Shown here piece by piece: positions 1-64,000 of a stretch of 64,000 bases of DNA; the stretch's first letter is position 1, and every line of letters begins with the position of its first letter. The translations under genes and the position numbers were made by a program. The stretch spans positions 41,559,220-41,623,219 of the forward strand of contig OX387186.1 in the NCBI GenBank assembly GCA_947561395.2, read 5' to 3'. Below the pieces are notes generated by a model. The model saw only the letters and a program-made list of their open reading frames with translations, did not search any database and had not been told where the DNA came from. The DNA comes from Buxus sempervirens. Its lineage: Eukaryota; Streptophyta; Magnoliopsida; Buxales; Buxaceae.

Positions 1-300
1 TCTTTTCACCGCCACTTCGGAGGTAAAGAAAAAGATCGCTTTTTAACTACCACTTTGGAGGTAAGGGAAGAGTCCCTGAAATGATTTCCTTTTAACTACC
101 ACTTCGGAGGTAAGGAAAAAGATCTCTTTTTAACCACTACTTCGGAGGTAAGGGAAGAGTCCCTGAAATGATTTTCTTTTCACCGCCACTTCAGAGGTAA
201 AGAAAAAGATCTCTTTTTAACCGCCACTTCGGAGGTAAGGGAAGAGTCCCTGAAATGATTTTCTTTTAACCGCCACTTCGGAGGTAAAGAAAAAGATCTC
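1..300. repeat. Tandem array, about 85-bp dimers built on CCACTTCGGAGGTAA
   Basis: About 3.5 copies of a dimeric unit are visible. Each half contains CCGCCACTTCGGAGGTAA followed by either an AAAAAGATCTCTTTTTAA block or a GAAGAGTCCCTGAAATGATT block, so two half-units alternate. The array is cut by the window start. It lies inside element 3 and is typical of the fast-evolving leader and UTR repeats of Tat/Ogre elements. Confidence 0.8.
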
Positions 301-830
301 TTGATTGGAAACTACAAGAGTTGCATTCCATGAAATTACGAGAGTTGATTTCCAAGAAACAACAAGGGTTGATTTGTGGAAACTTCAGGAGTTGATTTAC
401 AAGAAACTTCAGGAGTTGATTTCCTTTTTGATCTAGTTTAGAAGACTACGAGAATTGATTTCCTTTTGATTTTGGTTTTAGGAAACTACAAGAGTTTATT
501 TCCTTTTGATTTGGTTTAGGAAACTCCAAGAGTTGATTTCCCATTTGATTTCTTTTGGGGAAACTTAGAAAGTTGATTAAAGGTTTGGGCTTGTGAAAAC
601 TCGAAGCATTGATTTCCACATCGGGCTCTAGAAACGCGAAGCGTTGATTTCCAGAGGGCTTGTGAAACACGAAATGATTTCCCGGAGCAGCAAAAGCACA
701 AAATGGCTTCTACTAAGATTTAGGGAAATAAAAAATTGTTCCAGATTTGGGAACATGAAATGGTTCCAGATTTGGGAACACGAAATGGTTTCAGAGTAGC
801 AGAAACATGAAATGGTTTCTACTGAAATTT
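300..830. repeat. Degenerate tandem repeats GAAACTACAAGAGTTGATTT and ATGAAATGGTTCCAG
   Basis: Two related degenerate arrays follow one another. The first (about 300-670) repeats GAAACTNCAAGAGTTGATTTCC with spacers of 20-40 bp. The second (about 730-830) repeats a roughly 32-bp unit containing GGGAACACGAAATGGTT. They belong to the leader of element 3. No coding function is apparent. Confidence 0.65.
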
Positions 831-2372
831 AAGATTAGCAATTGACATTTTGGCACATTTCATCTCTTTTTTGATTTGAAATTTGTTTTTTTCTTCTTGT
901 TCTCTCTTTTTTTCCTTTTGATTGATGGCCATCAGCAAGGATCAGACTTATCCTTGATTTTCTTGACTGATTATTTTGAGGCTGGGTCACAGCCAACTGA
1001 TCTCACAATTTTTTCTGATTAGGCTAATGGTGATTAAGGCCCAGGAAATTGGAGCTATTCTGAGCCCTGATGCAAACTTGATGCACGTTCAGATGCAATT
1101 TTGATCTTGGGAATTTTAAAAATTTGTTCTCTCTTTTTTCTCTCTTTTTCCTCTCTTTTTTTTCTAGAGAATGATTTGATCAAACATGCTTATACAGATG
1201 ATCTTGAAGTGTGTGCACTTGATGCATGAAAATGCGTACACAAGATTAAAGCCGAGATTCAATGATATTACCATTCAAAAAACCTGAATCAGAGAATGAA
1301 TATGAAAATTACATCAGAAGGGGTGTGTGCATAGCCCTAAAAAGGTTGGTGCCTTGCGGGGCACGACTCCTAGACATACTTGTGTAAGGAAGCACATCTG
1401 AGTCCCGGTCAGTTCTTCTTTCATCTGTTATTTCGTCTGCCTTTGACTTTAGGTGTCAGACCAAACGAATTTACAACTTGCCAGTGAGGGCGAAAATTAC
1501 ATAATATTCACAGAAATCTGCAAAGCGTTTATCCTTAAGGCTGTTGGGAGCCAAAAGGAAGGATACAAAATTGCTTCAAGGGCCAAATTCCTAGATCTAT
1601 GGTTTTGTGCCCCTGCTCTGATCGAGCCTGCTTTCATTTGCTCACAAGGCCAATCTGGCCTCAAATTGCTTCCAACGGACTCAATGGGTCGAGGCCAATG
1701 GCTCGCAGGACTCTATGCATGGATCTGGGGTGGCTCCCCTGATCAAAGTTAAGTTGGCTTCCTAATTTAGGGCTAAGATAGCCCAAAGTCTAGGGTCCAC
1801 TCAATTTGATGCAAAGCGGGTATGGGGTTGTTGCCCCTGATGGACTCTTGGATTTTAAATTGATTTTATTCATCTTCTTGTCATCATTCACATCACATTC
1901 ATCACAAAAGTGTATCAGAACGCTGGGTGGGAAAAAGGGTACACAGCCCGAGACAACCGCCTACAAGGGTCTGTGCCAGGTCCAAGACCCTTTGCGTACC
2001 ACGGTAAGAAACCAGTGGCACTATAGGGATTCAGTAACCTGGTGGGATGTTTTACCATCGCTTCTCCCCGACAAGCCAGAGGCGCGTGAGGCTAATATCA
2101 TCCCAAAAGTAGTTTATACGGTGAAGAAGGCTGGCTGCTAGAGAGGTCCAAGTTTTGGTGAAGGAGAGCATTCACAGTCCAATCACATATCCATTCAAGT
2201 CGGATCACCCACGCAGACTCCCTCGCGCGTGGTACCCCACGAAATTCATATTAAAAGCCAGTAAACATCCACGGTGTGGTGAGTGCATATTATGTGCCTG
2301 TGGTTCGTTGCTGTGCACTAAACAAGGTGAGTTGACTCTTTTTCCTAACCAGGGTTCGACTGGGCTGAGAAG

Positions 2373-2390
2373 TCCCCAGCGGAGTCGCCA
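2373..2390 (-). other. Primer binding site of element 3 (tRNA-Arg type)
   Basis: The plus strand reads TCCCCAGCGGAGTCGCCA, whose complement TGGCGACTCCGCTGGGGA is what I expect to pair with the 3' end of a plant tRNA-Arg including its CCA tail. It lies 3 bp from the LTR end. This fixes element 3 on the minus strand. Confidence 0.85.
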
Positions 2391-2393
2391 GGC

Positions 2394-4465
2394 TGTGCAC
2401 ACGTCGTAAACGCCGCATCGGCGAGGCGCACGGATAAGCGCGCACGTGCCTCCTAAAAGTTAAAACGGGAGAAAGGAGTCGTCACTGCCTGATGGGGTGC
2501 AGGCAGACACAAAAGTGGGGCCTAATTGGGCCTAATTATTCTGGTTTGTGGCTTTATTAGAGATCTAAGCAAGTTCTCTGTTGCGGTCTGGGGAAGTCTG
2601 TAGACACCCCGGTCCGCCCCGTCGGTTTGACGGGTCCCTTGGATTTCCTGGTTTGCGAGTCAACTCAATTTTAAACTCACCTGTTCCTAAACCAACATGC
2701 ACACTCGGTTAAGTCTGGTGGGATCACCTGAGTGGTGTGGATCCCTTTTATTTAATTTTATCTTTTTATCAATTAATGAGGTGGGTCTGGTATGGGCCCT
2801 GTTGGAAGGCCCATTGGAATCCAAGTTTGGACTTAAGTCAAGCCCAAGGCCCAATTCGGGTTATGTTGGATAACCCTGTTTATTGGATTTGGTTGTTTGG
2901 TTTGGAGGCTACTTATTTACATGAAATCTGTGGGTTTATTAGGCATAACCGTAGAACAGGTGTGGTTTGGCCCCAACTGCACATAATATGCGGTTGGAGC
3001 CAAACCGCTCTATGTATGCGGTTTCGGCCCCAAAAGCCCAAAGGCAGTTTTTCGCGTGGGCTTTGGGTTGCTAGGTTTCTTGTGGTATTCCAGCAACTGG
3101 GTGGGCCCCTGTGTGGGCCCACAGTGGTTCAGTGGAGGGGGGAGACCCCTCCTTGGTTCCTTTTTTTTGGGTGTTAGGGTTCAAGCAAAAGGGGGGGAGA
3201 AGGCTAGGATCTTGCCTTCTCCCTTTTGAACTTTTCCAGTGGTATGGTGGGGGCTTGAGTGCCCCTACCTTGGTTCTTCATCCTTCATAGAACATCAAAC
3301 AAGTAAGTCAAATACACCCTACCGAACAAGACTAAAAGGCATTCCCTAAAACATGATAGAAGTGCATGCATTTCATAGGCTGTGTGTGCTTGCTAATACG
3401 TGCCATTAGGTAGCTAATAACTCAAACATGAAGTAGCCTAGCATGGCTTGCACATGCTCACATGGAGCTCATTTCCATATATGACAAACAAAATACCGTA
3501 GGGAACATTACCTTGGGGTTTGGAACCCTAGAGTGGAGTGGTGGCACCTCCCTAAAGGCAAAGAAGTGCTGGAGGCACTCCTCCAAGCAGCAAATAGTAG
3601 GTCCCCTCTTTCTTCAAGTGCTAGGTGAGGGAATCCATGGAGAAGGAAGGAGTAGGATGGGCTTTTAATGGTGTTTTAATGGTTTGGAAGGCAAAGAGGG
3701 GCAAAGGGAGAGGGTTTCGTACCAGGAGCAATGGGGGAGAAAGGGTGGAAAACAGTCAAGAAGAGCCCCGCCCCTCGAAAGTGTTCGGATTTTCTATTTA
3801 TAGAATACAGAGACAAAACCGCATACTTAGTGCGGTTTTGCCGAAATTGAACAGTAACCGCACATACCGTGCAGTTTTGATCAAAACCGCAGGGTATGTA
3901 CAGTTTTGTCCCTGTCTTTTCAGTAATGATTAGGGGACAAATTGGTCAGACGCAGTCTGGCGCACCATGAAACCGTATTGTAAGTACGGTTGCTTTTCAC
4001 GCGCCGCTTGCTCTGATTGGCTCGCGCGAGCGGTGGCCGAAAAAGCAACTGCACACAATATGCGGTTGCGAAGCAACCGCATAGGGTGTGCGGTTGAGGC
4101 AAATCTTTCAGCCTTTTTCTCTCCCCCTTTTTTGGTTGAGTTGACTGCTGAGGCAACTCAGCCGCCCACTCGGACGAATTAGACTTCCCAATTTTTATTA
4201 TTTCCCATTTATCTTAATTAGTTTAATTAAGATATTTTAACTTTGCCCCCTGGGACTGTTTTGCTCATATCTTCTCCATCCGGGCTCCGATTCCAGCAAA
4301 ATCAGTTGCGTTGGAACCGTGTCGAGATTCTCTATCCACTGGAATGAAGCAAGGTGGTCAATTATCACTTGATTAAAAGTCAATTTTTGCCCCCTCAGGG
4401 TTTGACCTTTCAGCTAGGGTTTTCATTTTCAGCAATTCTGGGGGTACAAAAATGAGGTGCTGACA
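2394..4465 (-). repeat. 5' LTR of element 3 (2072 bp)
   Basis: On the minus strand the LTR begins TGTCAGCACCTCATTTTTG at 4465 and ends GTGCACA at 2394, directly before the PBS. A TATA box on the minus strand lies near 3794-3802. Just upstream of it (3814-4095) is a cluster of inverted repeats with ACCGCA/TGCGGT cores. A second small cluster lies downstream at 2969-3028. A U5 hairpin is at 2485-2506. The overall plan matches the LTRs at 10568-12983 and 49336-52400. Confidence 0.85.
3794..4095 (-). promoter_or_regulatory. TATA box with upstream ACCGCA inverted-repeat cluster (element 3 LTR)
   Basis: The minus strand reads TTCTATAAATAGA at 3793-3805. Upstream of it are several short inverted repeats: 3814-3840 has perfect 10-bp arms CAAAACCGCA/TGCGGTTTTG around a 7-base centre, and variants occur at about 3856-3908, 3969-3990 and 4046-4095. 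Promoter function is inferred from position. No expression evidence is available. Confidence 0.65.
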
Positions 4466-5321
4466 CCTGCTAGACACAACTCATAATCAAAACATGTATT
4501 AACTTTGTAATATATCAATCAATAATAAACCCTCATACGGGAAAACATAATCATGAGAATAACAAACCCCCTACGAGGAGCCACTAATGTGTCGAATAAT
4601 GTATCTACAATCATCACCAAAATCCTGGTTGCAAACCAACAGATATTTAAAATAACAAAAATCAGGTCTTAAACAGTGTTCCAGGTCTTAAGAACAAGGT
4701 AAGTATGAAACCATGTCATTTTTACCAAATAGGTCAATTCCTTTGATTTATTATTAAATTGTAATTTATTAGTGTGAACACTCCTAATTTACCCATATGG
4801 AAGTGTTAGGCTATTGGCAAAATCAGTATTTTATGATTTCCTAAGATTCATCCCCTAGTTGGTTGTTTATCCTAGATATTCACTAAAGTATACCCAAAGT
4901 TCTCCTTTCAAGAACCCAATGTGTCAAAATTTATTAACTTCGTTATTTATTACATCCAGGAGGTAACTTAGGTCTGTATTGAAGTTTTAGAATAGGTTAG
5001 GTTACCCGAAATCAGATCTAAATAGGCTGTGACCTCATTCTATTTAGAACATCTCCAAAAATTTCATTTTTACAATCATCATCCCAAATTACTATCCTTT
5101 AATCCAAATTTAATTCCGCCACTTCCTACATCTCAAATTAACATAATTACAGGTGCTACAACTTTAAAATTCTAAGAAAAATAATTAAAAATTAGATCTG
5201 GGCTCGAATCCCAAAATCTGGAAATTCTAACAAAGGCCGCTCGAAGGGGTGCTCGAGTGGTCCATTGGGTGCTATGTTTTCAAGTTCTATTCCAAATATA
5301 CAAGCGGGGCACTTGTACTGG
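4466..5321 (-). repeat. Older minus-strand LTR, left visible piece
   Basis: This piece and 7813-9028 appear to be one LTR of the TGTAAAACC...TTACA type, interrupted by the solo LTR at 5322-7807. The rest probably lies left of element 3, which seems to have inserted at 4465/4466. Near 5230-5260 it holds CTCGAG-containing short inverted repeats that continue at 7813-7840 across the insertion. No gene is seen. Confidence 0.5.
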
Positions 5322-7807
5322 TGTAAAATCCCAAATTTTTTGTAATTAAACTAATTGATTAATAATATGCAGAAAATGAGATCATGGTTCAACCCGGAAG
5401 AATTCAAGATGAACCGGATATGATAGGAGAGCCAGTATGAGGCGAGCTCCTAATTATTGACCTAAATATAGTTTTAATATATTAATTATTGTGCTATAAT
5501 ATTATTAGTAGGAATTAATTGTATTAGAAATAAGAAGGATAATACAAAGGGGTTGGTCGAACCCAATATTAGTGGGTTGACCCAAGGAATTAGTTTGGTT
5601 AAAGATTTAAGGTTTAGTTGTAAATTTGTTTAATGAAGGAGGGGCAGTAAAGTAAAAGCCATTAAAGAAATAATAAAACCTAGTAGTGCATAGAGTTGCT
5701 ATTCACGTTGAGCACAAATCACCAAAATAGAAACCAGTCGTTAGTTTACTTGTTTCCTATTTTTCCTTCTCCTAGTTGCCTTGTGATTAAACCTAAAACC
5801 TAAACAATTGTGGGAGCCGCCTTAGAGAGGAAGAAGGAGAATTTTCGTGCCCACAGAAACCAGGTAAGAGCAAGTAAACCAAAGTTCTGTTTTTGAGAGA
5901 TAAAAGTGTTGTTGGGTTCCTAAATTTGTGGTTTTTGAACCCAGACGTGATCGGACTTGTTGGGATCATTTGACAAACTTTGGGGGTGATATTTCGTTGC
6001 TCTTAGAGGAGATTTAAGTTCCTAAAACCAGGTAAGTAGTCCCTTGACACTTACATAAAAACTAAATTCGTGTTTAGACGATATTCATGGTTATTCGATG
6101 TTTGATGCGTTGATTTTGCTATTTATGATGTTTTATGTGTTGAGAATTGTTCTAGCATGTGTATAATGTATTTTAGAATGATTTAGAATGGTTTTGATCC
6201 ATTGAATATTGAGTTGTGGAATTTTTATTGAATTCGACAAAGTTACGGATTTTTCACGTATCGGACCGCCTGAGCAGTCGCTCGAGCGATCTATGCATAT
6301 AGTTGAAAACCCGACAGCAATTTTACCCAGATTGAACTACCGCTAGAACAGTCGTTCGAGTGACCTACCCTGAATTTACCAGTTTTGTAAGGCCGATCGA
6401 GCTCCCTTGGCCGCTCGAGCGACCAGTCTGTCAAATTTTCTAAAACTTGTCTTTTCGACCTAGTTTTTATTAAGGAAGTGGTTTTATTAAATTTTAGCCT
6501 ATGCACCATTAAGATTGGGGTATTTGGGAAGTGTTTACATTAGCGGATGTTTAAAATTAAATTTTATAAAGATTTTGGGTAGATGTTTCTAAAGAAGTAC
6601 TTTTACTTGATTCTATTGTTCCAAAATATTTTACTTTTAACCAAAGTTGGTTTTGTGAGTTCATACACCTGTATTTGGGTGATATTAAGGTATTGTGTGC
6701 ATCGATGGAGTCGATACACATTTGAGACATATTGGCCCGTTGAAACTTGGAGTTTTGGACATATGACTTGGTACATTCTGTTTTGGATTTTGGGTCATTG
6801 GTGTGACAAGGCATGGTGCCTATATTATTGGTTCCCGCATGGGCGGATTTGGTATACAGATATGGTTCTATATTTGGTGGGTGTTATTGAGAAGTATGTC
6901 CATTACCCTGGTTGGTTTTCTCACTATTGAGTGGGCTTAGCAGTTATATGGATCCATAGAATAGCTAATAAATGAAATGTGTATTAGAGAGGTTTGAATT
7001 CTGTGTCTGAGGCATTCCATCATCTCGAGGATAGTACCGCTCCTGGATTGGTCGGTCGCTACGTTACCTACTCCTGGATTGGTTGGGCCGTACATGCTAA
7101 CTCATGGTTGGGTTCTTCCGTTGGTGTTGAATTGCCAGACTACAAGGCGGCTGGTCCATCGTAAATCGGTTAGATAGCATACTGACACATGTCTACTCTC
7201 TTTTTCTAGTATACTATTTCATGAGTCCCATGAGGTGGATAAAAATTGTATTTCATTGTTATCTTGATTCTTATTGTGATTATTCGGATTATACGATGCA
7301 TATTTTATTGTGGTCAACTATTTGCATGACTACTTACTGAGATAGTGTTTCTCACATTATTGTTTTATCGGTTTTGTTTTCAGATATTTCTGGAGAGGTC
7401 GTTGTCGGGGTAAAGACACCAGGGGAATACTGTGAATACCAGGAAGAAGACTATTTCATTCATATGTAGGACATGGAGAGATACTTAGATTTATTTTCTT
7501 AGGATTTATTTTCAGTATTTTGATTAAGGAGTTTGATGTTATTTAAAAGATGATGAGTATTTTTAATCCATATCTTGGTGGATGTTATTTATGTTATTTA
7601 GTTGAACCCTTTCCAGACTTCATAGATGAAATATAAAAGGATGATTTTGGTAGTTTAATTCCGCGCTTTCTAAATGATGTTTTTATTTCCGCACTCTGAT
7701 ATAATAAATGAATTTGTTTAAGTCTGGAATAGTTGTTTTGGGTCATTTTCCCTAACGAACCAGATCTGGGTTTATGGGTATAATAAACCTGGATCCGGGG
7801 CATTACA
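5322..7807 (+). repeat. Solo LTR, TGTAAAATCCC...GGGGCATTACA family (2486 bp)
   Basis: The element starts TGTAAAATCCC and ends GGATCCGGGGCATTACA. It is flanked by near-identical 5-bp duplications, ACTGG (5317-5321) and ATTGG (7808-7812), differing by one C/T. No PBS, coding region or second LTR is present, so it looks like a solo LTR left by LTR-LTR recombination. It carries CGCTCGAGCG-type inverted repeats at about 6267-6425. The ORFs within it have no recognisable domain. Confidence 0.7.
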
Positions 7808-7812
7808 ATTGG

Positions 7813-9028
7813 CGCTCGAGCGGTTGTTCGAGCACTCAGCAAAATACACTGTTTCTGGGTTCTTTTTCTGATTTCCAAACTTTAACAATTTTCAATGGTT
7901 TTAAATTGTTTCTAATCTCCTTAATTTCATTCTAAATTACTTTTAAGACAATCCTAACCTAATCTCATTGAAGAAAAGTTTATCTAAGTCTTTCCTTCTA
8001 AATTTAATCTCTTATAATCAATACTTTTCCAAATTCTTTAAAAAAGAAGAAAACAAAATCAACCTATAAATCTCTCAACTTTTCAAGACAAAACTTGAAT
8101 CAAGATAAACTACGTTTAAGCATCCAAAACATATGAAAATAATGCAATTCCTCCAATTTAAAAGGGTTTGTTGCTTGCCTTATGTGTGAGCCCAGATCTG
8201 CCGAAATCCTCATCTTTGTACCCATTTTCTAAGCTAGTTCGCACTACCTTAGACTTCTCCAAATCAAATCTCCACCGTTCAAATTGAAGTCTCGTATGGG
8301 TAGATCACAACCTCAAAATTTCATGACGATCTAATGGTTGGATCTTCATAGATCTTCACTCGAATAGGGCTGATCGGCCATCTCTGCAGCTCCTCTTTCC
8401 TCACAAAACTCTCCTTCCTTTTCTCTCTTTTATCCTTCTATTTTCTCTAGGCTTAGGCACAAATTTACTTCTCTTTTTCTCTCATCTTAATTTGTTTTCA
8501 AAACCCTAAAACTCCTCTAAACCCTTCTTTTATAGCCACTCCAATTAGAACACCCTAGTTAGGTTAACCTTACTTTAATACTCTTAAGTCTATTCCCTCT
8601 TTTACCCCTTTTCTTAATTTATCTTTCTTAAACTCTCTTTTAAAGAATTTCCTAATAAATTTTCGTGCTTATTCTTATCCGAAAATTTTAATTCTAATTA
8701 GACTCTTATTATCCACACATATTGCTAAAATTAAGGTCCCTAAATAATATAATGACCATTAGGTCCTTAATCCCTCTCTTAAACCTTAAATTCATTATTT
8801 TACATTCAACTAAGTTAAAATTTCGTCTAGTTAAATTTGTTAACTTAATAATTAATTATTTTACTCCGCTCATAAATTTAACTATTGGAATTGACCAAAT
8901 TACCCTTCTCTTTGATTTCCTATTTTAACCTTTAAATTTCTTCCCAATTCTTCAACTATTATTATTCTTAGTATTTTCTCAATAATTTATTTCCTAATTA
9001 TTTATTTTAGAAAAATCCAGGTTTTACA
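7813..9028 (-). repeat. Older minus-strand LTR, right piece with LTR start
   Basis: The plus strand ends AAATCCAGGTTTTACA at 9028, so the minus-strand LTR starts TGTAAAACCTGG. A minus-strand TATA-like GGCTATAAAAG lies near 8530, about 500 bp into the LTR. The next bases (ATTCC, 9029-9033) are the expected target-site copy, but the partner copy lies outside the window. The LTR has inserted into the LINE RNase H region. Confidence 0.55.
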
Positions 9029-9735
9029 ATTCCAATGCCTGCTTCATTGGCCATCCCCTTGCCGCACCATCAACATTTAATTTCTTCCATTCTCCTTTTG
9101 GTTTGTCCCATCTAATGAAGACCTCTTCCCTCCCATCTTTTTCTTGACCACGTCCTTTTCTTGCAATTGTATTTGAATCATCTTGCAATGATAAAAATTT
9201 AGAACAAAATGAGAGCATATCAAGTTTTTGATTTTCAAAGATAAATTTGTTTCTTGAATTGCAGGCTATCCAACAGAGGTTGGCCCCTATAGTCAGTAAA
9301 TTCTCCCTGTTTTGGATATTTCCTTCCATGTTCCACAAATGCTCGAAGACCCGTTCTTTGTAAGACTATATCTGGTCTTCCTAAGGCAGTCTACCTTCCT
9401 TGCATCCAAACCATAAGGCCCTAGTAAAATCATATTTGAGAAAAAAGGTGGAGATTAGATTCCTGTTCCTTGTTACATAAAACACACATTTCAATAAACT
9501 CCAATTCTATTATGTAATAGGTCATTCGTTGTATTTCCCTCTTGGAGATGTTTCCGAAGGAAGAGTTTGATCTTTAAAGGATAGGGGATATGACAAATAT
9601 TCAACCATTTCTTTTCCTCAACCTGATTGTCCTCCACATGAGGGAGTAATTTGTAAGCCGAAGCGACAGTATACTTATTAGACGAAGTATTTTCATGGAT
9701 ATTTCTCCCAGGCACAAAGGCACTCTGGTGGGGGA
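9029..9735 (-). pseudogene. LINE (L1-type) ORF2 3' fragment: zf-RVT and RNase H
   Basis: Two reading-frame pieces on the minus strand fit the C-terminal half of a plant L1-like ORF2. At 9491-9715 the protein reads YTVASAYKLL, then KKWLNICHIPYPLKIKLFL, matching the reverse-transcriptase zinc-binding domain (zf-RVT). At 9024-9338 comes a WIACNSRNKFIFE region, then KLNVDGAARG, the first catalytic motif of the LINE RNase H (RVT_3 type). Frames are broken between the pieces, and the RNase H is cut by the LTR ending at 9028. Endonuclease and RT cores are absent. It may be the tail of the same LINE whose ORF1 lies at 17382-18961 and 44452-44823, but that link is inference. Confidence 0.75.
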
Positions 9736-9759
9736 ATATCAGCTTAGGGATAAGAGGCT

Positions 9760-10567
9760 TATGAAGATGAAATTATGAAATTTCAGGCTTTTAGAGATCC
9801 TATGAGTTTCGAAATTCAGGCTTTAGAGAGCCTATGAGATTCAAGGAAGTACTCAAGCTTTCTTAGTGCCTATGAATTTTTTGAAAATTCTTGAATTTCA
9901 AGCTTCCAACAATCCTATGAGTTAAGGAATTACTCAGGCTTTCTTAGGCTTATAAAGTTTTGAAAAATATGGAATTTTAGGCTTCAATAGTCTTATGAGT
10001 TAAGGAATTATGCAGGCTTCCTTAGGCCTATAAAGTTTTGAAAAATCTGGAATTTTAGGCTTCCGGTAGTCCTATGAGTTTCTAAATTAAGGCTTTAGAA
10101 GGCCTATGAGATTAGGGAATTACTCAAACTTCCTGGGTCTTATGAGGTTTGGAATTCAAAGGCTACTGGTGGCTAATGAAATTTGAAGTTTAAAGGCCTT
10201 CAATAATCCTATGAAATTAAAATTTTGAAATTCAAAGGCTTTCAGATGCCTATGAGGAATTTTAGAATTACACAGGCTTCCAAGGGCCTATGAGATGAGA
10301 AATCTGAAATTCAAAAGCTTTCAGGGGCCTATGAGGAATTTGGGGAAATTCTAAAATTTAAAGGCTTTTAGATGGCCTATTAAATTTCTGGATTTATTTT
10401 GAAACTTTGGAGTTGAAAAGAAACTCCAATTGTTTCAAAGAAATTGATTTAAAATTTTTGTCTTTATAATTTTTTTTTATATTTGTTTGGAATTAAAAGG
10501 TTTTCAAATGGCCAAAGAAAAGAATTTTTGAAAAGTTTTGCAATTCCAAGGTTCCCAATGAACCTAT
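9760..10567. repeat. Degenerate tandem repeats (GGCTTNNNNGGCCTATGAG), part of element 4 leader
   Basis: About ten diverged copies of a 60-80 bp unit are visible, with the recurring core AGGCTTCCTTAGGCCTATGAG. The array continues after the solo LTR at 12984-13100 (GAAGGTTCTCAATGGACCTATGG), so the solo LTR inserted inside it. By position it belongs to the leader of element 4. No gene is seen. Confidence 0.7.
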
Positions 10568-12983
10568 TGTGCGCATGTCGTGGTGAACGCGTGACACGAG
10601 GCGAGCACGATGAAAGGGTGCGGGAATGGGGGTATTGGAGTCGCCACTGCCTGATGGGGTGCAGGCAGACACCCAAGTCAACTTTGGTTCAACTCACCCT
10701 TACGTCCTACACCAGCATGCTCACTTTATTAAACCTAAATGGGACCTTCAAAGGTGTGGGTCTCTTTTATTTTAATTGATTTTTATCTTTTTATCCAAGT
10801 GATGTTGGTCTGATGTGGGCCCCGTTGGAAGGCCCATTGGATACCAAGTAGGGCTTAGGTCAAGCCGAATTCCCATTTGGGGTTATGTAGGATAACCCAG
10901 CTTATTGGATTTGGTTATTTGGTTTGGGGGTTGTTTATTTACATGAAATATATGGGTTTATTGGGCATAACCATAGAACAGGTGCGATTTGGCTCGAACC
11001 GCACATACGGTGCGGTTTGAGCCAAACCGCTCTGTGCATGCAGTTTCGGCCCAGAAGAACCCAAAAGACAATTTTCTTTGGGGCTTTGGCTTCCTGGGCC
11101 CTTTGTGGTGTTCTAGCAGTTGTGTGGGCCCCTGCATGAGCCCACAGTAGTTCAGGGAGAGGGGAAGATCCCTCTTTGGCCTCTTTTTTGGGTTTTCTGA
11201 ATCAAAGAAAAAGGAGGGAGGCATGGGGCTGCCTTTCCCCCTTTGGATTATATACAATGCTTGACGGGGACCATGGAGCCCCTGTCTTGGTTTCTCAATA
11301 CACACCCAGCAGCAACAAAGCTTCACCTATGCAAAAGAAAATGTGATCAAATAAAGACTTAATGCATGATCACTCAAATAAGCTCAACACACTTGTTTCC
11401 ACACCATGCAAGGGAGCAGCATTCATGTAAATACCACACAAAGAAAGAGAATAAAGCAAATAAAATCTGCTGTAATAATATAAGGGCAACAGCTATCAAG
11501 GAGTGGAGAGGCTCCAACACTATGCTGGAGATGGCATGGATGAAGGTGGGGGAGATAGCATGGTATTTCTGTTGGGTTAGTGGAGTGCACAGGCGGGGGA
11601 ACCTGCTGGGAACAGCTGGTGACATAGGGGGAGACATGCTTCTTAGAACAATTAGGTGTTCCATGGATGGTACGGCTACAGCCAAAGGGGGTAGTGGAGC
11701 ATGCTTGCACAGTTCTACTAGGCTAATGGTTAGAGAAGGTTTCGAATTCCTATAGCAGCCGGGACAGCAGCTACGAAAGGCTTGAAGAGCCTAATATTGA
11801 TTCACAGCAAGCATATGCTAATGGGGGGAAGGGGATCATGCTCACACATGCCCAAACAGCAGGTGAACAGGGAGGAGGAGCATGCAAGGTTAGAGATAGG
11901 TAGATTAATACAGACATGCAGCTCAAAAATAAGAGAAAAGGACACTCCACAACAACATACGTAGGGTTCTCCCTTACTTAGAGATTCCCTACATGGTAGA
12001 ATGAAGAACCAATAACCAAGATAATACATGAACAACAACTCCAAGTGAAGGTTAGTCCAGAAACATGATAGAACAACTCACTTTCACATATATGGTATAA
12101 AACATTACAATAAATGATACCTGAGGGTGAGGGGGTGGTGGAGCAGTGTATGGGACTCCTTTAAAGCAAAACCAAATGCTGGGAGACTCCCTTCCAGTAG
12201 CAACAAAACCTCCTTCAAGTTTGGTAGGAGTGGAGAAGAGAAGTGGAGAGCTTAGGAGATCTTGAGGATGGATTTGGGAGGAGTGGGAGGCAAAGGAGAT
12301 GGGAGAGGGGGTTCGGAGCTTCAGGGTGCAGGGGAGATGGAGAAGGAATAGCCAAGACCAGCCATCCTTGTCCCATTGTCCGAACTTTCCTTTTATAGCA
12401 AACAGGGACAAAACCGCATACTTAGAGCGGTTTTGCCTAAAATGAACAGTAACCGCACATACCGTGCGGTTTTGGTGAAAACCGCAGGTTATGTACGGTT
12501 TTGTCCTTGTCTTTTCAGTAATGATGAGGGGACAAATTGGTCAGACGCAGTCTGATGCGCCACGCAACCGTACTGTATGTGCGGTTGACTTTTCGGCGCT
12601 GTTTGCTTTTAGATTTGCCCTTTTTTTCCCCATTTTTTTGGTTGAGTTGACGGCTGAGGTGACTCAACCGCCCATTCGGATGAATTAGACTTCCCCCAAT
12701 TTTATTATTTCCCATTTATCTTAATTAGTTTAATTAAGATATTTTAACTTTGACTGATTTGCCCCCTGGGACTATTTTGCTCATATCTTTTCCATCCGAG
12801 CTCTGATTCCTACATACTTAATTGCATTGGAACCGTATCGGGATGCTCTACCCATTGTGATAGGGTATAGTAATCAATTTAGACTCAGAGGGAAAGTCAT
12901 CTTTTGCTCTTAAGGGTTTAGACCTGTCTTTTAGGGTTTTGCTTTCAGGCTTTTTAGAGGGGTGCAAAAATGAGGTGCTTACA
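10568..12983 (-). repeat. Solo LTR of the element 2/3 family with perfect target duplication CCTAT
   Basis: The plus strand runs TGTGCGCATG ... GAGGTGCTTACA, flanked by CCTAT at 10563-10567 and 12984-12988. No internal region is present. On the minus strand a TATA box (GCTATAAAA, 12391-12399) is preceded by an ACCGCA inverted-repeat cluster (about 12409-12590). A second cluster lies downstream at about 10981-11045. A U5 hairpin is at 10647-10668. This plan matches the LTRs of elements 2 and 3. The ORFs inside it look like chance frames. Confidence 0.9.
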
Positions 12984-15225
12984 CCTATGAATAAATGATT
13001 TTGAAATTTTTTTTGAGATTTGAAGGTTCTCAATGGACCTATGGATTTGTTTCTTGGGAATCAAATTGTTTCTTAGAAAAGAGCGTCTTCTACAAGTTTT
13101 AAACACTTAAGACTTAAGAGCTTCTTTAAAGGAAAAAGAAATTTAAACTTGATATGCTTCCACTTATCCTTTGGAAGTGAACTTGTATTTTGGTTTAGAT
13201 TTCTTCCATTGATTTAAGATTTCCAAATTAAATCATGTTCCCAATATTTAGATTTGAACATATTCTGAAATTTTGATATAGTTTCATGTTCAACATCCCA
13301 ATGTGGACATGTTGGAAGAGGATTTGCTCCAAAACAGATTTTGTGTTTAGCTTTTGCTCTTCTGAATATTCAATTGAAGGTAAGGCTTACCCAAAATGTG
13401 CTTATCCTTCAATTTGAAAGAGGGAGTACCTTGTTCAATGCCATTGAGATACCCCTTGACTGTTTATATCAGTTAAAAATTGAAGGGAAGTGGGAGTGAA
13501 CCACCATATTTTTCATACAGTTAAAAGATAACCGTATTTAAATAACGGTTGAAACTCTATATCCATAATCTCAGTACGATGATGCTGCTGAAAATATGTT
13601 TTTACTCTTTCTGCATCCTAATTGATTTCAGTGGTTTAATAACTTGCCCAAACTCTTTGATCACCAATGTTTGGCTTCTGAATTGTCCCAAATTGGACTT
13701 GACACTTAATAATTTCAAAATGTGCATGAAAACCATGATTCAATGATGCATAAAATTTGAACCAAGTTGACGCAGTGAAAGTTATGAAAACAAGGATTAA
13801 TCTCTGTTAATATTATAAAACTGGAATCCACCCGCAAATAACCTTGAATCCACAAGGAAGATGAGAGAGAAACTCTTTAGTTCTTTTTAAAAAAATAATG
13901 TCTCAAATTCGTGTACAACCTTTACCCCTTATTTATAGACCTCTGAAGACCCCAAAATAAAATAGAAACCTACTAAAATTAGGACTCCTACTCATAGTAA
14001 ACAACTAAGAGTTAAAATCTAACTCTAAAACCTCTTAAAGACTCCTAATATAACTCAAATATCTAATGCAAGAAAATAGGAATTCTACTTTTACTAAATA
14101 ACTGACCAATCTAGACTCTGGGTCCCACTCGTCCTACATCACAAGTGATCTCCATTAAGCACAAAGGGTTTTCATACCCCCATATGAAATTCAAAAAATA
14201 AATACAACGGTGCCTTCAAGGGTTGAAAAGTTACAAATTGACCTTTTAAGGGCTTTTAAAAGAAAATGAAAGATTTATAGACTAAAAAATAGAATAAAAA
14301 TCTTTTGGACCAGCACCTCTTCCAACCTTTGTCCTTGGTTATTCCTACAAAATGAGTGCCAATACCATTTATACAAAAGGCGGGCAAAGGCTCCCTCCAA
14401 AATAGGACACTAAATGCATGTATGTTAAATTTTTGGGTTGCCTCCTATTGGTTATAAGTTGGATTACCCCTTAAAAAGAGTTTTGAAACTCTTCCTATAT
14501 GCTACACCAATCCAAAGGAACAATCTTTCCTTGAGGAAAATAAATCCCCATGCATATGGACACCATTGACATACAATTTATAAAATCAAAGGCAATAAAA
14601 ATGAGGTTACCTTGAATTTACCTTCTTCATACTGGTATCCATATCATACCTTCATTTTAGAGCATGCATATGGCCTTCCCACAATTACAAACCCAATCCC
14701 CAAACGTAATTGGTTTACATTGGCCAAAAACATAAAACATCAGCTTCATGCATTAAGATTTTGGGTTTTGGCTTAATGGCAACCTAGATTTCAAGCCTAG
14801 TGCATGATTAGAATCAAAAGATCCACAAAATTAGCACAGCATTAACCTAAAGATCTAGGGTGAATGTTTTCGCTTTCACTTTTCGAAATAACGACCTTGG
14901 TGCATCAAGCTACACACATTCAAGTTCAACTTCCTATAGGTGATAGGTGGTTGTATAAAAGGGGTTAAAAAGTGCTCAAGCGCATTTGAAAATAAGGACA
15001 CATTCACTTCACATTCACATTCAAAGGTATGATTTGGAGATCACATATAAAGGAAACAAATACAAGTAACATGGCATATAATTTAGCATATAAGCATGCT
15101 CATAATTAGCAAACCATTTCAAATATAAAATCACATGCATATCAATAATATGTTAACATGGTTCAACAAGACAAGCAAACAAGGTATGGCATGACAAACA
15201 AGCAAACATGGCTTAAACCCACCTG
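12984..15225 (-). mobile_element. Element 4 internal leader (minus strand), continued
   Basis: This is the untranslated leader of the element whose 5' LTR is 15246-17376. The stretch 14640-14940 is colinear, in reverse complement, with the element 1 leader at about 24100-24440, so the two are relatives. An inverted repeat with AACCGT/ACGGTT arms lies at about 13527-13550. Positions 13780-14180 look different and include a minus-strand TATA-like TCTATAAATAAG near 13930-13942. That may be a separate insertion, but I cannot identify it. No coding domain is found. Confidence 0.6.
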
Positions 15226-15243
15226 TCCCCAGTGGAGTCGCTA
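15226..15243 (-). other. Degenerate primer binding site of element 4
   Basis: The plus strand reads TCCCCAGTGGAGTCGCTA, i.e. TAGCGACTCCACTGGGGA on the minus strand. It resembles the tRNA-Arg-type PBS of elements 1-3 with two or three changes, and lies 2 bp from the LTR end. Confidence 0.75.
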
Positions 15244-15245
15244 GT

Positions 15246-17376
15246 TGTGGGACCATGGAAATCACATAGGGGACTTCACAAATACCACATAGGTTTTAAC
15301 AAAAATTGGGAGTTGCCACCATCCATGGTCTTGGTGTAGATGGGCACCAAAATGTGCATAAAAGAACAAAAAAGAGCCAAAGTAGCTCTAATTTATGGTC
15401 TAATCCAAAGATAGGGTAACAGGGTTAGGTTATGAGTAGGAGAAGGTGTTAGGCACTCCCACTCATCCATACAAGATTGTTGTTATATACTTCTAATGCT
15501 ACTAGATTGCTTGCATATATATATATATATATCATTCAAAAAAAAAGAAAAAGGGAACAAACAAACGTGTGATCCTCCAAATGAGTAGTCCAATTAATTT
15601 TGGACCCTCTCTGTAGATTTATCACTCTCAAGATATCATGATCAAAACAAAAATCAAAATAAAAATCAAAGAAAAAGGATATAAGAACAAATATGAAAAA
15701 TCAATGCAATATAGAGCTATTTGAGCCATGTATCTTCAATTAACCATAACTCACTCATTTAAAACTCAAATTGAGTGAAACCAAAGCCATTTGAAAGCTT
15801 ATATAGAGTAGAAAACTCAGTAAAATTTCATACAAATCCAATTAAAATCGAGAGAGATATTCTTGTTTAAACTTGCTAGTTTGTCACAGTAATAGTGGTG
15901 ACCAAGCCTATTCGTGGAGTTTGGCTTCGTATAAATCCATGAAAATTGGTGCGGATGAAGTAAATACCATCTTTTGAATGACATAGGTCTCAACCCTTAG
16001 TTCATCCATATGAAATCTATGTGTGTTTACAAACATGCTAACTCAGTCACAGATTAACCCTATTAACTGCCAAAGAGTAGTACAAGGTCAATCAAACACA
16101 TAGACCTCAAATCTAACTTAAAATCATGGAACTACTTGGATTTGAAAGTGCACTCATGAAGGAAGACTCATAAACCAAAATCACTCAAATTGAAGTTGAT
16201 ATGGGCCTTTGGTGTTCAATCAAAGTGACAAGTACAACAAACTGTGTAAATCTGATTTGTTATTTTCAATCAAATGGTGTGAGCAAATGGTTGGGTGAAA
16301 ACTTATGAAAATTCATAGGATTAAAATAGACTTCCTCACCTTTCAAACACAACTAGTTTCATTCAAAAATTTCTTTGGAGGACCAAGTACTGAATAAAAT
16401 AAGTTGAGGTACAAGTTCTATCTAGATTTGGAAAATAAGAGTAAAATCAAATCAAAATCATGAGTGTTTGCACATAGCTCCATGGATCTGATTTGAAAAC
16501 ACTTGAAATAGCATAAGAATGATCCAAAAATGTTTATAGCATAGGTTTGGCTCAGATACCTCATTATATGGAGCGTGAGAGCCAAATCGACCCATATTTG
16601 TAGGAGATTAACTCAAATTGGAAGAGATTAGACCATAAGGTCTTCTCTAGAAAGTTGAAACCATTGAAATACATGATGAATAATCCTAAGACATTAATCT
16701 AAGGCTCTAACCTTAGATCTACCATATTGAGCATGGTAGATATAAGATTCATACGTATATTGAAGAAAACAAGTGATTGTGTGCATGAAAGTGTATTGAA
16801 AATCAAGTTTATGGAGATAATTGAGATCAAATGCTATAGGACAGCATGGATCTATGAAATTCTTCTCACTTTGAAGTAAGAACACATACAAGCAACAATC
16901 AATCAAAATAAATATAGCAAATAGTTCTAAGCCTATGAATCTATCCCTTAGCTCTCTCTTCACGTTTTACGGCTAGAGAGGTGGCTTAAGGTACTTTTAA
17001 CCATAGTTCGGGGTTTCATTCACACTCAATCCTTACACTATAGAAAGGTAGAAGATGAGAGAGTGCTTGAAATATAAAGAAATAGGTTAGCTTTCTCATG
17101 TGCGCTGTTGACGTGGCATAACAGCCAAAGTTCCTTGATGCCACATAGTTGCCAGTCATGCTTTACGTGCAAAGCGTGAAATGCAACCATATTGCTAATA
17201 CGGTTAATCGTATTATAAATATAGTGAAGACAAAAATAAATTCAACCATATAATAGGTACAGTGCCCTTTGATTTTTGAGAATTTAAAGTTAAAACACAT
17301 GTTTGATTACATGCGTTCAACTTTCAATATATTTTTATTATTTCCTCATATTCTAGTATAATTTGGGGTGTCTACA
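15246..17376 (-). repeat. 5' LTR of element 4 (2131 bp), related to the element 1 LTR
   Basis: On the minus strand it starts TGTAGACACCCCAAAT at 17376, the same start as element 1, and ends GGTCCCACA at 15246 next to the PBS. It contains an inverted repeat AATACG/CGTATT near 17190-17215 and the conserved U5 hairpin at 15432-15466. A (TA)n microsatellite lies at about 15516-15532. The 5 bases outside (CGAAC, 17377-17381) should be the target duplication. The left end of the element was not found and it seems truncated. Confidence 0.8.
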
Positions 17377-17381
17377 CGAAC

Positions 17382-18961
17382 AGTCCAATCCAACCTATTC
17401 TCCCAATTAGACTCTCACGAATGAGTCTGTCAGTCATTGCGGCCCAAGTCCTATCTTTTAGTGTGAGTGGGCTGGATCCTAGAGAGGGTAAGATGAGGAG
17501 AAATCCAAAGATGAACGTTAGAGCTCCGGTTTTGCAGATGGGCACCAAATTTAAAAAGGTGGAGACTAAGGCTGCGTTTGGTAACGCTTTTGCTTTTTTG
17601 CTTCTAAAAGCAAGAAAGCAAAAAAGCAATTTTATGCTTTTTGAAAGATCTTTTCTTGAAGCAAATGCGTTTGGTAAACTTTTGCTTTGCTTCTAAGAAG
17701 CAAAAAAGCATGTTTGGTAATTGTAGTAACATAGAAATTGCTTTTTGCTTCCATAAAAGTATTGTACACAATTTATGTATTGTACTTAAAAATATACTCA
17801 AAAATATAAGTCCAATATTATAAAAGATTCATATTTTTATAAAAGATTCAACCAACCAACCTGTTTATTATTATTATTATTTTTTATTTTTCAAAAAATA
17901 TTATTAAAATAGGGTTGGGGGTTAATTGGATCGGGTTGTACCGGGTTTGGGTCGGGTTTTGGGGTTAATCGGGTCAAAACATGATACTTTTACCATCTTT
18001 TTTTTTTAATCGGGTTACCCGTCGGATTGGCAGGTCATAATCGGGTTGAACCGATTACTGGCGGGTTGGGGAAACCCCAACCCAATTAATAAACGGGTCA
18101 ACCCAACCCATTTATAATCGGGTTAACCCATCGGGTCGGGTGGCATTTTGCCGGCTCTAGCAATAACAATACGTTGTTGCTTCTTAAGTGAGTATGGAGG
18201 CATCATCTTTAATATAGAAATAAAGCAATAGGGTATCGAGGGATTTTGAAAGCAATAAAGCAATTTTGTAAAAAAATTGAGAAGCAACGTTTTATTGCTT
18301 CTGGTGAAAAGCAATAAAATTGCTTCTTTGCTTTTAGTAAATTGCTTCTCGTGTGCGTTACCAAACGGTACTTTTGCTTTTAAAAGCAATTTTTTGCTTT
18401 CAAAAGCAAAAAAGTACTTCCGAAAAGCATTACCAAATGCAGCCTAAACGTATACAAACCTTGGTTAACTGCTCCGACCCACTAGCAATCATGCTAGCAC
18501 ATGTCTCATCGTATTCTTTGACAAGCTCATTACTTCCACCGGTTGTCGTCGCCTTGGTACCACCCGCAGTCATCACATCAGGATTTGACTTGTGAGAATT
18601 CGTTGGCTCTGAGTTGAACTCGTTCCGATTTGGGTTCATCATCCGACTCGGAACTTGACTGGATTCTTTCTCGCATTGCTTATGAGAGGGTTATGCCAGC
18701 GGGTCATCAGAATGCTCAGGGAGCCATTATACCATCGTAGCTCTTCCAAATCCACAGGACCATTGTTATCCAACTTAGCCATAAACAGATTAATACAGCT
18801 TATAATGGAATGCCCTAAGAAACCACAGGAGTAGCAAAAATTGGGGAGGTTTTCATACTTTAAGTCTAACCATATTTTCTTACCATGCTCAACTTTGAAT
18901 AGGACTCCAAATGGAATCGGTTTGTTTAAAGGCATCTTAAATCTGGCTTCAGCACTCGCAG
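17382..18961 (-). pseudogene. LINE ORF1 3' fragment with CCHC zinc knuckle
   Basis: Read leftward from 18961, the frame gives ARFKMPLNKPIPFGVLFKVE, then ENLPNFCYSCGFLGHSIISC. This is a CX2CX4HX4C knuckle in the context typical of DUF4283/zf-CCHC_4 proteins encoded by plant L1-type ORF1. Its N-terminal half lies at 44452-44823. The halves become colinear when the 25.5-kb insertion (one copy of CGCAG plus 18962-44446) is removed, although a stop is already present just before the junction. A foldback element interrupts it at 17570-18444. Coding below that point is too degraded to follow. Confidence 0.75.
17570..18444. mobile_element. MITE-like foldback element, TSD TAA (PIF/Harbinger-like)
   Basis: The ends are GGCTGCGTTTGGTAACGC on the left and, as the complement of the right end, GGCTGCATTTGGTAATGC. 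Both are flanked by TAA (17567-17569 and 18445-18447). The arms are rich in AAAAGCAA/TTGCTTTT inverted motifs and can fold extensively. The 3-bp TAA duplication suggests a Tourist (PIF/Harbinger) type. The centre (about 17930-18165) is full of CGGGTT/AACCCG motifs and may be part of a second element, possibly hAT-like, without a clear left end. Confidence 0.7.
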
Positions 18962-19539
18962 TGTAACGCCCCGGATCCGAGTCACATGAAAAACCCGTAA
19001 CTCGTCTCCAGAGGTTATTATAAAACACAGGATCGCAATATTAGAGTGAAGGAAAAACATGAATACAACAGTAGCTATATAACAGAGTGCGCTAAAATAT
19101 TCCCCAAACTAAAATAAAACTCACATGACCAAGTAACTACCCGCAAGTATTGTCCTCTCCAGGAGCAGCTGAAAACAAAACAAAACAATACGGAATGAGA
19201 TACGAATATCCCAGTGAGCAGCACATGCATGTACAAATACATTTATTTCAGTTCTAAAACATGCCACGGTTATAAACCATATACAATGATGATAACACAC
19301 ATATTCCGAATAATCCGACTAAACTTCAATAATCCAATTCATACCAGTGCGGAAAACCATCAGGTAAATCAAGCAATAACAATCCGTTTTCAATCCCGAA
19401 ACCATCGATAAAATAATGATTAACTGACAACAACATAGCAATTAACCATAATTTCGTATCTCAAGATATAATTCCAGATATACCAATATCATATAACACA
19501 AAGTCTTCTCATAACCATGCCCACGCCTCCAAATGTATA

Positions 19540-19965
19540 TCCGGCCTACTCAGGGTTTCGGATATTGAAATGACTGCGTCATCCAATGCAGGCCTACTCC
19601 CCGAGTTTCTGCATTGACAACCAGGCCTACTCAGGGTTTCTGGCTGCTCTACACCGGCGGGAGGTACAATACTCAATAATCAGTAAAAATATTCCATGAA
19701 CCATAAATACCAACAAACCAGCGAATAAAACATATCACGTCAAACAAAATCAAATACCAACATTGGTCAATGTTATGACTATTGTTTAGTTGATAAATTA
19801 AACATGCCAAGTAGACACTCCACACCTCCATGTACACAGTTCCGGCCTACTCAGGGTTTCGGAAACTCTGAAATGACGGCCTACTCAGGGTTTCGTCATC
19901 CAATGCAGGCCTACTCCCCGGGTTTCTGCATTGACAACCAGGCCTACTCAGGGTTTCTGGCTGCT
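19540..19965. repeat. Interspersed GGCCTACTCAGGGTTTC repeats
   Basis: At least six copies of a 17-20 bp core, in two blocks (19540-19645 and 19845-19960), sit inside the TGTAACGCC-type LTR. The second block repeats the order of the first, including CAATGCAGGCCTACTCCCCG and TTTCTGGCTGCTCTACACCG, so it is a duplicated segment of about 100 bp. Confidence 0.75.
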
Positions 19966-20795
19966 CTACACCGGTCGTGGCAACACACAAGGCCATGCAA
20001 TTTCAACAACCAACAATAACATCACATTACTAAGCTTAGACTCTGGATCCAGGACAAGCTAGACCAAAGCAATAAAACATCGTATAATCTCAATTCCAAT
20101 ATCAAAATAAAACCATTCATTCCACATCATGTAAAACCCATCACAAGTCATCACCTGTCCCTCTGGACCAAGCAGTACCTCAAGTACTTTCAGTATTTTC
20201 TCATTTCCGTAACACAAGTAATTTGAAAGTAAAACTCAATTCATTCATACCAAGGAAATCTTTACAATACATTTAAAGTTTCCAAACCAGTGAAACCAGA
20301 ATAGAATAACTCCTCAATCAAAACAGTGTATAAAACAGAGGAAATGTAACTAGTAACTCTTAGTGGTTTGGTATCCGGCATAACATTCATGAATAACCTA
20401 AACTCAACTTGAAAGCTTTTAAGAAGTTCACTAAATTTTCCTCTAATAGTTTCCTAGGAAAAATAGATTCCCAGGGTTCCCAAACAAGTGAATAGTGAAG
20501 TGGTTTAATCCTCAAGTAACTCAAATACCCTTAGTTAAATCAAATCTCCAATTCAGTAAGCAAAATAGGGTCTGCCGCTCACTTCCTGAGGTGGGCGCGA
20601 GGTGAGCGCCGGTCGGCGGTGAAGAAATGGGGTAAAATCGACCTACCGCTCACTCGACGCTAAGTGAGCGTGAGCTGAGCGCGAGACGGGCGTGAGGTGG
20701 GCGCGAGATGAGCGCGAGATGAGCACAGGGTTTTCTGCTGAGCGCGAGCTGAGCGCCAGCCGGGCGTGAGCTCGGCGGTGGGTCGTGTTTAACGG

Positions 20796-20800
20796 GGCGC
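20796..20800. other. Target-site duplication GGCGC of element 1 (left copy)
   Basis: GGCGC here matches GGCGC at 43490-43494, directly after the 3' LTR. It lies inside a cluster of GCGCTCAC-type inverted repeats of the host LTR. Confidence 0.95.
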
Positions 20801-23079
20801 TGTAGACACCCCAAATTGCACAAACAATCATCAAAAATCATTATCTCCTGGAAAGCCAGCACAGAATTTGAAGAAAATAGACTTTTACCTGTATCCGGAT
20901 ACTCAATCCGGATACAAGTACTCCTTCCCGTATCCGGATACTCATACCTAATACATGTGAGCCTTAGCGTATCCGGTAACATGTACCGGATACCTTAAAG
21001 CCCTTTGTTATCCGGTCTGATATACCGGATACCTTGAGTTTGCTCAAAATTAGGGTTTTCCGAGAGCTTTTCACTTTTACCATCATGTCCCTCATTAAAT
21101 GAGGAGAAATCGCGGAAATAACCTTAGGGTTTAGGTTGGAGGGGTTCTAGACATTAATTTGTGTCTACCAATGACCTTAGCCCTTGCCTATAAATAGGAG
21201 CCTCCTCCTTGAGCAAATGGCACACAACTCTTGTTTTGAATTCTCGCAAAGAAGAACTCCAAGAGAAGAAGAAAACCGCTGTGGAATCGCCTCCAGAACT
21301 CAGGTAAGCCTCAACTTTTCTTTTTATTTTCCGTCTTTACATTCCTAGATCTTGATCTCTTCTTCTACCTTTCTGTAGTGTAAAGCCTTGTTTGTATGTG
21401 TGGAAATCCTTCCCCGGCTCAAAGTATCTCAAGACTCCCCTAGCCGTAAAACGTGAAGGCGGATCTAGGAGAAACGAGACTGGGGATTGACCCTAGTGCT
21501 AGAACCTATGTAGCATAAGGCCTTTTTGATTGATTGTAAACCGTTCCATATTCAAAGTACCCTTGATTATCTTAAAGAGAACAGAGGGAAACGATAATGG
21601 AACGGAACCCTAGGCTATGCTAGAACCTACTTTATTGAATCTATATGCATATGTATGGATCTTGCTTGGGTTTTCACTTTGCACACATATTACACTATTT
21701 TGGCGGGATAGGCTCACATTTGGGGTTTATTGCATTTATTGTGATAAATCTCAAATAAATGGCCTCAATCAATTCTGGAGTGTTTTTTAATGTTTTTCAA
21801 AGGTTTTGGATTCATATCACACGAATCTCACACACTTTGTCAATTTTCGGATTTGGTTTTCTTCAAAAGTGGCTTAGCTTGACAGCACCTATACCCTTAC
21901 TTTGGACATCCGTAACTTCATCATCCGGATGAATTTTGGGGCGATTCCAAAACCATGGGAAAGGTGAGGCTGTCTAGTTTATGTCCACCAAATTTCATGA
22001 ATTTCTATCTAGCAGATTTTTGACACCTCTCTGTCGAAGTTAAGTGGACAGTTCAGGTTCAAGTACAGAACTTGTCACTTCGACGGACCGCCATGTGTTC
22101 GTTTTAAGTCCGATTCGAGTGATTTTTATTTCTGAGTACTTCTTTTTGAGTCTATTTTCAAATCCAGTTGGTTTCATAATTTTTGGATTCCATTTGAATT
22201 ATTGGTAGCCGATTTACTCAGGACTGCTCATTTGCACTTTTCTGGGTAAATCTGTGATCTTCGGGGCCTGTTCGGGAGGCCACCCAAGGCACATCCGACG
22301 GGATTTTTGTATGAGGCTAGTTTCTATTGAAATATGGCCATACAGACTTCAATCACACCAAATTTCGTGGACTTTTATGTAGTGGATGTTTCTAGACAAT
22401 TTTCCAAAGTTGCCCACTTACCACTTTTAAAAATCCCCAGCAGCAACTTCAAAGGAGCATAACTCCTAGATTTTTCATCGGAATGAAGTGAAATTTTGCA
22501 TGAGACTCTTATTTACCCTAATATTTCAAATGGATTTGGTTTGGTTCAATTCAGAATTGGATTTGAATGATTTCAAGGCAAATGGCATACTTTTTACCGA
22601 ATTTTCCGGATTTGATTTAACTTGGTTTTGAGCAACTTGGGCTTTGATTTCCATCTTTTGAGATATTCCAGAAATGATATTGACATGAGAGAGGATCTAG
22701 AATCCATTTAGATCTTCATGTGAATATATCATACACTTGTTCCTTTTTCAAGGCTTTTTTTCATGATTTTTAGCAAGCTTCTTATTTTCTTTTTAGCATG
22801 AACATACACTTGGCAACCACTTCGTGTGGATGAATGGGGGTGCCTAACACCTTCCCCCGTTCATAATCTAATCCCCTTACCCATCTCTGGATTTGATTTT
22901 GAAGTAGGGTTATTTTTATCCTAGAATTTGTCTTTTGGCTATTTTTGCTATTTTTGATCTCTTTTGGTGTCCATTCTCACCCCAAAATCATGAATGGTGG
23001 CGACTCTCCCAATTTTTGCGTTGAGCCCGTGTGTTGACGGAGGGACGATCACTCCGGTGATTTTTTCCCATGTCTCACA
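20801..23079 (+). repeat. 5' LTR of element 1
   Basis: It is 2279 bp, TGTAGACACC ... TGTCTCACA. A CCGGAT inverted-repeat cluster lies at 20891-21033, a TATA box (TATAAATAG) at 21189-21197, and a strong 5' splice-donor match CAG|GTAAG at 21301-21307. A conserved U5 hairpin lies at 22830-22864, and a TGGCGACTCT copy of the PBS core at 22998-23007. Confidence 0.97.
20891..21197 (+). promoter_or_regulatory. LTR promoter of element 1: CCGGAT inverted-repeat cluster and TATA box
   Basis: There are four successive units of the type GTATCCGG-N(7-11)-CCGGATAC (20891-20915, about 20930-20957 with a decayed right arm, 20969-20994, 21008-21033). The TATA box TATAAATAG at 21189-21197 follows. A transcript would start near 21220-21230. 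The identical module occurs in the 3' LTR at 41301-41607. Confidence 0.75.
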
Positions 23080-23081
23080 AC

Positions 23082-23099
23082 TGGCGACTCTGCTGGGGA
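23082..23099 (+). other. Primer binding site of element 1 (tRNA-Arg type)
   Basis: TGGCGACTCTGCTGGGGA lies 2 bp after the LTR end. It matches my memory of the complement of a plant tRNA-Arg 3' end (TGGCGACTCCGCTGGGGA) except for one base. A tRNA-Arg primer is reported for Ogre elements. Confidence 0.9.
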
Positions 23100-25050
23100 C
23101 TTGTGGATTTAAGCCATTTTGTGTATATTCATGCTTTTTAATTATTTTTGAATGCTTGCTACTTTGTTTAATTCATTTGTATATATTATTGTATTTCAAA
23201 TCAGATTGGGATGCTTTGGAATTTTATATGAATCAAGTCATGTATGTTTTGATTGATGTGGCCTAAAGATTGATTTAGGAGAAGCCTATCTTGAAGCATG
23301 ATTTTGATGCATTTGGTGATAACATGCTCTAATTTTGGTTTTGAATACCATGGTTTGAACATGAGAATTAGAAACATGAAATCTAGGAGTTCAGAATTTT
23401 TGGGGTATTCAAACATGATTCCCATAAAGCATGCTTTTTTGTGCTTAAAAATTTTTGTTATGATATGCCTTTGATTTGGGGTATAGGGGGATTTGATTTG
23501 AGCATGAAAACCAAGAGCATGAAATCTGGAATTTTAGTGCACATTGTAGATTTTTTTAGCATGTTCACCAATATAGCATGTCAAGTAGTTGCTAAACTTT
23601 TAGGCATTAATTTGGGGTATAAGGGATGCACTTTTGAGCATGAAAATTCTGGAAATTTCAGTGCATATTTGGGGGTTTTCAAGCATGTTTAAATCATCAA
23701 AACCTTTCTTGTATCATGCCAAGTAAGTGCTAAAAATTTAGGCTTCAATTTGGGGTAAATGGTACACTTTGAGCATGAAAAAGAACATGAAAATCTGGGA
23801 TTCTAGGAATGCTTTTGGGTTTCAAGCATGCTTACATGGTTTAATTGTTGTTTGTACAAATAACATGTTTTGTATACCACTTTTTGGGCATGTAATATTT
23901 TTGTGCATATTTGGTTACTTTGGTGCTTGCTTGCTTGTATTTAGCTTCATTATCTTTGTCATTTGTACCTTGGCTTGAAAAGAATGCATGGCTACGAAAA
24001 AGAGTGGCAAGGGGCTGGGACGTTGTGAATGTTACCACAATTTTAAAATTGCACTTGAGCACTTGAAACAATTTGCACAGCCTACCCTTTTTACCTATTA
24101 GGAAGTTGAACCATGAATGTGTGTAGCTTGGCGCACCGAGGTCGTGACTTCGGAAAGCGAAAGTGAAAACATTTACCTTAGAATTTGAGTCAATGATGTG
24201 ATGACAATGGGATCTGTGATTCGATTCCGGGCATCACTAGACTTGAGTTCTAAGTTGCCAATTAAGCCAAAACCCAAAAACCATACGCTTGAAGGTGGAG
24301 AAACACGTTTTCAGCTAAAAGCACACAATTGCGTTTGGCGAATTGGGTGTAAATGTGGGAAGGCCGTTTGCATATTTTACAGGCCAAGGTATAATGTGAA
24401 TACCATATTAAATGAAGGTAATACAAGGTGGCAAGGTAAAACCATGTTCTTTTCATGAATTTGGGGATTTTGCAAATATAATGTCCAAGCCCAATTTGGG
24501 GCAAGTTTTGAAGGTCAAATTAAGGTGAACATCAATTGGGAATGAAAAAAAATCAAATCTGGTGAAAAAAATGAGTCAAAAAGGGCCATTTCGGCAATAA
24601 CCGGCAACTCAGGCCGGTTGATAACAGCTCTAATCATATCCGGTACATATTTCCGGATACAAAGACATATGCGGATATCCGGTTAGGGTGACCGGATACA
24701 ATAAGGCATATTCTTATCCGGTATATTATACCGGATACGTTCAAAAAATGCACAAATTGGCTTTTCAGCCCAAATTTTCAGAATAAAATGCCTAAAACAC
24801 TGTGGATAATCCTTAGGCACCCCGAAAAGAACATAAGAAATGTTCCCAAAAATACAAAATCAAAGAAAAAAAAACAAAAAGAATAAAATAAAATATTCTT
24901 TCAGGATTTAACCTAAGTTTGAAAATCAAAGAGGAAACCAAGGTGTCATATTTTTTGACACCAACTCAACTCAAACATGTGTCAGTTAAACTTTGGAACT
25001 TGAAAACTGAGAAAATTCAGCAAATTTGAAAAAAATAAATAAAAAAAAAA
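23100..25050 (+). other. Long untranslated leader of element 1
   Basis: About 2 kb without a recognisable gene. From 23300 to 23950 it holds diverged repeats of about 110 bp (TTTGGGGTATA, GAGCATGAAAATCTGG, TTCAAGCATG). The stretch 24100-24440 is colinear with the element 4 leader (14640-14940, opposite strand). A CCGGAT inverted-repeat cluster lies at 24600-24738. ORFs here are short and have no domain. Confidence 0.7.
24600..24738. promoter_or_regulatory. CCGGAT inverted-repeat cluster in leader
   Basis: Four units of the type (TA)TCCGG-N-CCGGATA are present, with about 40 bp between centres, built like the LTR cluster at 20891-21033. No TATA box follows on either strand within 150 bp, so it may be an enhancer-like or structural element rather than a promoter. 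Function is unknown. Confidence 0.5.
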
Positions 25051-25051
25051 C

Positions 25052-25985
25052 CCTTGATTGGTCTCCTTTTTACCAATCAAGTCAAAAAAAGTGGGACCTC
25101 TGGAAGCCCTAGAATATTCCATGAACCCTTGATTGGTCTCCTTTTTACCAATCAAGTCAAAATTGGGACCTCTGGAAGCCCTAGAATATACCATGAACCC
25201 TTGATTGGTCTCCTTTTTACCAATCAAATCAAATCAAAAATTGGGACCCTTGGAAGCCCTAGAATATTCCAGAAAAAACCCTTGATTGGTCTCCTTTTTA
25301 CCAATCAAGTCAATCAAAAATTGGGACCCTTGGAAGCCCTAGAATATTCCATAAAAAACCCTTGATTGGTCTCCTTTTTACCAATCAAGTCAAAAAAAAT
25401 GGGACCTCTGGAAGCCCTAGAATATTCCATGAACCCTTGATTGGTCTCCTTTTTACCAATCAAATCAAATCAAAAATTGGGACCCTTGGAAGCCCTAGAA
25501 TATTCCATAAAAACCCCTTGATTGGTCTCCTTTTTACCAATCGAGTCAAAAAAAAGTGGGACCTCTGGAAGCCCTAGAATATTCCATGAACCCTTGATTG
25601 GTCTCCTTTTTACCAATCAAATCAAATCAAAAATTGGGACCCTTGGAAGCCCTAGAATATTCCATAAAAAACCCTTGATTGGTCTCCTTTTTACCAATCG
25701 AGTCAAAAAAAGTGGGACCTCTGGAAGCCCTAGAATATTCCATGAACCCTTGATTGGTCTCCTTTTTACCAATCAAATCAAATCAAAAATTGGGACCCTT
25801 GGAAGCCCTAGAATATTCCAAAAAAAAAAAAAAAACCTTGATTGGTCTCCTTTTTACCAATCAAGTCAAATCAAAAATTGGGACCCTTGGAAGCCCTAGA
25901 ATATTCCATGAAAGCCTTGGTTGGTTATTTTTATCAATCAAATAAAAAATTTGTTTGGGACCCTTGGAAGCCCTAGAATATTCCA
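25052..25985 (+). repeat. Tandem array with stem-loop units upstream of gag
   Basis: About twelve copies of a 68-82 bp unit are present. Each contains TTGATTGGTCTCCTTTTTAC, then CAATCAA, in which TTGATTGGT and ACCAATCAA form perfect 9-bp arms, followed by GGAAGCCCTAGAATATTCCA. Two spacer variants (TCAAAAAAAGTGGGACCTC and ATCAAAAATTGGGACCC) alternate in places, giving a partly dimeric order. The frames are open only because of the repetition. Confidence 0.9.
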
Positions 25986-26197
25986 ACACAAAATCAAAAC
26001 AACAAAAAAAATAAAAAACAAGAAAAAATCTGGATTGGTGTTCACCTGACCTATTTGTCTACATTTATAGGGGTGTGTTTCAAATTAAATGGAAACTGAC
26101 TTATGTCTTTGTTTTTCTTAATCAGGTACATTTACTTTCAACCCAGGTACACTTATTTGCAGTCATTGCTCCCGTGACCAGATCCAAAGCAAGAGCC

Positions 26198-29100
26198 ATG
26201 AATACTGAAGAGAACCAAGCCCAAGCTACTGTCCCCGCTCAGGACTTTACTCAGCTGCAGGAGCAAGTGGCCGGTCTGGCCAAGATGCTGGGGGACCTAC
26301 TGGCGGCTCAGGCCCAACAGGCCCAGGCCCAAAACCAAGCATCGACTTCCCATCAGGCACCACCACCTCAGGCCTATATTCCGCCTCCGGCTCAGCCCAT
26401 GCCTGAGCCCATTTCTGAACCAGTCCCTGAGCCCATTCTGATCAGGGAAAATACAGCGGAGTCTGAGAAAGAGCTGGAAAAAGAAAAGGCCCGAAATGAG
26501 ATGGAAAAGAAAATGCTGCTCAGGATAGAGAGGATCCAGGCAAAGCTGAAGGAGGTGAAGGGGGGAGGCAGCCATGCAGGCACCACCTTCGAGGACCTGT
26601 GCATGTACCCGGACGTCTGTCTACCGGCTAAGTTCAGGTGCCCAGACTTCGATAAATTTGATGGCACGGGCTGCCCATTGAGCCATTTGAAATTATACTG
26701 CGGGGCCCTATGCCAATTTGGCCGGGATGATGGCATACTGATCCAGCTCTTCCAGAGGAGTCTGACCGGGTCAGCCCTTCGGTGGTTCGCTACAGTGGAC
26801 CATGGAAGGATCAGGAGGTGGAAGGACCTAGCCGACGCTTTCCTGGACCAATACAAGTGCAACTCTGAGATCGTGCCGGACCGGTACGACATGATGAGGA
26901 TGACCAAGGGGAAAGATGAACCAGTATGGCAGTACGCCAAGAGATGGAGAGAGGCCGCCTCCCAGGTCAGGCCACCTATGCAAGAGCCGGAGATGATCTC
27001 CACATTTATGGGCACACTGGGGCAGCCTTTTTACAACCATCTGGTGGGTCAGATCACCACCAACTTTGCAGCCCTAGTGCAGGTGGCGGACCGGATCGAG
27101 GAAGGAGTCAGGTCAGGAAGGCTGATAGACTACTCTACTCTGACTGGGCAGTCTGATTCCTCGGCCTCCATGGCCCAAAAGAAGGGAACTGGGTTCAAGA
27201 AGACAGGGGCCCGAAAAGAAGGGGAGGTGAACTTGGTCCAGGCTCCTCCAGCCAAGAAGCCACTGCACGTCAACATCTCTGCACCCCAACAGGCCGAGCA
27301 GGCCCAGCAGTCTTATCAGAGCCCGCAGAATGTCAATTTCACTCCCTCCGTACCAGCAAACCCAAGGAGGACCTTTACCAGGGAGGAAAGAGAGGCCTGG
27401 TTAGCCAACAGAAAGAACCGGGTTTTGACCCCTCTACCCATATCTCTTTCCCAACTATTGCCGACCCTGCTAAAGGGCGAATACTTGACTCTGAAAGAGC
27501 CCAACCCGAATGCCACCAGGGGGAGAAATTTTGACACATTGGTCACCTGTGATTTCCACATGGGTGCACCGGGGCATGCTACTGATAACTGCTGGGTGCT
27601 GAAGCATGCGGTCCAGGACCTGTTGGACCAGAAGGCCTTGGTGTTCAACACTGCTGCACCGGCCCCGTCCGGGAATGATATTGGGCAGAACCCTCTGCCG
27701 TACCACAATGGGGCAGGCCCATCCAACTCCATCACTGCCATATCCACCACCAGAAGGGCCTTTGACCCATCACAGCTCATAGCTCCCGTGGGGACCACGG
27801 TCCAGGTCCGATTTTTCCCAGAAGAGGAAGAAGAGGAGATCAACATGGTCTCCCAAAAAAATAATCTTGCTACTGAGGACATAAGCTCCTCCTTAAACCA
27901 GGTCTCTTCTCTGATGGCCCAGATAAATACTGCAAGGCCCCCATTGGTCTTCAATTGCAGTCCACCCACTTATTCTCCATCCAAGCCGTCTAAGGCTCCC
28001 CTGGTCATCAATCTTGACCCCACCACTGCTTCCATCACTTCTTCTGTCCCTACCAAATCCAAACTTCAACCCTTGGTTGTAAATGTGCAGCCAGCCCATA
28101 CAATCCCTAAACCGGCCCATACATCCCGGTCCAAACTCCAGCCACTAGTGGTTGACATCCCTAAATTAGCCTATTCAGAGGCCGCTGTACCATGGAATTA
28201 CAGCGAGGGAATCACGGCTACGGTTCCAGCGGTTAGAAACCTGAACCAGGAGGAGGTGAACCTCATGACGAGGTCGGGGAGATGTGCAGGGGGTGAAGAG
28301 AAAGAAAAAGAGACAGAAGTGGAGAAAGAAAAAAAAGAAAATGAAGAAAAAAGAAAACAGAAGGGAAAAAATAAAGTGGGAGAAGACACCCCCCAGGGTG
28401 CAGAAAATGAGGCAGCCGACCTCATAAAAATCATAAAAAAAAGTGAATTCAATCTTGTGGATCAGCTAAACAAGGTCCCGGCCCAGATTTCAATACTGGG
28501 CCTTTTGCTGAATTCTGAAAAGCATAGGGATGCATTGTTAAGGGTGCTACAGAGTGCACACGTATCCCAGACAATTGATCCAGACCAGCTTGGCAAAATG
28601 GTTGGTCAAATCTTGTCACATAATGTGATAAGTTTCTCAGAGGGTGAGATCAGCCCAGGTGGGTGTTATCATGTTGACCCTTTGCACATCACTGTGCTTT
28701 GTAAGGGCTGCATGGTTGCACGGGTTTTAATTGACAACGGGTCAGCGTTAAACGTTTGCCCGTTAATCACTTTTACCAAGCTGGGTCTGGACCAGTCAAG
28801 GATCAAACAAAATGGGCGGATAGTAAGGGCTTTTGATAGCTCCAAGACCCACTCCCTAGGGGAGATTGAACTGCCGGTCACAATTGGGCCAAATATCTTT
28901 AACATCACATTTGAAGTGATGGATATACCCGCAGCATTCAATCTGCTCCTAGGAAGGCCGTGGATACATTCGGCTAGGGCAATACCATCCACGCTCCACC
29001 AGAGGGTGAAATATATAAGAGGGCAAAGGGTGATAACAGTCCTAGCCGAAAACTTGGTGCCGCCCATCGTGTCACCTGATGTACCCTTGATCAATGTGGA

Positions 29101-29902
29101 CCTAACTGTCGACAAGATTGCATTCCACTCGTTTCAATTTGAGGCGGTAAATTACATACCTGGGGGGTGTGATAAAAAGAAGGAAAAGGGGACCACTGCA
29201 GAAAAGATGGTCAAGAAAGTGATGGAGAAATACCACTTTCACCCAGGGAAAGGCCTGGGGATCAATCTGCAGGGGATGGTGGAGCCAATCACGGCTAAGA
29301 AACTGATCCCCAAGGTAGGGTTGGGCTTCAAGCCCAGAGGTTGGAGAAGAATGAAATATGAAGAAGGGGAGAGCAGAAGCAAAGGAAAACTCCCGCATCT
29401 GAGGGTGAACTTTCCAAAACCCTCCTACATAATCCAAATTTCTCCTCCCATAGACCAGTCCAAACCCCCATACCGAAATGTCAACCCATTTCAGAAGCCT
29501 GTTGTCTCGGCCTTACAACCCTATAACCCTTCTCCAATACGGGGAGCCGTGGATGGGCCTGGACCACAGCCCGAGCAGCAGGTGGACTTTTCTGAAGATG
29601 TTGGTGCATTCTTCGCCATGACTGAAGGCGAAAAGACAGGGGCAGACATGGAACTGCCATTTATTGACTGGGCCGCAGTGAAGATTCCAGACAAGGTCAT
29701 TTCTGGATTGGGCCCCGTAGCAGAAAAGGGCAGTACCCACCCGGTGATGATGGCATCGGATTCTGGGTTTGAAGAGCAGGCTTTCCCTATTTCCCCTGCT
29801 CCCCAAAATTTTGTAATGAACAATTGGGAGGAAACTCCCCTTACCTTTGAAGCAGCGTTAGTTCGGCAAACTGACGCGGCTTCCAAAAAAAAACTCCAAT
29901 AG
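26198..29902 (+). CDS. gag-pro: Gag-protease polyprotein of element 1
   Basis: Structural protein and aspartic protease of the retrotransposon particle. The frame is open from about 26075. The first ATG is at 26198. The usual Tat start context (xAPVTRSK) lies 11 codons upstream at 26165, but with ATT instead of ATG, so initiation there is doubtful. Counting residues from 26075: the Gag core is about 189-350 (FDKFDGTGCPLSHL, WRWFATV-like region). The zinc knuckle is 492-506, CDFHMGAPGHATDNC (CX2HX5HX4C, the Tat/Ogre variant). A Lys/Glu-rich linker comes before the protease, whose active site DNGSA is at 887 with LLGRPWIH later. A G-patch-like segment (HPGKGLGINLQG) lies near 1050. The ORF ends at TAG 29900-29902, just after nine A residues. 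The RT frame follows in the -1 frame. Confidence 0.93.
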   Translation: MNTEENQAQATVPAQDFTQLQEQVAGLAKMLGDLLAAQAQQAQAQNQASTSHQAPPPQAYIPPPAQPMPEPISEPVPEPILIRENTAESEKELEKEKARNEMEKKMLLRIERIQAKLKEVKGGGSHAGTTFEDLCMYPDVCLPAKFRCPDFDKFDGTGCPLSHLKLYCGALCQFGRDDGILIQLFQRSLTGSALRWFATVDHGRIRRWKDLADAFLDQYKCNSEIVPDRYDMMRMTKGKDEPVWQYAKRWREAASQVRPPMQEPEMISTFMGTLGQPFYNHLVGQITTNFAALVQVADRIEEGVRSGRLIDYSTLTGQSDSSASMAQKKGTGFKKTGARKEGEVNLVQAPPAKKPLHVNISAPQQAEQAQQSYQSPQNVNFTPSVPANPRRTFTREEREAWLANRKNRVLTPLPISLSQLLPTLLKGEYLTLKEPNPNATRGRNFDTLVTCDFHMGAPGHATDNCWVLKHAVQDLLDQKALVFNTAAPAPSGNDIGQNPLPYHNGAGPSNSITAISTTRRAFDPSQLIAPVGTTVQVRFFPEEEEEEINMVSQKNNLATEDISSSLNQVSSLMAQINTARPPLVFNCSPPTYSPSKPSKAPLVINLDPTTASITSSVPTKSKLQPLVVNVQPAHTIPKPAHTSRSKLQPLVVDIPKLAYSEAAVPWNYSEGITATVPAVRNLNQEEVNLMTRSGRCAGGEEKEKETEVEKEKKENEEKRKQKGKNKVGEDTPQGAENEAADLIKIIKKSEFNLVDQLNKVPAQISILGLLLNSEKHRDALLRVLQSAHVSQTIDPDQLGKMVGQILSHNVISFSEGEISPGGCYHVDPLHITVLCKGCMVARVLIDNGSALNVCPLITFTKLGLDQSRIKQNGRIVRAFDSSKTHSLGEIELPVTIGPNIFNITFEVMDIPAAFNLLLGRPWIHSARAIPSTLHQRVKYIRGQRVITVLAENLVPPIVSPDVPLINVDLTVDKIAFHSFQFEAVNYIPGGCDKKKEKGTTAEKMVKKVMEKYHFHPGKGLGINLQGMVEPITAKKLIPKVGLGFKPRGWRRMKYEEGESRSKGKLPHLRVNFPKPSYIIQISPPIDQSKPPYRNVNPFQKPVVSALQPYNPSPIRGAVDGPGPQPEQQVDFSEDVGAFFAMTEGEKTGADMELPFIDWAAVKIPDKVISGLGPVAEKGSTHPVMMASDSGFEEQAFPISPAPQNFVMNNWEETPLTFEAALVRQTDAASKKKLQ

Positions 29903-31761
29903 TGGAATGCCATTTCCCTGAAGGTTCTAATGGGCCTTCGTCTTCAGGGGAATTATGTTTAGAAGGCCCACAAAAAAACCAAAAAGATTTTTCTATTTTT
30001 TCTAGGAAATTTAATTTTTTCAAAAAAGTCCAAACCACTTATGAACCGTATAATCAAACCGAATTGGACCAGGTTAAATATGACTTCGACTTCGAGCTCG
30101 ACTTTGACCTTATGGGGATCGAAGAAGAGATCGAGGTCGAAGGAGAAGACGTTCCAAAAGAAATTGAATACCAATTGGAACGTCATGAAAAGGGGGTCCA
30201 ACCTAATATTGAAGAGACCATATCCATAAACCTTGGGACTGAAGATGACCCAAAAATTGTGAAAATCGAGTCATGCTTGTCTGATGTGCAGAAAAATGAA
30301 ATGTCACAATTCTTGGCAGATTACAAGGATGTGTTTGCTTGGTCGTATCGGGACATGCCGGGGTTGGACACTGACATGGTGGTGCACAAGTTGCCAATTT
30401 TACCAGGGGTTAAGCCGATTAAGCAGAAGCTGAGAAGATTGAAACCTGAGTGGACTCTGAAGGTCAAGGACGAAGTGGTCAAACAGTTCCAAGCTGGATT
30501 TTTGGCAGTCTCTACGTACCCTGAATGGCTCGCAAACATAGTGCCGGTACCAAAGAAGGACGGGAAAGTCCGAATGTGCGTGGATTATAAAGACTTAAAC
30601 AGGGCAAGCCCAAAGGACGATTTTCCGCTTCCACACATCGACATTCTGGTCGATAATACTGCGGTACACAGCCTGTTTTCTTTCATGGATGGTTTCTCGG
30701 GATATAATCAGATCAAGATGGCTAAGGAGGATCAAGAAAAAACAGCATTTATCACACCTTGGGGCACATTCCACTATACAGTCATGCCGTTTGGGCTTAA
30801 AAACGCTGGGGCAACATACCAGCGGGCCATGACTGCACTATTTCATGACATGATCCACAAGGAGATGGAGGTCTATGTGGACGATATGATTGCCAAATCA
30901 TGCAAAGAGGAGGACCACTTGATCAATCTGAAGAAAGTGTTTGATCGGCTTAGGAAGTACAGTCTACGGCTTAACCCGGCTAAGTGCGTCTTTGGGGCTA
31001 CGTCAGGGAAGTTACTGGGGTTTATAGTGAGCCGAAGAGGAATTGAAATTGACCCGGCTAAAGCCAAGGCCATAATTCAAATGCAAGCACCTAGAACCGA
31101 GAAGGAGGTCAGGGGCTTTCTTGGAAGGATTCAATACATAAGCCGGTTCATAGCACAGCTCACTGCTATCTGTGAACCAATTTTCAAACTTCTAAGGAAG
31201 GATAACCCGACGGTCTGGAATGAGGACTGCCAGCAGGCATTTGACACAATAAAGAGGTATTTGCTGAACCCACCTGTGCTAGTGCCACCAACTCCAGGAA
31301 GACCGCTGATCCTGTACTTGTCAGTGTTGGAAACGTCGATGGGATGTGTCTTGGGGCAGCATGATGAGACTGGTAGAAAAGAAAGGGCAATTTACTATCT
31401 GAGTAAAAAATTCACAGAATATGAAGCCAAATATTCACCATTGGAAAAGACTTGCTGTGCTCTAGTGTGGGCCACCCAGAGGCTAAGGCATTATTTCCTG
31501 AGTCACTCCACACTGTTGATATCCCGGATGGACCCGCTGAAATATTTATTTGAGAAACCGGCACTGACTGGCAGAACGGCTAAGTGGCAACTACTACTGT
31601 CTGAGTTTGACCTCACATACATCATCCAGAAGGCAATCAAGGGTCAAGCCATAGCTGATCACCTGGCTGCACATCCTCTGCCAGAATATCAACCCTTGAA
31701 GACCAACTTCCCAGATGAGGCAATTCTGTACACTGAAGAGGAGGACAGTGAAAGTTCTTAG
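29902..31761 (+). CDS. pol: Reverse transcriptase and first RNase H of element 1
   Basis: Copies genomic RNA into cDNA and degrades the RNA strand. There is no ATG at its beginning. The frame is -1 relative to gag-pro and probably continues from it at the A9 run (29886-29894). Residues counted from 29902: the RT palm includes VPVPKKDGKVRMCVDYKDLN (about 212-231), FMDGFSGYNQI, and the catalytic YVDDM at 325-329. The connection and RNase H follow (about 470-595). In this RNase H the usual first Asp position reads LYLSVLETS, so it may be catalytically weak, which fits the presence of a second RNase H downstream. The frame ends at TAG 31759-31761, in phase with the next ORF. In relatives this position is normally a Trp just before FFDGA, so TAG probably replaced TGG. 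Confidence 0.92.
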   Translation: MECHFPEGSNGPSSSGELCLEGPQKNQKDFSIFSRKFNFFKKVQTTYEPYNQTELDQVKYDFDFELDFDLMGIEEEIEVEGEDVPKEIEYQLERHEKGVQPNIEETISINLGTEDDPKIVKIESCLSDVQKNEMSQFLADYKDVFAWSYRDMPGLDTDMVVHKLPILPGVKPIKQKLRRLKPEWTLKVKDEVVKQFQAGFLAVSTYPEWLANIVPVPKKDGKVRMCVDYKDLNRASPKDDFPLPHIDILVDNTAVHSLFSFMDGFSGYNQIKMAKEDQEKTAFITPWGTFHYTVMPFGLKNAGATYQRAMTALFHDMIHKEMEVYVDDMIAKSCKEEDHLINLKKVFDRLRKYSLRLNPAKCVFGATSGKLLGFIVSRRGIEIDPAKAKAIIQMQAPRTEKEVRGFLGRIQYISRFIAQLTAICEPIFKLLRKDNPTVWNEDCQQAFDTIKRYLLNPPVLVPPTPGRPLILYLSVLETSMGCVLGQHDETGRKERAIYYLSKKFTEYEAKYSPLEKTCCALVWATQRLRHYFLSHSTLLISRMDPLKYLFEKPALTGRTAKWQLLLSEFDLTYIIQKAIKGQAIADHLAAHPLPEYQPLKTNFPDEAILYTEEEDSESS

Positions 31762-31764
31762 CAG

Positions 31765-33489
31765 ATGTTCTTCGATGGGGCCGCCAACATGAATGGGAAC
31801 GGAATAGGGGCAGTCTTGGTTAAACCAGATGGTTCACATATCCCAATTGCAGTAAAGCTGAGATTCCAGTGCACCAATAACATAGCAGAATATGAAGCAT
31901 GCATAATCGGATTGCAAGCAGCCATGGATCATGGAGTAGAGGGACTTGACGTATACGGGGATTCGAGTCTTATCATCTTCCAAACAACTGGTGAGTGGAA
32001 AACCAAGGATCACAAATTGATCCCCTATCACCAGTATTTGGAAGAAATAAGCACAAATTTCACTCGAATTTCCTTCAACTATATGCCAAGGGCCAAGAAT
32101 CAGTTTGCGGATGCTCTAGCAACCTTGGCTTCAATGGTCAGCATACCAGAAGGGGTAGACATCAGACCACTGGAAATTGAGGTCCGAGATGAACCAGCTT
32201 ACTGTCTCGTTCTAGAGGGAGCACCAGAAGAAGAAGCACCATGGTTTCAGGATATCAAGAACTTCTTGAATAATCGGAGTTTGCCAGAAAATGCCACTGC
32301 TACTGAGAAGAGAACAATACAGAGATTGGCTGGTCAATTTCTGCTAAGTGGTGGACATGTGTACAAGAGGTCACATAACGACATTCTGCTAAGATGTGTT
32401 GCCAAGGCTGAATCGGAAAGGCTGATTGAGACTGTACATGGAGGAGTCTGTGGGCCCCATATGAGTGGGCACATGCTGGCTAAGAAGATCCTGAGGCTGG
32501 GATACTACTGGACGACCATGGAGCATGATTGCTGTATACATGTCAGGAGGTGCCACCAATGTCAGATATATGCAGATAATAAGCATGCACCCCCAGGCGA
32601 GCTGCACAACATGACATCACCCTGGCCCTTCTCTATGTGGGGCATAGATGTCATCGGCATGATCTCCCCTAAGGCATCGAACGGGCACAGATTCATCTTG
32701 GTGGCGATTGATTACTTCACTAAATGGGTAGAAGCAGCATCATATGCGAACATCACAAGCAACCATGTTATTAAATTCTTGAAGCACAATATCATTTGTC
32801 GCTATGGACTGCCAAGTGCCATAGTATCAGACAATGCTTCAAATATTAAGAACAAGGACATGAAGAAAATGTGTGAGCAGTTTCAGATCACCCACCATAA
32901 GTCAGCTCCGTACAGGCCAAAGATGAATGGGGCAGTGGAAGCAGCAAACAAGAACATAAAGAAAATCATCCAGAAGATGGTAGTGAGCTACAAAGATTGG
33001 CATGAAATGCTGCCACTTGCTCTGCATGCATACAGAACCTCGATCCGAACTTCAACTGGGGCAACCCCGTACTCCCTAGTCTATGGGATGGAAGCAGTCT
33101 TGCCCGTGGAAGTAGAGATCCCCTCACTCCGAGTGCTCATGGAAGCAGAACTAGAAGAAGCCGAATGGGTCCAGTCAAGACATGATCAACTTAACCTGAT
33201 AGAAGAAAAACGGTTGAAAGCACTTTGCCATGGACAGTTGTACCAGAAGAGAATGGCCCGGGCCTACAATAAGAAAGTAAGGCCCAGAACTTTCCAAGAA
33301 GGAAACTTAGTGCTAAAGAAAATTCTACCATTTCTGGAAGATCCTCGTGGTAAGTTCAAGCCCAATTGGGAAGGCCCATATGTTGTCAAGAAAGTCTTGT
33401 CAGGGGGTGCACTCATCCTAGCAGAAATGGATGGGTCAGATTTTCCTGAGCCCATTAACTCTGATGCAGTAAAAAGGTATTTTCCTTGA
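31765..33489 (+). CDS. pol: Archaeal-type RNase H and integrase of element 1
   Basis: C-terminal half of Pol, in phase with the RT ORF and separated only by the TAG at 31759. Residues 1-125 are the additional aRNase H that defines the Tat lineage, with catalytic acids in FFDGA (D4), AEYEA, YGDSS and QFADAL. The integrase then follows: an HHCC domain with VHGGVCGPHMSGH and CHQCQ, and a catalytic core with D295 (GIDVIG), D356 (SDNAS) and E392 (NGAVEAANK). The last two are 36 residues apart, i.e. DD35E. The C-terminal part contains GNLVLKK and the GPYVVKKV segment. All catalytic residues are present, so apart from the upstream stop the protein looks functional. Confidence 0.93.
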   Translation: MFFDGAANMNGNGIGAVLVKPDGSHIPIAVKLRFQCTNNIAEYEACIIGLQAAMDHGVEGLDVYGDSSLIIFQTTGEWKTKDHKLIPYHQYLEEISTNFTRISFNYMPRAKNQFADALATLASMVSIPEGVDIRPLEIEVRDEPAYCLVLEGAPEEEAPWFQDIKNFLNNRSLPENATATEKRTIQRLAGQFLLSGGHVYKRSHNDILLRCVAKAESERLIETVHGGVCGPHMSGHMLAKKILRLGYYWTTMEHDCCIHVRRCHQCQIYADNKHAPPGELHNMTSPWPFSMWGIDVIGMISPKASNGHRFILVAIDYFTKWVEAASYANITSNHVIKFLKHNIICRYGLPSAIVSDNASNIKNKDMKKMCEQFQITHHKSAPYRPKMNGAVEAANKNIKKIIQKMVVSYKDWHEMLPLALHAYRTSIRTSTGATPYSLVYGMEAVLPVEVEIPSLRVLMEAELEEAEWVQSRHDQLNLIEEKRLKALCHGQLYQKRMARAYNKKVRPRTFQEGNLVLKKILPFLEDPRGKFKPNWEGPYVVKKVLSGGALILAEMDGSDFPEPINSDAVKRYFP

Positions 33490-34431
33490 GTGAATATTTC
33501 TAGGAAATGATCCGAGGCCATTTTTCTTTATTTCCTTCAAAAATTTTAATCCCTAGTCTAGCCAAGTTGAGCCGGTTCGTTTCTTTCATAAACCCAAACC
33601 GGATTTACAGTCTTAAATTGGGGCAAAACAAATTGGGGCAAAGTAAGGAAAGAAAAAGAAAAAGAGAGAAAAAGCAATGGAAATGGCAAATGAAAGCCAA
33701 GTGTGAAAAAAAAAATGCAAAAAATGCAATTTGGGGAAAAATGGTTAAATTTATCATGACTGTAAATCCGGTTGACCTATTTCCACACTTGAAAATTTTG
33801 GGCCTTTAATACCCTTTCGTTCATAAACTGAGCCTAGCCTTTATTTCGTCCTATTTTTAAGCCCTCGGTGATCTTAGCTTGTTCATTCAAATATCAGAGT
33901 AAGATGGGTGATGACGGAATTCAGAAGCCGGCCCTAGTGAAAACCGTAACTGGCGCTAGGGGCAATATTGGCAAAAAGAAAAAAAAATCAGAAAAATGAA
34001 AGAAAATCAGAGGTTGAGTTGATCATGGGGATCTGTGCTTCAAGCAAAGTTGGCATGAGCAGAATGGGGTAGTTTTGGCATTTTGGGGATGACTCTAAAG
34101 ATCCTAAGATGGACGGTTCTGATCCCTCAGTATTTTTTGGACTACCCTTTTCATTATTTAACCTGGTTTTTAATTCCTCTAATTATAGGTGATTAAGTGC
34201 ATGGACCAAATTTCAAAAAATAAAAAAATAAAAAAAATATATAAAAAGGAAAAATTATACTTTGGCCAGTGATGATAAATCAAATACTTTTCATAAAACC
34301 TTTGTTTTTACAAGCATCTGAGCATTCTGAGGCCAATAATATAAAAACTTTATTTGGAATTAAATCCTTTGTATTTCCACTATTGGAGTTCAATTTTGTA
34401 CAAAGGTATGAAAAATGTGCAGGAAATAAAG
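33490..34431 (+). other. 3' untranslated region of element 1 before the antisense genes
   Basis: No gene is seen. The first 120 bp (GGAAATGATCCGAGGCCATT ... TTGGGGCAAA) are alignable with element 2 at about 58776-58905, where they follow gag directly. A segment with TTTATTTCGTCCTA near 33841 recurs in element 2 at about 59535 and 59725. This homology marks the position of the pol deletion in element 2. Confidence 0.65.
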
Positions 34432-36131
34432 CTAATCTCCTAGCCGCTCCTCAAGCTCCCGAATCCGAGCTGCCTGAGCTGCAATGACTCCTGAAGCCCC
34501 CTCTGCAGCGGGATCACTCAAGAAGGAAATGACCTCATCTGAAAGGGCCTGCTTGATCCGCATACTCCTAAGGCTGGCCAAAGTATCCTGGTACTTCTGC
34601 CGGATCATACAGACCTCGAAGCGACGGGCCTGCCTCTGCTCCTCCAGCTTCTCTTCCACAGCAATACGGCGTGAGATCTGCTCCTCAAGCTGCCTCTCCA
34701 AATAAGCGCCCTGTATCCTGAGCTCCTGGGCCTCCCGTACCCATATCTGCTGAAGCCGCTTATGAGAAGCCCGCTCAGACTCTAGAATGTCCTCATAGGT
34801 GGGAGCCAAGACTACAGGAGGATCTTCGGGTACTGGGGCCTGAGTCTGTATCTGTTCCTTGATCCAGAAGAGATAATCCTTCACATGGGCTTTTGAGAAG
34901 ACTGGACCATGCATAAAGCGGACATAGGACCATTCCTTCATCAACCAGGCATTCAGCTTCATAGAAAGGGGCCCAAGACGATCCTCATATCCACATGGGA
35001 TGATAATCCCCTGGGTCGCACGGAACTGACGAAGGACCCGCAGAGGAAGATAAAGCACTGCATGCCTCAGGCCAGCCAGAATCAGAAAGTTGCGGTCTCG
35101 GAAGCTAATCATTGTCTCCGCATTAGGCTGATAAGTACCAGGCCATCTGACCTGGTCATCCTGAAGCGAGCCCAAGAAAGTGAACCAGCCCTGTTTGCCC
35201 CCTGGAATATCGGGGCACCCCCTGTTGCTCATCAACAAGGGGACTTTCAGACTCGGGAAGAAGTGTCGATTGATCTCTTCAATCTGACTCAAATGATCAA
35301 GTAGCCAAAGCTGCAAAGGAAGGGAGATATGTCAGCACATTGTATAATAAGAAAAAAAAAAGCAAAAAAGGGCAAAAAGAAAGCCAAAAAGCAAGAAAAA
35401 AGAAAAAAAAAAAAAATTTTTACCTGCAGGATCTGGGCACATGCTAGGAAGCGTTTCGACTTCCTGTTATAGCAGTCGGTCAAGGCCTGATACATCCCTG
35501 CCAAAATCATGGGGGCCAACCGCTCCCGCTCCCTAACCTGGCATATCACTGAAATCAAGGCCAAGTCCACCTCGTCATCCTCCCGTGGGAAAAGTAACTG
35601 GTTGACCACAATCAAAGTCAGGGCATTAAACCGGGCCTCCTTATCTTCTCCCCTCAAAAGCTTCTCAGTCAAGAAAGCCTTAGATAGGGTCAAAAGGGTG
35701 TCAGAATCCCCCAAGTCCTTCTTCCCTATGCCCAAAAAAGTAGAAGCTTCCTTCTTGTAACTGGGCCTAAGAGGTGGATTCACCACCTTCTCATCAAACC
35801 TCAGGCCCAGGATGGTTTCCACCTCCTCAATGGTTGGGGTCATCTCATGGTTCCCGAAACGGAACAAGTTGAGGTCAGGAACCCAATGACCAATCATGGC
35901 CTCTATAATCTCTCACCTAAAGGGAACCTTGGGAATGAGCAGGATGTGGCCTAGATTGGTAGTACCCCATCTCCTCTCCTCATCTAGGGTCATAGAGTTA
36001 ACCCACCTGGTGTAAAAGGAATCCACAGGGTTGTACCTAGTGAGATTTGGGGGTTTTGATCTAAAAGGCTGTTTTGCAGGGGAGACAGTGTGGACAGACA
36101 ATAATGGGGCAGAAAATGATCCGGATTCCAT
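34432..36131 (-). pseudogene. Antisense gene B: PMD/DUF7745-like protein, 2 exons, one in-frame TGA
   Basis: Exon 1 is 36131-35424 and exon 2 is 35310-34432. The 113-bp intron (35311-35423) has donor CTGCAG|GTAAAA, a T-rich tract and acceptor TTTGCAG|CTTTGG, and joins CAQILQ to LWLLDHL in phase 0. The product would have about 527 residues plus one stop. It shows LFRFGNHEMTPTIEEVETIL, KKEASTFLGIGKKDL and KAFLTEKLL, then the segment RWPGTYQ ... LRHAVLYLPLRVLRQF, and a long C-terminal coiled coil (about 34450-34800). I assign it to the plant mobile domain/DUF7745 group from memory of the TPTIEE motif. It is clearly homologous to the ORF at 53949-55381 in element 2. TGA at 35915-35913 (codon 73) replaces a position that is Trp in element 2. 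A downstream ATG at 35897 could allow re-initiation. Confidence 0.75.
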
Positions 36132-36240
36132 TGGATGTGATGGGAGCAAGCTAGAACTCAAGAGGAGGAGGAAAAAGGCGAAAAAGGGGGTTTCTAAACT
36201 CAAAAACTCGTAAAAAATGCTCAAATCCCGAGGCTGGTTG

Positions 36241-36401
36241 CATTTATAGCATCTTTTAATGTATCCGGTAACTCAGACTGGATACAAAAGCTTCATTAAT
36301 ATCCGGACAAGTATACCGGATACAGAGGATTCTATGAATATCCGGTATGACATACCGGATACCAAGACCAATCAAGGTATCCGGTATGTCAGACCGGATA
36401 C
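36241..36401 (-). promoter_or_regulatory. Candidate promoter of antisense gene B: TATA box and CCGGAT cluster
   Basis: On the minus strand GCTATAAATG (36250-36241) lies 110 bp upstream of the gene B start codon. Directly upstream (36261-36401) are four CCGGAT inverted-repeat units of the same type as in the LTR promoter. The order cluster, TATA, start is the same as in the LTRs of elements 1 and 2. Promoter activity is inferred. Confidence 0.6.
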
Positions 36402-36613
36402 AAAGAAAAACAGCAGAAAAATGAGCTAAGGATGAAAAATCCGAATTTTTTACCTGTTTTACCTGCTTACATGCCATAATTGCATAAAATTGAGAGCAAA
36501 AGATGTGCAAGACATGATAGAATGAATAAAAAGTTTTTTTCATATATATCTGGAAGTTTTGTACAGGGATGATGATATAAATACATGAAAATGAAAAAAA
36601 TCCTAATCTACTC

Positions 36614-39294
36614 CTATGCAGGATCATCCCCGCGTCCTCGGCCGCGTCCACCTCTACGGCCTCTCCCCCAAAGTGCTCGGCCTCTAGAGTATGCAAGGAT
36701 CCGCTCGGCTGCATGGCGAGGGTGCCGACCTACCACCTGCTGGAGCTGATACTCCAGGCAATACTCCTCGATGTCTGGGGGTAGAGCAGGAGTGGAATCT
36801 GGGGAGGAGGCCTCTGGCTCAACAGCAACCGGCCCAACTGGGCCCTCATCCAAAGCATCCTCTGCTCCCGCAGCTCCAGAAGGCCCAGCATCAGCAGCAG
36901 AGGGGCCGGGATCAGAAGTAGCTGAGTCCATAGAAAAGAGAAAAATCAGAAGACTCAGATATAAGGAAGAATAAAGGAGGAGAATTAAAAGAAGATCATA
37001 CCAGGAATGTCTGCAGAAGGAGCAGGAGGATCCGGCTCGTCAAGACCAGCCGCTGGGGCACCCTCGGGATCGGCAGCCCGAGCTGGGGATGGGTCAGGAA
37101 TAAGGAAATCATGCTCAAAGAAGGCAGCATCCTGATCCGGGACCGGGCCCTGCACAAATCAAACAAGATTATCAGAACAGCAGAAACAGGAAAATAATGA
37201 AAGAAATGAAAATATGAGAAGGCCAGATACCTGTCTAGACTGGAGCTCAGCCACTAAGGCCTCCAGCTCCCTGATCCGGGCATCCCGCTGGGCCACGACC
37301 GCATCGTGCTCCACGATCATATCATCGATCGCAGCCCGCTGGCTCTCGAACCGGTCCCGAATGGAGTTCAGCTCATGTACCTGCCAACAAGAACAGAAGT
37401 AGGGTCAGAAATGCATAAGGGGAGAAAAGATGAAAATATAAAGAGTAAAAGACTTACCGTGTCCTCATGGATCCGGATATGGATCCCGCCAATCTCTGTC
37501 ACCCCAGCACGAGTGGGTCGATCCATCAAGCATCCAATAGACACCCTCTGGAACCACTCGTCATAATCTCCAGCTACTGTGAGCCCCTCCGCATCCAGGA
37601 AGTGATCGAACTGATCAACATCAAAGCCCGGGAGGAGTGTGTCGGGACCCACAGGAGGAGGAGGGACGGGGATGCGAAGTGCGCTGGTGTGCTGGAAGTA
37701 TAGGCGCTCTCCTAAGTACATCACCCTACCAAGCCTCCCGAGGAAGCACTGGTAGGGCTGACGTCGTCGATCTCTATCGAAGGCATCCTGTACCGCCATC
37801 TCACGAGCCACTCCAACATCCAAGTCATCAAATCGGGACAGGAGGAGCTGCAAAAAAGGGAAATTGTCAGGTACAGTCGAGATACAGGAAAGGAAATAAA
37901 AAAAATAGAGGACCTACATCAGATCGGCGGGCACGGTCTAAGTGCACCCGGGCGGTGCGGGGCTGACTCCTATCAGCATCCCGGACCTGGGCCGACCATC
38001 GCAGGGCCACAGGGAAATCCGCAACCTCAGGAACCGGGGAGGGGCGGAAGAAGGTCATATAGGTGTACATGAACACCTGGCAAAAGAAAAATCAGTCAAG
38101 AAAAGATAAAGCCTAAGGAATTAAACTAGACAGATGAATGCAATACCTTTAGAATCTGCCAGAAGAACCGGCTGCTGACTCCATCACCCCTCGGGGATGC
38201 CAGGCCTCGAACCGCTCGGCACAACCCGGCTAGGATGGTCCCATAGATGAGCCGACCCCATGCTAGCTGGCGGGTCTGATGGAAATCTCTCAAGGCATCC
38301 AAAAAGAGAGGACTAACGCCAGTCGTATCCTCCGGAAAGAAGCAGCTCCCCAACATCAGCAGGAATACATGTCGGAAGATCGGTGCAAAGGCTGCATCCT
38401 CCACAGAGACGGTCTCATGCCTCCTCTCAAAATGACGAGCCAGACTCTCCCGCAGCCAGCTAATGGAGAGCCGGCCGCTCCGCCCATCCCAAGCAGTAGG
38501 TGGCAGGGCCTGATATCCCAAGAGAAGTCCCATATCCTCCACAGAAGGCCGCTCCAAGACAATGGTCCGCCATGTCAGAGGAATGCCCGTAATCATCACA
38601 AAATCGGAGGGGCGGATCCCCAGCTCCACGTCCGGCAGATGGAATGACTGAGTCTCTGGGAAATATCTCTCCATCATGGCAAAAATAAGCGGACGGTCGG
38701 CTCTGAATGATGGAATACTGAGGAAGTGATCCAGGTGGCACCTCCCAAACTCCCGCCTGAGTGCCGGAGAAAGTGACTGTGCCAACTCAATGAATCTCCC
38801 CCAGCTGCCTCGCAAGTGGGAAGAATGGTATGGAAGCGGCACATCGGCCCTGATGCACATGGAGGGGTGGCTATCCAAGCCATGGAGGAGCTCTGTATCA
38901 TGCACAGAGGCCCTCAACTCCTCAGGAACTCCTGCAAGAGCTACAGCAACCCCCTCCGGAGCCGTATCTCTGGCTCTGCCTCGGCCTCTGCCACAGCCTC
39001 TCTCGCCCTCAGGGGCCTGATCCTGAACCCGGCCTCTGCCTCGGCCTCGACCACGAGCGGGTGCAACCACGGGCTAAATTTCAAAGGAACAACGTGAAGA
39101 TTTGTGTAGAAAGAAGAATAGAAGAAAGAAAAGAGAGAAAGTGCTTGAAAGTCTACCTCAGCAGAGCTCTCTCGAGAGTCGCCTAATGGCTCGGACAGGG
39201 TGGCACTAGAACTAGTCTCAACCCGAGCTCGAGAAGAAGAGGGCCGGTCGGCCGGGTCAACCTCCTCACGAACACGAGAACGACTCCTAGCCAT
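36614..39294 (-). CDS. Antisense gene A: plant mobile domain (PMD) protein, 7 exons, intact
   Basis: Exons (minus strand): 39294-39157, 39073-38147, 38076-37918, 37847-37458, 37380-37231, 37149-37002 and 36921-36614. The introns are 83, 70, 70, 77, 81 and 80 bp, all GT-AG with T-rich 3' ends. Phases are 0,0,0,0,0,1. The joined frame is 740 codons including TAG, without interruption. Domains: a Ser/Arg-rich N-terminus, RG-repeats early in exon 2, and then a PMD core (WGRFIELAQSLSPALRREFG, RADRPLIFAMMERYFPETQ, SFHLPDVELGIRPSDFVMIT). Further PMD-like sequence spans exons 3-4, exon 5 is coiled-coil-like (REQ-rich), exons 6-7 are Pro/Ala/Asp-rich, and the C-terminus is RG-rich (GRGRRGGRGRGRG). PMD proteins include the Arabidopsis MAIN/MAIL group, which act in the nucleus in transposon silencing and genome stability. 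The role here is unknown. Splice sites were read by eye. Confidence 0.82.
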
Positions 39295-40283
39295 CTACAC
39301 AGGGAAGTGTTTTATGAATTTCAAAGTTGGCTTTGCTTGCAGTTCACATCCAATTTTACATGATTATTTTTCAAAATTATCGTGAATTATGAATTTTACT
39401 GGGAAGTGAGAAATACTTCTGTTGCTAATCCTGAAACATTTCCTAAAAGATTCCTACAGTACTTAACATTTCCTGTATATTGTGGTTCCAGGATATGAGA
39501 AGAGGGAAGGCTCAGGTATCAAAGGCAAGCAGAATTACAGAAATCCAGATTAGACAGTCAATTAAGAAAAATTCACAGCAAAATGGAAAGGGAGCAGAAG
39601 CTTTTTAACCCCGGCAATACTGAAGATAGAAAACATGCAAGTGGCAGATTACCACCAGCATGCAAATCAGGATTCAAGTCAAACTTTTGTAGCATGGTAT
39701 AACCATTGGCAGGCAATCTAAAGACAGCAAGAGTTGGCATACAAAGCAAATTGTAGAGAAAAAAAGCACAGCATGGCATTTACAATAAGCAATTCAGTCT
39801 GGCATCAAGCCCAGGCTACTTGGTCACTATCAATTTGGGTGTACTTCAAAGAAAATTTTTTTTAGACCAAGAGGCCTGCAGCCGATGAGATGATCAAAGA
39901 TGGTCCCCTCAAGCAAACAAAAATAACCAATTGTCAGCATATGGTCAGGCCTAATGTCAATCAAGGCACCAAAGCATCACAAACATGGCAATTCGGCATA
40001 GTATATGGCAAAAATGCTGGAAATCATGCAAGATTTGAGGAGCAAAAATTCATCAAACCATACTCGAACTCAACTGTCTGAAGTTGGGAACAAAAGGGCT
40101 ATTCAATCTGAGCATGGCCATTCGACAGGAAAATTTTGGCATACAAGTGTTTACAAGAAAGAAATTTTCGGCAGAAAAGTTAGAAAATAAGTGGCCATTC
40201 GGTGCCTGAGCTAAACAGGAGCATGATTCGATTAAAAATGCCAAGCTACCACTGTTTGATTAATAAGGAAGTAAAAGAATAAC
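39295..40283 (-). other. Probable 5'-UTR intron of antisense gene A
   Basis: On the minus strand CCCAG|GTTATT at about 40284 is a reasonable donor, and CCTGTGTAG at 39295 directly precedes the ATG of gene A. The roughly 990-bp interval contains no recognisable gene. A long first intron in the 5' UTR is common in plant genes. Other splice choices are possible. Confidence 0.4.
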
Positions 40284-40619
40284 CTGGGATTGCTGGAACT
40301 TAGATGGAACCACCGAAAATGGGAAGAAATCGAGCTAGGGCTCGACTGCAGCTGTCAATGGCCGATCACTGAAGTCGCCGGAGTTGCAGGTCGTCGCCGG
40401 CAGCAATAGGAGTCGTCGGAGTTGCTGGAGATCGCCGGAGAAGCAGGACGAATCGTCGGAGTCGAGGACGAAGGTCTATGGCCGGTCTGAGTAATCGGAG
40501 CAAGAAGAAAAGAAATGAAAAGTCGCGGTCGCGCGCGACTTAAGTAAACTTGGAGGATCCGGATACTCAGGCCGGATACCCACAGACCCTTGATTATCCG
40601 GATATACATACCGGATACC
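40284..40619 (-). promoter_or_regulatory. Candidate promoter and first exon of antisense gene A
   Basis: Two CCGGAT inverted-repeat units lie at 40557-40619. On the minus strand they are followed by AAGTTTACTTAAGTCG, which aligns with AAGTTTGCTTATAAATAG after the cluster in the element 2 LTR, though the TATA sequence is degraded here. The interval 40284-40530 is GC-rich with repeated CTCCGGCGA-like motifs, as expected for a leader exon. Weak evidence, mainly positional. Confidence 0.4.
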
Positions 40620-40800
40620 AAAGAAAAAAGAAAAAAAACAGAAAAAAATAGAGAAAAAACAGAAAAGAAAAGAAAAAAAAAAAGAAGAAAAGGAAATGAA
40701 AAGAAAAAAAAAAGAGAAAAAAAAGAAAAAGAAAAAAAAAGAGAAAAGAAAAAAGAAAGAAAAAAAACAAGAAAAGAAAAAAGAAGGAAAAGGAAAGAGC
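40620..40800 (+). repeat. Purine-only low-complexity tract
   Basis: About 180 bp consist almost only of A and G (AAAGAAAAAAAAAGAGAAAA type). It gives long open frames on both strands, which I regard as artefacts. It lies between the antisense gene promoter region and the 3' LTR, and could act as an additional polypurine primer site or as a separating element. Confidence 0.85.
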
Positions 40801-40829
40801 AAAATTGTGCTACAATTCTTACTATTTTC

Positions 40830-41035
40830 TCAAAAATCCTATTCTTGTCTCAAAATCCACCTCACAGCCACGAGAGCTCTGTGGAATTTGGGACAACTTT
40901 GGGAAATGTGACTGGTCAAAAGGATGATATCCACTCAATTTTCAACTTGGTTTGATAAAAAATCAGTTTTTCAAAAAATCCTATTTTTGGGCTTAAAATC
41001 CACTTCACAGCCACAAAGGGCTCAGTGGAATTTAA
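40830..41035 (+). repeat. Direct repeat AAAATCCACYTCACAGCCAC upstream of the polypurine tract
   Basis: Two copies of about 55 bp lie at 40838-40893 and 40979-41035, both containing AAAATCCAC, TCACAGCCAC and GTGGAATTT. They are about 140 bp apart. No function is known. Confidence 0.65.
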
Positions 41036-41197
41036 GAACTCTTGGAGAGATGCCCCCCTTAAAGTGAGGGCTTTTTGGCAAATCTCCACTCAAAAATGGT
41101 TTTCTACAGAAATTGAATTAAACCGAGCAAATCATGCTCAAGGGAATGCAATTTGGGCTTGTCTACTCTTTGCAGCTCACTGCTTCGCAGCTCCCAC

Positions 41198-41210
41198 AAA
41201 GAGGGGCAGT
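41198..41210 (+). other. Polypurine tract of element 1
   Basis: AAAGAGGGGCAGT is directly before the 3' LTR. Element 2 has AAAGAGGGGCAGC at the same position (62574-62586). The shared primer sequence means the same replication machinery could serve both. Confidence 0.9.
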
Positions 41211-43489
41211 TGTAGACACCCCAAATTGCACAAACAATCATAAAAAATCATTATCTCCTGGAAAGCCAGCACAGAATTTGAAGAAAATAGACTTTTACCT
41301 GTATCCGGATACTCAATCCGGATACAAGTACTCCTTCCCGTATCCGGATACTCATACCTAATACATGTGAGCCTTAGCGTATCCGGTAACATGTACCGGA
41401 TACCTTAAAGCCCTTTGTTATCCGGTCTGATATACCGGATACCTTGAGTTTGCTCAAAATTAGGGTTTTCCGAGAGCTTTTCACTTTTACCATCATGTCC
41501 CTCATTAAATGAGGAGAAATCGCGGAAATAACCTTAGGGTTTAGGTTGGAGGGGTTCTAGACATTAATTTGTGTCTACCAATGACCTTAGCCCTTGCCTA
41601 TAAATAGGAGCCTCCTCCTTGAGCAAATGGCACACAACTCTTGTTTTGAATTCTCGCAAAGAAGAACTCCAAGAGAAGAAGAAAACCGCTGTGGAATCGC
41701 CTCCAGAACTCAGGTAAGCCTCAACTTTTCTTTTTATTTTCCGTCTTTACATTCCTAGATCTTGATCTCTTCTTCTACCTTTCTGTAGTGTAAAGCCTTG
41801 TTTGTATGTGTGGAAATCCTTCCCCGGCTCAAAGTATCTCAAGACTCCCCTAGCCGTAAAACGTGAAGGCGGATCTAGGAGAAACGAGACTGGGGATTGA
41901 CCCTAGTGCTAGAACCTATGTAGCATAAGGCCTTTTTGATTGATTGTAAACCGTTCCATATTCAAAGTACCCTTGATTATCTTAAAGAGAACAGAGGGAA
42001 ACGATAATGGAACGGAACCCTAGGCTATGCTAGAACCTACTTTATTGAATCTATATGCATATGTATGGATCTTGCTTGGGTTTTCACTTTGCACACATAT
42101 TACACTATTTTGGCGGGATAGGCTCACATTTGGGGTTTATTGCATTTATTGTGATAAATCTCAAATAAATGGCCTCAATCAATTCTGGAGTGTTTTTTAA
42201 TGTTTTTCAAAGGTTTTGGATTCATATCACACGAATCTCACACACTTTGTCAATTTTCGGATTTGGTTTTCTTCAAAAGTGGCTTAGCTTGACAGCACCT
42301 ATACCCTTACTTTGGACATCCGTAACTTCATCATCCGGATGAATTTTGGGGCGATTCCAAAACCATGGGAAAGGTGAGGCTGTCTAGTTTATGTCCACCA
42401 AATTTCATGAATTTCTATCTAGCAGATTTTTGACACCTCTCTGTCGAAGTTAAGTGGACAGTTCAGGTTCAAGTACAGAACTTGTCACTTCGACGGACCG
42501 CCATGTGTTCGTTTTAAGTCCGATTCGAGTGATTTTTATTTCTGAGTACTTCTTTTTGAGTCTATTTTCAAATCCAGTTGGTTTCATAATTTTTGGATTC
42601 CATTTGAATTATTGGTAGCCGATTTACTCAGGACTGCTCATTTGCACTTTTCTGGGTAAATCTGTGATCTTCGGGGCCTGTTCGGGAGGCCACCCAAGGC
42701 ACATCCGACGGGATTTTTGTATGAGGCTAGTTTCTATTGAAATATGGCCATACAGACTTCAATCACACCAAATTTCGTGGACTTTTATGTAGTGGATGTT
42801 TCTAGACAATTTTCCAAAGTTGCCCACTTACCACTTTTAAAAATCCCCAGCAGCAACTTCAAAGGAGCATAACTCCTAGATTTTTCATCGGAATGAAGTG
42901 AAATTTTGCATGAGACTCTTATTTATCCTAATATTTCAAATGGATTTGGTTTGGTTCAATTCAGAATTGGATTTGAATGATTTCAAGGCAAATGGCATAC
43001 TTTTTACCGAATTTTCCGGATTTGATTTAACTTGGTTTTGAGCAACTTGGGCTTTGATTTCCATCTTTTGAGATATTCCAGAAATGATATTGACATGAGA
43101 GAGGATCTAGAATCCATTTAGATCTTCATGTGAATATATCATACACTTGTTCCTTTTTCAAGGCTTTTTTTCATGATTTTTAGCAAGCTTCTTATTTTCT
43201 TTTTAGCATGAACATACACTTGGCAACCACTTCGTGTGGATGAATGGGGGTGCCTAACACCTTCCCCCGTTCATAATCTAATCCCCTTACCCATCTCTGG
43301 ATTTGATTTTGAAGTAGGGTTATTTTTATCCTAGAATTTGTCTTTTGGCTATTTTTGCTATTTTTGATCTCTTTTGGTGTCCATTCTCACCCCAAAATCA
43401 TGAATGGTGGCGACTCTCCCAATTTTTGCGTTGAGCCCGTGTGTTGACGGAGGGACGATCACTCCGGTGATTTTTTCCAATGTCTCACA
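41211..43489 (+). repeat. 3' LTR of element 1
   Basis: 2279 bp, the same length as the 5' LTR, with three visible substitutions. It is followed by the GGCGC duplication at 43490-43494. Confidence 0.97.
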
Positions 43490-43494
43490 GGCGC

Positions 43495-44446
43495 CTACCT
43501 CTTAGGTGAGCGCCGGTGAGCGCGAGGTGAGCGGATTCCCCCTATGATTTTCATTTCTCTGTTATTCCAAGATCTACATGACTGGCCGGTTTGTTTATGT
43601 CTGTAATTGTTCCACTACAGTCCTAATACTCCCAGAAGACTTCCCAACCATATTTGGATTTAATCTAAATACATTTAATCTCAAGATAAATTTCGGTCTC
43701 CGACTCTGTTTCATGCCATTCCAGAAAACTAAAAGAAAACTCAAGAGATCATTTAAACTACAACCATGCATCAGAATAATCTCGAGAAAACATAAAACAC
43801 AAAACCCCAGTTGTAAATCAGTGCTACTCACAAGTATACGCTTAATCCCAGAACAGAAGCTTATTCCACAACCGGCCGAGCATGACTTCCGGCTGCGCGC
43901 GTGGATGCGAAGGTCGCCGAACTAATCCCCTGCTCGCGAGAGGAAAAACCCACTGAAATCTGGATCTCCGACTCCACTAATCCAGTCGTAGCTCTCGCGG
44001 TTCTCATCTCTTCCCAGCGAAACCCTAATCGCCACAGTAGCCGCCCTAATTTCAGAGCAGCAACCTTCCCCCAAATCCCCGAAAATTTTTATATCAGTTA
44101 CCTATTTATACACCGCGAGGGTTTAACCTAATTCACCATTTACCCTCGGAATCCCCTTTATACCCCTCATTAAGGTAGGGCTTTCCCGGGTTTTACGTAT
44201 TGACTAATTTTTACTTACTGCCGTATTTTAAGTTTGAATATGACTTACATATTAATATTCCACTTCATTCTCTTTGACAACTAATGACCACCAATTTCTA
44301 ACAAAAACAAATTTGATTTAACCTGTCCATAAATCCATATGTTCATACTCTTGCATATATTTTTATTTTTATCTCTGTTATTGTTACTTTATTTTATTTT
44401 ATTTTATATATATATTTTTTTTTCTACTCAAAACTGGGGTTTTACA
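43495..44446 (-). repeat. TGTAACGCC-type solo LTR, right part (LTR start)
   Basis: Continuation of 18962-20800 beyond element 1. On the minus strand the LTR starts TGTAAAACCCCAG at 44446. A TATA box lies about 350 bp in (GTGTATAAATAGG, near 44100). GCGCTCAC-type inverted repeats resume at 43495-43540. The ORF at 43578-43925 has no recognisable domain. An AT-rich stretch fills 44340-44425. Confidence 0.75.
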
Positions 44447-44451
44447 CGCAG

Positions 44452-44823
44452 CCTCCAACATCTCATCCTAAAGGTTCACTTCAAGGCCAATCCCAAACAG
44501 ATCCAGCAGGTCAATGATCACCTTTTCGTCGTGGAATTTTTAGGGGATATTAAAGATGTGGATCTACAGGGTGATGGATTGGAACTTCTAAGCCAAACCA
44601 GCTTCTTCATCTTTGATGTTTCCATCAACAGCAAAGAAGAGTTAACAATCCATGGCTGAGAAGCCAGGACCTTTTCCTTTTCAGCTTCCTTATGAATTGC
44701 CACCAACAACCTTGTAGGGCCTATCTTCATAACTTTAGCAATGGAGATGTTTCTCCATAGCTGCAGTGAAGAGTTTTTGAAAGAGTTGAGCTGGAAATCT
44801 TCCTCGCTCATTTCGCATATCAT
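44452..44823 (-). pseudogene. LINE ORF1 5' fragment (DUF4283-like)
   Basis: From ATG at 44823 the protein reads SSLQLWRNISIAKVMKIGPT, then KEAEKEKVLASQPWIVNSSL, the typical start of the DUF4283 domain in L1-type ORF1 proteins. The frame then shifts. It continues, after a stop, into the zinc-knuckle part at 18961. The insertion point is marked by the CGCAG duplication. Confidence 0.75.
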
Positions 44824-45345
44824 AAGATTTTTCTAGGATTTCTCCACTCTTTGTTTGTCTTCCAAGGAAAGAGAGAACAATGTTTGATCTAGGAGGGATG
44901 AAGAGCTTTTTTAAGGTTGTGGGTGATGTCTTCCATAGGATAAAACAAAAAGGGTAACTGGAGAGTAGGGTTTAAGGTGAAGACAGTCCAAAGGGCCGCA
45001 AAGACTCAGTGGAACACAAGATAGGTAAAGGACCAAAACCGCCAAGGGAGGAAACTAGCCAACCACTATTAGTGTGATCCCATGGACAAGAGAACAAAAG
45101 CAATCTGCCCCAAAAAACCCTAATCGCTTGAGCACAACTCGACACTTTTCCCAAGAAGCAGCCTCTTAAAGTATTTGTCCTCCTTTCCCATGGACAAGAG
45201 GACAAATGCAATCTGCCCCAAAAAACCCTAATCTCCTAAGCACAACTCCACACCTTTCCCAAGAAGTAGCCTCTCAAAGTATTGTTTAAAATATCTCCAT
45301 CCTATCTTATAAATTGCTTACCCAAAAAAAAAAAAAAAACTCTTC
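44824..45345 (-). repeat. LINE 5' region with about 95-bp direct duplication
   Basis: Units 45079-45173 and 45188-45283 both contain CCATGGACAAGAG, GCAATCTGCCCCAAAAAACC, AGCACAACTC and AAGTATT, with roughly 88% similarity by eye. They lie upstream of the LINE ORF1 on the minus strand, where 5'-UTR monomer repeats occur in L1 elements. An A15 run follows at about 45327-45341. That the region is the LINE 5' UTR is an inference. Confidence 0.5.
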
Positions 45346-47669
45346 CTACAAACTTGCCTGAGCACAACTTATCCCTTCTAGTCAAGTGAGCCTCCCTGAG
45401 TACTTTCTTTGTTGATCGTGTAAAACAATCAATTATTTAGCAATCCATTCATGATTTAGCCACTCTTCATTTTGGTGGTAGTTCTGATATGGATAAGTCT
45501 TCTTGAGGCTTAATCTCGGCATCTGACATTGTTGTGAGCCTTTCTGTCTTGTTGGAGAAAACATAATTAATAATTAGATAAATGAACCCCAAAGCACTTA
45601 CACAATATTTTTTTACTTTGTATTTGCTTTTCCATTTAGGAAGAGTGAACCGTGATAAAATTCATGCAAATATTGTTCAAAAAATGTAACTTGAAGAAAA
45701 TGGGGCTAAATACATCATCTGCAACAATAATAATGCTGCATATCTGCAGAGATTTGCATTTGCCCTCCTACCATAGCATATACATATGTAAATGCATATA
45801 CAAAAAGCATAAATCTATGCAGACAAATTATTATTTCAAGGGGTACATATTGCGCTTGAGAGTTAGATATAACTACAGAAAACAATATAATAATCTTTTA
45901 TGAGAATGAAAAAATAACAAAAATACCTTTCAAAGATTTGTTAACTTTAAAATCAGAGGTAAAATTCCAACTTGCTAATGTGATTATTTTTTTATCAATT
46001 ACATGGAATTTAGGAAAAATCTCTAAACTTTTAATGTTTACTGTAGGATGAAAATGCTTTCTAAACAAGAGGCATAACATGCTACACACGAAAATAAAAA
46101 ATTTAGAAGAGATCAACAATAGGAAGAGAGATATCATTTTCCGTAATCTTATTGGACACGTACCAGTAGAGCATTATTTAGAAGAGATCAAAAATTTCAA
46201 CAAAAAGGCAAAAAAGATAAAAAGAAAAAAAATTTTGACCAAAGTTTACAATTGCGCTCATCAAATATATCTGAACCTAGAAGTTTTAATTGAAATGTAG
46301 AACACTTATGACATAATTTCTTCTAATTTACCTCATAATTTTGCTTTTACATCATTCTTCAGTCAAAAGTTAAATTGTAATTTACTAAGCCATTAAAAAA
46401 ATTACCACTGTGCACTTTGCACCCGTGCAACGCAGGTGCATCTTTGCACCCGTGCAACGCAGGTGCATCTTTACTGATTTCATGTGTGTCCCTATGGCAT
46501 TGTGTGATTGCTACAAAGACATCACAAGCTAATATCATAGGTGATGTCAACTTTCTTTGCATCACAACTTTCTTTGAATTCATTTGCTGATCCAAACACA
46601 GTTACTAGGTGACTTCATTCATGTATACAAGGAGTTAACAAGTGATTGAACGGAAATAATTTGCAAAACAAAATGAAGAGATCTTGGGAAGTTTAAGGAA
46701 ATTGTAAAAGAAAATTAAGGAAGTTGCGAGTTAAAGTGGTAAAAAGAGTCAGGAGTCTCTCAGATCATTATCAAATTGCAAGTTGAAGGGAGGGCCTTGC
46801 TTTCGCTCAATTGATAGGAACACCTTTTGGTGGGTTTTAAAACACTGCAACAGAATTTGTTACCCCACATCCACATTATATGGCTTTTTGTGGCGTTTAT
46901 GTGTTGTGTTGTGGCCGCCTGGAATAATTGATTCCTAATTTTTAGTGGTGGAAAAAATAGATGATTGCAAATGTGAAGAAGCTCTCTATAACAAACTATT
47001 TCACATGAAGATCTTGTACTTGGGTTGTCCATCTACCTATCAATTGCAATCCTCAGTCATAATGATATGGAATATTTAATTTAGTATTTTAAATTATTAG
47101 TTTTTCTTACATTTTGTATCTAAACAATGCCTCTTGGATATGTGATTAGTGATTGCTTAAATAAGGTATTAAAATCCTTTTAAAGCTTTGACTTCAGATT
47201 TTAACTAGCAGTTAGCCCACGCAATGTGTGGGCATTCTAGGTAGCGAAATGATATTTCAAAAGACAGATTAAGAATAGTAGTTTGTGAAAAATAGAAACT
47301 GAATTTTTAGTAAAAAATATTGGGTTATATATTGACATAAGAAAAATAGATTTGTCGACCTAGTTTATCAATAAGCAATGTTGTTACACAAGAACACATG
47401 ATCAAAAGTAATTTTCCTTAATAAATAATACTGCGAAGTGGTAAACAGAATAGAGAAGTAGGGCACATGAAAGTGTCAACGTCACATGAACTAACCCATG
47501 CAAAGGCAAACCCCCACCATCTGATCATCAAGCTTAAAGCGTTTGGTAATTCAATAGTCAACACAAACAATGGTGGGCAGAAAAAGGAGAATGCACGTAT
47601 GAGATGCTATTACTGTCTACAAGTTCAAAAAATTGGGCCATGTCAGGACCCAAATATTTTGGGAATGAA
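45346..47669. other. Region without recognisable gene
   Basis: AT-rich DNA with only short ORFs and no domain. Two places show Helitron-like hairpins. One is 46419-46470, with two tandem copies of GCACCCGTGCAACGCAGGTG. The other is about 47214-47240, GCCCACGCAATGTGTGGGC followed by ATTCTAG. The second resembles a Helitron 3' end, but I find no matching 5' end, so I do not call an element. Confidence 0.5.
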
Positions 47670-47872
47670 ATCGTCTGTCATGTTTCCCTAATTTGCGCCC
47701 TGATGTGATTGTGAGATGCTGCCATGTGGAGCATCTCCTGGTCAATGTTTTTTGAATGTTGTAAATGTTTTAGGCAGGTCCCATACGGAAAAAGCATTGG
47801 CCATGAGATGCTCCACATGGAAGCATCTCATAGCCACATCAAGGAGCAAATTAGGGAAGCATGGCAGACGAT
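47670..47872. mobile_element. Short foldback (MITE-like) element, about 203 bp
   Basis: Two arms of roughly 75-90 bp are nearly exact reverse complements. The left arm reads ATCGTCTGTCATGTTTCCCT ... GATGCTGCCATGTGGAGCAT. The right arm, complemented, reads ATCGTCTGCCATGCTTCCCT ... GATGCTTCCATGTGGAGCAT. The loop is about 50 bp. No clear target duplication is seen, so the superfamily is undecided. Transcribed, it would form a long microRNA-like hairpin. Confidence 0.7.
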
Positions 47873-48215
47873 ATAAACTCATACTTGACAAAATGTTCCA
47901 CATGTATAGCTATTTAACTCAAATAGGGTATGCATGCATCTATTAAGTGGTAAAAATAGTGCATAAGGGAGGGAAGAAAACATTAAGTGCATCATAATAC
48001 GACAGACATTGTATTTGTGGTGGTATGCATACGGTTGGGCCCTATTTACGCGATTTGCATCTCCTTCAGTGGGGGTGTATACACATCATGGTGGGACCCA
48101 CCATTCAATTTTTGGGGGGCCCACACATTCATCTGGGGGTGTATATAGTTCCGACCCTGTATCTGCTAGAGCATAATGCTGGAAGATCAGTTGGAGCCTC
48201 CATAGATCTTCACCA
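47873..48215. other. No recognisable gene
   Basis: Contains a short palindrome TGGTGGGACCCACCA near 48088 and two GGGGGTGTATA motifs (48067 and 48137). Nothing else is identifiable. Confidence 0.5.
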
Positions 48216-48458
48216 TTTGTCCTTAATTCATTATTGGGTACAACCAAATTCATCACTGGGTACAAACCCACTTATCAAGGGTACAACATAATTTATCATA
48301 AGATACAACTCAACTCATCGTAGGTACAACCCATGTACATGTCATAGGATAAAACTCAACTTATCATTGGGTAACACACAACTTATCATGGGTACAACCC
48401 CATTCATCGTAGGGTACAACCGAACTTATCGTTGGGTACAACCCATTTCATCATGATA
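48216..48458. repeat. Degenerate minisatellite, ACTTATCATTGGGTACAACC
   Basis: About eleven copies of a 20-25 bp unit with core TCATNGGGTACAACYCA. They end exactly at the LTR fragment that starts at 48460. Confidence 0.85.
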
Positions 48459-48459
48459 G

Positions 48460-49335
48460 TGTAGACACCCCAAAATTGCACGATTTTTGATAAATCTTGA
48501 AGGAGAGAAATATTATTGGAATTTTCAATTCTTTGCATTGGGTTTGACATACTTAACCTATTTGAATCCAAAGCCGTAAAGAAAAAGACCCAAATTCTAT
48601 CTTTTGTGCAAAGTCAAACTTTTTCTGGTTGAATTTTGTTGACTTTTGACCCCAGAAAATGAAATATTTTTTAAAGCAAGATTTCAAGATAATTTTTCCC
48701 GGTAATCAGGTTTTTAGCAATGTTATTGCATAAATGAATTTTTTGAGATTTTAAATCTTGACGAATACCAGGGTTTTAACATATTGAACCTTTTTTCCAG
48801 ACCTGAAAAATCGGAATTTTGCCTAGAACTGGAAAGTTGACTTTTTATTCACTTGGAATTTGGGTCTGGAACTATTTTTAATGGATTCAAATGGGGGGGT
48901 GTTTGCTTATTTACATGTAATATCTTAAGTAAATGGAGATTAAAAAATACGAGGACATTTACTTAAACGATATTACATGTAAATAAGTATTGCCTGTGTT
49001 AAAATTCGAAAAAAAGGCTTTTTTCCTTGTATCCGGCAACTTAGGCCGGATACAAGTGTCCTTCTTTGTATCCGATGGACAATGCCGGATACAAGTAGAC
49101 CTCAGTGTATCCGGCATCATAGACCGGATACATTAAGGTATTTGTGTATCCGGCCTGACATGCCGGATACGCTAGTTTTGCTCAAAATTAGGGTTTTCCG
49201 AGAGCTTTTCACTTTTACCATCATATCCCTCATTAAATGAGGGGAAATCTCGGAAATAGCCTTAGGGTTAAGGTTGGTGGGCTATAGACATTATGTTGTG
49301 TCTACCATTCTCACCAACCCTAACCCTAACCTTTG
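48460..49335 (+). repeat. 5' part of an element 1-type LTR, interrupted by element 2
   Basis: Starts TGTAGACACCCCAAAATTGC, as element 1 does. It has a CCGGAT inverted-repeat cluster at 49029-49170, then TTGCTCAAAATTAGGGTTTT and further sequence closely matching element 1 (21045-21180). It stops just before the expected TATA box, where element 2 has inserted. The remainder must lie beyond the right edge of the window. Confidence 0.85.
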
Positions 49336-49720
49336 TGTAAGCACCTCATTTTTGCGCTCCCGAAAAGCCAGAAATGCAAAACCCGGCTAAAAAGTCAAAC
49401 CCTGAGGGGTGGAAAGTTGACCTTTTAATCAGATAAAATTTGGCCACCTTGCTTTATCTCAATGGATAGAGAATCTCGACACGAGTCCAACGCAACTGGG
49501 TTTGCGGGAATCGGAGTCCGGATGAGGGTTCTGCGGGCGGTCAAACTTGAGGATGAGCCGAGAGTTGACTTTTCCTTGAATTCCGTGCCAAGTGCTTAAC
49601 CCTATGTCATTGAATAGAGGGCTCCGATACGAGTTCAACGCAATTGAGTTTGCTCAAATGGGAGATCAGATGAAAGAGATATGAGCTGTCAAAGTTTCCG
49701 GGCAGCAAAAGCCGGAAACT

Positions 49721-49750
49721 GCACACGTGGCGCAGGAACTGCACACGTGG
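49721..49750 (+). promoter_or_regulatory. Two G-box/ABRE-like motifs 20 bp apart
   Basis: GCACACGTGG occurs twice (49721-49730 and 49741-49750), within the duplicated AACTGCACACGTGG. The first continues as ACGTGGC, the core of abscisic-acid response elements, bound by bZIP or bHLH factors. The same pair is in the 3' LTR (62972-63001). A role in stress-linked transcription is inferred. Confidence 0.45.
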
Positions 49751-49907
49751 AAGCCAACGCAGCAAAATATCTCGGGGGCTAAATCTTAAATATCCAAATA
49801 TCTCAAGGACTAAACAAAAATTCGTGCGGGGCAATCCGTAGATATCCAAAAGTGTCAAATCGGTCGAATCGGTCAAGTCGAAGGGCAAATCCGTAATTTT
49901 CCGATTT

Positions 49908-50173
49908 GTATCCGGTCACATATACCGGATACACTAGCTTCCCTTCATGACCGGACGTGAAGACCGGATACATCAAGATATTCGTGCGAGATCCGCGCCG
50001 ATCGCCCGACAAATCCGCAGCGGCATTTAATTTTCGAATGATTGTGTTTGTATCCGGACTTCAAGACCGGATACAAAGGAGCATTACTGTATCCGGACTT
50101 CAAGTCCGGATACAAAGGAGCCTTAGTGTATCCGGACTTCAAGTCCGGATACATTAAGTTTGCTTATAAATAG
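49908..50173 (+). promoter_or_regulatory. LTR promoter of element 2: CCGGAT cluster and TATA box
   Basis: Inverted repeats of the type GTATCCGG(N)CCGGATAC are present, the last three with ACTTCAAG(T/A) centres. TTTGCTTATAAATAGC (TATA at 50166-50173) follows 11 bp after the last arm. The copy in the 3' LTR is at 63159-63424. Confidence 0.75.
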
Positions 50174-51206
50174 CAAACAGCAGCTCATTTCCGGGGGTTG
50201 GCTTTTCTTGGCTGTTTTGGGCTTTCTTCTCCCACTTTATCTGGTCCGAAACCCTCCTTCCTCAGCTCCCTTTGGCCCTCCATCCCACCTACATACCACC
50301 CAAGCCACCCTCACCTTCCTCTTTCCTCCTTCATCTTCACCTACATCCCAACCAGAAACAAGAGGAGGAAGCTGCTGTGCTTAAAGAGGAGGACTTCCGG
50401 CTGCTGTTCAAGCTCGAGGAGAGGTCTCCACCTTGCTCAAGGGTCCAAGGACCCCCAGGTATGGTTCCTTAGCTCATTGTATTCAACATATGTTAAATAT
50501 AGATTTTTCCATGATTTTTTCTTCCATTTAGTTTCTTGTTCTGCAAGGTTTGGTTTTAGTATGATCCATGCGTGCTGTTGGTGTTCCTCCCATGGCATGG
50601 AGTCACCACAAGCATGGTACTCACGTAGGGTCATTTAAGAGGCATTAGGGTCTGATTTTGCATATTTCCCAGTGTTTGGTGTTGCTGTTTTGCTCTTTTA
50701 GTTTGCTTCAAGCATATTTAAAAAGGGAGCATGTTCCCTCTAGATTTCCATCTATTGTATCCCCATAATAAGCCCCCTCCTCTCTCCTTTCTTTAAGATT
50801 TTGCTAGTTGGAAGCATGGCTCGATTAGATACTTCAGTGATGTGGTTGAGGCCTTTGAATGTTCCATGATCCCCTAGCCCTACATGATTGTTTCTTATTG
50901 TCTAGGCATGCATGTAATTTTCACTTGGATGATAACATGCTAGTTAACCATGGCTGCATTTCCTTGACTGAAGGATCACTGATCTTTTATGCATGCTCCA
51001 TTACCCCCACCAGCATGATCCCTTTCCTCCTTTGTTTACATCCCCTTGTGTTGCTAAGAGACCCAAGGAGAGAAGCCAAAGGAGGCTTCTCTCAAATCTG
51101 AACCAACGTGGGCCCCCACAGGGGCCCACCAGACTTGTAAAGTGTCCCCAGTACCCCCTGGAATCCATCCCGAATGGCCAAAACCAAAAAGAAGCCATTA
51201 CAGGGT

Positions 51207-51347
51207 GATCCGGCAACTCAGGCCGGATCACCTGTGGCCTAGGTATATCCGGCAACTAAGGCCGGATAACCTAGAGCCTCAGTGTATCCGGCTACCCAGG
51301 CCGGATCACCTAAAGACCAAGTGTATCCGGCCTGAGTTGCCGGATAC
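51207..51347 (+). promoter_or_regulatory. Second CCGG inverted-repeat cluster in LTR, downstream of TATA
   Basis: Four units such as TATCCGGCAACTAAGGCCGGATA. The related LTRs at 2394-4465 and 10568-12983 have a cluster at the equivalent transcribed position, but with ACCGCA/TGCGGT cores. Confidence 0.55.
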
Positions 51348-52403
51348 ACACAGTAGCATGTCTTTTTTTACATATTCTGTTCCTTTGCCGAATTTTGAGA
51401 TGATCTGTGTCAAAACCATTGAACCAACAGGGTTTCCGGTCCACCCGGAAACCCAAGATGGGACTTGGATCGACCGGTCCAGCTTGGCACACTTGTGGGC
51501 CTTCCAACGGGGCCCACCAAGCCCAATGAACACCAAATGCATGTTAATTAAACAACCTAAGTAAAATGAACCAATCTAATCGGACGGGCCAAACCCAATG
51601 CGGCCCGCCCGAACCATGATGTGTATGAATGCATAAGATGCCTGGTTTGGCCGAGACCATGGGCCAGGGCCTGTCGGGCCCCCTAAAGCCCACCAAGTGA
51701 ACCAAGATAGGGTGCAATCCCTAATTTCCAAGGAACTGGGCTTTCAAAGCCCAAAGCCGGGATCATGGGCCCCAAGCCCAATGACCGGCCCACTTTGGCT
51801 CAAATATAAACAAGATAAGTCTAAAATACCCTTGGCCACCATGGGGGCCCACCAAAGGGGCCCACAGATCCGTTCGGCCCACCTTTGCATGAAAACAACC
51901 AAATAATTCAAATCTAAACCTAAAGCCAAATCAATTCACTAACCAAAGCCCACAGGGCCTCCTAGGGTTAGACAGAGGCCCACTAAGGGCACATGGGCAA
52001 ACTCAAGCCCATCCAGGACATCGGTGGGCCTTCCAACGGGGCCCACCCAACCAGACTCAGACAATTTAAGTTAAGCAAAGATAAAATCAACTAAAGGGAC
52101 CCACACCACTCAGGTGGTCCCGCCAAGACCTAACTTAAATACCTGCTGGATTAGGAATCGGGTGAGAACCAAGCAAGAGAGCTGACTCAAACCAGGGAAC
52201 CCACGGGACCCGTCATCCGACGGGGTGGTCTGGGGTGTCTACGGACTTCCCCAGACCGCAACCGAGAACCGACTTAGAATCTCAAGCCGTAGACCCAAAA
52301 GCCCTAAATAGACAAGATTAGGCACCCAGGTGTCCGCCTGCACCCCATCAGGCGGTGGCGACTCCCAATTACCCCGTGCCGCGTTTCCCATGCGCGCACA
52401 GCC

Positions 52404-52421
52404 TGGCGACTCTGCTGGGGA
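52404..52421 (+). other. Primer binding site of element 2 (tRNA-Arg type)
   Basis: TGGCGACTCTGCTGGGGA is identical to the element 1 PBS and lies 3 bp after the LTR end. Confidence 0.9.
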
Positions 52422-53948
52422 ATCTCGACCCGATAGAACCCTTGGTTAGAATGAGTCAACACAAGAGGGATTTAGTCGGTTTTAGGGTCTTTACTATCTT
52501 TTTAGTAAGACGTAGAATACGCGTAACTACGTATTCTGGGGAGTCCTGACAAACGGACATGATAATCGCCTAAGGTAAGTGGTTTTTAATGGGACCATTG
52601 TGACCCTTCCACTTACCTGGGGACTCTCCCAGAACTCGTATTGCGTGCCATTCTGCACCTTACTAGGAAAGACGGTGAAAATTCCTTTATCAACTAAATC
52701 CAAACAAAACTCATCCGATTAGACACAGCACGCAGCCCAACTGCACACACGGGCACACCACCACACCGTGGATGGATGATTACATAAATTTAAAAATTTT
52801 AATTCCCGCATTTGCATGATAAAACTGCATGGGGTGACACGCACGAGGGAGACTGCGTGGATGATCCGACCTTTGATAGATGAGTGAATCGGATACTGCT
52901 ACTTCTTTACCAAAACTTAGACCTCTCTAGCAGCCTACCCTTCTTCTTACTATGAACTGATCTTTGGGATGGTATTAGCACCTACGCTCCCGCGGCTTGC
53001 CGGGGAAAGCAGGGTAAACCCATCCCCCCAGTTTACTGGAGTCCGTTAGCACCACTGGTTTCTTGCCGTGGCACGCGAGGATCCAGTACTGGTCCAGACC
53101 CTTGTAGGCTTATGTCTCGGGCTGGGTATCCTTCCCCACCTAACGTTTCTGAATGAACCTTGCGTTGAGCATGAGAGGGTGAGTAGGATGTGAATGACGA
53201 ATAAAATTGGAATAAAATTCAGAGTCCATCAGGGGCAGCAACCCCCGCTTTTTGCATCAAACGGAGTAAACCCTTGATGCTGGGCTACCTCGGCCCTGGC
53301 TTAGAAAACTCACCTAACTATGATCAGGGGAACCACCCCAGATCCATGCATGGAGTCCTGTATGCTATGGATTTTGACCCATTAGAGTCCGCCGGGAGCA
53401 CTTTAAGTCCAGATTGGTCTTTTAGAGCAGATGAAAGCCGGCCAGATCAGACAAACAGATGAAAGCATGCCAGATCAGAACAGGGGCACTAAACCCTAGA
53501 TCTAGGAATTTTTAACCTACCCGCTTGAAAAGCAATTTGTATCCTCCCTTTTGGCTCCCAACAGCCTTAAGGATGATTTCTTTGATGTTTTTGGTAAATA
53601 CCTTGTAAACCTCCGCCCTCGATGGCAAGTTGTAATTTTTGCTGTAGTCTGGCACCGAAAGCAGATGAAAGAACAGATGAAAGACGGAAAGACTGATCGG
53701 GACTTGAATGTGCTCCTCTACACAAGTATGTCTAGGAGTCGCGCCTTAACTGGCGCCAACCCCTAGGACCACACACCATGTGTGCCTGAGTTAAATTCCG
53801 CACTGTTTTGTTTTTGCTCATTTTGGTGAAGCATGATAGAACTGCTAGTGGTTATCTCTTTTGCTTAAAATTATGCATGTCTTAGGACTAACTTAGAGTC
53901 TTGGTGTGGAACCTTAATTTGACTCGGAATTTTGATCAGATAGTTGGC
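52422..53948 (+). other. Leader of element 2
   Basis: No gene is recognised. The stretches 53220-53290 and 53700-53780 correspond to the leader of element 3 on the other strand. A possible splice acceptor (TTTTGATCAG) lies at about 53931-53940, just before the ATG of the extra ORF. Confidence 0.65.
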
Positions 53949-55381
53949 ATGGCATCTTCATCCTCATCTGAGAGAACCCGTTTCCCTAGGATAGAGAAGT
54001 GTGCCTGGGATACCCCCTGGATCCGTTCTTGGACAAGGCAGCTCCAAGGGAGTGAGCAGATTGAATGGGAGCACAAATACCACATGGGACAGACTTTGTC
54101 CCTGTTAAATGTGCCAATCAACTGGGATATGATCCAAGCAGCCCTGCTTTTCTGGGATCCCCAGCTTTCAGTGTTTCGATTCGGGGTCAATGAGTTGACT
54201 CCCACAATTGAGGAACTTGACCTGTTCCTCCGATTTCGTGACTTAGGAGAACCCGCTAGGCCAAGTCTCAAAGAAAGTTACAAGAATGAAGCTTGTGTTT
54301 TCTTTGGCCTCTCAAGGGGAGAATTTCAGACCTTAGGAGGTGACAAATCATTTACTCGGGTCTCTAAAACATTCCTAGCTGAGAAAATGAGAAACAAAAA
54401 GCAGGAAAGACCCCGGGCTTGGTTTGACACCTTCACCCTTGTGGTTCTATCACAAATCTTCTTTCCAACTGGGGGAGACACCATTAATTTGGCCCTCATG
54501 GAAATTGTGGATCAACTCAGGGCAGGGTACCGAATCATGCCACTGATCCTAGCTCAACTGTTCCATTCCCTGACTTTGTCCAAAAATGGAACCCGGAGGT
54601 TTCAAGGGTGCGCTCCCCTTCTCCACATTTGGCTGCAAGACCACCTGATGGTGTCATCACCAGTCAGTGCATATTACAAGGCAACCGGCGACAACATCCA
54701 TTGGTTGGCTCAAAGAGAGATCAAACCAGACCTACCTACTCGTGAGGACTGGTTTAACCACTTTCTCACTTGAAAGGAGAAACAGACATTAGATGGTGGG
54801 GCACATACAACATTCCCTACACCCCCATCATAGCTTTCAAGAAAAGAGAGGGACTTTCCCTGATAGGACTCACCCATGCTGTGCCGTACTATCCGATCCG
54901 GGTTCTGAGACAGTTTGGGAAACCGTAGGGAATCCCGGTCAAGGACGACTTGGGAAATTTGATTGGTCCACTCACCAAGGGACTAAGGACCCAACTGCTG
55001 ATGGAATGGAAGACAGTGTGTGTATATCGAGAAGACGTCTTCATCGAATCATATTTTCGAGACTACGAGCAATGGATAGCTCGGGAATTTGGCCATGACG
55101 GCCCCCCACCTCTTCAATCTGTCGCTTCAAGCGACATTCCAGTTCCGCCCCCTAACACATATAGGGACAGGGTGGCCGAACTGCAAGAGACTCACTCCCG
55201 TATCCATTCAGCTTATGTGGATTCGGAACGGGAGAGTAGGCAGGCCAATACGGCCTTGCAACATGAAATGGAATTAGTGCGCAAGCGCGCTGAGGAGGAC
55301 CGACGTCTGCGGAACAAGCTTCTGCGAGCCTTGAGGAGGCATGACGTGTCCTCCCACTATGATGATGACCAACCTAGCTAG
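53949..55381 (+). pseudogene. Extra ORF1 of element 2: PMD/DUF7745-like protein, sense, intronless, broken
   Basis: ATG at 53949 begins MASSSSSERTRFPRIEKCAW. The frame shows LSVFRFGVNELTPTIEELDL, KNEACVFFGLSRGEF and KTFLAEKM, then CAPLLHIWLQDHL. It stops at TGA about 54771. One lost base accounts for this: the next frame continues with RWWGTYNIPYTPIIAFKKRE and LTHAVPYYPIRVLRQF, is hit by TAG at 54926-54928, and ends in a coiled-coil tail (to 55381). It aligns over nearly its whole length with antisense gene B of element 1. At the place where gene B has an intron (between 54626 and 54627 here) there is none. Extra ORFs upstream of gag are known in Ogre elements. This copy is no longer fully translatable. 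Confidence 0.8.
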
Positions 55382-55725
55382 ACTTTGGCTTTGTTGTATT
55401 TTGCCATGAATGATGATGTACTTTGTGCCGTGACTGCGCCTTTTGATTAAAGCATGAATTTATTTCTACTTTGCTACATATTGTGCAAACTTAATAAGAA
55501 CAAGAGATAAAATAATTAATTCCCTCCAATAGGGCAAATCGGTCTCCGACAGACCACCCCTCTCCAGATAATTGCAATGTGCTTGGTCGTTGCGACCACC
55601 TAATTTCCTTTGATTGCATCTCTCTCATTGAGATCGCCAAACCCGGCAAGTGTTTAAAAACACCCGAGACTTTGAGCTCAGATCACACCCGTCTGCATCT
55701 TTTCAAGATCATACGGTCAAACCTG
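55382..55725 (+). other. Spacer after ORF1, no gene
   Basis: About 340 bp without a recognisable feature, leading into the duplicated block at 55730. Confidence 0.5.
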
Positions 55726-55729
55726 TAGG

Positions 55730-56060
55730 GCACCGAAGCCGCCGACGGATGAGTCGGATATTGGTGGAGGAGCGTCCTGGCATAGCCTACCCCTTTCAGT
55801 GACACCAAAGCCGCCGGTGATTGAATCGGATATTGGCTGCGGAGCGTCCGGGTACTACTAGCCGAATTCTTAGGGCACCGAAGCCGTCGACGGATGAGTC
55901 GGATATTGGTGGAGGAGTGTCCTGGCATAGCCTACCCCTTCCAGGGACACCAAAGCCGCCGGTGATTGAATCAGATATTGGCTGCAGAGCGTCCGGGTAC
56001 TACTAGCCGAATTCTCGTGTCGCTGAGACCACCGACGAAGGAGTCAGGTTTTGGTCAAGG
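55730..56060 (+). repeat. Higher-order repeat: about 145-bp duplication made of about 70-bp half-units
   Basis: Two copies (about 55730-55874 and 55875-56018) each contain two related halves: CACCGAAGCCGCCGACGGAT with GAGTCGGATATTGG, and ACACCAAAGCCGCCGGTGAT with GAATCGGATATTGG. A diverged half follows at 56020. Similar motifs return on the other side of gag at 61003-61040 and 61440-61475. Confidence 0.8.
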
Positions 56061-56154
56061 CAACCCTGAGTGCCATTTTTTCAGCCCCCTTTGTGACCTT
56101 GCATTGGTCCAACCCCGTGATTCTGAGCTCAAACAAGACCCCTTTAAGTTAAAG

Positions 56155-56790
56155 GTTCTCTTCCCTTGTTACCTGCGGGTAGCTAAAATAGATCAGCTAA
56201 TTCGTTTAGGGTTCTCTTTCCCAGTTACCTGCGAGTAGCTAAAATAGATTCGGTCACTAGGGTTCCCTCTCCCAGTCGCTTCCAAGCGTCTAAAATAGAT
56301 CAGTCTTCAAATTCATTAGGGTTCTCTTTCCCAGTTACCTACGGGTAGCTAAAATAGATTCGGTCATTAGGGTTCTCTTTCCCAGTCGCTTCCAAGCGAC
56401 TAAAATAGATCAGTTTTTAAGAATAGGGTTCTCTTTCCCAGTCGCCTACGGGTAACTAAAACAGATTCGGTCACTAGGGTTCTCTCTCCCAGTTGCCTAC
56501 GGGTAGCTAAAATAGATTCGGTCATTAGGGTTCTCTTTCCCAGTCGCTTCCAAGCGACTAAAATAGATCAGTTTTTAAGAATAGGGTTCTCTTTCCCAGT
56601 CGCCTACGGGTAACTAAAACAGATTCGGTCACTAGGGTTCTCTCTCCCAGTTGCCTACGGGTAGCTAAAATAGATTCGGTCATTAGGGTTCTCTTTCCCA
56701 GTCGCTTCCAAGCGACTAAAATAGATCAGTTTTTAAGAATAGGGTTCTCTTTCCCAGTCGCCTTAGGGTAGCTAAAATAGATCATTTAGT
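56155..56790 (+). repeat. Tandem array TAGGGTTCTCTTTCCCAGTC with hairpin units
   Basis: About eleven units of 50-56 bp. Many contain GTCGCTTCCAAGCGAC (perfect 7-bp arms), others GTTGCCTACGGGTAGC (imperfect). A three-unit block near 56368-56521 repeats almost exactly at about 56522-56675, giving a higher-order period of about 154 bp. It lies just upstream of gag, as the element 1 array does. Confidence 0.9.
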
Positions 56791-56942
56791 CAAAACATAT
56801 CAGAAAAATAATAATAAATTCAATCAGATACGTTGTACAATCAATTTGTGTGAAATTGCACTAATGCTGGCTAACTGTCCCCAGGTACCAAGAAAGTGCT
56901 TGCAGAAGTCCATACCTGTTAAGATCAAGGAAAAGGCCCGAT

Positions 56943-58361
56943 ATGGACCAACAAGGAGAGCAGACACCGTCGGGGCAACACTCGGCAGAATCTAGCCATG
57001 GGCCAGTAGTGAATGAGATGCAACAGCGAATCGACGGCATGGTGTCTGTCATCCAGGAGCTAATGGCAGAACTAAGAGAGCTGAAGCAAGTTCCACCCGC
57101 AGTGCCGGCCACCCAGCCGCCACAGCCACATCTCCCACCACAGGCAGAGATAGCACCACCACTATACCCGGGGCATCCTCCTCCCAAGGCACCACTACAG
57201 CCACCACCAGTGGCACCTTTCCATATCACGCAGCAAGATCAGTTCGCACCGGATCAACTGGGGCAGGATGACGAAGACTGGTACAGAACTCAGGAAGCGC
57301 AGTTTGAAGGAAAATTGGCAACAGTAAGAGAAGAAAACAGGGCAGAAATGGCCACCATGAGAGAACTCCTCAAACAGGTCCAGCCCAGTACGGTGCAGAA
57401 CGAGGCTACGCTTGAAAACCTCTGCTTCTTTTCGGACATCCAGCTCCCAGATAAGTTCAAATGTCCTGAGCTACATCAATTCGATGGCACGGGTTGTCCA
57501 CTGAACCACCTAAGAGCATATTCTGGCGACATGTGCCAGTATGCCAAGGAAGAACAGATCATGGTACAGTTCTTTCAGAGGTCGTTGACTGACGCGGCTT
57601 ACTCTTGGTTTTTGAGTTTGGATAAAATCAAAATTAAGACGTGGAACGACTTGGCCGCTGTTTTCATCCAACGGTATCGTTTGAATAGCCAAATGGTTCA
57701 AACCCGGGCAGAATTGCAAAGATTGTCAAGGAGGAATAGCGAGTCTGTGAGAGACTACGCTAAAAGATGGATGAAACTAGCAAGCGTGGTGCAACCCCCG
57801 CTCCTTGAACAAGAACAAACTTCTTTGTTCATTCCATCGCTGGGGCAACCATACTTCACAATGCTGTTAGGACAGTGTGCTGCGAACTTCACCGACCTAA
57901 TCATGGCGGCAGGCAGGATCGAAGATGCGATTAGGGCTGGAAAGATAGGAGGCTCCATGACAGGATCTTCCCATGAAGGGAAAGAAGGCATAAGATATGA
58001 AGGAACGATCAACCATGTCCGATCTGCCAAGCGCAAGAGAGGAAGCGACCACCCCCATGCCAGTGTCGCCCCAGCTCGGCTAAAGGAGCCTTTGACCAAG
58101 GAAGAAAGAAAGAACCGTGTGTTTACACAGCTCCCATATACCTTGGCAGAATTGTTGCCCACCTTGTTGCAAGAAGGACACCTGAAGCAAGTTCCACCAA
58201 ATAGAAGGGCACCAGCAAGTAGAGGGTATGACCCCGATAAGGCATGCAGTTACCATAAAGGGGCACCGGGGCATGATACTGAGGAATGTTGGAGCCTTCG
58301 TCATGCAGTCCAAGATCTTCTTGAAGCTGGGGAACTCAAGATTGATCCTCCGTTGGATTAA
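56943..58361 (+). CDS. gag: Gag protein of element 2 (472 aa), no protease or Pol
   Basis: Structural capsid protein. It starts at ATG 56943. The N-terminus has an EMQQRIDGMVSVIQELMAEL coiled coil and a Pro/Gln-rich stretch. The Gag core (about residues 160-340) contains FDGTGCPLNHLRAYSGDMCQ and FFQRSLTDAAYSWFLSLD, then WNDLAAVFIQRYRLNSQMV, clearly homologous to Gag of element 1. The zinc knuckle CSYHKGAPGHDTEEC (CX2HX5HX4C) lies near residue 434, after which the ORF ends at 58361 with a short tail. The frame is intact, so the protein may still be made and may package this RNA, while element 1-like Pol would be needed for cDNA synthesis and integration. Confidence 0.93.
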   Translation: MDQQGEQTPSGQHSAESSHGPVVNEMQQRIDGMVSVIQELMAELRELKQVPPAVPATQPPQPHLPPQAEIAPPLYPGHPPPKAPLQPPPVAPFHITQQDQFAPDQLGQDDEDWYRTQEAQFEGKLATVREENRAEMATMRELLKQVQPSTVQNEATLENLCFFSDIQLPDKFKCPELHQFDGTGCPLNHLRAYSGDMCQYAKEEQIMVQFFQRSLTDAAYSWFLSLDKIKIKTWNDLAAVFIQRYRLNSQMVQTRAELQRLSRRNSESVRDYAKRWMKLASVVQPPLLEQEQTSLFIPSLGQPYFTMLLGQCAANFTDLIMAAGRIEDAIRAGKIGGSMTGSSHEGKEGIRYEGTINHVRSAKRKRGSDHPHASVAPARLKEPLTKEERKNRVFTQLPYTLAELLPTLLQEGHLKQVPPNRRAPASRGYDPDKACSYHKGAPGHDTEECWSLRHAVQDLLEAGELKIDPPLD

Positions 58362-60250
58362 AAAATCTCAGAATATGCAACTGAATTCCAAGAACGCTGA
58401 TTCGTATCGGCCACCCCTTGCATAGTTTGCTGCTCTCTTTTATTTATCTTTTTCTTTTCATTTTAATTTTGAACTTGATAACATGTTTGTTTTGTAAACT
58501 CATGAAACCTTTTGGAAAATCACTAAAGTGTTCGACCACACCAAGGCATGACCGTGATCTCGGGACAAACCTGAACAATCAAAATTTGACAAATGGAAAC
58601 GTGCCAAACAGCACGAAATGTGCGGGTTTCAACATAGCTAAGGGATCCCCCAACACCACATGTGAACCTGTCCATGCCAAACAAAGGGGCAAATTGTGAT
58701 ACGAGAGAAAAGAAAAGAAAGGGCAGGGTGCCTATACTAGTCAAAGGTCACTGACATAATCCAGGATCAATGATCTCAATGAAATGATGAGAGGCCATTT
58801 TTTGGTTAAGATACTTCAAATAAATTCCGCTAGTTAAACGTGTTGAGCTTGATCGTCTCATTTCCAACCCACGTTATGTCTAGCCACCCCAAACTGGGGT
58901 AAAGTCAAAAAGCAAAAGAAAAAATGATGAACAAAGAAGAAGAATGGTTCTCGAGCCAGCTAATCATGCAAAAGTAATTAAGTGTTACATTCTCTGTAAA
59001 AGGAAGAAAGGCCATCCTTGATCTCCTCCAAAAATCATCTGACACCGGATGAAACCCTAGCAAAACACTTTGAGCCTAACAATTCCTTCATTTAACCTAC
59101 CATGTCTTGTCTCCAAAACACTTCGTACAGTCAGAGACGCAAAAAGGAGAAAGGTGAAGATAGGGCAAAGCAAAAAGCACCCTAAGAACAAAGGGGACAG
59201 GAATGAGGAAAGGAGAGAGCCCCCAAAAAGCAAGAACTTCAAGAAAGAACTGGGGGCAGTCCCTCGAAAGAAAAGAAAAGAAAAGAAAAGAAAAAAGAAG
59301 AGAACGAAAGCCGGGGCAAAACCCGAGGGCAAGAATCAAGAATTGGGGCGGAATACCCAAAAAAGAAGGGAAAGAAAGAAAAGAACAGAAATGGAAAGAT
59401 GAGAAGAAGCTCAGTTGCAGGAGCAAAGGTGAAGCGAGCCCTAACCAAAAAAGGGGTGGACAAGACATGGCTCTTAACCCATACGTCAATTTCGAGCCTT
59501 TATATCATTTCTTTCGAACCCTTGAGCCCAGCCTACATTTCGTCCTACTATGAAGCCCTTTTTGATTGCAGAGAATGTAACATCGAGTCTTGGGCAAGCT
59601 GGCAATGACAGAACCATAAAAGATAGAGAAGAACTTTGGCTAGACATAATGGTTACCCATAGAGTGAAGCTGTATAGGGTTTGAGCCTGTTTATCCTTCA
59701 TTTCTAAACACTGGAAACAAAGCCTACATTTCGTCCTAATGATAAGTCCTCTCTGATCGTTGTGTGTCACGATCCATGGAAATTGTCAGGGCCCTAAAAC
59801 TGGGGTGGGGCACCAAACCCAAATAAGAGAATCAATCAAAGAAAAAATCCCTTACACAACCCCCAACCAAGGGTAGGGGAAAAGGAGAAAGAAAAAGAGA
59901 GAGAAAATCAAAGAAAAACCAGGGCGGGGCAGTACCAAAGAAACCCCCTGAACCCAAAATAACTCCCTTCGTTTCAACCGGGGGCATGCCATTGAAGGCC
60001 AAAATGTTGAGACACCTATAGGGAGTGCCAGATGGCACATTTTCCTAAGTCTAAATGAGAGTGTCAGGTGACTGACCCAAAGATTACTGGTCCCGCCATG
60101 GACCCACTTCTGGAAGAAAAATCCGAACATTTGGTGAATCCCCAAAAGGTTTCAACAAAGGAGAAATTACTTGAATTTGCACATAATTTTGCATAAAACA
60201 AATAAATTCTAATTGACTAAATTTCACTTGAACTTCTACAGGTACTAAAA
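58362..60250 (+). other. 3' region of element 2 after gag; no gene
   Basis: From about 58776 it aligns with the 3' UTR of element 1 (from about 33505), so Pol is deleted between 58361 and about 58776. Purine-rich tracts lie at 59200-59400. TACATTTCGTCCTA occurs twice (about 59535 and 59725). Open frames on both strands are a result of the purine bias. Confidence 0.65.
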
Positions 60251-60267
60251 AAATTTGAGACAGGCAG

Positions 60268-60985
60268 AAAAGCCATCATGGCGTATTCACACGCTGATGC
60301 GCAAAAGAACCGTCACCGTGTATTCACACATGGGACGAAGAAAAGCCATCACGGCGTATTCACACGCTGATGCGCAAGAACCGTCACCGTGTATTCACAC
60401 ATGGGACGCAGAGAAGCCATCACTGCGTATTCACACGCTGATGCACAAAAGAACCGTCACCGTGTATTCACACATGGGACACAGAGAAGCCATCACGGCG
60501 TATTCACACGCTGATGCGCAAAAGAACCGTCACCGTGTATTCACACATGGGACGAAGAAAAGCCATCACGGCGTATTCACACGCTGATGCGCAAAAGAAC
60601 CGTCACCGTGTATTCGCACATGGGACGAAGAAAAGCCATCACGACGTATTCACACGCTGATGCGCAAAAGAACTGTCACCGTGTATTCACACACAGGACG
60701 CGAAAAGCCATCACGGCGTATTCACACGCTGATGCGCAAAAGAACCGTCACCATGTATTCACACATGGGACGAAGAAAAGCCATCACGGCGTATTCACAC
60801 GCTGATGCGCAAAAGATCCGTCACCGTGTATTCACACGTTGATGCGCAAAAGAACCGTCACCATGTATTCACACATGGGACGAAGAAAAGCCATCACTGC
60901 GTATTCACATGCTGATGCGCAGAAAACCGTCACCGTGTACTCACACATGGGACGCAGAAAGAGTCATCACCGTGTATTCCCACCT
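60268..60985 (+). repeat. 73-bp tandem array with CGTATTCACACG half-units
   Basis: About ten copies of a 73-bp unit, each made of two related halves: GTCACCGTGTATTCACACAT then GGGACGAAGAAAAGC, and ATCACGGCGTATTCACACGC then TGATGCGCAAAAGAACC. As 73 is not a multiple of 3, long frames occur in several phases. They are by-products. Diverged copies follow at 61290-61430. Confidence 0.95.
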
Positions 60986-60999
60986 CGGTTGACCAAGTT

Positions 61000-61540
61000 T
61001 ATGAAGCCAAAACCGCTGGCGAATGAGTCAGAGATTGGGGAAGGCAACTTTGAATTCAATCAAGAAAGAAGAGAGAAATTACCAAGTCAGAATAAGTAAT
61101 GGGCAAAGACAGAATGGAGCAAGAAGTCTCCGAAATTTGAAGACAGAATGGAGCGAGGAGCCTCCAACAAAAAATTGATTGAAGAATTAAGGAGCAAGGC
61201 ATCTCCCCAAAAAATTGAATTTGAAGACAGAATTGAGCAAGGAGCCTCCAAGGCTTAAAAACAAAAGGAGCAAGGCATCTCCAAGACAATCGTCACCGTG
61301 TATTCACACATGGGACGCTGAAAAGTCATCACTGCGTATTCACACGCTGATGCAAGAAAACGTCACCGTGTATTCACACATGGGACGCCAAAGGAGCCAT
61401 CACAGTGTATTCACACATTGGTTGGCAGAATCTTGTGAAACCAAAGCGGCTGACAGATGAGTCAGAGATAGGCAGAGGCAGCTTCAGAGACAACCGAGAC
61501 AAAGAAAAGAATGAGCAAAAGACTAAAGGAGCAAGGCGAC
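61000..61540 (+). repeat. Mixed diverged repeats in the 3' UTR of element 2
   Basis: Contains GAGCAAGGCATCTCC-type motifs, returning copies of the 73-bp unit (61290-61430), and two copies of an AAACCGCTGGCGAATGAGTC-like motif related to 55730-56060. Confidence 0.7.
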
Positions 61541-61544
61541 TCCG

Positions 61545-61905
61545 AACCACCAGGAGCAAGATGTCTCCCACCATTTGAATGACACGGAAATGTGTCCCTA
61601 AGGAGCCAGATGTCTCCCACCATTTGAATGACACGGAAATGTGTCCCTCAGGAGCAAAGCAACTCCCACTTTTGAAATCCCTAAGGAGCAAGATGTCTCC
61701 CACCATTTGAATGACACGGAAATGTGTCCCTAAGGAGCCAGATGTCTCCCACCATTTGAATGACACGGAAATGTGTCCCTCAGGAGCAGGGCGTCTCCCA
61801 CCACTTGAGATACTAAGGAGCAAGGCACCTCCCACATCTAAATGACACAAGAATGTGTCCCCAAGGAGTAAAGCATCTCCCAATGCTGAAGGACACGGAG
61901 TCCCC
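61545..61905 (+). repeat. 49-bp tandem array AGGAGCCAGATGTCTCCCAC
   Basis: Two perfect pairs plus decayed copies of a 49-bp unit containing GACACGGAAATGTGTC, in which GACAC and GTGTC form arms. A 223-codon frame on the minus strand (61374-62045) arises from it. Confidence 0.85.
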
Positions 61906-62573
61906 AGAACAAAGTGTCTCTGCAAGGTGGAACAAGTTGTTCCCCATTTCTGGAAACGACAGAGAATCAAGACATGAAGAAGAAGAATGAGCATAAATGA
62001 AGATATCATCGGGCAAGATGGCCCTTTTGTAATTTTTGATTTCACACTTTTGTAAATAGATTAGAGCAGGTGTGTGAGCCCCCTCTGAGGCACTGGACAG
62101 CGCTGGAAGCACCTCCCCACCAACAGCAGCTCCTCCTCCACTCTTCATTCCTCTTTCCTCCATTCGGTCCGCAGCCTAACTCAACCCTTGGCCGCCACAA
62201 GAAAAATAAGCTTTAAATAAAAGACACAAAAGGAATCAAAAGTCTGAAGTCACTCAAAAGCTTTAATGGAACAAACAAAAAGGAAAGAATATTGTCAAGT
62301 GTCTGGCATCAACGCCGAAACAGGTTGGCGAGCTCAAGTCCAATCTAATCTCTTTCAAACTTAAATCAAATGCTGAAGAGTTGCCCTACAAAAACCCGAA
62401 GGCAAAGGGTAAGGAAACTCCGAAGCCAGGGAGTGACGCCACATGATTTGGCCGCTTCCCACTCAAAATGAAAATTTCAAGGGACTTAGCTCGTCGACCG
62501 TGTCGACAGAAATGCCAGGCGCAAAAACGAGATTCTTTTTCTCTTTGCCGTTCATCCGCAAGGTGACTCCGGC
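61906..62573 (+). other. End of the 3' UTR of element 2, no gene
   Basis: No further repeats or coding domains are recognised before the polypurine tract. Confidence 0.5.
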
Positions 62574-62586
62574 AAAGAGGGGCAGC
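62574..62586 (+). other. Polypurine tract of element 2
   Basis: AAAGAGGGGCAGC directly before the 3' LTR, nearly the same as in element 1. Confidence 0.9.
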
Positions 62587-64000
62587 TGTAAGCACCTCAT
62601 TTTTGCGCTCCCGAAAAGCCAGAAATGCAAAACCCGGCTAAAAAGTCAAACCCTGAGGGGTGGAAAGTTGACCTTTTAATCAGATAAAATTTGGCCACCT
62701 TGCTTTATCTCAATGGATAGAGAATCTCGACACGAGTCCAACGCAACTGGGTTTGCGGGAATCGGAGTCCGGATGAGGGTTCTGCGGGCGGTCAAACTTG
62801 AGGATGAGCCGAGAGTTGACTTTTCCTTGAATTCCGTGCCAAGTGCTTAACCCTATGTCATTGAATAGAGGGCTCCGATACGAGTTCAACGCAATTGAGT
62901 TTGCTCAAATCGGAGATCAGATGAAAGAGATATGAGCTGTCAAAGTTTCCGGGCAGCAAAAGCCGGAAACTGCACACGTGGCGCAGGAACTGCACACGTG
63001 GAAGCCAACGCAGCAAAATATCTCGGGGGCTAAATCTTAAATATCCAAATATCTCAAGGACTAAACAAAAATTCGTGCGGGGCAATCCGTAGATATCCAA
63101 AAGTGTCAAATCGGTCGAATCGGTCAAGTCGAAGGGCAAATCCGTAATTTTCCGATTTGTATCCGGTCACATATACCGGATACACTAGCTTCCCTTCATG
63201 ACCGGACGTGAAGACCGGATACATCAAGATATTCGTGCGAGATCCGCGCCGATCGCCTGACAAATCCGCAGCGGCATTTAATTTTCGAATGATTGTGTTT
63301 GTATCCGGACTTCAAGACCGGATACAAAGGAGCATTACTGTATCCGGACTTCAAGTCCGGATACAAAGGAGCCTTAGTGTATCCGGACTTCAAGTCCGGA
63401 TACATTAAGTTTGCTTATAAATAGCAAACAGCAGCTCATTTCCGGGGGTTGGCTTTTCTTGGCTGTTTTGGGCTTTCTTCTCCCACTTTATCTGGTCCGA
63501 AACCCTCCTTCCTCAGCTCCCTTTGGCCCTCCATCCCACCTACATACCACCCAAGCCACCCTCACCTTCCTCTTTCCTCCTTCATCTTCACCTACATCCC
63601 AACCAGAAACAAGAGGAGGAAGCTGCTGTGCTTAAAGAGGAGGACTTCCGGCTGCTGTTCAAGCTCAAGGAGAGGTCTCCACCTTGCTCAAGGGTCCAAG
63701 GACCCCCAGGTATGGTTCCTTAGCTCATTGTATTCAACATATGTTAAATATAGATTTTTCCATGATTTTTTCTTCCATTTAGTTTCTTGTTCTGCAAGGT
63801 TTGGTTTTAGTATGATCCATGCGTGCTGTTGGTGTTCCTCCCATGGCATGGAGTCACCACAAGCATGGTACTCACGTAGGGTCATTTAAGAGGCATTAGG
63901 GTCTGATTTTGCATATTTCCCAGTGTTTGGTGTTGCTGTTTTGCTCTTTTAGTTTGCTTCAAGCATATTTAAAAAGGGAGCATGTTCCCTCTAGATTTCC
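62587..64000 (+). repeat. 3' LTR of element 2, first 1414 bp
   Basis: Repeats 49336-50749 with three differences by eye. By the length of the 5' LTR it should end about 1650 bp beyond the window. Confidence 0.97.

Follow-up and report, generated by a model that had tools for sequence, protein, structure and literature searches.

Antisense accessory genes of an Ogre/Tat-type retrotransposon in Buxus sempervirens keep introns where a related sense gene has none

In the window, by which we mean the whole stretch of 64,000 nucleotides of Buxus sempervirens DNA that was analysed, an Ogre/Tat-type LTR retrotransposon (element 1) carries two plant mobile domain (PMD) genes, A and B, that read against its gag and pol and are split by predicted introns, and a related element (element 2) carries a sense homologue of gene B, ORF1, that is uninterrupted where gene B has its intron. 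We consider it likely that the antisense genes shelter their introns and that the sense ORF1 lost its own via spliced genomic RNA.

Element 1 (20801..43489, plus strand) is complete and 22.7 kb long, with LTRs of 2279 and 2280 bp (20801-23079 and 41210-43489) that differ by 3 mismatches and 1 gap, a flanking 5-bp direct repeat, GGCGC (20796-20800 and 43490-43494; ends and flanks judged by eye), and a PBS after the 5' LTR at 23082. Its gag-pro ORF (26075..29902, plus strand) matches the Pfam families Retrotrans_gag (42.4 bits) and G-patch (26.7 bits), and pol occupies two ORFs (29902..33489, plus strand) that encode RT, RNase H, a second RNase H and integrase (RVT_1, RT_RNaseH, RVT_3 and rve). 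According to the accessible text of PMC6317226, the Ogre/Retand clade of the Tat lineage is recognised by a second RNase H between RNase H and integrase; in element 1, RT_RNaseH ends the RT ORF, and RVT_3 covers residues 3-121 of the integrase ORF, ahead of rve. Ogre elements are described as large, with LTRs of 1.9-6.5 kb (PMC6431247, accessible part), and element 1 agrees with Ogre in its size (22.7 kb, with 2.28-kb LTRs) and in its PMD extra ORFs, genes A and B. The mark of Retand, antisense TRP28 (PF04195), was not found in genes A and B in a Pfam scan at E up to 1. The gag-pro and RT ORFs lie in different frames, and their junction at 29902 is a candidate for the Ogre gag-pol intron; a tandem repeat array is present in the 5' region (25045-25985).

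Gene B, a DUF7745/PMD gene antisense in element 1 (34432..36131, minus strand), comprises exon 1 (36131-35424) and exon 2 (35310-34432), separated by a predicted intron of 113 bp (35311..35423, minus strand; GT-AG, phase 0, 60% T) that shifts the frame and has the edges GTAAAAAT...CTTTGCAG between exonic CAG and CTT. The window copy is broken by an in-frame stop in exon 1 (35913-35915). When the exons were joined, the Pfam scores rose from 58.2 to 82.2 bits for DUF7745 (PF24924; gathering cut-off 26) and from 41.7 to 62.9 bits for PMD (PF10536; gathering cut-off 34.9); spliced gene B clears both cut-offs.

ORF1 (53949..55381, plus strand) is an intronless DUF7745/PMD gene that lies in sense between the PBS and gag of element 2, and its N-terminal piece likewise scores above the gathering cut-offs (PMD, 56.1 bits; DUF7745, 62.2 bits). 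The window copy carries two lesions, a frame change near 54773 and a stop at 54926-54928; we rejected the frame break as an intron because the residues on either side of it, by eye, match gene B continuously with no surplus. A sequence-only reading of this DNA had proposed that the two genes are homologous and that the gene B intron falls exactly between codons that are adjacent in ORF1, and both proposals were borne out. Exon 1 of gene B is 38% identical to ORF1 over 159 aa (BLASTP, E = 1e-35), and the stretch RWxGTY..VLRQF is 50% identical over 46 aa (E = 3e-13). Local alignment scores exceeded those of 500 shuffles by 58 SD for exon 1, 22 SD for the middle of exon 2 and 17 SD for the C-terminus; the start of exon 2 (~45 residues, LWLLDHL...) gave a weak signal against ORF1 on its own (1.6 SD), and the register there rests on Pfam and MAFFT. 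The codons that flank the gene B intron align without a gap to the adjacent ORF1 codons CAC/ATT (54624..54629, plus strand; boundary 54626/54627).

Element 2 (49336..64000, plus strand) is related to element 1, with which it shares the PBS (52404); its 5' LTR starts at 49336, and its 3' LTR starts at 62587 and runs past the end of the window. Its gag ORF (56943..58361, plus strand) is 38% identical to that of element 1, an identity too low for a recent inversion. With gag present and no match to RT or integrase found by tblastn (58361-62587 lies behind gag), element 2 is probably non-autonomous and mobilised by a relative. Tandem repeat arrays fill parts of the gap between ORF1 and gag (55726-56787) and of the region behind gag (60264-61484). 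Elsewhere in the window, reversed pieces related to element 2 (its 5' region and its LTR) occur at 1360-4470 (minus strand) and 10688-12986, with a PBS-like site with 1 mismatch at 2373.

Gene A, which the sequence-only reading had not listed, is a second antisense PMD gene of element 1 (36614..39294, minus strand), with an unbroken reading frame of 739 aa in 7 predicted exons (39294-39157, 39073-38147, 38076-37918, 37847-37458, 37380-37231, 37149-37002 and 36921-36614, minus strand) and six predicted GT-AG introns of 70-83 bp. Its PMD scores 57.3 bits when spliced, compared to 45.1 bits for the exon 2 ORF (gathering cut-off 34.9), and its protein is RG-rich near both ends. Across 9 copies, introns 2-5 had GT-AG ends in 35/35 cases, with lengths of 70-82 bp; exon pairs were counted where both ends were found, and the other pairs were dropped.

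Both strands of the window were scanned for spliced ORFs under rules (GTA donor, YAG acceptor, 60-160 bp, at least 42% T, pyrimidine-rich end) that were set after the introns of genes A and B had been seen and that favour T-rich introns, so that a sense intron of another kind could escape. Ten ORFs scored at least 450; two were intron-bearing, both antisense (1 and 6 introns), and the five plus-strand ORFs among the ten were all intronless. The scan recovered gene A with the identical six introns and gene B with the identical one, the latter started at 35897, after the stop. The score of neither gene was matched in 1000 local shuffles (0/1000), and in 60 shuffles of the window (120 strands) the best ORF of any kind reached 698 and the best intron-bearing ORF among the 300 top-scoring ends per shuffled strand reached 347, compared to 1769 for gene A and 1277 for gene B.

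Further copies were drawn from the same 676.5-Mb genome, in which the window occupies 41559220-41623219 of contig C8. A search with gene B exon 2 yielded 133 scored places from 5846 candidates, and 23 of them, including the window copy, were examined (8 supplied by the search and 15 picked from many contigs, with several of the lowest-scoring included; the other 110 of the 133 lie outside the count). All 23 were opposite to the integrase. Both exons were found in 18 of the 23, each with the junctions CTGCAG/GTAAAA and TTTRCAG/CTTTGG (slash, splice boundary). Five places (L004, L011, L012, L017 and L021) had the acceptor and a long T-rich tract with exon 1 undetected and were left out of the intron count; they may represent a truncated form of gene B. 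One sub-group (L008, L016, L019 and L020) has the intron ends GTAAAAAG..TTCTTTGCAG, with a length of 58-67 bp in three members and 112 bp in L020. A second search, with PF24924, gave 118 scored places from 5751 candidates, and we examined the best 30 together with L054 and L055, which belong to a set of 59 places with matches that stop at profile positions 200-213. The 86 of 118 places outside this count comprise 29 of the 59 with a match past position 250 and 57 of the 59 that end at 200-213 (bins tallied by eye); these latter matches stop about where the intron would lie, which is a hint only and entered no count. Six of the 32 PF24924 places (L027, L035, L042, L046, L054 and L055) are remotely related to gene B and contain introns of 81-176 bp; four are antisense by the integrase, and L027 and L035 by the flank alone. 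L042 is decayed and has lost the intron AG; the divergent L046 differs in intron length and flanking bases, yet has GTAAG..TGTAG at the same codon. Taken together, all 24 antisense copies with both exons that were examined, the window copy included, contain the intron (24/24; 58-176 bp), with GT in 24/24, AG in 23/24 and a length that is not a multiple of 3 in 18/24; the window copy appears twice in the antisense listing (L001 and WIN), so that its 25 rows correspond to 24 copies.

A further 25 of the 32 PF24924 places are loci of the ORF1 type, and in 25/25 the gap at the intron site is 0. They were called sense by a PBS upstream on the same strand (20 loci) or by the flank that follows the PBS (5 loci); no gag was found near them within the stretches examined. 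Including ORF1 of the window, 26/26 sense copies are without the intron, with the loss exact at the splice sites. The remaining place, L025, holds an open ORF1-like gene of 457 aa that is 54% identical to ORF1 and unbroken at the site; because its flanks match nothing and it has no PBS, it was kept out of the orientation count, and it may belong to another element family or be a host gene. The contrast that the sequence-only reading had predicted, intron kept in antisense and absent in sense, thus held throughout the copies examined, and the case that would contradict it, a sense copy with the intron, was looked for among the 26 oriented sense copies and did not occur. All copies are best protein matches, which favours intact genes, and some are not independent, since L037 and L038 have the same coordinates and identities throughout and L005 and L006 nearly so. 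A Fisher value of 4e-15 was set aside because it assumes independent copies and includes the window copy two times over. The exact junction of spliced gene B had 0 matches in the 676.5 Mb at up to 3 mismatches, in a search that may skip very common words and had no positive control; the spliced junction would be expected within 1 mismatch from 18/24 of the gene B copies examined.

All three genes, A, B and ORF1, have dN/dS ratios well below 1. The medians were 0.07-0.13 for gene B, with dS saturated (1.3-1.9) in divergent pairs, and, for ORF1, 0.10-0.12 in the PMD part and 0.24-0.28 at the C-terminus; because copies of these two genes were chosen on protein score, their dN is biased downwards. 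In the same loci, copies of gene A and of the integrase were not chosen in this way. The medians for gene A were 0.06 across 54 divergent pairs and 0.22 in the single close pair at exon 2, and 0.08-0.13 at exon 4; the integrase, for comparison, had 0.04-0.07. Stop-free stretches amounted to 18/24 for gene B exon 1, 22/30 for gene B exon 2, 21/27 for ORF1 and 9/11 for gene A exon 2. For the genes of element 1, the window copy was entered twice in both the dN/dS and the stop tallies.

Intron 2 of gene A (38077..38146, minus strand; 70 bp, phase 0), the intron of gene B and the corresponding site in ORF1 all map to positions 180/181 of the PMD profile when fragments are ended at known residues; for gene A, the alignment extends to this position only with 12 residues from the start of exon 3 included, which raises the score from 46.4 to 49.8 bits, and the placement assumes that these 12 contain no indel. 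The alignment of genes A and B is weak on its own (hhalign probability 1%), and hhalign, at this low probability, and MAFFT place the two introns in the same register. By chance, site and phase would coincide with a probability of roughly 2 in 828, given that two introns of gene A fall within the aligned part and that there are 276 positions × 3 phases. That gene A shares the site and phase of this intron points to loss in the ORF1 lineage rather than to gain, and the 180/181 intron is thus, judging by these sequences, probably ancestral.

Among 53 related database proteins, three of them named as poplar proteins, 40 are unbroken at the intron site, 2 are gapped there (P0041 and P0050, perhaps through a gene-model effect or a deletion) and 11 do not cover it. 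Three proteins that start right after the junction (P0049, P0051 and P0052) looked like second exons and were rejected as such: an unbroken protein shares 97-99% identity with P0049 and P0052 and 76% with P0051, so that the three carry no information on the intron. Gene B exon 2 had 0 matches among 5.8 billion proteins, and no relatives were found in viral contigs or in genome contigs; against solved structures the best match was that of ORF1 (E = 0.57), the others being weak matches to the C-terminal coiled-coil part of a profile, and the AlphaFold model of P0021 has a mean pLDDT of 57. Phylogenetic trees contain three clans (gene B; ORF1 with L025; the database proteins) whose root is not resolved, and the position of gene A has a support of 0/47. 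Because the copies fall in few clans and the root is not resolved, the loss amounts to one or two events and not 26, and the copy counts are a strong description and a weak phylogenetic test.

The unbroken database relatives indicate that intronless DUF7745 genes are widespread, as would be expected if gene B (and gene A) had been captured from an intron-bearing host PMD gene and ORF1, separately, from a retrocopy or an intronless paralogue, in which case the intron state would be the donor's and orientation irrelevant. The identity of only 38% between ORF1 and gene B, and likewise between the gags of their elements, also fits such captures. Nevertheless, we regard them as unlikely, because the antisense position of all six gene A introns and the one gene B intron, and the lack of introns in five plus-strand ORFs, would then agree by chance. 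The further suggestion of the sequence-only reading, that the module was moved and inverted between the 3' and 5' regions, may hold, but separate captures or an ancient inversion fit equally. Gain of the intron within the antisense genes, with ORF1 as the original state, is quite improbable: if only DUF7745 is considered, a single gain in the gene B clan is as parsimonious as a single loss, but gene A is a different PMD gene with an intron at the same position and phase. That the 113-bp stretch is a T-rich insertion or slippage tract in a decayed gene, and no intron, is scarcely credible, since, even though the tract varies in length among copies and five copies have a long T-rich tract and no exon 1, the splice ends are kept despite that variation, dN/dS of both exons is well below 1, and the divergent L046 keeps its splice motifs at the same codon.

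Under our preferred explanation, in which antisense genes shelter introns and sense genes are exposed, genes A and B are Tat/Ogre accessory genes that run opposite to gag-pol and contain ordinary spliceosomal introns, as their structure, conserved splice ends and low dN/dS show at the sequence level, and they would be transcribed and spliced by the host. Given what is known of splicing and of the LTR life cycle, the introns of genes A and B should be present in the genomic RNA in inverted form (CT...AC), unrecognised by the spliceosome, and would thus survive reverse transcription intact. The intron at 180/181 appears to be older than the split between genes A and B, as supported by the shared site and phase. 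In the ORF1 lineage, which lies in sense between PBS and gag, the intron was lost exactly, most likely by reverse transcription of spliced genomic RNA: a sense intron would face splicing in every cycle, and ORF1 has the exact loss expected. This part of the sequence-only reading is upheld insofar as the pattern and the exactness of the loss fit it, and is weakened by the fact that only one or two loss events are involved; loss through spliced genomic RNA is still the best account of the missing intron, although the intron may already have been absent when the ORF1 lineage entered the element. With inverted introns spared and sense introns exposed, orientation relative to the genomic RNA would largely decide whether accessory genes retain introns; since the sense intron in Ogre gag-pol is saved by partial splicing, the orientation rule is a bias and not a law. 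We offer more tentatively, at somewhat short of even confidence, the generalisation that LTR retrotransposons can be long-term carriers of complete, host-like multi-intron genes if these are antisense to the genomic RNA, that orientation alone sets the fate of the introns, so that split antisense and exactly processed sense forms of one gene share a genome, and that the antisense placement of Tat extra ORFs may be selected partly for preserving introns needed for their own expression.

The literature searched, as far as its text was accessible, held no account of introns in antisense extra ORFs or of sheltered multi-intron antisense genes; a key paper outside that search, Steinbauerova 2011, which reportedly treats the extra ORFs of plant Ty3/gypsy elements, may tell of them. 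The extra ORFs of plant Ty3/gypsy elements occur as eORF-5'F, 5'R, 3'F and 3'R, with PMD in 57% of Ogre elements (Neumann 2019, PMC6317226, accessible text), so that the same lineage, the same PMD and both positions and orientations are already known. That text mentions introns twice, once for Ogre gag-pol and once in a reference title, and its eORFs require at least 250 codons, so that genes split into short exons would be missed. The gag-pol intron of Ogre is likewise a spliceosomal intron in a Tat element, but it lies in sense, is spliced in a subset of transcripts and is kept by partial splicing (PMC6317226, same text), whereas the introns of genes A and B are on the other strand. Antisense ORFs of Retand encode TRP28 rather than PMD, with no intron mentioned in the accessible part of the source (Vicient 2025, PMC11963269). 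Grande gene23, from a related element, is likewise an antisense accessory gene expressed on its own, with its own promoter and a nuclear protein, again with no intron mentioned in the accessible part (PMC7264820). In intron-based retrotransposition reporters, intron loss likewise reports passage through RNA, but there the intron is sense to the element and is lost, whereas genes A and B lie antisense together with their introns, which are kept (PMC12786077). This source, a 2025 review, describes plant LTR elements, in its accessible part, as generally intronless, with Ogre and EVADE as notable exceptions. PMD proteins of elements may counter silencing by host PMD proteins, according to the accessible part of PMC8616336. 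Antisense extra ORFs and PMD in Ogre are thus already known, and the apparent new part, of which we found no account, is the sheltered multi-intron antisense genes.

A replicator that passes through an RNA stage would be expected to lose its introns. By coding on the opposite strand, this element family apparently retains seven, and a processed sister form within the same genome serves as a natural control. Such split antisense genes can escape annotation that relies on uninterrupted ORFs, for which the cited surveys demand 250 codons or 600 bp. The pair of antisense and sense forms offers a genome-wide test of retroprocessing. The finding also bears on a possible shared intron-bearing ancestor of the PMD proteins of elements and those of the host, among them the silencing proteins MAIN and MAIL1.
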